Assembly (NCBI GenBank): GCA_019454045.1
Contig: SKCR01047776.1
Span: forward strand, 1-64,000
Length of the DNA: 64,000 nucleotides
Source of the DNA: Zanthoxylum bungeanum
Lineage: Eukaryota; Streptophyta; Magnoliopsida; Sapindales; Rutaceae
Direction: 5' to 3'
Numbering within the stretch: position 1 is the stretch's first letter; each line of letters begins with the position of its first letter. The notes below the pieces were generated by a model. It was not told the origin of the DNA. It saw only the letters and a list, made by a program, of their open reading frames with translations, and did no database searches. The position numbers and the translations under genes are program-made. Below, in pieces: positions 1 through 64,000 of the stretch.

Positions 1-854
1 TAGACCATCCATGCACACACACAGTGTTTAAACCCCGCCCTGTATTTTTAGAAAATAAAAGAGTTCTTTATTTTAGAGGTTAAACAAATTTGACAAATTA
101 AGAGTCAAGAAGACAGAGAATTGGTGGAATAATTTAGATAAGCTTTTCATAATCCTCTTATAGCTAAGATAATAAATTTAAATCAGTATTGAATTCAAAT
201 TAAACATTAGATAGATGATCAAAGAACGGTACAGTTGTCGCTGCTTTTACACGTGTGATGGGACCAATAACTTTGCCACGTCAGCTGATTAGAACTCGAT
301 GTAAGAGCCATAGATATTTTTTTGGGAATGTCGAAAATATCTCATGTTTCCTTGATTTTTAATGTTACTGATTACGTGGTTATGCCTTCAACAGCAGGAT
401 CAACGCTGCTACTAGTTCCTTCCCTTTCCACCTTCCTCCTTTTTGTTTTTTAAGATTTTTAATTATGAAGTAACATAAAAGTTTTTAAATCTCGACAAGA
501 ATTAACTTGACATTAGGCGAATAAAATATTCTACAAACAAATAAGGAGTTACCATATTTTGTAAAAAAAATAAGAATCATATATAAGATAATGGGGAAAT
601 TATCGATGAAACATAACTGTTTTGGTGGAAGTACAAATCACATTCAAGGAATTCTGACGATGACAGTGTAATATCTTTGATTAGGATTTAGTATCAACCA
701 ATTATTTTTCTGTTAACGACATTCAAATTTGTTAATATTTGAGAAAAAGTTTATTTTACCGATAATACTATTTAATATTATATTGACCCTTTAATACAAA
801 ATAGAAAGGTTAATTGATAGTGGGGCATTATCATAATTATTTGGTGGTGTAGAG
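1..854. other. AT-rich intergenic or decayed repeat, no gene seen
   Basis: No coding region, RNA gene or clear repeat boundary is visible. The stretch is AT-rich. Because a tRNA-iMet-like primer site follows at 1143, part of it may be a decayed LTR, but no matching second LTR is present to prove that. Confidence 0.4.
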
Positions 855-878
855 ATAATAATAATAATAGTAATAATA

Positions 879-909
<31 letters not shown>

Positions 910-911
910 TA
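855..911. repeat. (ATA/TAA)n microsatellite
   Basis: A run of ATA/TAA triplets with a few TAG interruptions. The poly-leucine reading frame on the minus strand across it comes only from the triplet repeat and is not a gene. Confidence 0.9.
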
Positions 912-1142
912 TTCCGGTTATCGTGAAAGATATTGCGGTTATCATATAAAATATATTGCAATTACCATTATTAACTATAATATATTCCATATTCATGTTG
1001 ATTGATTTTGTTCATAATTATACAAGAATGCTCTTGATATATTTTTTTATGTAATGTCTATCTAAAGGCAATAGGTACATTACATTTAATCAAGAAATGA
1101 AAGTAGAATTCTTTTCTTCAGACTCCTCTTTTATTTCTCAAA

Positions 1143-1700
1143 TGGTATCAGACATATAGGTTGTTTCTCTTGTTATTGTTTCCTAATAGTTCTTCTTTTT
1201 CCTCTCTCTCCTCCAAGTACCCACTATTCATGTTTCCAAACACCAAAGTCTTCCCAATCTCTCAAACCCTAGCCGCCACCACTACTCCTCCTCACGCCAC
1301 CACACCATTGTCGCTCCGGCCACCACTCATGACCACCAACACACTCACCATCGTCCGACAAACCTACATGCACCCACTATTTCCACTCATGCGTTGTGTA
1401 ACCACCATTACAGCTCTCTTCCACCCACGAAACTTCCCACATCTCTGGTGTCTTCTCCTATATCCCCACCATCGATTGACACGTCTCATCGCCTTTTTCC
1501 CACCCCACGACCAAAAACCCCATTACCGACCTCTAATTTTGCCTGTAGCCACCAGATCGATGCCCTCACCACCACGCATCTCGTCCTTCAATTTTCCTCC
1601 ATCATAGCATGTTTCATGACACGAGCCTCGGGTTCGATTCCGGTAATCATTGTAGTTTTGGGTTAATTTACAAGTTTTAGTTCCATTTTTATTGGCAAAG
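1143..1700 (+). other. Ty1/copia-like primer site and leader remnant
   Basis: At 1143-1160 the bases TGGTATCAGACATATAGG resemble a primer-binding site complementary to the 3' end of tRNA-iMet (usual form TGGTATCAGAGC). A pyrimidine-rich leader containing CCCTAGCCGCCACC follows, as in many plant copia elements upstream of gag. The open frames across it are proline- and threonine-rich low complexity and I do not regard them as genes. The gag remnant at 2824-3510 is probably the continuation, separated by the LTR-like piece between them. Inference; both ends are uncertain. Confidence 0.35.
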
Positions 1701-2800
1701 TCCGTAACAAAACAAGTTCAATTGAGTTGTAATAAGTCCTGAAGAACTTGGAGCAATTGGACTGGTATTTGGCAGCTGTGCATCAAGGAATCAGACTTGC
1801 ATTCGTTCTGCATTTGTTAAAGTGTTCGAACGAGCGGCGTTAGTGTCACGTTCGCTGTTGGGTTCAAACAAAACTTGGCAGAAGGTTCCCGTGTTTGGTG
1901 CGTCCTTTAGTTCGTTCGAATGAAACCTTACAGAAAGAAAACATTCGAGTTTGCGTTCGAACAAAACCTTCCAGTGAGCACCGTTCGACAAGCGATCGAG
2001 TGTCGTTAGAACTCTGTGCATAATTTAGTTATTTTAGACGTGTTTTCAAGATATCTTGCCTTTGGAAACCCTAGCTCTTGCCCTACCTATATAAAGAAAC
2101 ACATAGCCACCTTCACAAATGTTAAAAACATATTACTTTGAGCCAAAAATATCCATAGCTTTCAACCTTCTTAATTTCAATTTGAAGACTCATTGTTTCT
2201 CCAGTCTTTTATATGTTTGGTGAAACATTTCTTTTATTTAATATCAACACAACCAAACTTAACTTCCCTTCAGAGTTCTCTAGGAGGAAGATTGGCAGTC
2301 GGAGTTATGGCATTCAAAGTTGCAGAGTTGATTCATTCAGAGACTTCAAAGGTTCTGAAGAAAATCGTGGGGTACGGGCTTGATGAATTCATTGAGTTCT
2401 TGCAATCTAGAGGTACTAGAGTCGGTGGAGTTGCCACTATAGGTATTTTACAATCACTATAAGTCTTTCTCTTTATAAAGGATTTAGACTGGTAGCCGAG
2501 ATACTCGGAGTGATTTTTACTCGCACGAGTTTTTCACTTCGTCAACAAAATTATTGTGCTGATTTATTTATTGCATTAATTTTGTTTGCTTGGAATTATT
2601 GCTATTAGAATTGAAGGTGTTTGTTGAAAAATCATAGTAGTAATATTTAAGACTTGTCTTAATTATTGTGTTAATTCCGCATCGGGTCAGGACCTTAGAT
2701 AATTACAAACTATCAACAAGATTTATAAAATTTTTGTTATTTTTTTTTATTTTTAAGAACCAATGGCTGTTTTAAAATTTTCTATGGATTTATTTATAAT
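1701..2800 (+). other. LTR-like fragment with TATA box, probably an inserted solo or partial LTR
   Basis: A TATATAAA box lies at 2088-2095, followed by a transcribed-leader-like stretch and, near 2461-2560, a U5-like segment (CTCGGAGTGATTTTTACTCG). This layout resembles a plant copia LTR. It separates a copia leader from its gag, which suggests insertion. I could not find an exact TG...CA pair or a target duplication, so the limits are approximate. No conserved protein domain is seen in its short ORF. Confidence 0.35.
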
Positions 2801-2823
2801 TTTCCAATAAACAAGTCTGATGT

Positions 2824-3510
2824 TATGCAACCCATTCCTACCATCCTCAAGAGTTCGAACTACCATCTTTGGGTTCAGTGGATGCGTAGTTTTCTCAAAG
2901 GTCGGAAGTTATGGTGCTATGTTTGATGACCGATAGTAAGAATCACTAGCTTCTGATATGGTTTCAGAATACCTCGGTTGCATCCATTCACCACCAATTT
3001 GGCCGTTATGAAACTGCCAAAGAGGTATGGCATCTGTTTTCCATGAAGTACACAATATCTTATTTCTCTAGCCAGTATCAACTATAGGAAGAGTTGAATA
3101 ATTTGAAATAAGAGAGTGGTAAATATATTACTAGTTTCTTAGCTAAAATGAAGTCTATTTTGGACTAACTTGCTCTTTTAGAACCATTGATGGATTGTGT
3201 TGTTGATGCAGCTATATATACCACACTCCGTGACCGCATGAGGTTAATCCAATTTCTTATGGTTCTTATTGATGATATTGAATCTTGCATAGCTTTTTTG
3301 TTACATCAATCTCGTTTGCCTACATTGAAAGTTATTGTCTCTCATTTATTATCTGACGAAACTCTCCTAGGCTAACTTAAGCCTCATCGAAATGATGTTG
3401 TGCTTGCCACCGCATGTAAAATTTTCGCAAGAGGTGAGATCAGAATTTGTCATACTTGCAACAAATATGGTCATACTGTTGGAGCTAGTGCTTGGAGCGT
3501 CAATCCGAAT
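2824..3510 (+). pseudogene. Ty1/copia gag (UBN2-type) pseudogene with zinc knuckle remnant
   Basis: Pieces of a copia capsid protein can be read in the plus frames. Near 2830-2930 there is PILKSSN-like text followed by WMRSFLKGRKLWCYV, the N-terminal W-x-MR-x-LKGRKLW signature of plant copia Gag. Then come ETAKEVWHLF (about 3015-3045) and SQYQL, and after 3187 a frame containing LRDRMRLIQFLMVL. At about 3448-3490 CHTCNKYGHT is the first part of a CCHC zinc knuckle whose last Cys is replaced by Ser. Gag packages the element RNA. The frame is interrupted by several stops and shifts, and no protease, integrase or reverse transcriptase follows before the next element at 3670. Confident as a dead gag fragment; lineage uncertain. 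Confidence 0.7.
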
Positions 3511-3669
3511 AATATATTATACATTATATTTTATTATTTATTAATAGAATAACTAGATTTTCATTTCAAACCTTATTAATGGTAATGTCATTATGCATAT
3601 TAGATTGATGTATAAATATGTTGAAAATGACATCAACCTTATAATAGTCATGTATTAATACTATACACT

Positions 3670-5601
3670 TGTAACACCCCGATAATTCCGATGACTGTAA
3701 CACCCCGATAATTCCGATGACTGTTATGTTATAGGTGGCATAATACATCATATAAATAATTCTCAAGCTTGTATACGCTTGTGGAATTACATTTCGGACC
3801 TTCAATGAATCCTTTGCAGTTCCAATACGAAATTTACTTTCGGTTCTACTCCGGACAACCCTTAGTATTCGGGCCATAATATTTTCATATGATATTTTAT
3901 TTTTATAAATTTTATATTGTCGGAAAAGTAAGACCGAGACCTACAACTTCCATGCTGAATATTCTCCCAAAATCAGAACAGAACCAAGTCAAAAATCATG
4001 ATTATCGTGGCTGCTATAATAAATTTTGAGAATGGCTTAGAGTGAGTGATATGGCACAATCATAGCCACCCATTTCATTACCAAAAATCAGCCTTCCTTC
4101 TATAAATAGGGGATTATTCACTCACCCCTTACACTTCTCCAAAAACGTGAGCAACTTCTTCCAACCTTCTTCTTCCTCAAGCAAAGTTGGTGAAGGAACG
4201 AGATGAATTCTCAAGCTTTTCTTGGTCAAGTAAGCATTTTTTTCTTATTTCTTCTCCTTATTTAGGAAAATGAGCATCCATCGTTCATTTTCATTTTCAT
4301 ACTTAGAACCCTACAAATTGGAGCTTTGTTGTTTGAGAGAGGTGGGCAAAATTTAAGCTTCAATATATATTTATGAAGTTGTTTAGAGTGAATTGTGCCA
4401 AAGTTTTGGTTGAAATAATGTCAAGGTGTAAAATGGGCATGATGGCCTAATTTCTTAGCGTTATGGTGGGATTATTTTTGATGTTTTGATGATAATTTTT
4501 TGAGATTCATGCATTAGAAGATGACATAACATGAGTTTAATTTATTTGGGACTTGATAACTCAAAGATTGTAAAAACTAGGGCCTTTGTTCAATTATATG
4601 GATGTGTTGGGAAATTATGCTTTGTGATGGATGATGTTATAGACACGTTGTAGTTAGATAAGTGCTCATTGGGGGTGTTAGTGTGATGGTAGTGTTGGAA
4701 TTGTTTTGGGCAGTGACAATGGAGAACTGGTATTGGCCCTGAAATCGGGGACAAGATGGTGGCATACATTTGGGGACGATGATACGTAACTCCCCAATGT
4801 CATGGATTTGCACACCTGGCTCTAGTTCAGTGGCTTGGGGAATGACGATACGTAACACCCCAAGACCATTATTTAGGCGTATGTGGGGGACAGTGATAAA
4901 TAACGCCCACATGCGTCAGGTTTTCTACAGATTCTCAGAGATATGGTTTTCAAATAAGATAGTTTTATGAAAGAGTTTTCAAGAGAAACAATTTTATGAG
5001 AATCTCAAAGTTTTACAGGCAGAAAGGATTTCCAGAAGAGTTTTCACAAAAAGAGATGTGTTTTCAGATAAGAAATTTTTTTCAGAAAAAATCAGTTTTC
5101 CTTAAGAGGATTTTCATTTTCAAAAAAATGATTGTTTCATAAAGTATTTCAGTTTCTATTTTAAACTGTCCACTCACTGAGTCGTTCAAACGATCTAACC
5201 CCTCACTCCCAGTGTTTCTATTTTGCAGGTTTATATGAATGATGAGCTCGAGAGGATGGATATTGATGGCAGTCACTAGGGGTTTGAGTCCACCAGGTCA
5301 AGTATAAAGGTTCAGCATAATCAGTGTCAAAGTAAAGTCGTATGTCAGTCACTAGTAATGTATAACTTTTTGTAATGTGTTAAAAGTGTTCATGAACAGA
5401 GTTGTGAGGAGATGTAAAATTGAGTATAAAATTATGACTTTTAAAATATATCCCATGTTGTTGAGTTAGACAATGATCCCTATGCATGAGTCTATGTTTG
5501 AGATTGATTAACATTGATGTTCACAATCAGTAAGTCAGAGGCTCATGGGGATATGACAGTCTATTCCCTGCCGGTAGCACCTCCGGAAGAGGGATGTTAC
5601 A
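3670..5601 (+). repeat. 5' LTR of the gypsy-type element
   Basis: Starts TGTAACACCCC and ends GATGTTACA, an imperfect terminal inverted repeat. The first 26 bp are duplicated in tandem (3670-3695 and 3696-3721). The 5' part matches the 3' LTR at 10015-10955 closely (for example the CTCAAGCTTGTATACGCTTG segment). The part after about 4662 has no partner because the 3' copy is truncated. It contains the stem-loop array at 4766-4916. Confidence 0.85.
4766..4916 (+). other. Three tandem stem-loops with conserved loop inside the LTR
   Basis: Hairpin 1: 4766-4775 pairs with 4792-4800 (9 bp, one bulged T). Hairpin 2: 4831-4840 pairs with 4858-4868 (10 bp, one bulge). Hairpin 3: 4877-4887 pairs with 4906-4916 (11 bp, two G-U pairs). 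The loops share a core GAYGATACGTAAC (hairpins 1 and 2) or the related AGTGATAAATAAC (hairpin 3), while the stems differ in sequence but keep pairing. This suggests selection for RNA or DNA structure. Function unknown. Confidence 0.7.
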
Positions 5602-5603
5602 AA

Positions 5604-5621
5604 ATTAGTATCAGAGCATGG
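5604..5621 (+). promoter_or_regulatory. Primer-binding site, tRNA-iMet type
   Basis: TTAGTATCAGAGCATGG lies two bases after the LTR end and matches the usual TGGTATCAGAGC initiator-Met primer site with one change (TGG to TAG). Confidence 0.75.
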
Positions 5622-8600
5622 TCTATGGAGTCACTTACTGGAGTGGGTAGGGTGCTGGGGTCTTGTATACGTAGTATGCTCAGGATACCCATATGCAAGA
5701 CACTATCTCTCCAGTATCTGATCCTCGAGTACGTCCTCAAGTCCTATAAAAGGTCAGTAAGAATTCCCAAGGCTATTTGAATATTCTTTCTAATGAAAGT
5801 AACTATAATCCTTATTCTGGTTGAGAATCTTTTCATAGTCATCCTGATCTATTATCAGAAGTTCAAGATAAGTTATGAGAATAGATTGGAAAGTTCTAAG
5901 AATATCCACCCCGGGGGATTAAAATGAGAAAGCTTTAATAAAAGTAAGGAATGATGTACAGATGCTTAAAGCAACCAGAGGCAATAAGAGGTAAAGGTAC
6001 ATAATTGGATAATAAGAAAGTGCCAGAACTTATTGTATTAAGGAGAATATAATAAGCCCGAGCAAGAATAAAAATATTGAGTAGACCTAAGTAAGATTCC
6101 TTCCTTCCCAGAAAATTCCTTCAAGCAGATCCAATATCCTTTGAGTACCTCGTATAGATAACAAGCTCCTCGAATAATGAAGGATAGTCAGAAAGATAAA
6201 GAAACAAGAAATCAGGAATTGTTATGGAATGTTCCAATGGACATGAGATGTCACAAAAGATAGAGAGATTTTAGACATTAAAACCCAGGCTCGTAAGAAA
6301 TAAAGTGAATGTCATTGAGAAAGCTGATTAGTTGTCTTAGTTAAGAAATTTGATATAGATAAAACCCTAATCTACCCATATTCTAACCTCTCAGTGAAAC
6401 CGGTTAAGGAAATTATCCTGACAGAGTCTATCTCATACCTATCTTAATATGAGTAATAGACTGTATCAGGACAAAGAATACAAGAACGAGAACGTTGACA
6501 TTCATTGAGATGTGAAATTCTTACCATATCCTTAACTAGTATAGATAAAGATAATTGTAAGGGAGCTGACGATAGTATATCCTAAGATAGAGACAGAAAA
6601 CATTGAGAGATAGATTACCCAGTAAAGGTCCAAAGAAGTTTCTGAAGTTAGAAAGAAGAGAACCCAACATAATTCAAGAATCTAGACAAGTCAACACAAG
6701 GCTTGCAGTACTGGTATAAGTCCACAGAATAAACCAAACATAGTATAAACCCATACGGACCTAAGAAACAGACTCATTAAATTGGAGACACTCAGGAGTT
6801 AGCAAAAGAAATCGGTATATATTATAATTCAGGTGATGTAGCTGAATCTTACACCAAAAGTAGAACTCGATGAGGATAAACAACCACCAGTCTCAGTAGT
6901 ACAATTTAGAGCGAAGAGATAGAAGGATGCGGGAAGTAACAAGGAAGTTCAGTACATATAGTAACATAAATAACGTAGCTTGAAGACAGTAACATAAGTG
7001 GAGACCTCAGAACAGTTGATAAAAGTCTTGGAACCCTAAGATATGGAGAAGTTAATGCAAATCCCAAGAGAATGAATGATAATTCTTCTTCCCAGTAGTC
7101 TCTACTCTAGTAAGTACATAGACGCCTAACCAGACCATCATTGAGTTTAGACAGTTAATAGTAATGTGTACTCTCATATCTCTATAGTATGCATATATAT
7201 TCACCCCTCAACTTAGAGCCCAATAAGGATTTGGACAAGTAAAGAAGAATATCTAACGGGACAAACAAGTCACGAACCAACAAGATAGCCGAACTAAGAA
7301 GTTCAACAGAACCCAGATAAGAATCATAAGATAGTAATATTTTGTGTGAGATAGAATAATTGGAATTCACAATAAGTCTAACCAAATCTAGAAGTGATGA
7401 CCTACCTTATTGTTGAACGGATAGCCTTCAAGAAGGTAAAGACTCGAAAGAGAAAGGAACCAGAGTAACCAACGAATATATCGACCCTCAAAAGTAAGGT
7501 ATATGACTTATACAGAGCTTCCCACCGTACTAGAGAAGGAAAAATTAGTAAGAGAGCAACACCCAAACCAAAAGTATTAGTGGTGATACCTAACCTGTCG
7601 AAGAAAATGGAAAGAATAAATGACTTAAGAGATTTGAAAACCTGAGATAAGTAGAGAATATTTTATGACCATAAAGATAAAATACATGACTGATAAGGCT
7701 TTTGATAAGGCGAGGATTCATTAAAGCATTAGGAAATCTAAGTAACAGAGCAAAGCTTTAAAATGATAAATAATAAAAAGAGCATGGTAGGATTTTGAGA
7801 GAGCATGAGCCTTTTAGGGATTTCTCAGTAAAGAATAGCATGATCAATAGTCAAAAATAAATTAGGAATAAAGTTGAATGAGGTAATTCAAATAGTTCCT
7901 AGCAGTAATACCTTAGTGTGAGAGCCCAATATCAGATATATAAATAAGGAAATCCTAAGATTATAAATGGGCAGCATGTGCAACTGCAGCACGCAAGCTA
8001 GTGAGACCACCACAATCGGAAAAAGAATTCAGGACCAACTCCCACCCTCCCACCCTCCCAACCCTCGTTAGACAACATCAGTGATGATGGGCCCCGATGT
8101 TCATCCCGATGATATCCCAGAAATAAGTGAATTCGTGATGTAGTATCACATCCTATAAGATATAGTAAAAGTCATTTAAAAGATAATATCCTTCAAATAC
8201 GAAGATCAAGACATGAAATAAGGAAACTTTAGATATAATATTAGAGTAAAAGAGAAGGGGAAAAGAACTCTAAGTAAAATATTGAAATGAGGAACTGTCA
8301 AGATAAAACAATGAATACATGGGTAATAGCGTTAGACATATATCAACAGACTTTTTCATTTACAAATTGAAAAAGAAAGATATCAACAGAATATATTGTG
8401 GAATGCATAGTAGCGAGCCTTAGGCACTAGTATAAGACCGAATAAGACTACAAGAATAATTGAAAGTGGGATATCCTAGAGTGCTACCAGGAAAAGAGGA
8501 CAAGTCAGGGTAAAAGATGGTTAACTAGATTTATACTAGCAAAGAATTTAAAAATACGAAAAAAGTATGAACATTAATCAGAACTGATTCGCCAACGTCG

Positions 8601-10000
8601 ACATTAATAGTAAGGAATACAAATTAAGCACAAGTACACATGCAGTTAAGCCGAATATAGGGATTATTTTGTTCCTGAGTCTTTAGCCAATTAAGAAGGA
8701 CCGCCAGAATTAATATTCTCAATTTAAAAAGGCATCATTAAACAACAATAGTAAGCCAGAAGTACATGAATAATTTGACTATGAAATATGAAGTCTTGAG
8801 CCACATATATAGGTAGAGATAGAAGAACTTGAAGGACAGAGCCAATAACGGTTGAAACTTAACGAGGAGAAAATAGAGATTAAATAGTTGAGTTATGAGA
8901 ATGAACGCTAGAATCCAATCGAGTATATGGCATTAAAGAAATACCTAGTAAGATTACTCTTTGATATATTTACACCCAAAATGGAAGCAGAATATGAGAA
9001 AGCCTAACCATAGAAAACACTAGTATTTCTATGGACCAGGAAGGACCAGTTAAGAAGAGCCCGAAGATATATTTAATAAGGTCATTGAAGAGACTATATT
9101 ATAAAAAGAAGGCGAAGAACCTGAGGTATACTCGAAGTTAGGGGAAACGAATGTCATTGACTATAATACAAAGTACAATAGTGATACGTTAAACGTGAAG
9201 GGTAGCAAAAGTCTCAAGTGATATTTAAGAATTAATATTGTCATGGCCAAAGATATAAGAGGTTTTGAGCAAGAAAGAACTAAGATGTGTAAGATGGCAG
9301 GTCACAAATACAATATTAAATTTAGAATTGATAGCTAACATAGATGAGTTAGAGAATGACGAGCACAATTAGAGGTCTAAAAATGGGGTTTCTTTGATGC
9401 ATGGAAATAGTTATAGGATGATGGTAGTGTAGAGTACTCAGTAGAAATTTCATGCAATGAGAACGAGGAATTGCCTCTCAATTAAGAATTCAATGGATTA
9501 TTCCCTAAAGCTCACAGACTTTGGTGAAATATGTGCGAGCATGGATAAAGGTGTTATACATAAAGTAGATGTTAAGGTAAGATGAAAAGTACATATGTTT
9601 GCTAGCCAAATGATAAACGATCAACTTGGCAGATATCTTAATTATTAAGTCAAATTGAACCCAGGTAATGCAAAATAGCTTACAGCAAAGTAAGAGTTCA
9701 CGCAAAAAAATTAGAGTACATTTCCAGTTATGACTTCCAAGTCATGGAATACAAGGTCCAACATGATAATCACATTGTCCTATGGTATAATAGCACCGTA
9801 TGGAAGATCGTCGAGAAGTAGTGCAATATAATTGATGAATCAGAGTTGGCTATGGGAATACAATCAGTTGAAATTTGGTGGCTTAGAAAACAACGCGTGA
9901 ATCCTGTTACTTGTCTTAAATTATTAAGTATCAAGGAATTTCAAGCTTAGATAAATTCTAGAATTTCAATCCTAAAGGGGATTCGAGGACGAATCATATT
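5622..10000 (+). other. Non-coding internal region of the gypsy-type element
   Basis: About 4.4 kb, purine-rich on the plus strand, with stops in all frames; the longest open frames are under 100 codons and lack domain signatures. I could not recognise gag, protease, reverse transcriptase or integrase. Either it is an old, heavily mutated chromovirus interior or a LARD-type (large non-coding) derivative. A translated search tolerant of frameshifts would decide. Confidence 0.5.
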
Positions 10001-10014
10001 AAGGGGGGAGAAAA
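10001..10014 (+). promoter_or_regulatory. Polypurine tract
   Basis: AAGGGGGGAGAAAA immediately before the 3' LTR start; it would prime plus-strand DNA synthesis. Confidence 0.85.
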
Positions 10015-10955
10015 TGTAACACCCTAGAAATTCTGATGACTGCTATATTATAGGTGGCATAATACATGATATAAATCATGCTCAAGCTTGTATACGCTTG
10101 CGGAATTCCATTTCGGACCTTCAATGAATCATTTGCAGTTCCCATACGAAATTTACTTTCAGTTCTACTCCGGATAACCCTTAGTATTTGGGCCATAATA
10201 TTTTCATATGATCTCCAAGTTTTATGAATTTTATATCTTAGGAAAGCTAAGACTGAGACCTACAACCTCAATGCTGGATATTTTCCCAAAATCATAACAG
10301 AACCAAGTCCAAAATCATTATTACCGTCGATATTACAGTAAATTTGGAGAATGGCCTAAAGTGAGTGATGTGACACAATCGTAGCCGCCCATTTCATTAC
10401 CAAAAATCAGCCCTCCTTCTATAAATAGGGGACTACTCACCCACCTTTTGTACTTCTCCAAAAATGTGAGTAACCTTTTCCAACCTACTTCTTCCTCAAG
10501 CAAAGTTTGTGAAGGAAGAGGATGAATTCCCAAGCTTTTCTTGGTCAAGTAAGCTTATTTTTCTTCTTTCTTCTTATTATTTAGGAAAATGAGCATTCAT
10601 CCTTCATTTTCATTTTCATACTGAGAGTTGGGCAAAATTTAAGCTTCGATACATGTTTATGAAGTTGTTTAGAGTGAATTGTGCCTAAGTTTTAGTTGAA
10701 ATATTGTCAAGGTATAAAATGAGCATGAGGGCTGAATTTATTAGCTTATGAGAGGAATTGTTTTTTTATATTTTGATGATAATTTGTTGAGGTTCATGCA
10801 CTAGAAGATAATATAACACGAGTTTAATTTATTTGGGACTTGATAACTCAAAGATTGTAAAAACTATAGCCTTTGTTCAATTATATGGATGTGTTGGGAA
10901 ATTATGCTTTGTGATGGATGACGTTCTAGACATGTTGTAGTTAGAGAAGTGCTCA
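10015..10955 (+). repeat. 3' LTR of the gypsy-type element, truncated
   Basis: Aligned with 3696-4662 of the 5' LTR; similarity stops after GTAGTTAGAGAAGTGCTCAT near 10955, so roughly the distal half is missing. It differs from the 5' LTR by many substitutions and small indels and one larger gap near 10625, consistent with an old insertion. Confidence 0.8.
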
Positions 10956-11163
10956 TGTGAAGATGCATATATAGATATAAAACTAGAGTTTGGAACTCTA
11001 GTTGATAGCTTGGAGCTACTATTACCATTCTAGAATCACTTGACCACATTTGGGTTACTTAGAATTGTTCTTGTGTCATTTCATTATGGGATTCTATTTG
11101 GTTTGTATTTAGAAATGCACATATATATATATAATATATATATATATAATATATATTATATAT

Positions 11164-11194
<31 letters not shown>

Positions 11195-11337
11195 TTATAT
11201 ATATTTGTTTTATAACATGTGTTGATGTTGATTTTGAAATTAAAATTATTTTGGGTGATTTTAAAAGGTGTTTAAGGTTTTTAAAATTAAAAAAAAATGA
11301 AAAATGCTTTAGCGCACAGCAGCTGCTATGCGCATGC
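10956..11337. other. Short spacer with AT microsatellite and palindromes
   Basis: No gene. Contains a perfect 10-bp-arm inverted repeat at 10981-11003, a long (AT)n tract at 11119-11206, and a near-perfect 22-bp palindrome (GCGCACAGCAG / CTGCTATGCGC) at 11312-11333 that ends five bases before the copia A LTR. Confidence 0.6.
11119..11206. repeat. (AT)n microsatellite
   Basis: Alternating AT/TA run with a few TAAT interruptions; the tyrosine/isoleucine reading frame over it is an artefact. Confidence 0.9.
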
Positions 11338-11864
11338 TGTTGGGATTTATGTCCTATAGCTTCATGTATTGTAAAACGGAATTGATTATTGTAATAAAAA
11401 TAAATGCATTATTCATTTTATCAAAGTTGTTTGATTTATATCACATATTGTCCAATTGTCTTGTTTACCTTGATTACTATTGTACCTTTAGACTTAGTGT
11501 ATTTTTGATGCATAAGAGGATTTATGTCTGAAGTTAGTAATCTAAATAGTCCGTAGAGGGAAAACAAAGAGGGTACTTTGTTTGTGGTTTATCTATAGTT
11601 GTGGTCCATTCTATACTTGTATGGCGACCTTGATCCGAGATCGTTCATGTAGTGACATGGGAATGGAGGTACCATGTATGATGAGATCATATAAGACTGG
11701 ACACAGATAAATACGAATTTATTTTAATATCTGTTAACCAAATAAATTTATTTTATATACTATATGGTCATATATGGATTTGATATTAATTCTGAGTGTA
11801 TTACGAACTCCTGCATGACAGACTATGTCATTTGATTTACTATGGTGAGGTTGGTGTTGCAATC
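11338..11864 (+). repeat. Copia A 5' LTR, first part
   Basis: Starts TGTTGGGATTTATG; interrupted at 11864 by Athila-1. Continues at 24393. Its end is not identified. Confidence 0.65.
11860..11864. repeat. Target-site duplication CAATC (left) of Athila-1
   Basis: CAATC immediately before TGACCGG; the same five bases occur at 24388-24392 after the right LTR. Confidence 0.9.
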
Positions 11865-12762
11865 TGACCGGCGTAAACACACACGTATAACGCAAGCGTA
11901 CGTATCGTTCAAGTAGTATAAAAAGTATCGATCCCACGAGGACTTAATACCTAAGTTATTAATTTTATGAGGTTAAATGATTACTAGTATCTAACAAGTT
12001 GTTTAATTAATTTGAAATGGCGACGATTCTAAATTTAAAGACAAGTAAATAAAATTGTTCGAACGTAGATTTTAAGAAAATTCAATATTAAAAACTATCT
12101 AGGGTTGTGATTTCTTTTAATATCATTTTAAAGATGAAGTGGTAATCTTATAGTTGGGTAAAATATTGATTTATTAACTTGGAACACTAAATTATGTCAA
12201 AGCCTATTCCGATGGTCAATTACAAATACCTAGTATAATCCAATTGAACCATATGTCTACGTCAACCAAATTACCTAGATTCATTAAGATTAAGTTCCAA
12301 TTATGGTTACCCCCGCCCGACAGGTATATTCCTATCATGTAAGGAAATCTATTAAAGGGTTATCTATCCTCAGGAAGATCGTGGGCTATTGAGCTAGGGT
12401 TTTAAACTTAAAATAATATGTCTAGTTCATTTTAAGTTTACCTAGTTAATTTAATTAATGGTCAGTTAATTAAAAAGTATTAAGATTAAGACTCAATAAA
12501 TAAATCTTTATATTACCCAAACTATAATCTAACCCCTTATAAACCGGTGATATTGAAATACATCACAACCCTAGATACTAATTTAGTTACGACACATAGC
12601 TAGGGCTGGTAAAATAAAAGACATAAAATGCTGAAAAGTAATTGCGGTAAAGTAAATACTGAAAGGTAAATTACAATAAAATAAATGCTAAGGTAAAATG
12701 AATTACTTTTACTACTACTCATTTAGATATCTCCCATAAAATAATATATAAACTTGTGATAA

Positions 12763-13010
12763 TATTACCAACCGACCAATCTGGCGGTATCATGATTAAG
12801 TCAAATTAAGTCTAATCAGCCATTAAGGCGGTAATATTTGTCCATAACCAGCCATAAAGGCGGAACCAAAATAAACCAGCCATAAAGGCGGAACCAAAAT
12901 TAAATTACCAACCGACCAATCTGGCGGTATCCTTGATTAGTCAGGTTTAAACCAGATTAAAATTAAATTACCAACTGACCAATATAGCGGTATCCTTTTT
13001 AAGTCAAATT
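12763..13010. repeat. Imperfect short tandem units (ACCAACCGACC...GGCGGTAT) in Athila LTR
   Basis: Units built on CCAACCGACCAATCTGGCGG and CCAGCCATAAAGGCGG recur at uneven spacing of about 30-70 bp. The same array occurs in the other LTR (about 23170-23400) and, in shorter form, in the Athila-2 LTRs (about 27875-28020 and 35140-35285). Conservation in both families suggests a shared LTR module; role unknown. Confidence 0.7.
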
Positions 13011-13287
13011 TTAAATAGTGAATATATTATTCTTAAGGGAGATTAATCTAAATAGCAATAGTAAAAGAATTACCTTTTCACCCTAGCTGGGGAAGTTACC
13101 TCCTCATGATGAATAGTAAAAACTGTAAAAAGTAAGAAAGTAAATTACTATTATTACAAAACGTAATTAAAATTATTACAAAACTAAAAACTAAAATTTA
13201 AAACGAAACTTAGAGAGAGAAGAACTCCCTATTTACATCAAATAAATGGGAGAGAATGGTACAACAAAATCTGAAATCTCGAGCTCA

Positions 13288-13294
13288 ATTTATA
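13288..13294 (-). promoter_or_regulatory. TATA box in Athila-1 3' LTR
   Basis: Minus-strand CCTATAAATTGAG, equivalent to the box at 23689-23695 in the 5' LTR. Confidence 0.7.
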
Positions 13295-13381
13295 GGCGCG
13301 GATAAGCTTCGGGCTTCGCGACGCCAGAGCCTTTGGCGTCGCGACGCTGGAACAGTGAGTCGTGGCATGTTCTCGGCTTGA

Positions 13382-13744
13382 CACGTGGTGATTCGGATAA
13401 GAGGATAAGGCGACACGTGGCGAGGCGGCTAAGAGCTCAATTATTATGCTGACGTGGCGATGACGTGGTGCTGACGTGGCAAGGCGGCTGAGATCAATTG
13501 TCGGCACCGTAGGATTACGACACGTGTCACGACGTGATTGGCTGATGATGACGTGGCATATTGACTCGTTGACCTGTTGACGTGGATGATGATGTGGCAA
13601 GACGCGTGGAAGAGTTGACTCATTGACCGGGTGACGTGGCGACACGTAGGATGACACGTGGCACACTTGGCAATGGTGATTGTCGGCACCGTAGGATGAT
13701 GACACGTGGCACAGCGCACGTTAGCATATCGATGGTGACACGTG
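13382..13744 (-). promoter_or_regulatory. G-box / W-box cluster in U3 of Athila-1 3' LTR
   Basis: Six CACGTG sites (starting 13382, 13414, 13521, 13655, 13703, 13739), several further TGACGTGG sites, and TTGAC[CT] W-box cores around 13560-13625 and 13789. The block lies upstream of the TATA box in element sense. ACGTGGC sites bind plant bZIP factors and TTGAC[CT] binds WRKY factors (established); activity here is inference. Confidence 0.6.
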
Positions 13745-14027
13745 GCACGGCGCACGTTAACAAAGTCAAACTTCTCAAATTCTGACCCGTTGACCCGACG
13801 AACGTTAGTAGATCTGGTGCACGTTAGGCGTCGCGACGCGCAAAATTACCGAAATGCCCTTTTTGCCAATTTTTCCTGTTTTGCTCCAAATCACCTCTAG
13901 AATGTCCTGAAACTTTATTTATCTACAAAATAACACAAAACACATCAAAATATTCACAAGACTCAAGAAACTATACAAAATATTAGGTTAAGTGAGTGGG
14001 AAATAGTGATAGATTTACCACTTATCA

Positions 14028-14039
14028 CACCCCCAAACC
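14028..14039 (-). promoter_or_regulatory. Athila-1 polypurine tract
   Basis: Minus-strand GGTTTGGGGGTG directly abutting the 3' LTR; the equivalent in Athila-2 is at 28970-28981. Confidence 0.85.
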
Positions 14040-15231
14040 TAATATTTTGCTAGTCCTCGACAAAACATAAAATAACATAAATAAATTAACTAAGCCACTT
14101 TCGTAGGGATCACGGTTGCATTTAGCATATGCAACAAGCCTTTAAACCCCTAGGTGTCCCTAGTGGACGAGTTGTAGTCTCGTGAGGGTTTACAGCAATG
14201 ATACCCACAAACATTTTACAAAAGTAAAAAGGTAGTGAAACTAATGCACACAAAAGCAAAAAAACAAGTGAAAAGAGAACAAAGAAGTTATTGACTAATC
14301 AAGTGAAACTTCTACTCCAAGTTACTAGTTGTTTTCTTTCTTTTTAAATTACTAAATAAGTAAATTCTCCGATCGTTTTTACCATTCTCCATATACACAG
14401 CCAACAAAATATTAAACAACTCATTTTTGCCCACAACAATCATAAGTGCAGTTGATAAGAGAGTAATATTTTTGTCCTAAAGTTCTATCAGATTTCACAC
14501 TTTTTGGAGCAATGGAATAATTTTTCTCATTTTTCTGATTTTTTCTTTGATTTTTTTTTTTTATTTATATACAATATCTTCCATCTATGTAAGGAGCTTT
14601 GGGTCGGTGACTCCCAAACCAGTTGGCTTTAGGGCACCAGGTGTTAAGACACCCCTAAGGACTTAATTACTCAGACTTCAGATATATATATTTTTCAGCA
14701 TCTTTGATCCATGTAGCGAGCTTTGGGCCAGTGACTCCCAAACTAGTAGGTTTTAGGGCACTAGGTGTTAAAACACCCTTACAGACTTAATAACTCGGAT
14801 CTCGGAAGTTTTTTTTTTTTTTTACTCCACTGCTTTTTGAGATGCTTCCTCCAATTAAACTAGAGCACTGAATATTACAAACTTTTCAATTTTAGCTCAT
14901 GTCTGTATGTTTCCATGTATGTTGATAATACCTGTCAACTGAGCATATGAAGATTTATTTTAGTCAGTGTTATGGAGAATTCACAAATTAAATAATTTAA
15001 AAGGAGATAAACAAAAATTAACTTGTTTCGAAATAGGTTTGAGATACGTCTCAGGAGTGGAAACTCCTTACTCAGCTATCATTTCCCAATTTCACCTTTT
15101 TAGTCAAAACCAAAAAACGCAAAATATTTTTGTAATTTTTGAAAATTTCCCAATTTTTTTGTATTTTTCGAAAAATTTTGGACTAAAAATAAACAACATA
15201 CAAACTAAAAACAATGTACTAATCAACTAAT
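14040..15231 (-). other. Athila-1 3' non-coding region with a duplicated ~100-bp block
   Basis: About 1.2 kb between the LOG gene and the LTR without a supported ORF. It contains two similar units, 14581-14681 and 14705-14805 (period 124), each with GAGCTTTGGG, TGACTCCCAAAC, GGGCACxAGGTGTTAAxACACCC and GACTTAATxACTC. The GGTGTTAAGACACC piece can form a small hairpin. The same duplication occurs in Athila-2 (29526-29756), so it predates the split of the two elements. Confidence 0.7.
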
Positions 15232-15232
15232 T

Positions 15233-15272
15233 CCCTCCCCCAAACCTAAATGAGACATTGTCCCCAATGTCT
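15233..15272 (-). other. Hairpin plus internal polypurine motif downstream of LOG
   Basis: A perfect 8-bp stem, AGACATTG / CAATGTCT, with loop TCCC at 15253-15272 is followed in element sense by GGTTTGGGGGAGGG (15233-15246). The same arrangement is at 30183-30222 in Athila-2. GACATTGGGGACAATGTC next to a G-rich purine tract recurs in plant Athila-type elements, where it may serve as a second (central) polypurine tract; that role is inference. Confidence 0.7.
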
Positions 15273-15331
15273 TAAACAGTAGAAGAAGAGTTTAGAAAAT
15301 AATACCTGGTTAGCTGAGAATCTACAGGAAT

Positions 15332-15983
15332 TTAAAGGTTAAGATCCAGATTAATCCGACGCCTCTTACCACGATCGTCCTCAAACCAATTTATCTTTGA
15401 AAGAATAGGGTCAACTCGTGGTTTCATAAGCTATGAGTTGGTCTATTAGATCCGGAGCAGTTCTGGCAGTAAAGATGAGTTCTTTTAAAGGTTTTGACAC
15501 AAACCCATTTCTCCGAGCATCATCAAGAAACACACAAAGAAAATCAAAAAATCCATCAACGTTGAGCAGTCCAATTGGTTTCTGGTGTATGTTCAGGTTC
15601 GCCCAAGATAACACAATAAAAATTTCCTCCAATATACCCAAGCCACTTGGCAAAGCAATAAAAGCATCAGCACGGTTAATCATTTCCACTAGTCGTTCAG
15701 ACATACCTGGTACGATCAGTTCCTCTCCGTTTGATGGTTCAATAAGATTTGCCTCTGCCAAGGTTTTGGGATGATTCCCAAAACGTGACTGCCTCCTTCC
15801 TGTGCGGCCTTTGAAACAATCCCATTAGTCCAAGATTTCCTCCGCCATATATTAAGTGCATATTCCTTGTAGCTAAGACTCGACCCAATTCCTGTGTTGC
15901 TTCTATGTATTGTGGTTTAGTACCAACACTACTAACCAAAAACACACAGATGTTTTCAACTCGTCTTCTTGAGTGGCTTCCAT
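15332..15983 (-). pseudogene. LOG-family cytokinin-activating phosphoribohydrolase captured by Athila-1, frameshifted
   Basis: LOG enzymes hydrolyse cytokinin riboside 5'-monophosphates to free bases plus ribose 5-phosphate. Read in pieces, this minus-strand copy covers a full LOG protein of about 217 residues: RRRVENICVF near the N terminus, TKPQYIEA, the nucleotide-loop motif YGGGNLGLMG, GMSERLVEM (containing the conserved Glu-Arg pair) and ALPSGLGILEE in place of the canonical PGGxGTxEE. Then come HQKPIGLLNVDGFF and a tail ending RRRINLDLNL. There are single-base losses near the start codon, after YGGGNLGLMG and before AEANLI, and a one-base gain near LIAYE, so it is dead. Two core motif residues have changed (Gly to Ser, Thr to Ile). 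It lies in sense between integrase/ORF and the 3' LTR and has no introns, whereas plant LOG genes are multi-exon. Family assignment is firm; catalytic activity of any ancestor is inference. Confidence 0.88.
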
Positions 15984-16222
15984 CTTTTATTCTGGATATC
16001 TTCAAAAGTGCAATGATGAGTTGAATTTATAATACCTGAAAAGGGTGAATAAAAATAGCACAAGTATCTTCCAAAGGACGATTAGTAGCAAAATAGTAAA
16101 ATAAATCTTGATATGGTCAAAAAGGTCTGGATCCTGTCGGAGAAAATAACAAAACAAATCAATATTATCAGGAAAAGACAAAGAGATATAATATGTACAA
16201 GAATTTTCAGCTTGATTAACGT

Positions 16223-16789
16223 CTATGCGTCAGGGACAAGCTTCCCATCCAATTTTCTTATAAATTGGCAAACAGGGTCTTTTTTAGTCAGATTCCCAAG
16301 ACTTAATTGTTGTCTTTCTTTTTGAAATTGTGTATGTAATTTGCGAAAGGCTATGTGAACATATCCACTGGGATGCGTCTCAAGAGTCGAAGATATATCA
16401 TCTAAAGACTCCTTACTCAAGCCATCCCTAATGAATTTAATTTTGTCTTCGCGATTATCAGACACCATTCCTAAAGAACGACAATGAGTATTGCAATTCC
16501 AGCGTGCACATTTGTAACAAACACCCATTTGCTTAGCTCTACGTTTCTTTGCATAGGTGCTTTTCAAACCAGGCAGATGTGAAATAAAAGAGTCAGAAGA
16601 CTCACCTGACAATCGGACTCGTGTTTCAATTACCCAACGAATGTCATTGGGAACACCATGGATCGTCAGTAGTCTTATTCGTTCCAAGCGAGCTTTGTAA
16701 CTTTCATTAGAGATTTTTGAGGGAGAGAAGAAAATTGCTTGTGAAGATTTGCGAGAGCTTCTTCCATCTTGAAATGACTTAATCTGCAA
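16223..16789 (-). CDS. Unidentified Athila-1 accessory ORF, 188 codons, Cys cluster
   Basis: An uninterrupted minus-strand ORF between the integrase C terminus and LOG, same sense as the element. I do not recognise it. Visible features: a basic, Ser-rich N terminus, then KARLERIRLLTIHGVPNDIR, a basic patch AKKRRAKQ, a Cys cluster CYKCARWNCNTHC (CX2CX4CX3C, a possible zinc site), and a charged, probably helical C-terminal half (DKIKFIRDGLSKE, FRKLHTQFQKERQQL). It is the longest intact frame in Athila-1's 3' part while neighbours are broken. Athila-2 keeps only the N-terminal third (about 31030-31185). It might be an env-position accessory protein, a second captured host fragment or a nucleic-acid-binding factor; I see no signal peptide or membrane segment. 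Confidence 0.55.
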   Translation of the reverse strand: MQIKSFQDGRSSRKSSQAIFFSPSKISNESYKARLERIRLLTIHGVPNDIRWVIETRVRLSGESSDSFISHLPGLKSTYAKKRRAKQMGVCYKCARWNCNTHCRSLGMVSDNREDKIKFIRDGLSKESLDDISSTLETHPSGYVHIAFRKLHTQFQKERQQLSLGNLTKKDPVCQFIRKLDGKLVPDA

Positions 16790-16905
16790 AAACTAAACAC
16801 ACAAAATTAAATCACACCAAATCACAATATATACAAAAATTTCATGGGTTGCCTCCCTGCGAGTGCTAAGTTTAAAGTCGTCAGCTAGACGTGACTTCTT
16901 GAACG

Positions 16906-18209
16906 TTAGGCTGGATCTGAAAGTGTGACACTTTCTTTTTGTCGCTCAAATGATTCTCCCCAGTAGTGCTTGACACGCTGACTGTTAACCTTGAATGTGC
17001 TGTTGGTATTGGGATCTAGTAACTCAACAGCTCCATATGGTAAAACCTGAGTGATCACAAATGGACCTAACCACCTAGATTTTAACTTTCCAGGGAAAAG
17101 TTTCAACCTCGAGTTGTACAACAACACCTGCTGCCTTGGTTCCAACTGTCTGTGCACTATTTTTCGGTCATGCCATTTTTTGGTCTTTTCCTTGTACAAT
17201 TTGGCATTCTCATAAGCCTGTAGACGAAACTCCTCCAATTCGTTGAGTTGGTGAAGTCTTTTCTCTCATGCAGCTTGTGAATCAAAATTCAACTTCTTCA
17301 GTGCCCAATACGCCTTGTGCTCAAGCTCAACTGGTAGATGGCACGCTTTCCCAAACACCAATTGATATGGGGACATACCAATGGGTGTCTTGTAAGCTGT
17401 CCGTAGGCCCATAATGCATCATCTAATTTTGTTGACCAGTCCCTCCTTGTTGATGAACCACGGTCCTTTCTATTCTCTTGATCTCCCTGTTTGAAACCTC
17501 AACCTGTCCATTTGACTGTGGATGGTAAGCAGTGGCAACTTTATGAGTAACTCCGTATTTAGATAGGAGTGCATCGAAGTATTTGTTGCAGAAATGAGAG
17601 CCACATCACTGATAATTGCCCGCGGTGTTCCAAACTGAGTGAAAATGTTCTTTTTCAGGAATTTGATCACCACTTTTGAATCATTGGATGGCAATGCAAT
17701 TGCTTCGACCCATTTGGAGACGTAGTCTACAGCAACCAGGATGTACAGGTTTCCAATGAGGAACAAAGGGTCCCATGAAATCAATACCCCATACATCGAA
17801 TATTTCCACTTCTAGATGTGTTTTGCAACGGTCCTTCGTTTCTCCTGGAAATATTTCCCATTCTCTGGCACCTGTCACATTGAAAAGCAAAAAGATAAGC
17901 ATTTTTAAAAAGAGTGGGCCAGAACAAACCTAATTGTAGGACTTTGGCTGCAGTTTTGTTTCCGCTGAAGTGTCCGCCATATGGTGATGAATGACAGTGT
18001 TGCAAAACACTGTTGATTTCCTCATGTGGAACACATCGTCTCAATAATTGATCAGCACACCGTTTGAACAGGTACGGTTCATCCCAGACATAGTGCTTGA
18101 CTTCTTTGAAGAAATTCTTCCGTTGCCGAGTTTTCCATTCCAACGGCCATTTTCCTGATATAATGTAGTTGACATAGTCAGCATACCAAGGGACTTCCTG
18201 TTGTTTCAT
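16906..18209 (-). pseudogene. Athila-1 integrase, degenerate
   Basis: Integrase inserts the element cDNA into host DNA in the nucleus. In element sense the pieces are: zinc-binding HHCC domain (HCHSSPYGGHFSGNKTA then CDRCQRMG, about 18010-17840); catalytic core with [10 protein letters not shown] (first Asp) and [13 protein letters not shown], then GTPRAIISD (second Asp region); a broken stretch at 17240-17470 still readable as the DALWAYG / HINWCLGKR region; and the C-terminal domain at 16906-17238 with SRWLGPFVITQVLPYGAVEL and VKHYWGE. Several frameshifts and stops separate the pieces. The 16906-17238 piece has a close relative in Athila-2 at 31320-31646. Confidence 0.85.
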
Positions 18210-18239
18210 GGCAAACAGCTGTTCATCTGGAAAAGTTTC

Positions 18240-19854
18240 TTTATTGACAGATCTTTGCCAGCTGTTTCTCCATTCTCGAGCCTCGATAGATGATCTGCCA
18301 CATGATTCTCTATTCCTTTCCTGTCTCGAATCTCCACGTCGAATTCTGCAAAAGAAGTATCCAACGGATCAATCTGGGTTTGGCATCTTTCTTTGTGATC
18401 AGATATTTGATTGCTGAATGATCTGTGTAGACCACCACTTTGGGACCCAACAGATAAGAGCGAAATTTGTCAAAAGCGTACACAACTGCGAGCAACTCCT
18501 TTTCGTGGTTGTGTAGTTGAGTTGAGCTTCATTCAAAGTTCTGCTGGAGTAGTAAATGGTGTGGAAAATCTTTGCTTTGCGTTGTCCCAAAACTGCACCT
18601 ACAGCAAAATCACTAGCATCGCACATTACCTCAAATTGAAGGGTCCAGTCTGGTGCTACTATGATGGGAGCAGAGACCAGCTTTTGTTTTAAGATTTCAA
18701 AGGCTTCCTGGCATTCTTTAGTGAAGTTGAAAGGCACATCCTTCTCCAGAAGATTGCAAAGAGGTTTAGCAATCTTGGAAAAGTCTTTGATAAATCTCCT
18801 GTAAAAACCTGCATGTCCAAGAAAACTTCGAATACCTTTTACTGATGTTGGTGGAGGTAGTTTTTCAATTGTCTCTATCTTTGCTTTGTCTACCTCAATC
18901 CCCTTTTGTGAGATCCGGTGTCCAAGAACAATGCCTTCTTGCACCATGAAGTGACATTTCTCCCAGTTGAGTACCAGGTTTGTATCTTCTTCGCACCTTG
19001 TAACATCTGTTCCAAATTTTGCAAACAATGGTCAAAAGAATCTCCAAACACAGAAAAATCATCCATAAAAACCTCCATATTCTGCTCCAGCATGTCTGAG
19101 AAGATGGCCATCATGCAACACTGAAATGTAGCAGGAGCATTATATAATCCAAATGGCATCCTGCGGAAAGCAAAAGTACCATAGGGACATGTAAAGGTAG
19201 TTTTCTCATGGTCTTCTGGTGCGATGGCAATGTAATTGTACCCTGAATATCCGTCCAGAAAGCAATAGAACTCATGTCCTGCCAGTCTGTCTAACATCTG
19301 GTCAATGAATGGTAGCGGAAAATGGTCATTTCTCGCGGCTTTGTTAAGTTTCATGTAGTCCATGCATACTCTCCATCCAGTCACCGTTCTTGTTGGGATC
19401 AGCTCGTTCTTTTCATTGGTGGCCACAATAATTCCTCCTTCTTTGGTACACACTGCATAGGACTTACCCAACTGCTGTCTGAGATGGGGTAAATGATGCC
19501 AGCATCCAACCATTTGATGATTTCTTTCTTCACGACTTCCTTCATGATTGGATTGAGTCTCCGTTGATGCTCCACTGTGGGTTTGTATTCATCATTCATC
19601 AGAATCTTGTGCATGCAAAATGATGGACTAATGCCTCGAATGTCTGCTATAGTCCAGCCAATGGCTCTTTTGTCTCGTAACACTCTCAACAACTTTTCTT
19701 CCTGCTCCAATGTTAGTGAAGAAGAAATAATAACAGGTAATTCAGAAGAGTTTCCAAGAAATGCATACCTGAGATGGCTTGGAAGTAACTTCAGCTCTAA
19801 CTGTGGTGGTTCTTCAATCGAAGGCTTGATTCGATCTTTCTTTGGTAGTTCCAA
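18240..19854 (-). pseudogene. Athila-1 reverse transcriptase and RNase H, degenerate
   Basis: Copies element RNA into DNA and removes the RNA strand. From 19854 downward: an N-terminal segment with LDAGIIYPISDSSWVSP; the fingers/palm with WRVCMDYMKLNKAARNDHFP; FYCFLDGYSGYNYI; FAFRRMPFGLYNAPATF; and the catalytic box EVFMDDFSVFG (19040-19075) with both Asp residues kept. Thumb/connection with KCHFMVQEGIVLGHRIS and LGHAGFYRRFIKDFSKIAKP follows, then RNase H with [32 protein letters not shown] and [12 protein letters not shown]. At least three frameshifts break the reading. The F(M)DDFSVFG form is typical of Athila. Confidence 0.88.
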
Positions 19855-20112
19855 CTTTCAACCGCTGGGTTGCTTTGAATCGGAATGGTTTGTCAAGGTA
19901 GTTAATACATTCCAGGATTTCAGCATCTAGCTCACTGTCAGTCAGGTTGGTGATGCAAGCTTCAAGTGTATCTGTGGGATTTGGCTCAGTATTTGAACGA
20001 TACTTTCAACAACATCAACTCTGAAGCATTCTTCTTCCTTTTCATCACTTGGGAATTTCATGGCTTTGAAAACATTAAAGGTCATTTCTTGGTCCTGCAC
20101 TTTCATGGTCAG

Positions 20113-20418
20113 TTATCCTTTTTGCACATCAATCACAGTTTTACCTGTAGCCAAGAATGGTCTCCCAAGAATGATATGTATTTCTTTGTCTTCTTCCATG
20201 TTAAGGATGATGAAATCTGCTGGGAGAATTAGTTTGTCTACTTTTACCAGCACATCTTCAACAACACCTCTTGGAAATGCAAGTGTTCGGTCGCAAGTTG
20301 CAATGAAACGGGTAGGCATTGCTTCTCCAATCTGCAGTTTCCTGTAATTAGAAAAAGGCATCAAGTTAACACTAGCACCTAAATCACATAAAGCCTTACC
20401 GATATAATGTTCTCTCAA
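20113..20418 (-). pseudogene. Athila-1 aspartic protease domain
   Basis: Retroviral-type protease that would cut Gag-Pol. It contains GKALCDLGASVNLMPFS, with D-x-GAS replacing the usual D-S/T-G catalytic loop as in other Athila proteases, then FPRGVVEDVLVKVDK, LPADFIILNME and HIILGRPFLATG. It lies directly downstream of gag in sense, linked by the SFTVPCTI segment before 20418. Open over about 100 codons but cut off from reverse transcriptase by further breaks. Confidence 0.85.
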
Positions 20419-22034
20419 TGGTGCATGGAACTGTGAAACTGCCAGGATCTTTCAACTTCGGGGAAGTTTCCTCTGAATAATGGCGCTGCATTCTTCCGTT
20501 AATGCTACTGTTTCGTAGTCTCCCAATCTCCATTTTCGTGAAAGAATGTCTTTCATGAATTTGACATAACTGGCTGGGCATTTCTTCCAGGCTTCTGCAA
20601 ATGCGATGTTGATTGCAGCTTTTTGAAAACTCAAGGAATCGAGCAAACTGCTTGTCCAGTTTTTTTTTTTCTGAAGACGCTGAGGAAAATTTGGAGGTGG
20701 ATTGATCTGTTCTTTTTTTCCTTTGCCCTCTTTTTCCTTTGCTCTTTTCCTCCATCTGTTTTTCAGCTTCTTTTGGAACTTCTTCTTGGGACATCTTTAA
20801 TCCAACATTTTTGTTGATTTCAGTACCGCTTTTCAAAGTAATGGCTTGACATTGCTCCTTCTCCTCGTTCATTGGATGGGTTCTGTGTTACTGGGAAGAT
20901 TTCATGGTGGTTAAATAACTCTGAGCATTGTCCAGTTATCCGATTTGATTCTCCAGTGCTTTGATGGAAGCTGATTGGCTCTGAAAGATAGCATCGTACT
21001 TTTTTAACTGAGCTAGCACTTCTGCTATTCCTTGTTCATTTGCCTGCTCCTGGCCTTTGTTCTGTTGCTGGAATCCAGGTGGTGGATAGTTCCGCTGTTG
21101 GCCTGAATTGTTGCTCCATGAAAAATTAGGATGATTCCTCCACCCTGGGTTGTAGGTGTTGGAATATGGATTGTTCCCCTGCCTGTTGAAATTGTTGACA
21201 AAATTCATCGTTTCTTCTTAGTTGGTTTGATTCTGGTGCTCCTCCATATGGTGCACTTGTGGATCCAGTGGTAAGAGTCTCCGAAATTTGCATATCTGAT
21301 CTAGCTTGGTGTTGACTGCTGTATTAGCTCCACTTTCATAAATTCCTACAATTCTTTGGATCATGCTCCTTTCTGTTGGCCACAAAGAATTGTTGTTGGC
21401 CATTTCTTCAATTAGTTCCCAGGCTTGATCTTCTCATTTTGCCATTAAAGCTCCTCTAGCAGCAGCATCTATTGTGGTTCTCATTATTCCAGAAAGTCCA
21501 TTATAGAATGTTTAGACTTGAAGCCATTTTGGAATCTCATGGTGTGGACATTTCCGGAGTAAATCTTTGTACCTTTCCCAAGCTTCGTAGAGAGTTTCTG
21601 AGTCTTGTTGCACAAAGGATGTGATGTCATTCCTCATCTTTCCAGTTCTGGCTGGTGGAATGTATTTTGCAAGAACTTTGGAGGCTAAAGTGTTCCATGT
21701 TGTGATAGAACCTGCTGGTAATGAATGTAGCCAAACTTTAGCTCTGTCCTTCAAGGAATATGGGAAAACACGCAGTCTCATTGCTTCTTCAGCTTCTCGG
21801 TTGTAATTGAAAGTGCCGCAAACTTCCAGGAAGTTGCTGATGTGGGCATTAGGATCTTCAGTTGCATTCCCCCCAAACTGAACTGACTGCTGAATCATTT
21901 GAATGCATGTTTTGATGTCTCCTGCATTTGCTGGTAAGGGAGGAGTACAATGCAAGAATGGGTCTGTCAATCACCGGAATGGTTCTGTCTCGAATAGGAA
22001 TTGGTGGTGCAACCTCCAAAGGTTCATGTTCCAT
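20419..22034 (-). pseudogene. Athila-1 gag with C-terminal linker, frameshifted
   Basis: Capsid/nucleocapsid protein. The likely start is the ATG at 22034 (MEHEPLEVAPPIPIRDRTIP), matching Athila-2's gag start. The capsid domain runs about 21970-21512: TCIQMIQQSVQFGG, FLEVCGTFNYNREAEEAMRL, RVFPYSLKDRAKVWLHSLP and YEAWERYKDLLRKCPHH. It is followed by NNSLWPTERSMIQRI and the Athila-type segment NPYSNTYNPGWRNHPNFSW (about 21110-21170). The linker QCQAITLKSGTEIN (near 20840) precedes protease. Single-base changes split it into at least four frames. No CCHC zinc knuckle is evident. Confidence 0.85.
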
Positions 22035-22250
22035 GTTGACTAAAGCTTCTGGCCTTGGCTCGCCTTCCCCTTCTCAACTGTCTGATGGTTCTTTCAATTT
22101 CTGGGTCAAGCGGTCGAAGTTCAAAGCTTCTGGTTCGTCTCATGAAGTTCCTGAGAACCTGAAACACAAGAAAACAATAACAATAAGTAAAAATAAATTA
22201 GATACAAGTAAAAGTATCTAACCCCTAAAATAAATATAAAAGATAAATAA

Positions 22251-22260
22251 GTCCCGCCAA
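22251..22260 (-). promoter_or_regulatory. Athila-1 primer-binding site, internally deleted
   Basis: The position next to the 5' LTR holds only TCCCGCCA, where Athila-2 has the full tRNA-Asp complement (34084-34101). About ten bases in the middle are missing, so normal priming is unlikely for this copy. Confidence 0.7.
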
Positions 22261-23688
22261 AAAAACTTGACCGGCGTAAACACACACGTATAACGCAAGC
22301 GTACGTATCGTTCATGTAGTATAAAAAGTATCGATCCCACGAGGACTTAATACCTAAGTTATTAATTTTATGAGGTTAAAATGATTACTAGTATCTAACA
22401 GGTTGTTTAATTATTTGAAATGGCGACGATTCTAAATTTAAAGACAAGTAAATAATTGTTCGAAAGTAGATTTTAGAAAATTCAATATTAAAAACTATCT
22501 AGGTTGTGATTTCTTTTTTTAATATATTTTAAAGATGAAGTGGTAATCTTATTTATAGTTGGGTAAATATTGATTTATTAACCTGGAACACTAAATTATG
22601 TAAAAGCCTCTTCCGATGGTCAATTACAAATACCTAGTATAATCCAATGAACCATATGTCTATGTCAACCAAATTACCTAGATTCATTAAGATTAAGTTC
22701 CAATTATGGTTACCCCCCGCCACGACAGGTATATTCCAATCCTGTAAGGAAATCTATTAAAGGGTTATCTATCCTCAAGGAAGATCGTGGGCTATTGAGT
22801 CTAAGGTTTAAACTTAAAATCCTATGTCTAGTTCATTTTAAGTTTACCTAGTCAATTTAATTAATGGCCAGTTAATTAAAAAGTATTAAGATTAAGACTC
22901 AATAAATAAATCTTTATATTACCCAAACTATAATCTAACCCCTTATAAACCGGTGATATTGAAATACATCACAACCCTAGATACTAATTTAGTTACGACA
23001 CATAGCTAGGGCTGGTAAAATAAAAGACATAAAATGCTGAAAAGTAATTGCGGTAAAGTAAATACTGAAAGGTAAATTACAATAAAATAAATGCTAAGGT
23101 AAAAGGAATTACTTTTACTACTACTAATTAGATATCTCCCATAAAATAATATATAAACTTGTGATAATATTACCAACCGACCAATCTGGCGGTATCCTGA
23201 TTAAGTCAAATTAAGTCCAACCAGCCATTAAGGCGGTAATATTTGTCCATAACCAACCATAAAGGCGGAACCAAAATAAACCAGCCATAAAGGCGGAACC
23301 AAAATTAAATTACCAACCGATCAATCTGGCGGTATCCTTGATTAGTCAGGTTTAAACCAGATTAAAATTAATAACCAACCGACCAATATAGCGGTATCCT
23401 TTTTAAGTCAAATTTTAAATAGTGAATATATTATTCTTAAGGGAGATTAATCTAAATAGCAATAGTAAAGATTACCTTTCACCCGAGCTGGGGAAGTTAC
23501 CTCATCATGATGAATAGTAAAAACTGTAAAAAGTAAGAAAGTAAATTACTATTATTACAAAACGTAATTAAACTTATTACAAAACTAAAAACTAAAAATT
23601 AAAACGAAACTTAGAGAGAGAAGAACTCCCTATTTACATCAAAGAAATGGGAGAGAATGGTACAACAAAATCTGAAATCTCGAGCTCA

Positions 23689-23695
23689 ATTTATA
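23689..23695 (-). promoter_or_regulatory. TATA box of Athila-1 5' LTR
   Basis: Minus-strand TATAAAT in GTGCCTATAAATTGAGC; about 65 bp downstream of the nearest G-box in element sense. Confidence 0.7.
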
Positions 23696-23759
23696 GGCAC
23701 GGATAAGCTTCGGGCGTCACGACGCTGGAACAGTGAGTCGTGGAATGTTCTCGGCTTGA

Positions 23760-24081
23760 CACGTGGTGATTCGGATAAGAGGATAAGGCGACACGTGGCG
23801 AGTCGGCTAAGAGCTCAATTATTATGCTGACGTGGCGATGACGTGGTGCTGACGTGGCAAGGCGGCTGAGATCAATTGTCGGCACCGTAGGATGCGACAC
23901 GTGTCACGGCGTGATTGGCTGATGATGACGTGGCATATTGACTCGTTGACCTTTGACGTGGATGATGAGTGGCAAGACGCGTGGAGAGTTGACTCGTTGA
24001 CCAGGTGACGTGGCGACACGTGGATGACACGTGGCACACGTGGCAATGGTGATTGTCGGCACCGTAGGATGATGACACGTG
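23760..24081 (-). promoter_or_regulatory. G-box / ACGT-core cluster in U3 of Athila-1 5' LTR
   Basis: At least seven CACGTG sites plus TGACGTGG and TTGACT/TTGACC cores in about 320 bp directly upstream of the TATA box in element sense. Three CACGTG sites fall within about 30 bp near 24015-24045. Not present in the Athila-2 LTRs. Confidence 0.6.
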
Positions 24082-24387
24082 GCACGGCGCACGTTAGCAA
24101 AGTCAAACTTCTCAAATTCTGACTCGTTGACCCGGCGCACGTTAGCAGATCTGGTGCTCGTTAGGCGTCGCGACGCTGAAGGTTTGGCGTCGCGACGCGC
24201 AAAATTACCGAAATGCCCTTTTTGCCAATTTTTCCTGTTTTGCTCCAAATCACCTCCAGTATGTCCTGAAACTTTATTTATCTACAAAATACACACAAAA
24301 CACATCAAAATATTCACAAGACTCAAGAAACTATACAAAATATTAGGTTAAGTGAGTGGGAAATAGTGATAGATTTACCACGCATCA

Positions 24388-24392
24388 CAATC
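24388..24392. repeat. Target-site duplication CAATC (right) of Athila-1
   Basis: Matches 11860-11864; copia A sequence resumes right after it. Confidence 0.9.
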
Positions 24393-26821
24393 CCGGCCAA
24401 TAACTACGTAATTTGGGGATATGGTTTTGTATGTAGTTGGGAACATTTTACATAGATATGGAATTCACTCATTCTTACGAGAAACATAAGAAAATATTTT
24501 TTTTAAGAGTTGATTCGGGACTTGAACAATTTGAGCGCTCAACTTTTCTATTACGAATAGAAAGTTTTATATTCATAATTGTTATGAATTAATTGTTCAT
24601 TATAGAATCAATGGTGCTTAAGAGATAAAATATTTAGAGGGGTTTAACAGACTTTGACCTGGCTCTATTTATGAGATATTTGTGAAGGGCTCATCCATAT
24701 GAATGACTATAAAGATGGACACCGAAGTTGTTTGGTTTATTTTATCCATCTACGGTAACAGGAGTTCAACTTCGAGAGTTTTAGTGGAATAACACGGAGT
24801 AATAATTCGTAATATTTGATTAAAGAGTTTAATTAATATTTGGAATTATTGGAGCTCGGAACCATAGGTCCATTGGTCCCCGTGCTATCTCGATTTACTG
24901 TAGCAAACCTAATATAATTAGATTGTCTAATTATATGCTCACTTTATATTTATATATTATTAATGAGATTAATAATATTTATTGTCACAAATGAAATCTA
25001 TGTTAATTAGTTTAACTTAATGTTTTCTAGAATTCTTTGATTATGAATATCAAGTTAGTAATAATTATGAGATAATTACTACAACATAATTGAAGGTAAA
25101 TAAATCATTATTAAAATATTGATTTTTATTTACCATTGGACACAAAGCCATATGGCTTACCATGTCTTCCAAGCAATTATGTCTATTAGGTGGCTTGTAT
25201 ACACCTAAAAGTTTTGTCATTAGCTAATCCATTCTTATGTTTTGGTATGACCTCCACATTTATATGTTTGCCATAGAAAGAAAGCATTAGTTTCTTAATG
25301 ACAAAGTCATTGTCTTTATCTTATCCTTTCTTATGTTTTGGTATGGCATACACATTTTTATGTTGGCCATTGCAATAAAGCATTAGATTCTTAATGACAA
25401 GGTTAGTTGGCTTGTGTAAAAGAATATAATCTCTACCATTTCTCTCACTTCTAAGGTTAACATTTTGCATTGGAAATGTTGTTCATGTGATGAATGTTTA
25501 CTTTTGATTCATGTGACGAATGTATTGCGTTGATCGTTAATTTTTCCGGCTATTGTTTTTAGCATTGGAAATGTAAGACCATAAGGCTATATTCTTTCAA
25601 GTGTTGTAAGTTTAGACCATAAGGTCATTTTCTTTCAAGTGTTGTAAGTTCATTTCATTTGTAATAAATTCATCATGTAACCCTATTTGTAACTTGGAGG
25701 AAATGATGCCGCGAAGGACTTTTGACGAAGAAATTCTGCAAAGAACTCAACAACTCTCCATGGAACAAGATTTGAAGACCAAGTGATGCATTGAATTTAT
25801 TGTACTAATTAGATTAGTATAGAAAATAAGAGCCCGGTCAATGCAATTTGATATGTGATGTTTTTGTAAAACACAGCCCTTGGAATCACCGTGGCGTCTC
25901 GACGCTAGTCTAGTGGCGCCGCACTTTCTATTATGAGCACTATGCTGGTTTCCAGTGGCGCCACAACGCCAGTCTTTCGGTGCCGCAGCGCCGCGCTGTC
26001 TGTAATGGCGCTGTGAATTCCTTCACGCGGCGTCGCGACGGTAGCCTATTGTAGCATCGCGACGCCCAGCCTGGGTAAAAATGTATGTTTTTAAAATGTT
26101 TATTAACATGTCATATAACCTAGGGTGCCTACTATTGCATTTTTCACATGCCATAACATGTAGATATGCATGATATTCTAGTCATAAAATATGATTTTAT
26201 GTAATTTAAAAGTTAAATAAGAATATGAGATGCATGCAAACGGATTAATAAGATTAATTGGTTTAAAGGTTTAAAAATTGAGAATTCAGGTTTTAGAAAC
26301 AAATGGACCTTATGAGTACATTATTTTCCTTGGTATATTGAATGGAAACCTGGACGTAAATTCCATAGCCGGTTCTAAAAGGACTGTTATATGGTCTACA
26401 TTCGGGATACAATACCACGTACTTTTGGATTAAATAAATGTGCTTTTATCGATTAAATGGTTTAATGATATTTGTTCCGTTCGTTGAATTCTAAATTTTA
26501 AAACCTATAAGTGGACTAATTAGTTAAGAGTTAAATTGATTAGATCACAATAACAAATTGATTAAATTAGTTTAATTAAGTGAATTGGTTAGTAGAGACT
26601 AATCGGGATGAATGAATAAAATTTTAAGAGTTAAAATTGGTTAGATCACTAAATTATCAAGTAGTATTTATAAGGTTATGACTTTAGCCGAGCAAAATCT
26701 AAGATTCATGAGATACTAGTGAGATAGAAACATTATACTTTTAAATAGTGAGTGGGAGAGGGGTATACCACAATATATCCCACAATCTTCATTGTTATAC
26801 AGAAACGTGAGATTCAATAGG
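24393..26821 (+). other. Copia A LTR continuation and non-coding sequence, GC-rich palindromic block
   Basis: No gene in 2.4 kb. The first part continues the copia A LTR. At about 25880-26065 a CpG-rich block in AT-rich surroundings repeats units such as TGGCGTCTCGACGC, TGGCGCCGC and GGCGTCGCGACG. At about 26315-26422 there is similarity to the Tat-type LTR at 41215-41322 (shared GATACAA-x-x-CCACGT, GGAAACC and TAGCCG blocks). It may therefore include a fragment of another LTR. The copia A LTR end and primer site were not found here. Confidence 0.5.
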
Positions 26822-26826
26822 CGCCT
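26822..26826. repeat. Target-site duplication CGCCT (left) of Athila-2
   Basis: CGCCT precedes TGACCGATG; identical to 36223-36227. Confidence 0.9.
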
Positions 26827-28969
26827 TGACCGATGCGTAATCACACGCGTATAACGCAAGCGCACGTATCGTTCAAGTAGTATAAAAAGTATCGATCCCA
26901 CGAGTACTTAAAACCTTTGCTATTAATTTTTTATGAGGTCAAATGTTTACAAGTATCTAATAGATTGATTGTTTGATTGGGTGGTGACTTTAAAACTTAA
27001 AACAAGTAAATAAAATTTCTTGAAAGTAGATTGAAGAAAATTCAAATTTATAAAACTATCCAGGGTTGTGAATCATTCCAATATCTATTAAAGATGAAGT
27101 GATTATCTTACAGTTGGGTAATATATTAATTTAATAACCTGGAACACTAAATTATGTAAAAGCCTCTTCTGATGGTCGATTACAAATACCCAGTATAACC
27201 CAATTGAACCATATGTCTTTGTCAACCAAATTACCTGGATTCATTAAGTTTAAGTTCCAATTATGGCTACCCCCGCCCGACAGGTATATTCCTATCCTGT
27301 AAGGAAATCTATTAAAGGGTTCTCTATCCTCAAGGAAGATCGTGGGCTATTGAGTATAAGGTCTTTAACCTAAAATCCCTTTTCAAGTTCATTTTAAGTT
27401 TACCTAATCAATTTTATTAATGGCCATTTAATAAAAAGCATTAAGATTAAGACTCAATAAATAAACCTTTATATTACCCAAGCTATAATCTAACCCCTTA
27501 TAAACCGGTGATATTGGATTTCATCACAACCCCAGATAACTGGCTTAGTTACGACACATATTTACGGGTAGTAAAAATTTAAATAAAATAAAAGACATAA
27601 AGTAAAATACTGAAAATTAAATACTGAAAAGTAAATTGCTGAAAAGTAAAAAAAAAAAGTAAAAAGTAAAAGTAAAAAGTAAAAAGTAAAAAGTAAAAAA
27701 AAATAAAAGTAAATTACTGAAAGTAAATTGCTGAAAATTAAATACTGAAAAGTAAATTACTGAAATTAAATAAAGTAAAAGTACAATAAAAGAAAATGCT
27801 AGGGTTAGAGGATCAACTTTTATTACTGTATTTTAGATATCTCCCTTAATATAATATATTAACTTTACGTGATAATTACCAGACCAGCCATAAAGGCGGT
27901 ATCCTGATTAAGTCAAATTAATAATTAATTACCAACCGACCAACCAGGCAGTATCCATACTTAGTCAGGTTAAAACCAATTTATAATTAATTACCAACCA
28001 GCCAATATAGCGATATCCTCATTAAGTCATTTTAAATAGTTTATATATTATAATTAAGGGAGATTAATCTAAATAGAAATAATAAAAGCTTTACCTTTCA
28101 CCCCAGCAAAGGGGAATTACCTCCTCATTGCTTGAAAAATAAAAACTGCAAAAGTAAAGAAAGGAAAGGATTGTGCGTAAAAGTAAATTGCGGAAAGTAA
28201 AAATTGAAAAATAAAGAAAAGAAAGTGCGAAGGCGGAAATTAATTTCTGAAAACTGTAAATAAACAAACAAGATACAATCTTCTTATCTATTCTTTAGGA
28301 ATTTCAAAGAAGAAAGTATGAATTTTACAAATGAAATGGTTTGGTATTTATAGGCAAAATTTTGCCTCCATCAAATCATCCATCAAATTCTCCACCAAAT
28401 CCATTATTAATTTCTCCACTAATTACTCCACCAAATCCATTATTAATTGCTCCACTAATTGCTTATCATGTTTGGTGATGATTTGATAATTTTATTATTT
28501 ATTTATTTATTTGCTTTGAAAATGATTGAAAATGACTTTAATAATTACACACAACACACTTTTGGATGTTTCATCAATTGCGGTCATGAAATCTTCAGAA
28601 TTCGAAAATATTTTGTGTTTCAAAGTTGTAGATCTTTGAGTCTTCTTTAATCTGGCACTTGAATCAGCTCAATCCGATATTGGAGTAAAAATTTATGCCC
28701 ACAATACGACAGATGTGCAAATCTGGAATTTCCAAAACTGCACTTTGTCAAAAACGCCCTTTCAAGTTTCCAATCTCCAAAATTAAAATATCAAGTCCAA
28801 TAATTGCCCTTATTTGACCCATATTTCATCCTAAATGAATTCATTGATACCCGATATTATTTTATCTGCAAAATAACTAAAATACATCAAAACGTTCATC
28901 AAACCCGAGAAACTAAACAAAATATTAAGTTAAAGGGGCGGTAAATATTGATATATTTTCCGCTCATCA
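26827..28969 (-). repeat. Athila-2 3' LTR
   Basis: About 2.14 kb, TGACCGATG ... GCTCATCA in plus orientation. Contains AAGTAAA-rich low complexity at 27590-27790 and TCCACCAAATCCATTATTAAT repeats at about 28375-28460. A minus-strand TATA box (TATAAATA) lies at 28345-28352. It shares the general Athila-1 LTR order but is clearly diverged from it and lacks the G-box cluster. Confidence 0.9.
27590..27790. repeat. AAAGTAAA / CTGAAAAGTAAA low-complexity repeat in LTR
   Basis: Short A-rich units; a matching array is in the other LTR at about 34870-35050. Confidence 0.8.
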
Positions 28970-28981
28970 CACCCCCAAACC
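28970..28981 (-). promoter_or_regulatory. Athila-2 polypurine tract
   Basis: Minus-strand GGTTTGGGGGTG next to the 3' LTR, identical to that of Athila-1. Confidence 0.85.
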
Positions 28982-30182
28982 TAACATTTTGCTAGTCCTT
29001 GAGCAAAACAACAACAAAAAATTAAACTAAGCCACTTTCGTAGGGATCACGGTTGGATTTAGCGTATGCAACAAGCCTTTAAACCCATAGGTGTCCCTAG
29101 TGGACGAGTTGTAGTCTCGTGAGGGTTTACAACAATGATACCCACAAACATTTTACAAAAGTAAAAAGGTAGTAAAACTAATGCACACAAAAGAAAAAAG
29201 ACAAGAGAAAATAGAAAAAAGAAAGTTAGTGACTAATCAGGTGAAACTTCTACTCCAAGTTACTAGTTGTTTTGTTTCTTTCTAAATTACCGAATAAGTA
29301 AATTCTCCGATTATATTTACCATTCTCCATATACACAGCCAACAAAGATAATAATCAATCTCAGTTTTGCACACAACAGTCATAAGTGCAGTTGAGAAGA
29401 GAGTAATATTTTTATCCTGAAGTTTTATCAGAATTCACACCTTTTGTAGCAATAGAATAATTTTTCTGATTTTTTTCTGATTTTTTTTCTTTTTTCCTAT
29501 ATTTTTTTATTAAATACAATACCTTCCATCTATGTAACGAGCTTTGGGCCGGTGGCTCCCAAACCAGTTGGTTTTAGGGCACCAGGTGTTAAGACACCCC
29601 TACGGACTTAATTACTCAGACTTCAGATATATATATTTTTGCAGCATCTTTGATCCATGTAGCGAGCGTTGGGCCAGTGACTCCCAAACCAATTGGCTTT
29701 AGGGCACTAGGTGTTAAAACACCCTCACAGACTTAATAACTCGGATCTCAGACGTTTTTGTTTTTTTTTTTTACTCCATCACTTTTTGAGATGTTTCCTC
29801 CAATTAAACTAGAGCACTGAATATTACAAACTTTTCAATTTTAGCTCATGTCCGTATGTTACTATGTATGTTGATAATACCTGCTAACTGCGCATATGAA
29901 GATCCATTTTAGTCAGTATTATGGAGAATTCACAAATTAAATAATTCAAAAGGAAATAAACAAAAATTACTTGTTTCGAAATAGGTTTGAGATACGTCTC
30001 AGGAGTGGAAACTCCTTACTCAGCTATCTCTTATCAATTTCACCTTTTTAGTCAAAACAAAAACACAAAATATTTTTGTAATTTTTGAAAAATTTTCAAT
30101 TTTTTTTTGTATTTTTCGAAAAAATTTGGACTAAAAAATAAAAACAACACACAATTAAAAAGAAGATATTAATCAACTAATT
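28982..30182 (-). other. Athila-2 3' non-coding region with duplicated block
   Basis: Closely similar to 14040-15231. The two related units lie at about 29526-29626 and 29651-29756. No ORF is supported. Confidence 0.7.
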
Positions 30183-30222
30183 CCCTCCCCCAAACCTAAA
30201 TGAGACATTGTCCCCAATGTCT
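30183..30222 (-). other. Hairpin plus internal polypurine motif
   Basis: The same 8-bp stem with TCCC loop (30203-30222) and G-rich purine tract (30183-30196) as at 15233-15272, again just downstream of the LOG stop codon. Confidence 0.7.
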
Positions 30223-30281
30223 TAAACGATAGAAGAAGAGTTTAGAAGATAATACTCTGGTTGCTGAAATTCTACAGGAAA

Positions 30282-30934
30282 TTAAAGGTTAAGATCCAGA
30301 TTAATCCGACGCCTCTTACCACGATCGCCCTCGAACCAATTTATCTTTGAAAGGATAGGGTCAACTTGTGGTTCATAGGCTAAGAGTTGGTCTATTAGAT
30401 CCGTAGCAGATCTGGCAGTAAAGAGTAGTTTTTTTAAAGGTTTTGACCCGAACCCATTCTTCTCGGGCATCATCAAGAAACACACAAAAAAATCATAAAA
30501 TCCATCAACGTTAAACAACCCAATGGTTTCTGGTGTATGTTCAGCTTCGCCCAAGATAGTACTATAAAAATTTCCTCCAATGTGCCCAAGCCACCTGGCA
30601 AAGCAATAAAAACATCAGCACGGTTAATCATTTCTACCAGTCGTTCAGACATACCTGGCACGATCAGTTCCTCTCTGTTTGATGATCCAATAAGATTTGC
30701 CTCTGCCAAAGGTTTTGGAATGATTCCTAAAACGTTACTACCTCTTTCCTGTACCGCCTTTGAAATGACCCTCATTAGTCCAAGATTGCCTCCGCCATAT
30801 ACTAAGTGCATATTCCTTGCAGCTAAAACTCGACCCAATTCATGTGCTGCCTCTACGTATTATGGTTTAGTACCAACACTACTACCACAAAACACACAGA
30901 TGTTTTCAACTCGTCTTCTTGAAGTGGCTTCCAT
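30282..30934 (-). pseudogene. LOG-family phosphoribohydrolase captured by Athila-2, near-complete
   Basis: The better-preserved copy. From the ATG at 30934: MEATSRRRVENICVFCGSSV, giving the canonical LOG N terminus FCGSS-x-G-x-x-P. Then come LVYGGGNLGLM, VLGIIPKPLAEANLI, VPGMSERLVEMINRADVF, the intact signature ALPGGLGTLEEIF, LSWAKLNIHQKP, LFNVDGFYDF, DLIDQLLAYEPQVDP and the end GKRRRINLDLNL. Length without breaks is about 217 residues, the usual LOG size. Breaks: a CAA-to-TAA stop after GTKP, a one-base loss after NIHQKP, and a compensated minus/plus one pair around the DFF...PEKNG segment. It is intron-less and in sense with the element. A LOG protein would act in cytosol or nucleus to release active cytokinins. 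Dead as read, though two of the breaks are single bases in short runs. Confidence 0.9.
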
Positions 30935-31029
30935 GTTTTACTCTGGATGTCTTCAAAAGTGCAATGATGAGTTGAATTTATAACACCTAAAAAGGGTGAG
31001 TAACAATAATAGCACTAGTACCTACCAAT

Positions 31030-31185
31030 CGGATTTGTGCTTCAATTACCCATCGAATGTCATTAGGAACACCATAGATTGTTAGTAGTCTCATCCGTTC
31101 CAAGCGAGCTTTGTAAACTTTCATCAGAGATTTTTGAGGGAGAGAAGGAAATTGCTTGTGAAGATTTGCTAGAGCTTTTCCATCT
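31030..31185 (-). pseudogene. N-terminal remnant of the accessory ORF in Athila-2
   Basis: Similar to the start of the 16223-16789 ORF: readable as ARLERMRLLTIYGVPNDIRW-like text in one frame. The remainder, including the Cys cluster, is deleted at about 31025 and joined to sequence upstream of LOG. Confidence 0.7.
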
Positions 31186-31319
31186 TAAATGACTTAATAT
31201 GAAAAAACTAAACGCAAAAATTAAATCACACCAAATCACAATATATATAAAAATTACATGGGTTGCCTCCCTGCGAGCGTTAAGTTTAAAGTCGTCAACT
31301 AGACGTGACTTCTCGAACG

Positions 31320-31646
31320 TTAAGCTGGATCTGTAACACTTTCTTTTTGTCGCTCAAATGATTCTCCCCAGTAGTGTTTGACACGCTTGTTTTTAACCTT
31401 GAATGTTTTGTTGGAGTCAGGATCATGTATCTCAACGGCTCTGTCTGGTAAAACCTTGGTGATCACAAATGGACCTGACCACCGTGATTTTGGCTTCCAT
31501 GGGAATAATTTCACCCTTGATTTGTTTAACAGTACCTTCTGCCATGGTTCTAGTTGTATGCACACTAACTTCTCATCATGTCTTTTCCTTGCATTTTCCT
31601 TGTACAATTTGGCATCCTCAAAAGGATGTATGTGAAATTCCTCCAA
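31320..31646 (-). pseudogene. Integrase C-terminal domain remnant of Athila-2
   Basis: An open 108-codon frame with PWKPKSRWSGPFVITKVLP and VKHYWGESFERQKESV, clearly matching Athila-1 16906-17238. The zinc-binding and catalytic domains are absent upstream because of the internal deletion, so it cannot act as an integrase. Confidence 0.8.
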
Positions 31647-31775
31647 TTCGTTGAGTTGGTGGAACTTTTTCTCTTCTGTTGCTTATAGTGCAAGAATAGG
31701 CTTCTTCAGCACGCAGTGCGCTTTATCTTCAGGCTCCACAGGTAATTGACATGTTTTAAGTTTGTCAGTAGAACT

Positions 31776-32259
31776 TTATCTTTCATCAGAGTTCTGATCG
31801 GTACTATATATCACATCAAGTCTGAAACATTCCTCCTTCTTTTCATCATCTGGGAAATTCATGGCCTTGAAAACATTGAATGTACTTCTTGGTCTTGTAC
31901 CCTCATGGTTAGTTCTCTTTTTGTACATCAATAATGGTTCGACCTGTAGCCAAGAATGGTCTCCCGAGGATGATTGGCATGTCTGCATCTTCCTCCATAT
32001 CAAGGACAATAAAATCTGCTGGGAAAATGAATTTGTCAACCTTGACCAGCACATCCTCAACTACGCCTCTTGGAAATACGAGCGTTCTATCAGCAGTGTT
32101 GTAGAGTGAGATTGAAGTGGGCATTGTTTCTCCAATATGCAGTTTCCTGAAAATAGAAAAAGGCATCAAGTTAACACTAGCACCTAAATCACACAGAGCC
32201 TTACCGAAGTCATGTTCTCCTATAGTGCAAGGAACAGTGAAACTGCCAGGATCTTTCAA
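31776..32259 (-). pseudogene. Athila-2 aspartic protease domain
   Basis: Contains GSFTVPCTIGEHDFGKALCD, LGASVNLMPFSIFRKL, FPRGVVEDVLVKVDKF, MPIILGRPFLATG and IDVQKEN. The domain itself is open from 32259 to 31909. After a frame change, a few more codons are readable to about 31776, then the deletion junction follows. It would process Gag if expressed as a Gag-Pro fusion. Confidence 0.85.
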
Positions 32260-32299
32260 CTTTGGAGGAATTTTTCTCTGAATGATGGCGCTGCATTCT

Positions 32300-33868
32300 T
32301 CTGATAATGCTATGTCTCATAATCTCCCAATCTCCGCTTTCGTGAAAGAATGTCTTTCATAAATTTGGCATAGCTGGGCATTTGTTCCAACGTTTCTGCA
32401 AATGGAATGTTGATATGCAGCTTTTTGAACACCTCCAAGAATCGAGCAAATTGCTTGTTCAGTTTATTCTTCTGAAGACGCTGAGGAAAAGATAGAGGTG
32501 GAGTGATCTGTTCTTTTTCCTCCATCTGTTGCTTTGATTCTTTTGGAACTTCCTCAGCAGTTGTTTTGGCTCCAACATCTTTGTTGATTTCAGTACCGCT
32601 TTTTAACATGATGGCATGACACTGCTCCTTCCCATGTTCCTCGGATTTGGTTCAATGTTGCTAGGAAGGTTACCTGGCGGTCTGTAACTCTGAGCATTGG
32701 CCATTTGTCCAATTTGATTCTCCAGTGCTTTAATAGAAATTGATTGACTTTGAATTAATGCTGTTTGGGATTGAAACATAGCATCATATCTTGCTGCTTG
32801 AGAGTTGTGTTTTGCTTCTATCTTTTTCAAGTGGATCAACACTTATGTTATTCCTGATTTATTTGCCTGCTCCTGGCCTTTGTTCTGTTGTTGGAATCCG
32901 GGTGGTGGGTTGTTCATTTGCCCTGAATTATTGCTCCATGCGAGATTGGGATTATTTCTCCACCCTGGGTTTGTAGATGTTGGAATATGGATTGTTCCCC
33001 TGTCTGTTGAAATTATTGACATAATTCGCCGTTTCTTTATGTTGGTTTAAAGATTCTGACTCAGGTGCTCCTCCAAATGGTGAACTTGTGGATCCACCAT
33101 TAACCTTCATGTTAAGAGTTTCCAGATTTTTGCAAATCTGATCCAGCTTGGAATTCAGTGCTGTGTTGGCTCCAACTTCATAAATTCCTGTAATTCTTTG
33201 GATCATGCTCCTTTCTGTTGGCCACAAGAAGTTGTTGTTGGCCATTTCTTCAATTAAGTCCCAGGCTTGATCTTCTCATTTTGCCATCAAAGCTCCTCCA
33301 GCAGCAGCATCAATTGTGGTTCTCATTATTCCAGAAAGTCCATTGTAGAAGGTTTGAACTTGTAGCCACTTTGAGATCTCATGGTGAGGACATTTCCGGA
33401 GTAAATCTTTGAATCTTTCCCAAGCTTCATAAAGGGATTCTGAATCTTGTTGCGCGAAGGATGTGATGTCATTCCTCAACTTTGCAGTTCTGGCTGATGG
33501 AAAGTACTTTGCAAGGAATTTGGTGGCTAGAGTGTTCCAAGTTGTGATGGAACCTGCTGGTAACGAATGTAGCCAAGCTTTAGCTCTGTCTTTCAGGGAA
33601 TATGGAAAAACCCGCAGTTCCATTGCTTCTTCAGCTGCTCGGTTGTAATTGAAAGTACCACAAACTTCTAGGAAGTTATTGATGTATCTTCAGTTGCATT
33701 TCCCCCAAACTGTACTGACTGCTGAATCATCTGGATGCATGTTTTGATGTCACATGCATTTTCTGGTAAAGGAGGAAGTACAATACAAGAAATGAAGCCG
33801 TCGACCATCGGAATGGTTCTGTCTCGAATGGGTATCGGTGGTGCAACGCTCAAAGGTTCAGGTTCCAT
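32300..33868 (-). pseudogene. Athila-2 gag, frameshifted
   Basis: Starts MEPEPLSVAPPIPIRDRTIP at 33868. Capsid pieces: TCIQMIQQSVQFGGNATED, then, after a shift, MELRVFPYSLKDRAKAWLHS and YEAWERFKDLLRKCPHHE (33623-33276). Next come NNFLWPTERSMIQRITGIYE, NNFNRQGNNPYSNIYKP, and the linker with LKSGTEINKDVG at 32600. A deletion between TED and the next piece removes part of the NYNREAEEA region. Same domain order as Athila-1. Confidence 0.85.
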
Positions 33869-34083
33869 GTTGACTAAAGCTTATTGGCCTTCTCGCCTTT
33901 CCCTTCTCAACTGCCTGATGGTTCTTTCAATTACCGAGTCAAGCGGTCGGAGTTCAAAGCTTCAGGTTCGTCTCATGTAGTTTTTGAGAACCTGAAACAC
34001 AAGAAAACAACAATAATAAGTAAAAAGAAAATTAGATACAAGTAACGAATCTAACCTCAAAAGTATAGTGAAAGATAAATAAG

Positions 34084-34101
34084 TCCCCGGCAACGGCGCC
34101 A
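34084..34101 (-). promoter_or_regulatory. Athila-2 primer-binding site, tRNA-Asp
   Basis: Plus-strand TCCCCGGCAACGGCGCCA equals the 3' end of plant tRNA-Asp, so the element RNA is complementary to it. tRNA-Asp priming is characteristic of Athila (established knowledge). It is separated from the 5' LTR by AAAACT. Confidence 0.9.
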
Positions 34102-34107
34102 AAAACT

Positions 34108-36222
34108 TGACCGGTGCGTAATCACACGCGTATAAAGCAAGCGCACGTATCGTTCAAGTAGTATAAAAAGTATCGATCCCACGAGGACTTAAAACCTTTG
34201 CTATTAATTTTTATGAGGTCAAATGTTTACAAGTATCTAATAGATTGATTGTTTGATTGGGTGGTGACTTTAAAACTTAAAAACAATAAATAAAATTTCT
34301 TGAAAGTAGATTGAAGAAAATTCAATTTATAAAACTATCCAGGGTTGTGAATCCTTACAATATCTATTAAAGATGAAGTGGTTATCTTACAGTTGGGTAA
34401 TATATTAAATTATTAACCTGGAACACTAAATTATGTAAAAGCCTCTTCCGATGGTCGATTACAAATACCCAATATAACCCAATTGAACAATATGTCTTTG
34501 TCAACCAAATTACTTGGATTCATTAAGTTTAAGTTCCAATTATGGCTACCCCCCCGCCCGACAGGTATATTCCTATCCTATAAGGAAATCTATTAAAGGG
34601 TAATTTATCCTCAAGAAAGATCGTGGGCTATTGAGTTATAAGGTCTTTAACCTAAAATCCATTTTCCAAGTTCAATTTAAGTTTACCTAATCAATTTTAT
34701 TAATGGCCAGTTAAAAAAAGTATTAAGATTAAGACTCAATAAATAAACATTTATATTACCCAAGCTATAATCTAACCCCTATAAACCGGTGATATTGGAT
34801 TTCATCACAACCTCAGATAACTGGCTTAGTTACGACACATATTTACGGGTAGTAAAAATTTAAATAAAATAAGACATAAAGTAAAATACTGAAAATTAAA
34901 TACTGAAAAGTAAATTGCTGAAAAGTAAAAAAAAAAAGAAAAAAGTAAAAGTAAAAAGTAAAAAAAAAAAGAAGTAAATTACTGAAAGTAAATTGCTGAA
35001 AATTAAATACTGAAAAGTAAATTACTGAAATTAAATAAAGTAAAAGTACAATAAAAGAAAATGCTGGGGTTAGAGGATCAACTTTTATTACTAGTATTTT
35101 AGATATCTCCCTTAATATAATATATTAACTTTACGTGATAATTACCAACCAGCCATAAAGGCGGTATCCTGATTAAGTCAAATTAATAATTAATTACCAA
35201 CCGACCAACCAGGCGGTATCCATACTTAGTCAGGTTAAAACCAATTTATAATTAATTACCAACCGGCCAATATAGTGATATCCTCATTAAGTCAAGTTTT
35301 AAATAGTTTATATATTATAATTAAAGGAGATTAATCTAAATAGCAATAATAAAAGTTTTACATTTCACCCCAGCAAAGGGGAATTACCTCATCATTGCTT
35401 GAAAAAAAAAACTGCAAAAGTAAAGAAAGGAAAGGATTGTGCGTAAAAGTAAATTGCGGAAAGTAAAAACTGAAAAATAAAGAAAAGAAAGTGCGAAAGC
35501 GGAAATTAATTTTTGAAAGCTGTAAATAAACAAACAAGATACAATATTCTTATTTATTCTTTAGGAATTTCAAAGAATAAAGAATGAATTTTACAAATGA
35601 AATGGCTTGGTATTTATAGGCAAAATTTTGCCTCCATCAAATTCTCCACCAAATCCATTATTATTTCTCCACTAATTACTCTCCACCAAATCCATTATTA
35701 ATTGCTCACTAATTGCTTATCATGTTTGGTGATGATTTGATAAATTTATTTTTTATTTATTAATTTATTTATTTGCTTTGAAAATGACTTTAATAATTAC
35801 ACACAACACACTTCTAGATTTTCATCAATTTCGGTCATGAAATCTTCAGAATTCGAAAATTTTTTGTCTTTCTTTCAAAGTTATAGATCTTTGAGTCTTC
35901 TTTAATCTGGCACTTGAATCAACTCAATTTGATATCGGAGTAAAACGTTATGCTCCACATACGACAGATGTGCAAATCTGGAATTTCCAAAACTGCACTT
36001 TGTCAAAAACGCCCTTTCAAGTTTCCAATCTCCAAAATTAAAATATCAAGTCCAATAATTGCCCTTATTTGACCCATATTTCATCCTAAACGATTTCATT
36101 GAGACTCGATATTATTTTATCTGCAAAATAAACTAAAACACATCAAAACGTTCATCAAACCCGATAAACTAAACAATATTAAGTAAAGAGACGGTAAATA
36201 TTGATATATTTTCCGCTCATCA
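34108..36222 (-). repeat. Athila-2 5' LTR
   Basis: About 2.1 kb, paired with 26827-28969. Minus-strand TATA box (TATAAATA) at 35611-35618. Differences from the other LTR are scattered substitutions and short indels, many in A or T runs. Confidence 0.9.
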
Positions 36223-36227
36223 CGCCT
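36223..36227. repeat. Target-site duplication CGCCT (right) of Athila-2
   Basis: Matches 26822-26826. Confidence 0.9.
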
Positions 36228-36704
36228 CGAGACAGCTTTGTTTTCGTACCCCTACGGATGGTGTCCTTTTTGGGTCAATATCAGGTTTGGATTCCGAAAG
36301 GATATGGACTCTAGATGTATCTGGTGATTTGACCTACCCTACGGTGAAACTTCACTAGTTAAGTCCAAGGGTTCCGAAATAATGGGTCAAACTCACAAGG
36401 AATGATTAAGTTATTAATCAAAGCTTCCTTGATCAAAATAACATTTGTTGCTTAATATAGGAATAAGAATTATTTCAGATATATTAATCAATTGAGAATG
36501 TCTCAGTCTATCATGCGAATACTTGACCTACCCTACGACGGCACTTATTTTTGGGATGATAGATAACTATGGCATAATAATTCTTTTAGGTTTCTAATTC
36601 ATTATACATTGATCATGCATCATGTTTAATTTTATGCCTAAATATTTGACAATTTTAATATGCGATGAATGAATGTTGAATGCGCGTTTATTATTTTTTC
36701 ATCC
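36228..36704 (+). other. Copia A leader before gag
   Basis: About 480 bp with no ORF of note. Contains two TTTGACCTACCCTACG / CTTGACCTACCCTACG repeats about 195 bp apart (near 36330 and 36521). It leads into the gag ATG at 36705. Confidence 0.55.
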
Positions 36705-38057
36705 ATGGCATCTGCAATTATCTCAATTCTCAAACAACAAGAAAAATTAACTGGGGATAATTATGTTAAATGGAAAAGTGACATGAATGCTATTTTGGTC
36801 TACGAAGACCTTAAATTTGTCCTAATGGAGGAATGTCCTCTTGAACCAGCACAAAATATTGGCAGAGCTGCACGTAATGCCTATAATAATTGGATTAAAG
36901 CTGATGAGAAAGCTCATAGCTATTTGATAGAATCCATGTCTGAGGTTCTTGCTGCACAACATGAGCCTATGGCGACAGCATTAATGATTATGCAGTCATT
37001 ACAGAACATGTTTGGGCAACCTTCACACCGGCAACAACATGAGGCAATAGTCTCTGTATTGGCCGCTAGAATGAAGGAAGACACATCAGTCCGAGACCAT
37101 GTGTTAAGGATGATGTCTCATCTTAATATGGTTGAAACCTATAGTGCATGTATCAATGTGCAAAGCTAGGTGACAATGATCATGGAAACCCTTCCGAAGA
37201 GTTTCATGCAGTTTAAAAGCAACTACTCTATGAATAAGTTGACTTTTACGTTGACTGAACTGCTAAATGAGCTCACCAATTACGAGTCCATTATGAAATG
37301 CCCTCGTAGATCTAATGCCGAGGAAAATATTATCGAATATTCTAAATCTGCAAAGAAGAAGAATAAAGGAAATTGGAAGGCAAAGGCAAAACCAATGAAA
37401 AAGAAGAGCAACAAAGTCTATAAAGGAACCCATGCCAAAGGAAAATGTTTCCATTGTGAACAACAAGGACATTGGAAAAGGAATCGTCTGAAATACCTTG
37501 CCGATCTTAAAGAGAAGAAGAATACAAGTAAATACGATTTACTTGTCATTGAGTCTCTTTTGGTGGAAGATGATAAATCCATATGGATTGTTGATTCTGG
37601 TGCCACTAACCATGTTTGTTGTTCTTTGCTGTTACTTGACTCATAGAGGGACCTTGCTGAAGGTAGTTTTACCATAAGAGTTGGGACAGGGGATGCTGTT
37701 TCAGCAAAAGTAGCGGGTGTTTCAAATTTGAATTTTATTAAGAGTTATTTATGTTTGAATGGTGTGCTATATGTTCCTGGTTTTCAGAAGAATTTGATTT
37801 CTGTAACAAAACTTATGGAATATGGTTTTTCTATTTCATTTAATAATAAGTCAGTTATTATTAGTAGAAATGGATTAAATATATACATGGGAAACTCTGA
37901 AAATAATCTATATATATTAAGGCCATTAATGCATGAATCACTACTTAATACTGAAATGTTTAAGATTGAAATATCTAAAACTAAAGGCAAAAGATTTCTC
38001 ATGATGATACCTATTTATGGCACCTTAGACTTGGTCACATTAACCTTGACTGGATAG
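36705..38057 (+). pseudogene. Copia A gag and protease, with in-frame TAG stops
   Basis: The likely start is the ATG at 36705 (MASAIISILKQQEKLTGDNY), chosen because copia Gag proteins begin just before L-x-G-x-N-Y-x-x-W. One frame runs to 38057, interrupted by TAG at 37167 and 37644. It shows the UBN2-type capsid (YVKWKSDMNAILV), a zinc knuckle at 37445-37486 (CFHCEQQGHWKRNR, last Cys replaced by Arg), and the protease loop WIVDSGATNHVC near 37590 with catalytic Asp intact. Then come VLYVPGFQKNLISV and KGKRF before integrase. Few defects, so a relatively young gene, but not functional as read. Confidence 0.85.
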
Positions 38058-38697
38058 ATAGACTAATTAAAAACGAAGTTTTAAATCAGTTAAAACTTGG
38101 TGCTTTACCAGTCTGCGAATCCTGTCTAGAAGGAAAAATGACCAAGAGACCTTTTACTGGAAAAAGGATAAGAGCCAAAGAAACACTTGAGCTAATACAT
38201 TCAGACATTTACAGACAGATGAATGTAAAAGCCCGAGGTGGTTACGAATACTTCGTCACTTTTATTGACGATTATTCTAGATATGGGTATGTTTACCTAA
38301 TGCAGCACAAGTCATATACATTTGAAACGTTCAAAGAGTATCGTGCTGAGGTTGAAAACTAGTTAGGTTAAAGCATCCAAATTCTACGATCATATCATGG
38401 AGGAGAATACCTTGATAGAGATTTCAAGGAATTCTTAGTTGAGCATGGAATTATTTCACAGCTCACAGCACCTGGAACACCACAATAAAATAGTGTTGCA
38501 GAAAGAAGAAATCGGACCCTACAAGACATGATGAGATTAATGTTTAGTTATATCACTCTACCTAGTTCATTCTGGGGGTATGCATTGCAAACTGTAATGT
38601 ATATCATGAATGTAGTTCCTTATAAGTCTGTTTCTAAGACTCCCTTAGAGTTGTGGAATGGTCGTAAAGCTAGTTTGCGATATTTCTGCATATAGGG
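38020..38697 (+). pseudogene. Copia A integrase, degenerate
   Basis: In a shifted frame: WHLRLGHINLDWIDRL (pre-integrase zinc domain) and CESCLEGKMTKRPF, then ELIHSDIYRQMN (first catalytic Asp), YFVTFIDDYSRYGYVYLM, ILRSYHGGEYLDRDFKEFL (the second Asp, usually in RSD, is now Tyr) and AERRNRTLQDMMRLM (catalytic Glu kept). Stops occur after AEVEN and within PQxNSVAE. Integrase lies upstream of reverse transcriptase, which defines the copia order. Confidence 0.85.
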
Positions 38698-39830
38698 GTG
38701 TCGGCACATGTGCTAAAGAGCAAGACTACTAAGTCGGAACCACGTTCACATGTGTGCCCATTTGTAGGCTATCCTAAGGAAACTAGGGGTGAATTCTTTT
38801 ATAGTCCAGAAGATAATAAAGTATTTGTGTCGATAAATGCTACATTTCTTGAGGAGGACTATATGAGAGAGTTCAAACCTCAAAGTAAAGTGTTACTTGA
38901 GGAGTTACTTTTTGGTACGACAAGTACACCATTGTCAAATATTGACAAAGGCATAACACCTTTTACATCTAAAAGTTGGATGCAACTTTATCAGGATACC
39001 AGACCTCCTAGACGTAGTGGGAGGGTTGTGAGACAACCTGAACGCTATTGAGGAAATGGTGAGGTGCAAGTTATTGCATCTTGTGATGGTATTGATGATC
39101 CATTGACCTATCGTAGTGCAATGGAAGATATTGATAAAGAGGAATGGCTCAAAGCCATGAACATTGAGATGGAGTCTATATACCCTAACTCAGTCTGGGA
39201 AATTGTAGACCAACCTGATGGGGGTAAAACCCATAGGTTTCAATTAGATTTACAAGAGAAAAAGAGGAATATATGGGAAAGTACAGACTTTCAAGGCTAG
39301 GCTAGTGGCAAAGGGTTATACCCAGAAAAAATGGAGTTGACTATGAAGAAATTTTCTCGCCAGTAGCCATGCTTAAATCCATCAGGATTATTCTTTCCAT
39401 TGCCGCATATTATGACTATGAGATTTGGCAAATGGACGTCAAGACTACATTCTTGAATGCCAATCTTGATGAGAGTATCTATATGGTACAACCAGAGGGG
39501 TTCATTACCCAAGGTCAAGAGCAAAAAGTTTACAAGTTGCAAATGTACATTTATGGACTTAAGCAAACATCTAGATCTTGGAACATAAGATTTGATACTA
39601 CGATCAAGTCTTATAACTTTGAGCAGAATATCAATGAGCTTTGTGTCTACAAGCGCATCATTGATGGGAAGGTGGTTTTCCTTGTTTTATACGTTGATGA
39701 TATTTTACTTAATGAGAATTATATAAAGATATTATCAGACGTGAAAATCTGGCTAGCTAACCAATTCCAAATGAAATATTTGGGAGAGGCAAGTTATATA
39801 CATGGGATCTAGATCATTTAGGATCGCAAG
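38698..39830 (+). pseudogene. Copia A reverse transcriptase, degenerate
   Basis: After a linker with CPFVGYPKETRGEFFYSPED and SGRVVRQPERY, the RT begins with EEWLKAMNIEMESIYPNSVW. A broken region near 39250-39360 (ARLVAKGYTQK, VDYEEIFSPVA in alternating frames) follows. The 39369-39812 frame then has YEIWQMDVKTTFLNANLDES, YGLKQTSRSWN and the catalytic box LVLYVDDILL with both Asp residues, ending WLANQFQMKYLGEA. Copies element RNA to DNA in virus-like particles. At least two frameshifts. Confidence 0.87.
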
Positions 39831-39984
39831 AAATGACTGTTAACAATGTTTCAAGCAACCTATATCGAACAAGATTCTTGTACGATTTGGTATGCAGAAT
39901 TCTAAGAAAGGTAATTTACCTTTCAGGCATAAAATTCATTTGTCTAAGGAACAGTCTCCTAAGACACCTCAAGGAGTTGAGGAG

Positions 39985-40113
39985 ATGAGACATATACAAT
40001 ATGCTTCAGCAGTTGGAAGTCTTATGTATGTTATGTTATGCACGAGACCGGACATCTGTTTTGCGGTGGGAGTGGTCAGTAGGTTTCAATCCAAACCAGG
40101 ATTAGATCATTGG
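39985..40113 (+). pseudogene. Copia A RNase H, 5' part only
   Basis: YASAVGSLMYVMLCTRPDIC and GLDHW mark the connection/RNase H start of copia polyproteins. The reading ends at the DHW codons because the Tat-type LTR begins at 40114. Confidence 0.85.
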
Positions 40114-41885
40114 TGTAGACATTGCATTTTTTGCATGAGCCCGATGATGAGCCTCATATGGAGGCACTACCTGAAAAGTTGCGGAAATTGTGAAAAACGA
40201 ATGCCGAAAGGAAGGAAAACCTCCAAAATTAGCCCCTCAACAGATTTGGACTCACTAGCCAGCCTCAGATTTACTCAGTCAACTTCTGCATCAAATCGTA
40301 GCCTCAGACACGCATTTTCCCCTACTTCGGACCTCCCATGCAGCCCATGCAATCGGCCCATGCAATCCACGCGGCCCAAAACCCATGCACGCCCAAATCC
40401 CCTCATCAAATCACTTGCCAAACTTAGCACAAATTTGAAATCCCCTTCTTGCCAAATATGCAAGATCCTATACCTAAATTTGAAAGGATTCTCACTTCCT
40501 AATATAAATGATTTGAGTTTCCCTTATAATTCTCTTAAGCACCTTATATGGAAAGAAAAATCTTGACACAGAAGGGAGGAGAGTGGCAGCAACTTAGAAG
40601 AAAAAACCCTAGGAGGCAGCGGCTATAAAAAGAGAACAAAAAGAAAGGGAAGGGGACCGGCTTTGTAAAAAAAAAACAAGAAAAAACGAAAAACAGAGAG
40701 GGAAAAAAACCAGAAAAAAAAACCCCAATATGTAAAGGCGTGAAGCAGAAACAGTGAAACAACAAACCAAAAATAGCAAAACGTGAACCAGAAACAGCAA
40801 ACAGCGAACCAGAAACAGTAACCAGCAACCAAAAACAACGAATCGGTAACCAGAAACAGCAACTAGCAAACCTTGAAACCAAGCTTTGATCCTTCCGGCA
40901 ACGGCTTAACGCACTTCCGAGAAAGGAACTTAAAAGGTAAGACCTGAGGGCACCCTTACCATATTTATTTTATAGTTCTGGACGCTGCGTGCCGAGCTGG
41001 ACATGAAATACGTCTAGCCAGGTATGCGAAGCCCTACATAAAGAATGGCCAAATCTCTTGTCATTTTTTCTTCTTTGGCATTTTATTATTTATCTTTTTA
41101 TTTATTTATCGTTATTTTATTATTTCACATTTATTTTGTTTGTTCATGTTGATGATTATCCGTATATGCATGGTTATATTTTTTATGTCCATTTACATTG
41201 CATTGATGATCATGTGTGCTATTATCCCTCGCGGTATATCGGATGGAAACCCAGACATAAATCCCGTAGCCGAATCCGAATGGACGGTAGTACAGTTTAT
41301 ACTTGGGATACAACTCCACGTGCCACTCGGGAAATACTCATATATGCGTGATTGACCCCCCTTTTTGTTTGTCGTTTATCTTAATGAATCATTTGCTTTT
41401 GAATTGTTTCCTTTATGTTATGATCATTATTATTTCCATAGCCCATCACGCACGACTGTTTATTATTGACATTTATTATTGACGATTTTCCTGTTTTTGG
41501 TTGTTTATTATAATTATCATTATCTCATCCCATATTTCTTAATTTAATATGCTTTTGGAATCACATTATTGTGATTATTATTTTGGGTATGTTATTATAT
41601 TTTTTATTCACTTTTATGCATGAATTGCATTAAGACTTGACTATACCATTGTGTGAACTCGTATATTATACTGACATAAGTAAGGGACCATTCTGAACCC
41701 AACGGATTTAGGTCTTCCATTGCGAGGGGTGAGTGCGGCCTTAAATCTTTCCCAGTTCACTCTGGGTGGCGACTCCTTCATTCTCCGGTTTAGTCCCCCG
41801 CGGGCTAATCAGTACTATCTACGGGATGCGAGCCCAACAATGTCATGGTCGCCGAACATCATAGGCACCCTACTTCACTCCTACA
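40114..41885 (+). repeat. 5' LTR of the Tat/Ogre-type element
   Basis: The first base follows the interrupted copia A RNase H codons; ends are TGTAG and CTACA, a perfect 5-bp inverted repeat, and the primer site follows two bases later. It contains an A-rich stretch with CCAGAAACAGYAA repeats at about 40740-40870, a possible TATA box (GCTATAAAAAG) at 40622-40632 and a block similar to 26315-26422. No second LTR in the window, so the left limit rests on the TG and the coding break. Confidence 0.75.
40740..40870 (+). repeat. CCAGAAACAGYAA imperfect tandem repeat
   Basis: Five or more units of about 16-30 bp (ACCAGAAACAGCAA, GAACCAGAAACAGTAACC) downstream of the likely TATA box, hence probably in the transcribed leader. 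Confidence 0.7.
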
Positions 41886-41887
41886 GA

Positions 41888-41905
41888 TGGCGACTCCAAT
41901 GGGGA
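41888..41905 (+). promoter_or_regulatory. Primer-binding site, tRNA-Arg type
   Basis: TGGCGACTCCAATGGGGA two bases after the LTR; the form typical of Ogre/Tat elements, which prime with tRNA-Arg. Confidence 0.75.
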
Positions 41906-43032
41906 TGGAGAATCGGCCCCGAATCAATACTTGTAGTTAACCAAGTCTCATATATTTTGCATACCCTTCTTACCCCCGATGGCGTCATGTATCGTGAAGT
42001 CGCTTTCACTCAAGGCGGCGGATCGTTATGTGATGATAACCATCACTCACTGGCACCTACCCTAGGGTATAAAAAAGGCATGCTCACTTGGTTGCTCGGT
42101 CTCTTGAGTGGGGAGACCTCGTTGTGTGAAACCCTTCACCGATGAGAGCCTTGCCCATACCCTTTTAAACTTACATATGAACCATAGTTATGTGTCCTTT
42201 AGAAGCTACCCTTCATGCTTGTGTTTGGGCCCATTATCATTTGGATCCATTTGGGCTTCTCGTCATAGGATACGAACTTGTTGGGCCACTTAAACTGGGA
42301 CGAGTTTGTATCTTATGATGATTGGGCCAAAAGTTTTCAAAGTGATGATAGACCACCTTGTGTTTTGGCCCCATATCATTTGAAGTTATTTAACCACCTT
42401 ATCGCAAAAGTGTAAACCTGTTGGGCCTTTTCAACTGGGACAAGTTTACACCTCGCGATAATCTGATTGAACGCTTTAAAATGATAACGGGCCAACTTGA
42501 ATGAAAACCTTGATGGGCTTAGAAGGTCCAAACATGATCTGAATATGCCAGATGCATGAGTCCGATATCCGCACTGGCTTTCATCCAGTAAGGGTACACC
42601 TTATTATGACATATTTGTATACTTTTGGATACCTCCAAGTCCATCTCTGCCACAACCGTGATTACCGAGGGCCCAATTCTTCGTTTCTAGGCAATGGCAC
42701 GATCCCCATAATAGGCTTAGTCAATCATGTAAATGGGTGGTCTTTGTTCTTTACTTATGAAAATGGACTGAGGTAGCCAAGGTTCACCCCTGTAATGTAG
42801 GAGAGAACGATTTTATGTATCCCACATTGGTGTATAAAATGAGTCATACCTATGGCAGAAATGGACTTACCACGGGTGTGGAAGGAATAAGGTCGGAAGG
42901 GTATATGTTATTTTGATAACCACATGCATCGCATGCATACACTCATTATGCTGACCCATTGTCTTAAAAGCCATCATAGATATCCATTGGGTTAGAGAAG
43001 AAGGAAGACATGTCAAGAAGAGGTTAGCAAGC
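41906..43032 (+). other. Tat-type leader between primer site and gag
   Basis: 1.1 kb without a convincing ORF. Contains an approximately 140-bp imperfect tandem duplication (about 42220-42360 and 42360-42500), each unit holding one of the hairpins annotated separately. Confidence 0.6.
42263..42460 (+). other. Pair of paralogous RNA hairpins with conserved 20-nt loop
   Basis: Hairpin 1: 42263-42280 pairs with 42301-42318, 18 bp with three G-U pairs and no mismatch. Hairpin 2: 42400-42420 pairs with 42441-42460 with three mismatches and one bulge. Both loops are exactly 20 nt and nearly identical (TTGGGCC ... AACTGGGA) although the outer stems differ. G-U pairs point to RNA rather than DNA structure; a packaging or dimerisation role is possible because of the position between primer site and gag. 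Confidence 0.7.
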
Positions 43033-44250
43033 ATGGATGCATCAGGCAGTGAAGGTTCCCACATGGATCAATTGAAGTCAAACATCACCAAAATGACCGA
43101 ACAACTACAAGCTTTGACCAATGCTGTGGCCAATCTGACAGTACCCCGTACAGTGGGAACAGAAAATAACGAGGATAGAAAGCATGAGGAGCCACCGAAT
43201 AAGATGAGTGAAGAAATCCCTATTTTTGATGATGATATAGCTAAGTATGTCGTGGGAAGGATAGTCGGGCCTCAGGCAGAGTTACAGAAACTCAGAGAAC
43301 AAATAGAGTCAGTTGCCCGCAATATGAAAGGAAAACATGAAGTTCTATTAGACTATGATGCAATGACTTTCGAAGAACATCTGCCTCCCCAGTTTAAGAT
43401 GTCTGACATGGCCAAGTTCAACGAAAACAGAGATCCTAGGGTCCATCTCTGATAATATATTTCGGTGATGTGTTCAGTAGGTTTGTCGAAGCGCCAGGTT
43501 CAAAAGATGTTCAGGATGTCACTGGAAGGGGCGCCCGTAGTATGGTATCATGGCCTGGAGAGAAAGGTCACGGATGACTGGAGGGCATTAGCGGAGGCTT
43601 TTCTGAACCAATATGTCCCGGATTATATGGATCGCTGGAGAAGCCAGCTCTTGAAGATGCAGACACGACCCTCAGAGAAAGACCATATTAAGATGATCAT
43701 TAAGGGCACCAAGCCCTCCATTTATAACAAGTTGAGAAGGATGACCTCCATGATTAGCGACTTTCGATAGTTAAGAGAAATTGTCATGGATATCGAGGAA
43801 GAGGAAGCCAAGAACAGAATGTTTTACGGCCATAATAAAAAGACCATTGGGGGCCTTCAGGGACCAAGCTCGCTCCTGCTGAGGTCGTCGCCATCAGAAA
43901 ATGGTGATTCTCTAATTTTGGTAGACCTTTGTCAAAAGTGTTTGAAAAGCTGAAGAGACAAGGACTCCTAAAACCCTGAAAACCTGAACCACTTCCAAAC
44001 TCTCTTCCACGCCACCTCGACCTAAACCTATAATGTCACTACCATCAGCAGAAAGGCCACGAAACTAACAACTACACCCGCCTTAGGCATGAGATCCAAG
44101 ACCTCATTGACACCTATAAGATATCCGACCCGGAAAAAGAACAACCCAACACACACGGAAGCCCTTTACCCAACGACCACTCCATTCCACCACCCACCTA
44201 CATGATCAACTTCGGCCTACTTGAAAGCTTTGTCCTCCAAACTCTCAACC
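43033..44250 (+). pseudogene. Tat-type gag, frameshifted
   Basis: Starts MDASGSEGSHMDQLKSNITK at 43033, with a coiled-coil-like KMTEQLQALTNAVANL segment, to a stop at 43450. The capsid continues at 43465-43770 with FRMSLEGAPVVWYHGLERKV and ALAEAFLNQYVPDYMDRW. After more breaks, CHYHQQKGHETNNYTRLRHE near 44035-44100 is the Tat/Ogre zinc-like motif CxFHxxxGHxTxxC with the last Cys replaced by Tyr, followed by IQDLIDT. Packages element RNA. A deletion between DPRVHL and the 43465 frame is likely. Confidence 0.82.
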
Positions 44251-44547
44251 ACCAAGCTTCTTGCATGGGGATATGGATAGCAGCAGTGAAGATGAAATAG
44301 AGCAGGGGAGAGATTTCTGGGAAAAATTCTCGAGTAGTGACGAAGATGAGGTAAATGGGATGACTCTCAGTGGACATTTTTACAGTGATGTAACAGATAA
44401 AGGAAAAGAAGTGCTAACATAAGGCCGAGAGGTGACAGAGAATATAGAAAACACCGAGGGGGTACTGTGTTGCATCAATTGAAGAAGACACGTACACATG
44501 TGAGCAAATGAGAGTTATTATGCGCCTTTCAAGAGCATAGGTGTGCC

Positions 44548-45775
44548 ATGGTAGAAGCTCTGAGCAAGATAATGGTACCTGAAGATGCAAACCCGACAAT
44601 ATTAATAGGATCGGTACAGAAAGAGGGTAGACAGATGATAACATTCTCTGAAAAGGAGCTCCCGATGGAGGGGAGGAATCACAACAAGCTGCTATTCATA
44701 AAAGCAGAAGTAAGAGGTAAGAAGACATCTTGTGTGATGGTGGATGATGGATCATCTATCAATGTTTGTCCTTTGAAGATTCTGTCAAGGTTGGGTATGC
44801 GGAAAATAGATTTATGCCCCTCCAGCATGACTATCAAGGCATATGACGATAGTAAATAGGGAGTCGAAGGTAATTTCATCGCAGTAGTCAAAGTGGGCTT
44901 GATAGAAGACGAGGTGGAGTTCACAGTGCTTGATATCCCAGCTACATTTTCTCTGTTATTGGGGAGGCCATGGTTTCATAGACTTGGGGGCGTGCCATCC
45001 ACTTTGCATTAGGTTATTGAGTTCCTGCATGGTGAGGAAGTTGTCACCATCAGGGATGAAGTATACAATGTTATGGCTGCTTTAGACATATAGCCTTTCA
45101 CAAGGCTCCAAGTGGCGGCAAACTTCGAAGAATGGGTGGACCCTAAAGTGGCTAGAATCATGGAAATAATGAAATATGAACCGGGCACAGGTTTCAGTGC
45201 TAGAGGCCAGGGAATAAGAGCACTGCCAAATTTCAAGGGGCGGACCACTGAGAGAGGATTGGGGTATGAATCTGATGGGAAGAATCTGAAGACCAAGAAG
45301 AAAGGGATGAAGCTGATGGAATACTTTGTGAAAGCCACAAGATAACAAGGAGAGCCTGAACCCATAGAAGTCAATGGGATCATAGTACCAGGATTCGAAA
45401 TCTTCAAGGATGTGATGGGCACAGAACCACAAGCAGAGGAAGTTGCAAAAGAGGAAGATAAATGGGAAGAAGAACTACTGTAGTTGGAGAATTTGACGGT
45501 CAAAGAAAGCAAGGAGACGGAAGAAGACAAGACTGCAAATTACGAAGATGTTTATTTTCCTGACCTATTTGATTATAATCCTGCATTTATTAATAATAAA
45601 GACATTGATTTTGCTTACTTGTTCGAGTCTTTTCCTGTTAGTCTGCATCATAAAATGCATGAAATGAGCATATTTGACATTGACTCAACAAAGACAAATG
45701 CATTTAATCTTGGTACATGTGAAAACCCCAAGGAAATTTCAATTGCAAGTGAGGTTACCTCTGATGAGCGGAAAT
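44548..45775 (+). pseudogene. Tat-type protease and linker, interrupted
   Basis: 44548-44857 contains CVMVDDGSSINVCPLKILSR, the Tat protease loop (D-D/N-G-S-S/A). It continues after a TAG at 44857 with FTVLDIPATFSLLLGRPWFH. Downstream, the linker shows GTGFSARGQGI and GRTTERGLGYES (glycine-rich, G-patch-like text usual in Tat Gag-Pol between protease and RT) and an acidic region with NPAFINNKDIDFAYLF. In-frame TAG and TAA stops occur near 45000, 45091, 45343, 45481 and 45775. Confidence 0.78.
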
Positions 45776-46515
45776 AATTAGAGAGAATATTAATAAAATA
45801 TGAAAAGGTATTCATCGGGTCCTATGAAGACATGCCAAGAGTGGACATTGGTGTTGCCCAGCACATGGTACCAACTTATCCGAACATGAGACCAGTCAAA
45901 CAAAAGCTCCGAAGAATGGGCCGAAAAGGTTAGGGAAGAAGTGAAGAAGTAGATAGATGTGGGGTTCTTAGAGATGGTGAAGTACCCCGAGTGGTTAGCC
46001 AATATTGTGCCGGCACCGAAGAAGGATGGAAAGGTCAGAATGTGCATGGATTATAGGGACCTTAACAAAGCTTGCCCAAATGATGATTTTCACATACCCC
46101 ATATAGACGTGTTGGTTGATAGCACGACTTTATCTGTTATGTACTCATTCGCAGATGGATTCTCAGGATATAACCAGGTCTTCATGGCCGAAGAAAACAA
46201 GCATAAGACTGCCTTCGTCACTGAGTGGGGTATATATTGTTACAAGGTGATGTCGTTTGGACTTAAGAATGCGAGAGCCACTTATCAATGAATGGCCACT
46301 AATGGCCACAACAGTATTCCATGACTTGATGCATAAGAAGATTGAGGTATACGTGGAGGACATGATGGTTAAATTAGAGATGAGGGCCGGACATATAGAA
46401 GCACTGGAGAAATTCTTTCAAAGAGTCGATAAGTACAACCTCCAACTCAACCCCAAGAAATGTGTGTTTGGGGTAACATCTGAAAAGTTGTTGAGGCATA
46501 CGGTAGGAATATGAG
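45776..46515 (+). pseudogene. Tat-type reverse transcriptase, active-site change
   Basis: Pieces: EDMPRVDIGVAQHMVP; a shifted frame with GFLEMVKYPEWLANIVPAPK and RMCMDYRDLNKACPNDDF; MYSFADGFSGYNQVFMAEEN; and VMSFGLKNARATYQ. After another shift comes KIEVYVEDMMVKLEMRAGHI and LNPKKCVFGVTSEKLL. The catalytic YVDD box reads YVED at 46349-46360, so even the domain core is altered. Frameshifts near 45925, 46285 and 46512. Confidence 0.85.
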
Positions 46516-47059
46516 GGAGAGAAGTGGACCCTAAAAAGATCAAGGCAATTACCAAGATGCCCGCACCGAAGACAAAAAGGAAGTTAGAGCTTTTCTTAGG
46601 AAAATCCAGTATATCAGTCGATTCATTACCAAGCTAACATTAGTGTGTGAGCCCATCTTCAAGCTATTGAGGAAGTACCGGCCAGTGGAGTGGAATAGGC
46701 AATGTCAATAAGCCTTTGAAAAAATCAAATAATACTTGGTTAAACCGCCCGTATTTAAACACCCAAGGCCAGGCAAACCCTTGGTGTTGTATTGGGCCAT
46801 AGAACCCGAAGCGCTGGGGGCGATGATGGTACAGGCAGATGAGACAGGGCCAAAATATAAAGTTTACTACCTCAGTAAGAAGATGCTTCCGTATGAAGCC
46901 CGCTATCAAGAGGTGGAAAAGATCTGTTTGGCGGTGATATGGGCTTCCCGAAAGCTGCGTCATTACTTCCAATCCTATAAGATACAAATGGTAGCAAAGG
47001 AGAATCCCCTAAAGTATTTACAGTCAGTACCTTCACTGGTGGGGAAGTTGGAAAGATAG
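46516..47059 (+). pseudogene. Tat-type RNase H (first), degenerate
   Basis: EVDPKKIKAITKMPAPKTK and a broken connection region lead into the 46736-47056 frame. That frame has VKPPVFKHPRPGKPLVLYWA, AIEPEALGAMMVQAD, YLSKKMLPYEARYQEVEKI and YFQSYKIQMVAKENPLKYL. It corresponds to the RNase H attached to gypsy RTs; in Tat elements this copy is usually a diverged connection domain. Confidence 0.8.
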
Positions 47060-47214
47060 TTGGTGTTGCTGACGGAGTTTGATATAAAATACCTCACCTC
47101 TAAGGTAATCAAAGGGTGAGCCGTAGCGGAATTCTTGGCATTACAACCCATAGAATGAGATCAGTATAAGTTCGAATTCCCAGACGAGGAGGTTCAAGCC
47201 ATAACGGTCCATTG

Positions 47215-47745
47215 GTGGATAATGTATTTCAACGGGGCGTCGAATTACAAAGGAGCCGGACCCCCCGAAGGATAAACCCTACCTATGGCCAAAAGGTTGA
47301 CGTTCGGAGTAACCAACAACATGGCCGAATATGAAACATGTGCCTTTGGACTGAAAGTACTAATAGCCTTAAGAGCTATAGACGTAGAAGTTTATGGAGA
47401 CTCGATGTTGGTAGTTCGACAGATGCGAGGGGAATGAGAATCGAAGTAAGATCGGTTGAGACCCTACCTCAGGAAGTTGGCACAGGCTATCCCCGACTGT
47501 AAATTCCAGCACTTGCCACGAGAAGAGAACCAAATTGCGGATGCACTAGCCACCATAGCTGCAACTTGGGAAAACCCGGAAAAACTGGTAATGAGACCAA
47601 TTGTACGGACAACAACTAGCAGACCTAATTATGAGATAGAGAGAATCTTGAAAGTAGAAATCGACGATGGGAAGCCATGGTACTGCGACATTCTGCAGTA
47701 TCTAGAATGTAGAGAATTCTCAGAAGGAGCCGACAAGAATGATTG
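47215..47745 (+). pseudogene. Second RNase H (archaeal-type) of the Tat element
   Basis: IMYFNGASNYKGAGPP (usual YFDGAS, so the first catalytic Asp is Asn), NNMAEYETCAFGLKVLIA and VEVYGDSMLVVRQMRGE, then after breaks REENQIADALATIAATW. The tail has KPWYCDILQYLE. A second RNase H between RT/RNase H and integrase identifies the Tat clade. Confidence 0.85.
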
Positions 47746-48920
47746 AATATCCATTCAGAAATTGGCTTCCCAGTAAGTGAGTTTGAGGGGAGAGCTATAC
47801 AAGAGACAAGCCAATGGCGTCCAGCTGAAATGTTTAAAAAAAGAAGAGGCTCAGAAGGTGATGGAAGAGGTGCATGCTGGAGTATATGGACCACACATGA
47901 ATGGATTGAATTTTCCTCGTAAGATAATGAGACAGGGATTTTACTAGTCGACCATGGAAGCTGACTGCGCAAAGCTGGTGAAGCACTGTCACGATTGCCA
48001 GGCACACGGTAACTTAAACCATATACCGCCTATGGAATTGCACGAACTGTCAGAACCATGGCCTTTCTCAGCGTAGGGTATTGACATAATTGGAGAAATC
48101 AAGCCACATGCATCAAATGGACACCGCTTCATAATAGTGGCGGTAGAATATATTTCGAAATGGGTGGAAGCCGAGTTATTCTGTAATGTTACGACGAAGC
48201 AAATGGCCAAGTTCATAGCCCGTAATATAGTATGTCGATATGGAATGCCACATCACATAGTGACAGACAATGTAGTCCAATTTTAGGGAGAAACAAAGGC
48301 GATGTTGCAGAAGTACGGGATATGTCATCATAAAGCATCACCTTACAGGCCACAAGCTAATGGGGCGGTGGAGGAGGCCAATAAAAACATAAAGAAAATA
48401 CTAGCTAAGATGACAGAAAGTTATAAAGATTGGGCTAACAAACTGCCATATGCCATGTGGGGGTATGGAACTTCGGTGAGAACGGCAACGGGAGCCACAC
48501 CCTATGCTTTGGTTTACGAGATGGAGGCAGTTTTACCAGTGGAAATAAAGATACAGTTAATCCGGGTACTAGCAGAGGCAGGATTTTCTGAGAAGGAATG
48601 GGCCTCGCAGAGGTTCGAACAGCTAGCATTACTGAATGAGAAAATGATAAAGGCCTTGTACTACATGCAGCTATACCAGAAAAGATTGGCACGGGTGTTC
48701 AAAAGAAGGCGCTTCCCACCAAGATCAGGGAAGGTGATCTAGTGCTCAAGCGGTCGAAGCCACTGATAATGGACCCAATGGGAAAGTTCAGGCCCAATTG
48801 GGAAGGGCCCTACCTAGTAAAATGATGATGGAGAATGAGGCAGTGAGAATGTTAGATTTGGAAGGGAACAAGTTCACCGAGCCCATCAACATGGACAGAC
48901 TGAAACAATACTTTGCATAG
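47746..48920 (+). pseudogene. Tat-type integrase, degenerate
   Basis: VMEEVHAGVYGPHMNGL and KLVKHCHDCQAHGN form the zinc domain; GIDIIGEIKPHASNGHRFII and EYISKWVEAE carry the first Asp; HHIVTDNVVQF the second; YRPQANGAVEEANKNIKKIL the Glu. The C-terminal part has GATPYALVYEMEAVLPVEIK, FRPNWEGPYLV and EPINMDRLKQYFA, ending at the TAG at 48918-48920. In-frame stops sit near 47947, 48075 and 48284. The EAVLPVE-IK block is typical of Tat. Confidence 0.87.
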
Positions 48921-49036
48921 AAAAAAGGGAGGCTCGTTGGGTTGAAAATCCGCAAAGGACAGCCCAAGCAAAACATAGAGCATGAGTGCGTAAGAAAAAT
49001 GGTTAATTGTAAAATCCGTGAGGAACAGTTAGTGAG
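48921..49036 (+). other. Start of the Tat 3' region
   Basis: GGCTCGTTGGGTTGAAAATCCGC (first 20 bases informative) recurs in diverged form near 59860-59915 (GCTCGCTGGGTTGAAAAC), on the far side of copia B, supporting that both flanks belong to one element. Confidence 0.6.
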
Positions 49037-49041
49037 GTATC
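49037..49041. repeat. Target-site duplication GTATC (left) of copia B
   Basis: Identical to 59216-59220. Confidence 0.9.
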
Positions 49042-51099
49042 TATTGGTTAATTCTAAGGTCCCAAGATCAAATCAAGACATGAAATAATGCGTGAATACA
49101 CCAACGAAGATAGCGGAATACTTACATTGATCGGTTATGTCGATTTGAAGACGAATCATGCCCAAAAACGCACTGCCTTGGTAAGCTTACTGCAACCAGT
49201 CCATGCTCACTGTCTTGGCAGTTTCGGGTCTCAAAACGAAGCTCAAAACTCCATCGGATGAGTCCCGCCTCATGGGTGAACCTCCCTACCACCTTCGCAA
49301 ACTTGAAAGTGTGCTAGCACTTGATTTCTCACCATGAGAAACCACTCTTGCTTCCCTTATTCACGCCCAAACTGGTTCAAAACCAGTGAAGAATGGCCAC
49401 CATTGCCGTGAGAGGAGAGAGAGAATTTGAGAGAGATAAAATTGTGTATTAAGTTGTTAAAATGATTTACCAAAAATCAATTTATATTTATGCCATAATT
49501 TTCATTAAATTAATAATAAAATTATGACACAAAACATGCAATGGCTTAGAGTGTAAAACACTCAATTTCCATGCAATAACATTGAGTGCATTGTACACTA
49601 TCTACATGCAATGACATTGAGTGCAATGTACACAATCTACATGCAAAGCATTAGAATGACATGTGTCATGTGGGCCCCACACGTTTCCAAATGAAAGTGG
49701 GCCCACGTGCACTCACGCGTTCGGGTTCGATATTTCCGAAATACCGAGCTTACTTCGCGACGTTAATTCAATCGAATTTAAATAAATAATTGCGCCTAGC
49801 GAAATTATTATTTACGTCGCTAACGAATTAATTCTAAATTAACTCGTTACCCGAATTAAAATCTGATTTTAATTCCGCGTCGAAATCTAATTTCGTCTAA
49901 TATATCGAATATATTAATATATCGATTAATTCCGAATTAATCGTTCTCTCTCTTTAGACGACATTTTATCCCGGATAAAACATCTCCGTTATTAATCCTA
50001 GATTAATTTTCTCTCTCTTCTATTATAATCCCAGATTATTTAAGAGTGCGAGTTGTGCGTCATCGGTGGATTATCGGGAAGCGACCCATGAGATCCCCGG
50101 ATAATCTGGCAGTAAATACGGTCGTCGGAGTATCCGAATCACGTACGTACCAAGTACTACGTTCTACCGATTTACAAGACAAGGTCGACTCCTAGCAAAG
50201 CACCAAGTCTACCCAATTCTCCGGACATATCCATTTAAGAATATTAAGATCTGTATCAAGCGTAGTATACTAATGTATTGTGTATATCGGCCCAGTATCG
50301 GATAGTCACGTGCTAGGGCTGGGGCTGGATAAGTGTCTGCCCCGTCCGAAGCACATGTCGGATGTCTGGTAACTAGTCTCTATAATCGGATATACATGAC
50401 CTTGTCATAATATCCCGATGGCCGGCCAGCACTTAAGAGCACTAATACCGTATCCTGCGTGACATCATCTCCAATATGACTGAAGTGATACTTCCATCTT
50501 GACATCACACCCAATACTCTACGACTCTCTGATAAACCCAGAAGTGGTGTACTCAGAACCCGTTTAAAGTCCCCTACCACCAAGACCAAAGTTTATCGAT
50601 TATCGTAAGTATTAGCGATGTAAGTCTCAGGTTAAGACCATACACACCTACCTTGATTTCGGCCTCCCATAGACACATAGTCATAATACCAATGGGATTC
50701 CGAGGGGTCTATCCAGAGCGAAGCTGTTTCCCGTACCGTCGGTGAAACACGACCTCCTATCGCACTTGCATAAGTATCCAATACTTATATATATGAGAAC
50801 TATGCCGTTGTGCCCTCACAAACGCGCACAAGTGCAATACTAGCCTATTCCGCATTATCGATGTCCAGTCTCGATAATACTACGGCTAGGGATATTTAAT
50901 GATTAAACCTTCGGGGACTGATACTGTCTCATATCATTCTCAGTCCAGGTACTAATCATAGGGACCTCTCTTCATTTATATATCTGTGGTGATCTAATCA
51001 CAAATGATGAGAGTGCAATTTCCTTGTCACATAGTTAATTTGCTACAACAACACAATGATCTGTGCAAATAGTGACGCTATGGGTCATTTTGTCCAACA
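49042..51099 (-). repeat. Copia B 3' LTR
   Basis: In plus orientation TATTGGTTAATTC ... TTTTGTCCAACA; the terminal TG has become TA compared with 57154. Contains the chain of short palindromes at 49822-50039. The 69-codon frame at 50380-50589 recurs identically at 58494-58703 only because the LTRs match. Confidence 0.9.
49822..50039. other. Chain of short palindromes in copia B LTR
   Basis: Consecutive inverted repeats: 49822-49848 (12-bp arms, one mismatch), 49853-49875 (11-bp perfect arms, 1-nt centre), 49881-49895 (6), 49909-49922 (14-bp palindrome), 49923-49943 (10-bp perfect arms), 49964-49980 (8), 49991-50007 (7) and 50025-50039 (6). Many arms meet at ATC/GAT or ATTC/GAAT. The same set is in the other LTR, about 8.1 kb further on. 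Confidence 0.75.
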
Positions 51100-51111
51100 A
51101 TCTCCCACTTG
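51100..51111 (-). promoter_or_regulatory. Copia B polypurine tract
   Basis: Minus-strand CAAGTGGGAGAT followed by TGTTGG, the classic plant copia junction. Confidence 0.88.
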
Positions 51112-51680
51112 GCACATAGCCAGTCACTCAAGTGTCCCACACCTGAACTATGTACGGTTCGCTCAAATTGCTGAGGAAAGGTTTTCGTCAGCGGATTTGC
51201 TTAATTATCGTCTGACGCGATTTACACGATCATCACATCGCCACGATGTATGATCCGAACGAATCAGATGATATAGAAGTATATATCTGGATCGTCGATG
51301 AGACCTTTAATTCTTTAGCCTGTGATGACGCCTAGCTCAGCTGCTAACAGAACCATATCTAATCTAATTAGATTTATTATCGATCCAAATGGCTTCTATT
51401 GCTGCCTCAGCTGCAGCAATAATCCGCTTTTGTTGTTAATTCGGCAACAGTTATCTTGCTCGGAAGATTTCCAGCTCACTGTCCCGGTTATTCAAACTTT
51501 ATAGTACCGTAGTATTTTAATTGTTTGGAAACTTGCAGTAGTGATCCCAGTCACTTCAAGTTCTCCATCTCCATAGTTTAAGACAACATCTTTAGTTCTC
51601 TCAGATACTACCAGATGTTCTTAATCTTCAATCCAGTGACTATCACTTGGATTGACCCGATTGTGACTCCATATGCTCGA
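51112..51680 (-). pseudogene. Copia B RNase H remnant
   Basis: On the minus strand, 51384-51430 reads AAAEAAIEAIWID-like text, matching the end of copia RNase H (AEY..AA.EA.KEAIWI). Stops and shifts are frequent; no continuous frame. Position next to the polypurine tract fits the end of pol. Confidence 0.6.
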
Positions 51681-51899
51681 AGCGTATGAGACACCAATAC
51701 AAGTACATTTTAAATGTACAATTTCCCAGAGAGTGTTAACAAACTCCAAATCTATCCCAGTAGATCTTTATTCCTTGAATAAAGGTTGTTACTCCCCAGA
51801 ATTCTACGGAGAATTTCTATTGAAAGCCAAGCTTTCACCAATTGCTTTATGGGAATTTCACTGTCAGTGCGCTCTCCCACTAACCTCCTTATATACACA

Positions 51900-52450
51900 A
51901 GAATTATTTAGTTTTGAATCAAATCATAAACCATTATGATTATTTCAAAATAACAGTTCCAAGAACCTTATGCTTGCATCAATCCAAACATGGATCGAAT
52001 AACCCGCAAACCTTGTTTGTCGGTTATACAAAATCGTCAGGATGTTGAAAGCATCCTCCAAAAGGTTTCCTTTTCAAGAAAGCGATTTTGATCTGTAACT
52101 GACATATTCCATAAATGAAATATACAGTTATCAACAAGCATCTTCAAAATGGACTTACCATGGCAACAGGTAAAAGGTTGAACCGTTATTAACATAATGT
52201 TGATAACGATACCTTTCCGTCAAAAGCCCTGCTTTGTACGTTGGTATGTTGCCTTCCATGTATGTCTTCCTTGAAGACGTTTAATGTACCATAGGCAAAA
52301 TGCCTTGTGGTACAACAACTAGTATCCAAAATAGTTGTTATACATGGAATCCATTTCGGTTTCATGGCACTTTGCCATATTAGGGAGTCGATACCTCGTA
52401 TCACTTCCTCATACGTAATCAGTTGGTGTACCTTAAAAGATTAAAATCTT
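51900..52450 (-). pseudogene. Copia B reverse transcriptase remnant
   Basis: The minus-strand frame at 52404-52189 contains LIWQSAMKPKW, the start of copia RT (W..AM..E). Lower down, near 52085-52010, AFLKRKPFGGCFQHPDDFV resembles the FLNG.L.E.V.M.QP.GF block. I could not find a YVDD box. Heavily mutated. Confidence 0.55.
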
Positions 52451-53089
52451 TATGAGGTGAGATCAGAAACCCATACCCCAGGTTGTTTTCTGACTCTCTC
52501 TGATCTACGCGGTTTCTTGTGTATTTGAAGATTAATGGTATAGATTCATCATTGATGAACTATTTGTGTTCCATAAAGGACTTCGTGCTTTGAATAGTAT
52601 TACTCCGATTTTCATCGAGTATCACTATCCTCCCACTGACCACTGCATATCGGTATTCCTCTCAGGAAAACCGCATGGTGAGCAACAATCACATTGTTCT
52701 CATGTGGGATTTATAAGTACTATACTTATGGTTTCCCTTAGGATAACCTATATTGGCACTAATCCAATTTGGGTCCTTTAGTTTGGTATCATCCAAACGT
52801 CATGCCTGGCATACCCAAATTATCAGGAATGAGAAACCTCGTTTCTTCCCTGTTCATATCCTATATGATATCTGTCAAACAGATTTATATGGAACCTTAT
52901 TCTAAATAAGTTTTGCACTGTTAATACATATCTTGTTGAAGGAAATTATAGCTCAGAGCGACTCGTGATAAACCTTATCATGTCCAACAAAAATTCGGTT
53001 TTTGGTTCGGACACACCATCTAACTAACGTGTCTCGGGAGGAGTCCTCATATGAAAGAATACCGTACTCTTTCATTTATATATGAAACT

Positions 53090-53560
53090 TACTGCTTAAG
53101 TATTTTCCATATCGGTCTTACCGTGGCGGAATAATACTATAGCCGATCTGTTTGTCTACTTCGTGTCGAAACTCTTAAAGTTTCCGATCTGTGTTCTTCA
53201 AAAGAAACACATAACCATAACGTGATGTCACATCCGTTAAGGTCACGAAATATTCATGTTCACATCTAGCCTAGCTAGATATGGGCCCACTTACTTCACC
53301 ATGAATAGGGCTAACAGATCGGTGGCCCTTTTACTATTACCAAGTAAATAGTATTTTAGGTATTTAACCTAGTAAACTAGATTCGTAGACCTTATTTGAA
53401 TAGTCAAATCAGTCCTAGTACCCACTCTTCAAAAGTGTGGATATACGAGTCTTGTTTAATAAACTAGATTCGTAGACCTTATTTGAATAGTCAAATCAGT
53501 CCTAGTACCCACTCTTCAAAAGTGTGGATATACGAGTCTTGTTTAATTGTGTCCCAGACA
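53090..53560 (-). pseudogene. Copia B integrase remnant, containing an 87-bp tandem duplication
   Basis: Minus-strand text around 53320-53110 aligns with the copia integrase core in mixed frames: KGPPIC, NMNISVTLTDVTSRYGYVFL-like and EVDKQIGYSI. This corresponds to G.EYFVTFIDDYSRYGYVYL. An 87-bp segment is duplicated exactly in tandem (53374-53460 and 53461-53547) in the pre-integrase part. Confidence 0.55.
53374..53547. repeat. 87-bp tandem duplication
   Basis: AAACTAGATTCGTAGACC ... GTCTTGTTTAAT occurs twice head to tail with no difference seen, implying a very recent duplication. Confidence 0.92.
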
Positions 53561-53951
53561 ACAATGCCACAAATAAGTCTCTATTGATCAAATCAATTTG
53601 AGCTATTTATTTGTCATTTTATATGTTTTTGAGATTTTATTATATTCAAAATATAAATTCTGTTATTTACATCCAATGTATTTATCTCAGTATCATCTTT
53701 ATATAATGAAACACTTTAGTGTTCTAGAATATAAAGGTTTTATCCGCATCGGATTATTAAACACTGATATAGAGATAATGTCTCTAGTCTAACTAGTTAC
53801 ATTATAACATTTCCTAATTTAAGTACATACCCAAATGGTAGTTCCTAAATTTAGGTATCTACGGTCGAAACAGCGACTTTCGTCCCGTTTTCCGATTTGC
53901 AGAGAAATCTCGGCTTGAAGCCAGTATCCAGCTCACAGCGGATTCTGAACG

Positions 53952-54239
53952 TCAATACATATATTTTATGTACCACACTAAGTATTTAAAATCTAATTTT
54001 AATACTAGTTGTGAACATAACTTTGACAAATATTTTTTAAAGTTAGAGCCTCGCCCTTTCTTTAATTCCTTCGTGTCTTCCATATCCAAATGGTAGTCAC
54101 TTTGAGATATGTCAATTATCCTTTTCAATATTTCACAAACCTTTGGCCAAGCCTTGGGTTTCGGAATATCTAAACGATGTGCACCTTGTGCTACATGCCC
54201 TAATTGCAAACTTTGACTTTTCTCCACTAGAATAGTCAA
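53952..54239 (-). pseudogene. Copia B gag C-terminal remnant (tentative)
   Basis: A 95-codon frame with KKGRGSNFKKYLSKL, reminiscent of the end of a copia zinc-knuckle region (KGHWRRNC.KYL..L), preceded by LKRIIDISQSDYHLDMEDTK. The position upstream of integrase in element sense fits gag. Weak evidence; it may be chance. Confidence 0.35.
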
Positions 54240-57139
54240 TTAATTCTCCAAGAATTATTAATTGCAATTTTAATACTTTTAAATCTAAAGATAGATTTAT
54301 TGTAAGTATATTAATTAAGCACTAAAGTCATCATCACATAAATCTTCCAAAGACTTTATGCTCTACTATTTGCTTAATTATGGGCTTAGTAATAATAAGT
54401 TATTTTATCAAATAAATTAACCTATTATTAATTCCCAATTGAAAATTAAATCATTTAAAACATTTAATCCAAGGATTATATATTTTAAATATTCAACCTT
54501 TTCAATTCTTTACTTGATTTTAATAGTCCAACTATTTAATCAATTATTAAGGTACTATTTATTATAATGATTACAATAATCCAATTATTTAATCAACTAT
54601 AATTTTAATATTGATTACTATAATCCCATTATAAAATCAACTATCATTTAATTCAATTATATTGATTACTATAATCCAATTATAAAATCAACTATAATTT
54701 TAACATTGATTACTATAATCCCATTATAAAATCAACTATCATTTAATTCAATTATATTGATTACTATAATCCAATTATAAAATCAACTATATATTGAATG
54801 AGTTTGTATATAGTCCAACTATATATATAATTTAAAACAACATAAAATATTAGTCCAACTAATACTTTTGATTAATACGACGAGTAAAATGTAAATGAGC
54901 GTGTTTAGCGAGTATTCGAACGAATATTGCAAATTCAATACTTGCCTCCCACTATTTTTCGTCGAGTCTCTAACCCTCTGTGGAGTACTCGGGAAACCGC
55001 GTTTCCTAGTGGGCTAGGATCCTATTAAATAACACACAACCCTGACTTTGGCCAATAAAAAGCTGTATGCTATTTAACTAGGTAGATCTCACAGATCAAT
55101 TGGATCTCATCCAATTCCTAGATCCGGTTAGGTGGACATCCAAGTCCGAAACATATGTATAATGTCAATGTATCCAATACATTTTCCTAACCATATCCTC
55201 TGAATCATTTAGGCCTTGGCTTTGGCCAAACACAAACCTAATGATTCCAGTTAAGCGGGACCCATTGACGAGGAAAGTTTCGTAATCAATGTCATTGGAC
55301 AAAAAGTGATCTGACTTTGGTCAATAAAAATCACGATTTGGACAAGACACCGATATGCAACAAAAATCTCATGATTCAAGTACATCCTTGATTGACAAAG
55401 GTCTTGACTTTGGTCAAAAACAAACCAATGCCAACTTCGGATCTTGAACAAGAATCATTCAATGGAAGGATATTTGCTTAATATAGATTGAGGATTTTCG
55501 CGTGCAAATTGGCTACCAATTTAATTATCTTTGTTAAGGTCTCATCATCATACACCCTTAAACATGCATTCTAAATACATAATAAAGCGAGTATGAAATA
55601 AAATAATAATGATATGCGGATGGATACTTAACACATTGATCCTAGATCAAATCTCTCCCTTTCTCACTCAAGCTAGCACTTGTACTACTTCTACCCGTTA
55701 CACTACACTTCTAAAGAAACCTCATATATATAGAGGGGAATAGGTGAGAAGAGAATACAAAGAGAAAGAAGGTGATAAGGCTGGACACGCAGGTCCAATT
55801 TAATAAATCGAATTTATTACAACAATTTCTAAAATTGCCCACCCGACTAATATCCATCCGATATGCATTATTCATTCAACACAACCACGTATTCACACAC
55901 ATAAGCATGCTATCAATCAATCTAATCAAATTAATTAATCTGATAATTAAGTGATCATCCAATGTTCAAACAACGATTTGATTTTGTTCGAGTCAAACTC
56001 GTTTTTGCGAATAAGTACTTAAAGTACGAATTCATGAATTAAATTAAACTACATAATTAAATCCAATTTAACATGTATTTAATACTAATTCATTATTCAA
56101 TTCTAAATTAAATATTGCACTTTATATTAATAAACCTTTTACGATTTAAATTCCAAATCAATCGCGTCGGGACTCAAAGTCCGAATAACGTCCAACGTCA
56201 ATTCAATTAAAGTCCAATGGGCTTTTGATTGATTTCTTAAGGCGTGGACTTTTGGTCAACTCGGGTCAAACCGATAACCAAAGTCCAATCCGGGATTTAC
56301 CCCATAAGCCCATAAATCAATCTTGGCCCATTAGGCCCAATTGAACTTTAAAGGTTCATTAGTCGCAATTGGGCTTTATGGTTAAGGTTTTGGGCCCAAT
56401 TGGATCCAATCCACTTGGCCTAAACCAAACTTGATAAATCAAGCCCAATAGGCCCAATTACAACTTAAATTCTAATTTCTAAAATTAGGCCCAATTAATT
56501 AAATCCAAAAATCCAATTTTCACAATTTAATTACCAAAAGTGCATTATATGATTAATCAAGTAAATCAACATTTCCAAACACAAATTAGCCAATTAATCA
56601 TTAATCATATTAATTCATTATTACATGTCAAACACACATAATGAAAAATCAAACCCATAAACATGCTTCAATGCTCTCGGCCAAGGAAGGTGATTTTGTG
56701 TCCGATTCGGTTTCGATCCAATCGAACCTACAATCGACATCAAATCAACATCCGATTTGATTTCATACACATCCAATGTCACAAAACCAAAACACCAAGA
56801 CATTAGGGCAAAGGCACCATTCGGCCAACATATAGAATTAGGGTTTTTGTTCAATTTAAAATTAAATCCAATTCAATCTTAAATTAACATCATCCTACTC
56901 CATTACAACTCATCCAATGAATTAATAATGAAAAATCCAAGATCCCAAAAATCATTATACATTCGGCCAAGGTGTTAATTTTGGGGAAAATAATTCCAAA
57001 TCATTTTTCATCAAATTAGTCCAACCAAAATGAATTTAAACATGTTATAAGCATACTCAAACAAGCAATTTATTCAAATCATGCTCAAATCACATTTACC
57101 CAAATTTTAAACCCTACAAATTTCATGCTTGCAACATTA
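54240..57139 (-). other. Copia B leader and decayed gag, AT-rich, with tandem repeats
   Basis: 2.9 kb with no supported gene. Contains a 95-bp tandem repeat (54601-54695 and 54696-54790), each made of two related halves around TTGATTACTATAATCC. A motif CTTTGG[CT]CAA recurs four times between 55034 and 55420, and GGCCCAATT-rich text lies at 56300-56480. A TATATATA box near 55725 and AT-rich leader text suggest a further LTR piece, not resolved. Confidence 0.45.
54601..54790. repeat. 95-bp AT-rich tandem repeat
   Basis: AATTTTAATATTGATTACTA... starts at 54601 and again at 54696; each unit contains two similar halves of roughly 47 bp. Confidence 0.85.
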
Positions 57140-57153
57140 GCTCATGATGCCAT
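57140..57153 (-). promoter_or_regulatory. Copia B primer-binding site, iMet-like
   Basis: Minus-strand ATGGCATCATGAGC directly after the 5' LTR resembles TGGTATCAGAGC with changes. Confidence 0.65.
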
Positions 57154-59215
57154 TGTTGGTTAATTCTAAGGTCCCAAGATCAAATCAAGACATGAAATAA
57201 TGCGTGAATACACCAACGAAGATAGCGGAATACTTACATTGATCGGTTATGTCGATTTGAAGACGAATCATGCCCAAAAACGCACTGCCTTGGTAAGCTT
57301 ACTGCAACCAGTCCATGCTCACTGTCTTGGCAGTTTCGGGTCTCAAAACGAAGCTCCAAACTCCATCGGATGAGTCCCGCCTCATGGGTGAACCTCCCTA
57401 CCACCTTCGCAAAACTTGAAAGTGTGCTAGCACTTGATTTCTCACCATGAGAAACCACTCTTGCTTCCCTTATTCACGCCCAAACTGGTTCAAAACCAGT
57501 GAAGAATGGCCACCATTGCCGTGAGAGGAAGAGAGAATTTGAGAGAGATAAAATTGTGTATTAAGTTGTTAAAAATGATTTACCAAAAATCAATTTATAT
57601 TTATGCCATAATTTTCATTAAATTAATAATAAAATTATGACACAAAACATGCAATGGCTTAGAGTGTAAAACACTCAATTTCCATGCAATAACATTGAGT
57701 GCATTGTACACTATCTACATGCAATGACATTGAGTGCAATGTACACAATCTACATGCAAAGCATTAGAATGACATGTGTCATGTGGGCCCCACACGTTTC
57801 CAAATGAAAGTGGGCCCACGTGCACTCACGCGTTCGGGTTCGATATTTCCGAAATACCGAGCTTACTTCGCGACGTTAATTCAATCGAATTTAAATAAAT
57901 AATTGCGCCTAGCGAAATTATTATTTACGTCGCTAACGAATTAATTCTAAATTAACTCGTTTACCCGAATTAAAATCTGATTTTAATTCCGCGTCGAAAT
58001 CTAATTTCGTCTAATATATCGAATATATTAATATATCGATTAATTCCGAATTAATCGTTCTCTCTCTTTAGACGACATTTTATCCCGGATAAAACATCTC
58101 CGTTATTAATCCTAGATTAATTTTCTCTCTCTTCTATTATAATCCCAGATTATTTAAGAGTGCGAGTTGTGCGTCATCGGTGGATTATCGGGAAGCGACC
58201 CATGAGATCCCCGGATAATCTGGCAGTAAATACGGTCGTCGGAGTATCCGAATCACGTACGTACCAAGTACTACGTTCTACCGATTTACAAGACAAGGTC
58301 GACTCCTAGCAAAGCACCAAGTCTACCCAATTCTCCGGACATATCCATTTAAGAATATTAAGATCTGTATCAAGCGTAGTATACTAATGTATTGTGTATA
58401 TCGGCCCAGTATCGGATAGTCACGTGCTAGGGCTGGGGCTGGATATGTGTCTGCCCCGTCCGAAGCACATGTCGGATGTCTGGTAACTAGTCTCTATAAT
58501 CGGATATACATGACCTTGTCATAATATCCCGATGGCCGGCCAGCACTTAAGAGCACTAATACCGTATCCTGCGTGACATCATCTCCAATATGACTGAAGT
58601 GATACTTCCATCTTGACATCACACCCAATACTCTACGACTCTCTGATAAACCCAGAAGTGGTGTACTCAGAACCCGTTTAAAGTCCCCTACCACCAAGAC
58701 CAAAGTTTATCGATTATCGTAAGTATTAGCGATGTAAGTCTCAGGTTAAGACCATACACACCTACCTTGATTTCGGCCTCCCATAGACACATAGTCATAA
58801 TACCAATGGGATTCCGAGGGGTCTATCCAGAGCGAAGCTGTTTCCCGTACCGTCGGTGAAAAACACGACCTCCTATCGCACTTGCATAAGTATCCAATAC
58901 TTATATATATGAGAACTATGCCGTTGTGCCCTCACAAACGCGCACAAGTGCAATACTAGCCTATTCCGCATTATCGATGTCCAGTCTCGATAATACTACG
59001 GCTAGGGATATTTAATGATTAAACCTTCGGGGACTGATACTGTCTCATATCATTCTCAGTCCAGGTACTAATCATAGGGACCTCTCTTCATTTATATATC
59101 TGTGGTGATCTAATCACAAATGATGAGAGTGCAATTTCCTTGTCACATAGTTAATTTGCTACAACAACACAATGATCTGTGCAAATAGTGACGCTATGGG
59201 TCATTTTGTCCAACA
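57154..59215 (-). repeat. Copia B 5' LTR
   Basis: TGTTGGTTAATTC ... TTGTCCAACA in plus orientation, keeping both terminal dinucleotides. Nearly identical to 49042-51099. Confidence 0.92.
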
Positions 59216-59220
59216 GTATC
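59216..59220. repeat. Target-site duplication GTATC (right) of copia B
   Basis: Matches 49037-49041; Tat 3' sequence resumes after it. Confidence 0.9.
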
Positions 59221-59351
59221 CTTGCAATACAGTTCATTATTTCCTACATATGTACTAAGAAGTAATGCAAATGCCTTTATTGAAACAAACGTTCAAGATG
59301 TTCATAGATTGCATAAATCCCAGCTAACCAGGAAAGACTAGAGTCAAGTAA

Positions 59352-59667
59352 TTATAAATCACGTCTTTTATTTCTGAGATGCTGGACCAAGTTCAGGAGA
59401 TCTAGGAGAAAGAGCGTTGGGAGTCCCCAGGGCAGCGATGGGCCACATTCGGTGCTGAGACCATTTGGTTTGGAAATGGTCCAATAGGCAGTGAGACAGG
59501 GGCCCACTTTGGAAATTAAGTTGTCCAGTGACAGGGTGATTGAGACACCCATATTGTCGAGGAACCCTGGCAGGAATATAGAATGAGCTAGAGTATAGAC
59601 CGGGAAGGGGTATACAGTGCCCGAGGAAATCCACGGTGACATGACTAAGATGCCGCCAAGGACACAT
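59352..59667 (-). other. Antisense ORF pair in the Tat 3' region
   Basis: Two overlapping minus-strand frames (59642-59352 and 59667-59368). One begins MSPWISSGTVYPFPVYTLAH and continues VGPCLTAYWTISKPNGLS. I do not recognise the product. Some Tat-clade elements (for example Grande and Retand) carry an antisense ORF between pol and the 3' LTR, so this may be a remnant of one; that is inference. Base composition here is more GC-rich than the flanks. Confidence 0.35.
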
Positions 59668-60153
59668 CCACGTGATGTTTACAGTAGTAAGGCGCAGCAG
59701 CCACTCATGCCATTCCGCATAAGGAAGGTTTTTTCTTCATTAAGGCCTGGGCAAGGTGGTGACGAGGGCCATAAGAAATAAAGACAGAAGCCGGATGAGG
59801 AACATTAAGTCTTAATTTCTCTTGCAACCAGATTTGAAAAAATATATATTAAATTTTAGCTCGCTGGGTTGAAAACTTGAAATTGACCCAAGCAAGATAG
59901 AGCAATCCGCTAAGTTGAAAATCTGAAATGATGGATAGAACGAACCTGTAAAACAAGGGGACTCCCGAGAACCAGCTTACAAGATGGTGCTTTATCATGT
60001 CTAAACCATGATGCGTCTCGGCCAAGATAACGGGGGAGAGATCATAACCACATCGGATTCACTCGATGATGTGCAATAAACGATAGTCGCCTCTCATACT
60101 ATCATAACCCACGAAGAGATATTGGGCCAAGATACATAATAAGACTGCACTCA
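59668..60153 (+). other. Tat 3' region with purine tract
   Basis: No sense ORF. Contains TGGGTTGAAAA repeats at 59867-59935 and a purine tract CGGGGGAGAG at 60031-60040 that may be the Tat polypurine tract. The sequence after it does not match the 5' LTR start. Confidence 0.45.
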
Positions 60154-62092
60154 TGTTAGGGATATGCCCTATACCTAACTTGTGGATGGGCTATATGTAC
60201 ATGTATTTGTAATATTTTCACTAATTAATAAAATGGCAATCTTTATTATACGTGTCTTACATAACTTATATGAATCATTAAAAACTGTAATAAAGCCCAT
60301 GGAGTAATAAGATGATGGCTTCCACGCATTATGAGAATCATTACTCTTAAATGTTCCTAGTCATAGTTTTGTGAATAATATGGACGTTCACAAAGCGGAG
60401 AGACTAGCATGATGATATGATCTGCCTAAGTGGGGTAGCCGATCTCATAGGCTACTTGCGGAGATCCTCCGCTTGGTGTATCACATGGATGCATGAGTTG
60501 CTCGTGTCCATCGAAATGACCGCCGAAAGCTTTCACATGGAGTGTTTATCCCATGTGTCTGTGAGAACTTTCATGTATCGATTGTATGACTAGTCTTTAG
60601 ACTTGAGGTCTTTACAATCTTATGTGTGGATCAAATAACTTTGACATTCTCCTTCCCCGGTTCAAAATATCTGGTCATAAGGGTATGATTGGGTCATTTG
60701 TTGAAACACATGAAATTTGTAAAGATACAACAGAGAATCGCCACTCTCTCAGATAATATTTTCTTATAAGAGTAATATTCCAGTTCGCGGGTTGATATGT
60801 GCGATCAGTGCTTAAGACTGTGGCTGCAACGGAAGAATCAAGTGAGATTCTTGGGTTAGCACGATTCATGACACTATCAACATCATACCTTTGACTATAT
60901 GGGTAGACATTTTCCATACCCTAGGTCAAACAGTGGGAATACAGTGAGGCGAGAGATTGTATCATATGTAAATCACATACAGAATGGGTATATATCTTTC
61001 CTTCTCATTTGGGGGCATTGGCATGTTGCTAGATGTCAACCTTGGTTATTGAAATCGAACGACTATCTGATCGGAGGATAATTTATGTTCGATTAAATTA
61101 TCACGATTAATTTCATGTCCAACTTGAGGGGAACCGAAAAGGTCACAGACAACAAAGTTGAAATCAATGGTTAACAATGCACAGTACAAATTTAACAGCA
61201 TATATGATTGCTGTAGGAATTGTTCATAAATGGTTAAATATGTTTAATTATTGAACAAATCATTTATGAGGTTCCATAGTGGCTTAGGGATCGGTGAATG
61301 ACGATAGGGGCACTTTGGGAATTGGAATAAATAAATAAATAAATAATGTGAATAGTAAATTTTTTTTATTTGTTATTTGTTTTGAATTCCAATTCGGCCC
61401 AAAATCTTATTAGGGTTTTATAATCTCATTAAACCACTAAATTAAGATCCAATGGCTAAGATTAAATTAGCATTTATCCCACATCGGATTCTTAATTAAT
61501 TTTGTTGTCTTTGGAGCACCTATATAAACCCAAAGAATTATTTACAAATTTTGCACCAAACCTTTCATATCTTGGGTTTATATAAGTGAGCAACTCTAAA
61601 GTTTAAGAGTAAGCCACTGATTTTGAGGATCCTTAAGTCTAATTGACTAGAGGAACCTCGAATTAAAAGTTTTGAGGTATTTTCCTAGGCTAGCACCAAG
61701 GGCAAAATACCCGTGCAATCAAGGCGTAGTCTTGCCGTTAAGTTTTGGCGTTGGTGTGTGCACCTTTGGAGGCCACACACTTAGGTGGCTCTTTGGAACG
61801 TGGAAGAGCTTGCTGAGTTCGAGAAAAGCTTGTAGATTGGAGGGAGGACTGGAGGAGTCTTTGGTTCAAGTAAGTCTTTTTCTTTCTTTGTTTTAATTAG
61901 AGTTCTTATGATAGTTAGCATGTTTAGGTTTATGTTATTTTCCTGTTTTATTAGTTTTTATGCTTAGAATATATATTAACATGCCTAGGCTTGTAGAATA
62001 ATCAAAACTAATGGGTCTTGGGTAAAGGAATAGTGGCATCATAATTTGATTTATTTAATTTTCTGTTGAGCACTCGCGGCCGCTTCCCAACA
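60154..62092 (+). repeat. Copia C 5' LTR
   Basis: TGTTAGGGATATG ... CTTCCCAACA, followed at once by the primer site. Length 1939 bp. TATA box TATATAA at 61521-61527, about 570 bp before the LTR end, so R-U5 is long. Confidence 0.82.
61521..61527 (+). promoter_or_regulatory. TATA box of copia C LTR
   Basis: CACCTATATAAACCC; well-formed plant TATA box, transcription start expected about 30 bp downstream. Confidence 0.7.
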
Positions 62093-62093
62093 G

Positions 62094-62105
62094 TGGTATC
62101 AGTGC
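62094..62105 (+). promoter_or_regulatory. Copia C primer-binding site
   Basis: TGGTATCAGTGC adjoining the LTR, one mismatch to the tRNA-iMet form TGGTATCAGAGC. Confidence 0.8.
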
Positions 62106-63476
62106 GCCGTTTTTGTTTTGATTAGTTCTCTCTCATTTGAACTCAAAATTGGGTGTGTAAAAGCTCGTTGGAAAGCCAACACCCTGAACTTAATTTTAGG
62201 TACAGGTTTTGTATGATTTGGTTAATATTTGAATTGTGAAATTTCATTTAAAGTTCACGCATCTGTAAAAAAATGTGAATTGTAAATTTATTTGATTAAA
62301 ATAAAATGCAATATCATAATTAAATATTAATCAAAGTTATTCAATGCCTAAAATAATTCCAACATATTAAAACTCATATGCTTGATGATTCTATGTATGA
62401 TTAGAATTGGCATGATTATTTTAGGGTGCAAACATCTAGAGATTTTCTAAGGAAATAGATAGTGTATTGCTTATCCCTTAGCTAAGTAATTATTCCGTGA
62501 TGAACTTAGAGATTTATTACCTTTAAGGCTAATAATATAAATCACTTATTTATAATAAAAGACATTATAAAAGATACAAGTGGGGGGGGGGACCAAGGCG
62601 TTAATAAAACTTTCCAAACTAAAGTTAATTTAACCAAATGTATTACTAGAGTTAGATAATGATTTGGTGTCTTCCTTCACTCACTACCTTTTTATAGCCA
62701 AAAGGAAAAGTTATGAAGACATCTAGATAATCATTTACTCAAAGCTTACGTTAAAGCATATTTAAAGTGTTAAACTAATTTGGAGGATCTATTGTTTATT
62801 CCTGTCACCAATGCAATAAGAGCCTAAGAGGTAAGGATATTTAAGAGAGTTCGCTCCACCCTCTCTCTGGAGAATTTTCAATGGAGGAATCCATTTGACA
62901 GTTATTCACTTAAACTTGCTAAAATCCTCAATAATAATTTAAGTCTAAAATTTGCCTCCCATTGTAAAGTATAGACCCAAAGGGCTTAAACCGTATTGGC
63001 AAGACTAGGCATTACCAGACTGACCAATACCAATTTGTCCCTAAATCGTACTATTGAAAATGGTTTGAATTTTCTGAGTCATAAGACGCAGCGACCCTTA
63101 GGCGTGGTCTTATAACTTAGTGGCAAAGATTGGGTGTCCACAAGGACTATCCTAAGCTATGGCATGTTTGATTGCCCAACCCAATGATCAAGGAATTGTG
63201 ATTTATATAATAAATTTGTTGGGAACCTACCTAATTATCGTATTTTATAACGACCGGCCCTAGTCGGAGTTATGAAATGATGATAATGGGATCCTTGCGC
63301 ATAAGAAATCCATCATATTGGGGTTGATGCGATTTGCTTAAAATTTTAAAATAATTGAGTGGGAGCAACTTCATAATATTAAAAGCCCATGTTATTTTGA
63401 AACATTAATGAAAAAATATTCTTAATTTTTACATTTTCTCTTAACAGGTGGGTTAAAATATTTAACATATATTCAA
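62106..63476 (+). other. Copia C leader
   Basis: About 1.4 kb without an ORF of note between primer site and gag; includes a nine-G run near 62583-62591. Confidence 0.6.
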
Positions 63477-64000
63477 ATGGCAAACAGAGTATCACTCCGT
63501 TCCATCATTGATGAGCATAAGCTCAAATGGGACAACTACAATGACTGGTTTAGAAACCTTAAAATTGTCTTACGACAAGAAAAGATTTTCTATGTTCTTG
63601 AAAGACCATTTCCCCATGAACCCACAAAAGATGCTGACTAAAATACATTTGATGCTTGGAAGAAACATGTCGATGATGATGAGCAAGTAGTTTGCATAAT
63701 GCTTGGCTCTATGTCGGACGAGCATCAGAAAGCTCACGAAGATATGGATGCTCAAACCATCATCTTTCACTTGAAGGAGTTGTATGCAACTTCCGTTCAT
63801 ACCGTGAGATTCCAAGTGTCAGGTGTCTTATTCTAAACAAGGTATAAAGAAGGATCTGTTAATGGACATATGCTTAAGATGATTGGCCACATTGAAAAAT
63901 TGGCCAACCTCAGGTTCATCATGGATCATGAGATAGGTCATGATCTAATTCTTCAGTCCTTACCAAAAGACTTCTCTAACTTTATTATACAGTTTCATCT
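63477..64000 (+). pseudogene. Copia C gag, 5' part, two in-frame stops
   Basis: A single frame from ATG 63477 (MANRVSLRSIIDEHKLKWDN) to the window end, interrupted by TAA at 63639 and 63834. Copia capsid motifs in order: NYNDWFRNLKIVLRQEKIFY, VLERPFPHEPTKDAD, then AWKKHVDDDEQVVCIMLGSM, IIFHLKELYA, KEGSVNGHMLKMIGHIEKLA and LILQSLPKDFSNFIIQFH. No frameshift in 524 bp, so the element is fairly young. The remaining domains lie outside the window. Confidence 0.87.

What the first reader, a model, noticed from the sequence alone, without database searches (positions are those of the whole stretch)
15332..15983. A LOG-family cytokinin-activating gene carried inside Athila-like LTR retrotransposons
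Seen: between integrase and 3' LTR, in sense, both Athila elements hold a full-length intron-less LOG-like gene (FCGSS, YGGGNLGLM, PGGxGTxEE and HQKPxG motifs) at the equivalent position (15332-15983 and 30282-30934). Known: LOG enzymes release active cytokinins, and plant LOG genes are multi-exon. Inference: an ancestor captured a processed LOG mRNA and spread it. I do not recall a described family of LOG-bearing Athila elements.
Basis: partly seen in the sequence, partly recalled or inferred. Interest (0 to 1): 0.93.

Follow-up and report, generated by a model that had tools for sequence, protein, structure and literature searches.

The report
Retrotransposons carrying a remodelled LOG gene
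A plant genome carries a plant-hormone-type enzyme gene (LOG) inside thousands of jumping-gene copies; selection has kept the gene, but its hormone pocket has changed and it has gained a new tail, so it is probably a tool of the jumping gene rather than an ordinary hormone gene.

Summary
Both window elements are LTR-bounded with perfect 5-bp duplications and carry a full-length, intron-less, sense LOG gene between integrase and 3' LTR, but both copies are broken. A 30-nt LOG pattern has 24,749 matches genome-wide (reversed control 0). All 20 sampled copies have element LTR downstream; 9 show LTR, primer site, LOG and LTR in one 10-kb stretch. The three host LOG genes read have introns that element copies lack. 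LOG is under purifying selection (median dN/dS 0.23; 0.33 in a less biased sample of 20), comparable with gag and pol, also in elements reduced to a gag remnant plus LOG. The 37 element-type LOGs in the tree form one clade. Of 120 listed relatives, 110 have lost Lys100 and Glu125 of the cytokinin (prenyl) pocket while mostly keeping the catalytic residues, and 78 of 97 full-length ones end in a basic-LxLxL tail. A neighbouring ORF matches carlavirus nucleic-acid-binding proteins. LOG (YgdH) domains in Citrus and Populus Gypsy elements are in print (PMC9289625), so the kind is known. Most likely this is an element-encoded effector derived from LOG; classic cytokinin activation is doubtful for the derived lineage. 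Nothing was assayed.

The parts
11865..24387 (-). Element A: LTR retrotransposon, LTR to LTR, 12,523 bases
   Evidence: LTR pair; TG..CA ends and GATTG duplication at 24392-24388 and 11864-11860
22268..24387 (-). 5' LTR of element A
   Evidence: 95.1% over 1874 columns plus 89.8% over 322
11865..14029 (-). 3' LTR of element A
21512..21970 (-). gag (Retrotrans_gag)
   Evidence: PF03732 E 1e-17
20113..20418 (-). protease-like ORF
   Evidence: PF08284 E 0.0079, below cut-off
18399..19513 (-). reverse transcriptase and RNase H (two overlapping open frames)
   Evidence: PF00078 E 8.4e-20, PF17919 E 2e-23
16906..18209 (-). integrase in several frame pieces
   Evidence: PF17921 E 1.7e-9; PF00665 E 2e-7, just under its cut-off; the C-terminal piece had no Pfam match
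16223..16789 (-). ORFX: open frame resembling carlavirus cysteine-rich nucleic-acid-binding protein
   Evidence: PF01623 E 7.4e-6 and PF05515 E 3.4e-5, both over cut-off; 16 of 16 chosen relatives match PF01623
15332..15983 (-). LOG copy A, full length, intron-less, broken (separate frame pieces)
26827..36222 (-). Element B: LTR retrotransposon without RT, 9,396 bases
   Evidence: LTR pair; AGGCG duplication at 36227-36223 and 26826-26822
34106..36222 (-). 5' LTR of element B
   Evidence: 93.9% over 2166 columns
34084..34101 (-). Primer-binding site TGGCGCCGTTGCCGGGGA of element B
   Evidence: tRNA-Asp type recalled
31011..31139 (-). ORFX remnant in element B
   Evidence: 67% over 43 aa
30282..30934 (-). 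LOG copy B, full length, intron-less, broken (stop at codon 25, frameshift)
26827..28973 (-). 3' LTR of element B

Best explanation
The LOG gene is an element-encoded accessory gene in the env position of a Ty3/gypsy (Athila-like) retrotransposon lineage. SHOWN: it lies inside LTR-bounded units, lacks the introns of the host LOG genes read, falls in one clade of element-type LOGs with relatives in other eudicots, is under purifying selection, and persists in elements that have lost RT or nearly all of gag-pol. INFERRED: it came from one old capture of a processed LOG mRNA; it is translated from a spliced subgenomic RNA (acceptor-like sites upstream of LOG and ORFX); it still cleaves a nucleoside 5'-monophosphate (Arg99 mostly, Glu122 and the PGGxGT site nearly always kept) but in the derived lineage no longer the prenylated cytokinin nucleotide (Lys100 and Glu125 always, His97 mostly replaced); and its disordered tail with a basic patch and LxLxL acts as a nuclear, EAR-like docking motif for host corepressors. 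Together with ORFX it would be a host-manipulation module that favours the element. My rough odds: accessory gene under selection 0.95; altered substrate 0.55; tail working as an EAR-like motif 0.45.
For: LTR-bounded. 24,749 matches. Selection: LOG 0.23 (404 pairs of 29 copies) against gag 0.25, RT 0.32, IN1 0.18; 0.33 in 20 copies seeded on a 30-mer only; third-position excess also in transversions. Reduced elements. Clade. Pocket. Tail: 78 of 97 full-length element-type LOGs against 0 of 120 LOG1/3-type; leucines conserved while the x positions vary; tail pLDDT below 50. Host introns. Acceptor-like sites. ORFX.
Against: No activity, localisation, binding or expression was measured. The pocket inference rests on residues named from LOG structures and on sequence; a changed pocket could still take cytokinin nucleotides. 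Arg99 is Gln in 11 of 120 relatives. LxLxL is short; 'EAR' and 'corepressor' are recalled analogies; 13 of the 90 full-length relatives without Lys100 lack the terminal LxLxL. Most sampled copies were picked by high PF03641 score, which lowers dN; the 30-mer sample has 20 copies, 4 open. Low dN/dS can be inherited from ancestors that still had gag-pol. That relatives in other species are element-borne rests on clade, repetition and two contig-length coincidences, not on LTRs seen.
Confidence: 0.5

Rival explanations
1. Canonical cytokinin activation: the element makes free cytokinin in the cells where it is active, promoting division and so more germ-line or meristem copies.
For: LOG fold with best PDB match AtLOG3; Arg99 kept in 107 and Glu122 in 117 of 120 listed relatives; 10 of the 120 keep the whole prenyl site.
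Against: Lys100 and Glu125 are both lost in 110 of 120 relatives and in 20 of 20 open host copies; His97 is kept in 27 of 120. A trans-acting hormone would help LOG-less copies equally (inference).
Confidence: 0.25
2. Enzymatically dead or minor LOG fold kept as a protein- or RNA-binding scaffold (moonlighting), with the tail as the working part.
For: Pocket change and conserved tail; Arg99 replaced in 13 of 120 relatives, by Gln in 11.
Against: Glu122 is kept in 117 of 120 and Arg99 in 107 of 120 relatives, and both in 20 of 20 open host copies, unexpected if catalysis had lapsed.
Confidence: 0.18
3. Neutral passenger: a captured gene copied along without benefit.
For: Both window copies are broken and 16 of 20 copies of the less biased sample are broken; nearest-neighbour pairs there reach dN/dS 0.92.
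Against: Median dN/dS 0.21-0.33; length 217 aa in 69 of 120 listed relatives and tail kept across rows down to ~48% identity; retention in gag-remnant elements.
Confidence: 0.05
4. Chance insertions beside a host LOG gene, LOG lying outside the unit.
For: None found.
Against: LTRs and target duplications enclose LOG in both window elements; 20 of 20 copies have LTR downstream; the host LOG genes read have introns.
Confidence: 0.01

Closest known systems
LOG (LONELY GUY) cytokinin riboside 5'-monophosphate phosphoribohydrolases, e.g. AtLOG3 (2a33)
   Same: Fold (Foldseek E 1.9e-22), 48-55% identity to LOG3 in the five rows compared, PGGxGTxEE, catalytic Arg/Glu mostly kept
   Different: Separate clade in the tree, prenyl-pocket residues replaced in the derived lineage, extra basic-LxLxL tail, no introns, carried by retrotransposons
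Gypsy elements with a YgdH (LOG) domain in Citrus sinensis, C. clementina and Populus trichocarpa (PMC9289625: abstract, passages and section 12 read; it cites Steinbauerova et al. 2011, which is not held and was not read)
   Same: LOG-family domain in plant Ty3/gypsy elements; Populus LOGs of my list fall in the same clade
   Different: That section reports domain presence only: nothing on pocket, tail, selection, partner ORF or copy number
Phalaenopsis Gypsy elements with an AlkB-type 2-ODD demethylase (PMC9289625, abstract and section 12 read)
   Same: Host-type enzyme gene fixed as an extra ORF in a Ty3/gypsy lineage
   Different: Other enzyme; activity shown there in vitro, not here
Cysteine-rich nucleic-acid-binding proteins of carlaviruses (PF01623)
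   Same: ORFX matches PF01623 and PF05515 over cut-off, with a basic stretch next to a cluster of four Cys
   Different: ORFX is 182 aa in most listed relatives, sits in a retrotransposon, and spaces its cysteines differently from the virus described in PMC8839810 (passages); no function shown

Membership tests
LTR retrotransposon unit containing LOG | LOG between two related LTRs with TG..CA ends and a target-site duplication | tested here: met
   Both window elements. Elsewhere duplications were not checked: 9 of 20 sampled copies show sense LTR-PBS-LOG-LTR in the fetched stretch, 11 do not show that 5' end
Ty3/gypsy superfamily | RT-RNaseH before integrase | tested here: met
   order of RVT_1, RNase H, H2C2, rve in element A
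Athila lineage | RT/IN phylogeny with Athila references | not tested
LOG phosphoribohydrolase | PF03641 over cut-off, PGGxGTxEE and catalytic Arg99/Glu122 | tested here: met
   20 of 20 open host ORFs keep Arg99 and Glu122
LOG phosphoribohydrolase | Prenyl-pocket set Met96 His97 Lys100 Glu125 Trp129, said to be identical in AtLOG3, OsLOG, CpLOG, CgLOG (PMC4979012, passages read) | tested here: not met
   0 of 20 open host ORFs have Lys100 or Glu125; 10 of 120 listed relatives keep the full set
LOG phosphoribohydrolase | Release of free cytokinin from the nucleotide | not testable with these tools
   needs an enzyme assay
EAR-motif repressor | LxLxL motif in a disordered region, conserved | tested here: met
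   the motif name is recalled
EAR-motif repressor | Binding to a TOPLESS-type corepressor, nuclear location | not testable with these tools
   needs binding and localisation assays
Carlavirus CRP family (ORFX) | PF01623 over the curated cut-off | tested here: met
   window copy 26.3 bits and P0241 24.5 bits against 20.9; 16 of 16 chosen members match at E 0.01 or better

The most novel reading that the evidence does not exclude
Plant retrotransposons of this lineage carry a two-gene host-manipulation module: an RNA-virus-type cysteine-rich protein (silencing suppressor or transcription-factor-like) and a LOG enzyme re-tooled to a new nucleotide substrate and docked to nuclear corepressors. The module is a retrotransposon counterpart of viral effectors, its LOG part kept by selection even in elements that have shed most of gag-pol.
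Probability: 0.3. Interest if true: 0.92.

Novelty: new variant of a known kind. Interest (0 to 1): 0.74.

Why it matters
Retrotransposons are usually thought to carry only what they need to copy themselves. Here a hormone-pathway enzyme matches at about 25,000 places in one genome, is kept by selection, has lost pocket residues tied to its hormone substrate and gained a docking-like tail, and sits next to an ORF of a plant-virus protein family. If the enzyme acts on another nucleotide, that points to an unknown nucleotide signal or defence step worth disarming; if it still makes cytokinin, retrotransposons may tune host growth. Either outcome is testable with one purified protein. It also warns that some 'LOGL10' annotations (three Populus entries) may be retrotransposon genes.

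Tried and rejected
Rejected: LOG outside the unit. Rejected: selection signal only from picking high-scoring copies; it weakens but stays in the 30-mer sample (0.33). Revised: 'LOG-only' elements turned out to carry a second frame, ORF-Y, weakly similar to gag-C-terminal and post-protease stretches of the full elements, so they are gag remnant plus LOG. Revised: I expected the 9 ORF-Y and 19 ORFX rows to part on the LOG tree; instead the best tree needs 4 changes of label (starred branches force 3; shuffled mean 7.8-7.9), suggesting that LOG moved between backbones, but only 5 of 25 inner branches are starred. Led nowhere: IMG/VR scans with LOG gave 16 loci matched over part of the query at 26-55% identity and with ORFX none. 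Of the paper listings (for LOG, extra ORFs and Athila; 49, 50, 98 for carlavirus), I opened six papers in all and only PMC9289625 had LOG in a retrotransposon; searches listed none, most other listed papers (for example 18 holding 'Athila' and 'cytokinin') were not opened. PMC7076952, PMC6317226 and PMC11963269 were searched for terms only, without LOG findings. Five 10-kb stretches at least 145 kb from the listed hits held no LOG, gag or pol match and one LTR-like stretch; at ~6 LOG matches per Mb that is expected. Genome counts for ORFX and for the downstream UTR did not complete. The grouping into 10 'basal' and 110 'derived' rows was made; ungrouped counts are. Rows dropped: one search counts only the 97 of 120 relatives of 205-260 aa (of all 120, 88 end in LxLxL); one search dropped L001 (same place as L009), copies covering under 60% of a protein and pairs with dS of 0.03 or less; one search dropped L001 and L006; one search used the 14 ORFX copies whose match starts at residue 1-3. 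L005 and L006 have identical LOG frames, so the '20 open host copies' are 19 different sequences. Host species was not identified.

Full report
WHAT WAS CLAIMED.

OBSERVATION. Self-comparison gives LTR pairs for element A (24389-22268 and 14029-11865) and element B (36226-34106 and 28973-26825). Both units begin TGATG, end GGTCA, and are flanked by perfect 5-bp duplications (GATTG; AGGCG), giving 24387-11865 and 36222-26827 on the minus strand. LOG lies inside both, sense to the element. Element A has gag, protease-like, RT, RNase H and integrase matches in order (the protease and integrase-core matches are under their cut-offs); element B lacks RT and most of integrase. Both LOG copies are full length but broken: A matches in separate frame pieces, B has a stop at codon 25 and a frameshift.

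COPY NUMBER. A 30-nt pattern over the LPGGLGTLEE codons (up to 3 mismatches) has 12,448 forward and 12,301 reverse matches in the 3.96-Gb assembly; the reversed control has 0 and 0. The Pfam search (PF03641) had 47,331 loose candidates and scored 150, all at E 2.6e-33 or better. Duplicate contigs of one place are not excluded from these counts.

IS LOG PART OF THE UNIT ELSEWHERE? I took 20 of the 150 best places (biased to intact LOG) as stretches of 9-10 kb. All 20 have element-LTR sequence downstream in sense. Nine (L009, L012, L013, L016, L018, L020, L022, L023, L024) show sense LTR, TGGCGCC primer site, LOG and LTR in one stretch; the other 11 do not show that 5' end (in L010 the upstream LTR-like stretch is antisense; in L021 another element lies upstream). 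Six have RT (L011, L014, L017, L019, L027, L028; L014 without an integrase match), seven are without RT but with ORFX (L010, L015, L016, L018, L020, L022, L026), six have ORF-Y and no gag or pol match in sense (L009, L012, L013, L023, L024, L025), and L021 is unresolved.

GAG-REMNANT ELEMENTS. In five of the six (L009, L012, L013, L023, L024) the primer-site-to-LOG region was compared: it is shared at 77-88% identity (in L024 with a ~1.3-kb extra stretch) and holds a frame of up to 395 aa. That frame is weakly similar (24-52%, best E 1.3e-4) to gag-C-terminal and post-protease stretches of fuller elements. So these are non-autonomous elements with a gag remnant plus LOG. On the LOG tree the 9 ORF-Y and 19 ORFX rows need 4 changes of label on the best tree, 3 forced by starred branches, as if LOG had moved between backbones; most forks there are poorly supported.

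HOST LOG GENES. A C-terminal LOG query gave 28 places at 55.9 bits or more: 26 at 65-90% identity that stop at residue 47-54 of 64, and two at 59% that run to 63 (C2730, C42560); of the other 122 listed rows, one (53%) stops at residue 47 and the rest run to residue 62-64 at 38-44%. Three of the 28 places were read. L070 and L071 (C42560, C2730) show both sides of an intron inside the PGG motif. L072 (C30408) has an acceptor right before GGYGT with no LOG exon seen in the ~800 bases upstream, an intron between HDKAV and GLLN, and a donor-like site after KKME. Element copies run through all three points. L070 and L071 keep MHQRKAEM, the canonical pocket stretch.

SELECTION. Pairwise dN/dS (Nei-Gojobori) over top-scoring copies: LOG 0.23 (29 copies), ORFX 0.43 (17), gag 0.25 (7), protease 0.18 (14), RT 0.32 (8), RNase H 0.28 (8), integrase 0.18 and 0.27 (7, 19); 20 open LOG frames alone give 0.21. 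The six LOG pairs among four gag-remnant elements give 0.18-0.26 (L009, stopped at codon 158, was not in that set). Because those copies were chosen by score, I took 20 copies seeded only on an exact 30-mer: 4 of 20 are open by my rule (one frame, no stop before codon 210; in one the match starts at residue 11), median dN/dS 0.33 (5-95%: 0.16-0.60) leaving out the seed codons; nearest-neighbour pairs range from 0.14 to 0.92, as expected if copies decay after insertion. Differences by codon position are 3442/2138/4857, transversions 1392/884/1747, so the third-position excess is not only methyl-C decay.

RELATIVES. The protein search scored 7,999 candidates, 7,839 at E 1e-10 or better, and listed 120; 69 of the 120 are exactly 217 aa; named hosts are Populus, Xanthoceras, Reevesia, Diplodiscus and Paulownia, three Populus entries being called LOGL10. 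In a tree of 57 rows the 37 element-type LOGs (30 relatives, 7 host copies) form one group (99/98) apart from 17 LOG1/3-type rows; P0081, P0112 and P0033 split first, the place of P0033 being weakly supported. Two pairs of LOG and ORFX proteins come from contigs of equal length (8,723 and 4,511 bases) with a shared source label, suggesting linkage outside this host; the contigs were not seen.

POCKET. PMC4979012 (passages) gives Arg99 and Glu122 as proposed catalytic residues and Met96, His97, Lys100, Glu125, Trp129 as the likely prenyl site, identical in AtLOG3, OsLOG, CpLOG and CgLOG. In 120 LOG1/3-type proteins all these are kept. Of 120 listed element-type relatives, 10 keep the full site; in the other 110 Arg99 is kept in 97, Glu122 in 107, Trp129 in 108, His97 in 17, Lys100 in 0 (Leu 59, Ile 27, Met 23, Phe 1) and Glu125 in 0 (His 42, Gln 26, Thr 24, Ile 13, five others once each). 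The 20 open host copies (19 different) all have Arg99, Glu122, Trp129, Leu100 and Ile125. The split into 10 and 110 was made after seeing the tree.

TAIL. 78 of 97 full-length element-type LOGs end in LxLxL against 0 of 120 LOG1/3-type; the latter are the proteins closest to AtLOG3, so other LOG classes are not covered except the host genes L070 and L071, whose last exon was read and does not end so. Leucine stands at 211, 213, 215 and 217 in 82-84 of the 88-95 rows with a letter there, while 214 and 216 vary; 207-208 are basic. In the 20-copy host sample the column letters at 213, 215 and 217 are Leu in 17, 18 and 17 of 20. The AlphaFold model (mean pLDDT 87.4) is a LOG fold with residues 203-217 below 50. 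P0040 has the tail with the canonical pocket and six relatives have the canonical pocket without the tail; 13 full-length relatives have the changed pocket without a terminal LxLxL. Tail before pocket change, with later losses, fits; it is not proven.

PARTNER ORF. ORFX matches PF01623 and PF05515 over cut-off. Its search gave 394 relatives at E 0.01 or better among 436 candidates; all 120 listed have PF01623 precomputed, and of 16 that I aligned 16 match PF01623 and 14 PF05515. PMC8839810 (three passages) says carlavirus cysteine-rich proteins bind nucleic acid, suppress silencing and, in one virus, are linked to induction of a host transcription factor and cell proliferation. Whether ORFX does any of this is unknown, as is the direction of transfer. 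Its weaker constraint (0.43) speaks for a less essential or faster-evolving part.

EXPRESSION. About 50-90 nt before the LOG start all 30 aligned rows (L001 and L009 being one place) have a T-rich stretch ending in CAG, or TAG in window copy B; TTTTTGCAG lies 6-16 nt before the ORFX start in 14 of 14 aligned rows. I read these as splice acceptors; no donor or transcript was tested.

MECHANISM AND STANDING. Best reading: an element-borne effector derived from LOG, probably still catalytic, with a changed base pocket and a docking tail. The kind (LOG domain in Gypsy elements) is in print for Citrus and Populus, citing a 2011 paper that is not held. Searches behind the statement that I found no further description: over a library that lacks most subscription journals, with most listed papers unopened. 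I therefore call it a new variant of a known kind.

Noticed in passing
window 49044-59215: LTR pair 49044-51099 / 57156-59215 at 99.6% identity, with no open frame of 150 aa or more listed inside: a very recent, apparently non-autonomous LTR insertion.
   Followed up: partly
window 16223-16789: ORFX, a carlavirus-type nucleic-acid-binding protein family ORF inside a plant retrotransposon, with relatives in several eudicots; no paper on it seen in the listings.
   Followed up: partly
window 3696-4669 and 10015-10956: Direct repeats ~88-90% identical, ~6.3 kb apart, perhaps LTRs of another older element.
   Followed up: no
window 43420-48739 (+): Weak gag, RT, RNase H and integrase matches in order on the plus strand: probably another Ty3/gypsy element of a different lineage.
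   Followed up: no
L021 (G000:C23974:106600-116500): A LOG-bearing element has another element of the same group in opposite orientation directly upstream, a likely nested insertion.
   Followed up: no
P0009, P0016, P0031 (Xanthoceras): Annotated proteins with two fused, partly repeated LOG domains.
   Followed up: no
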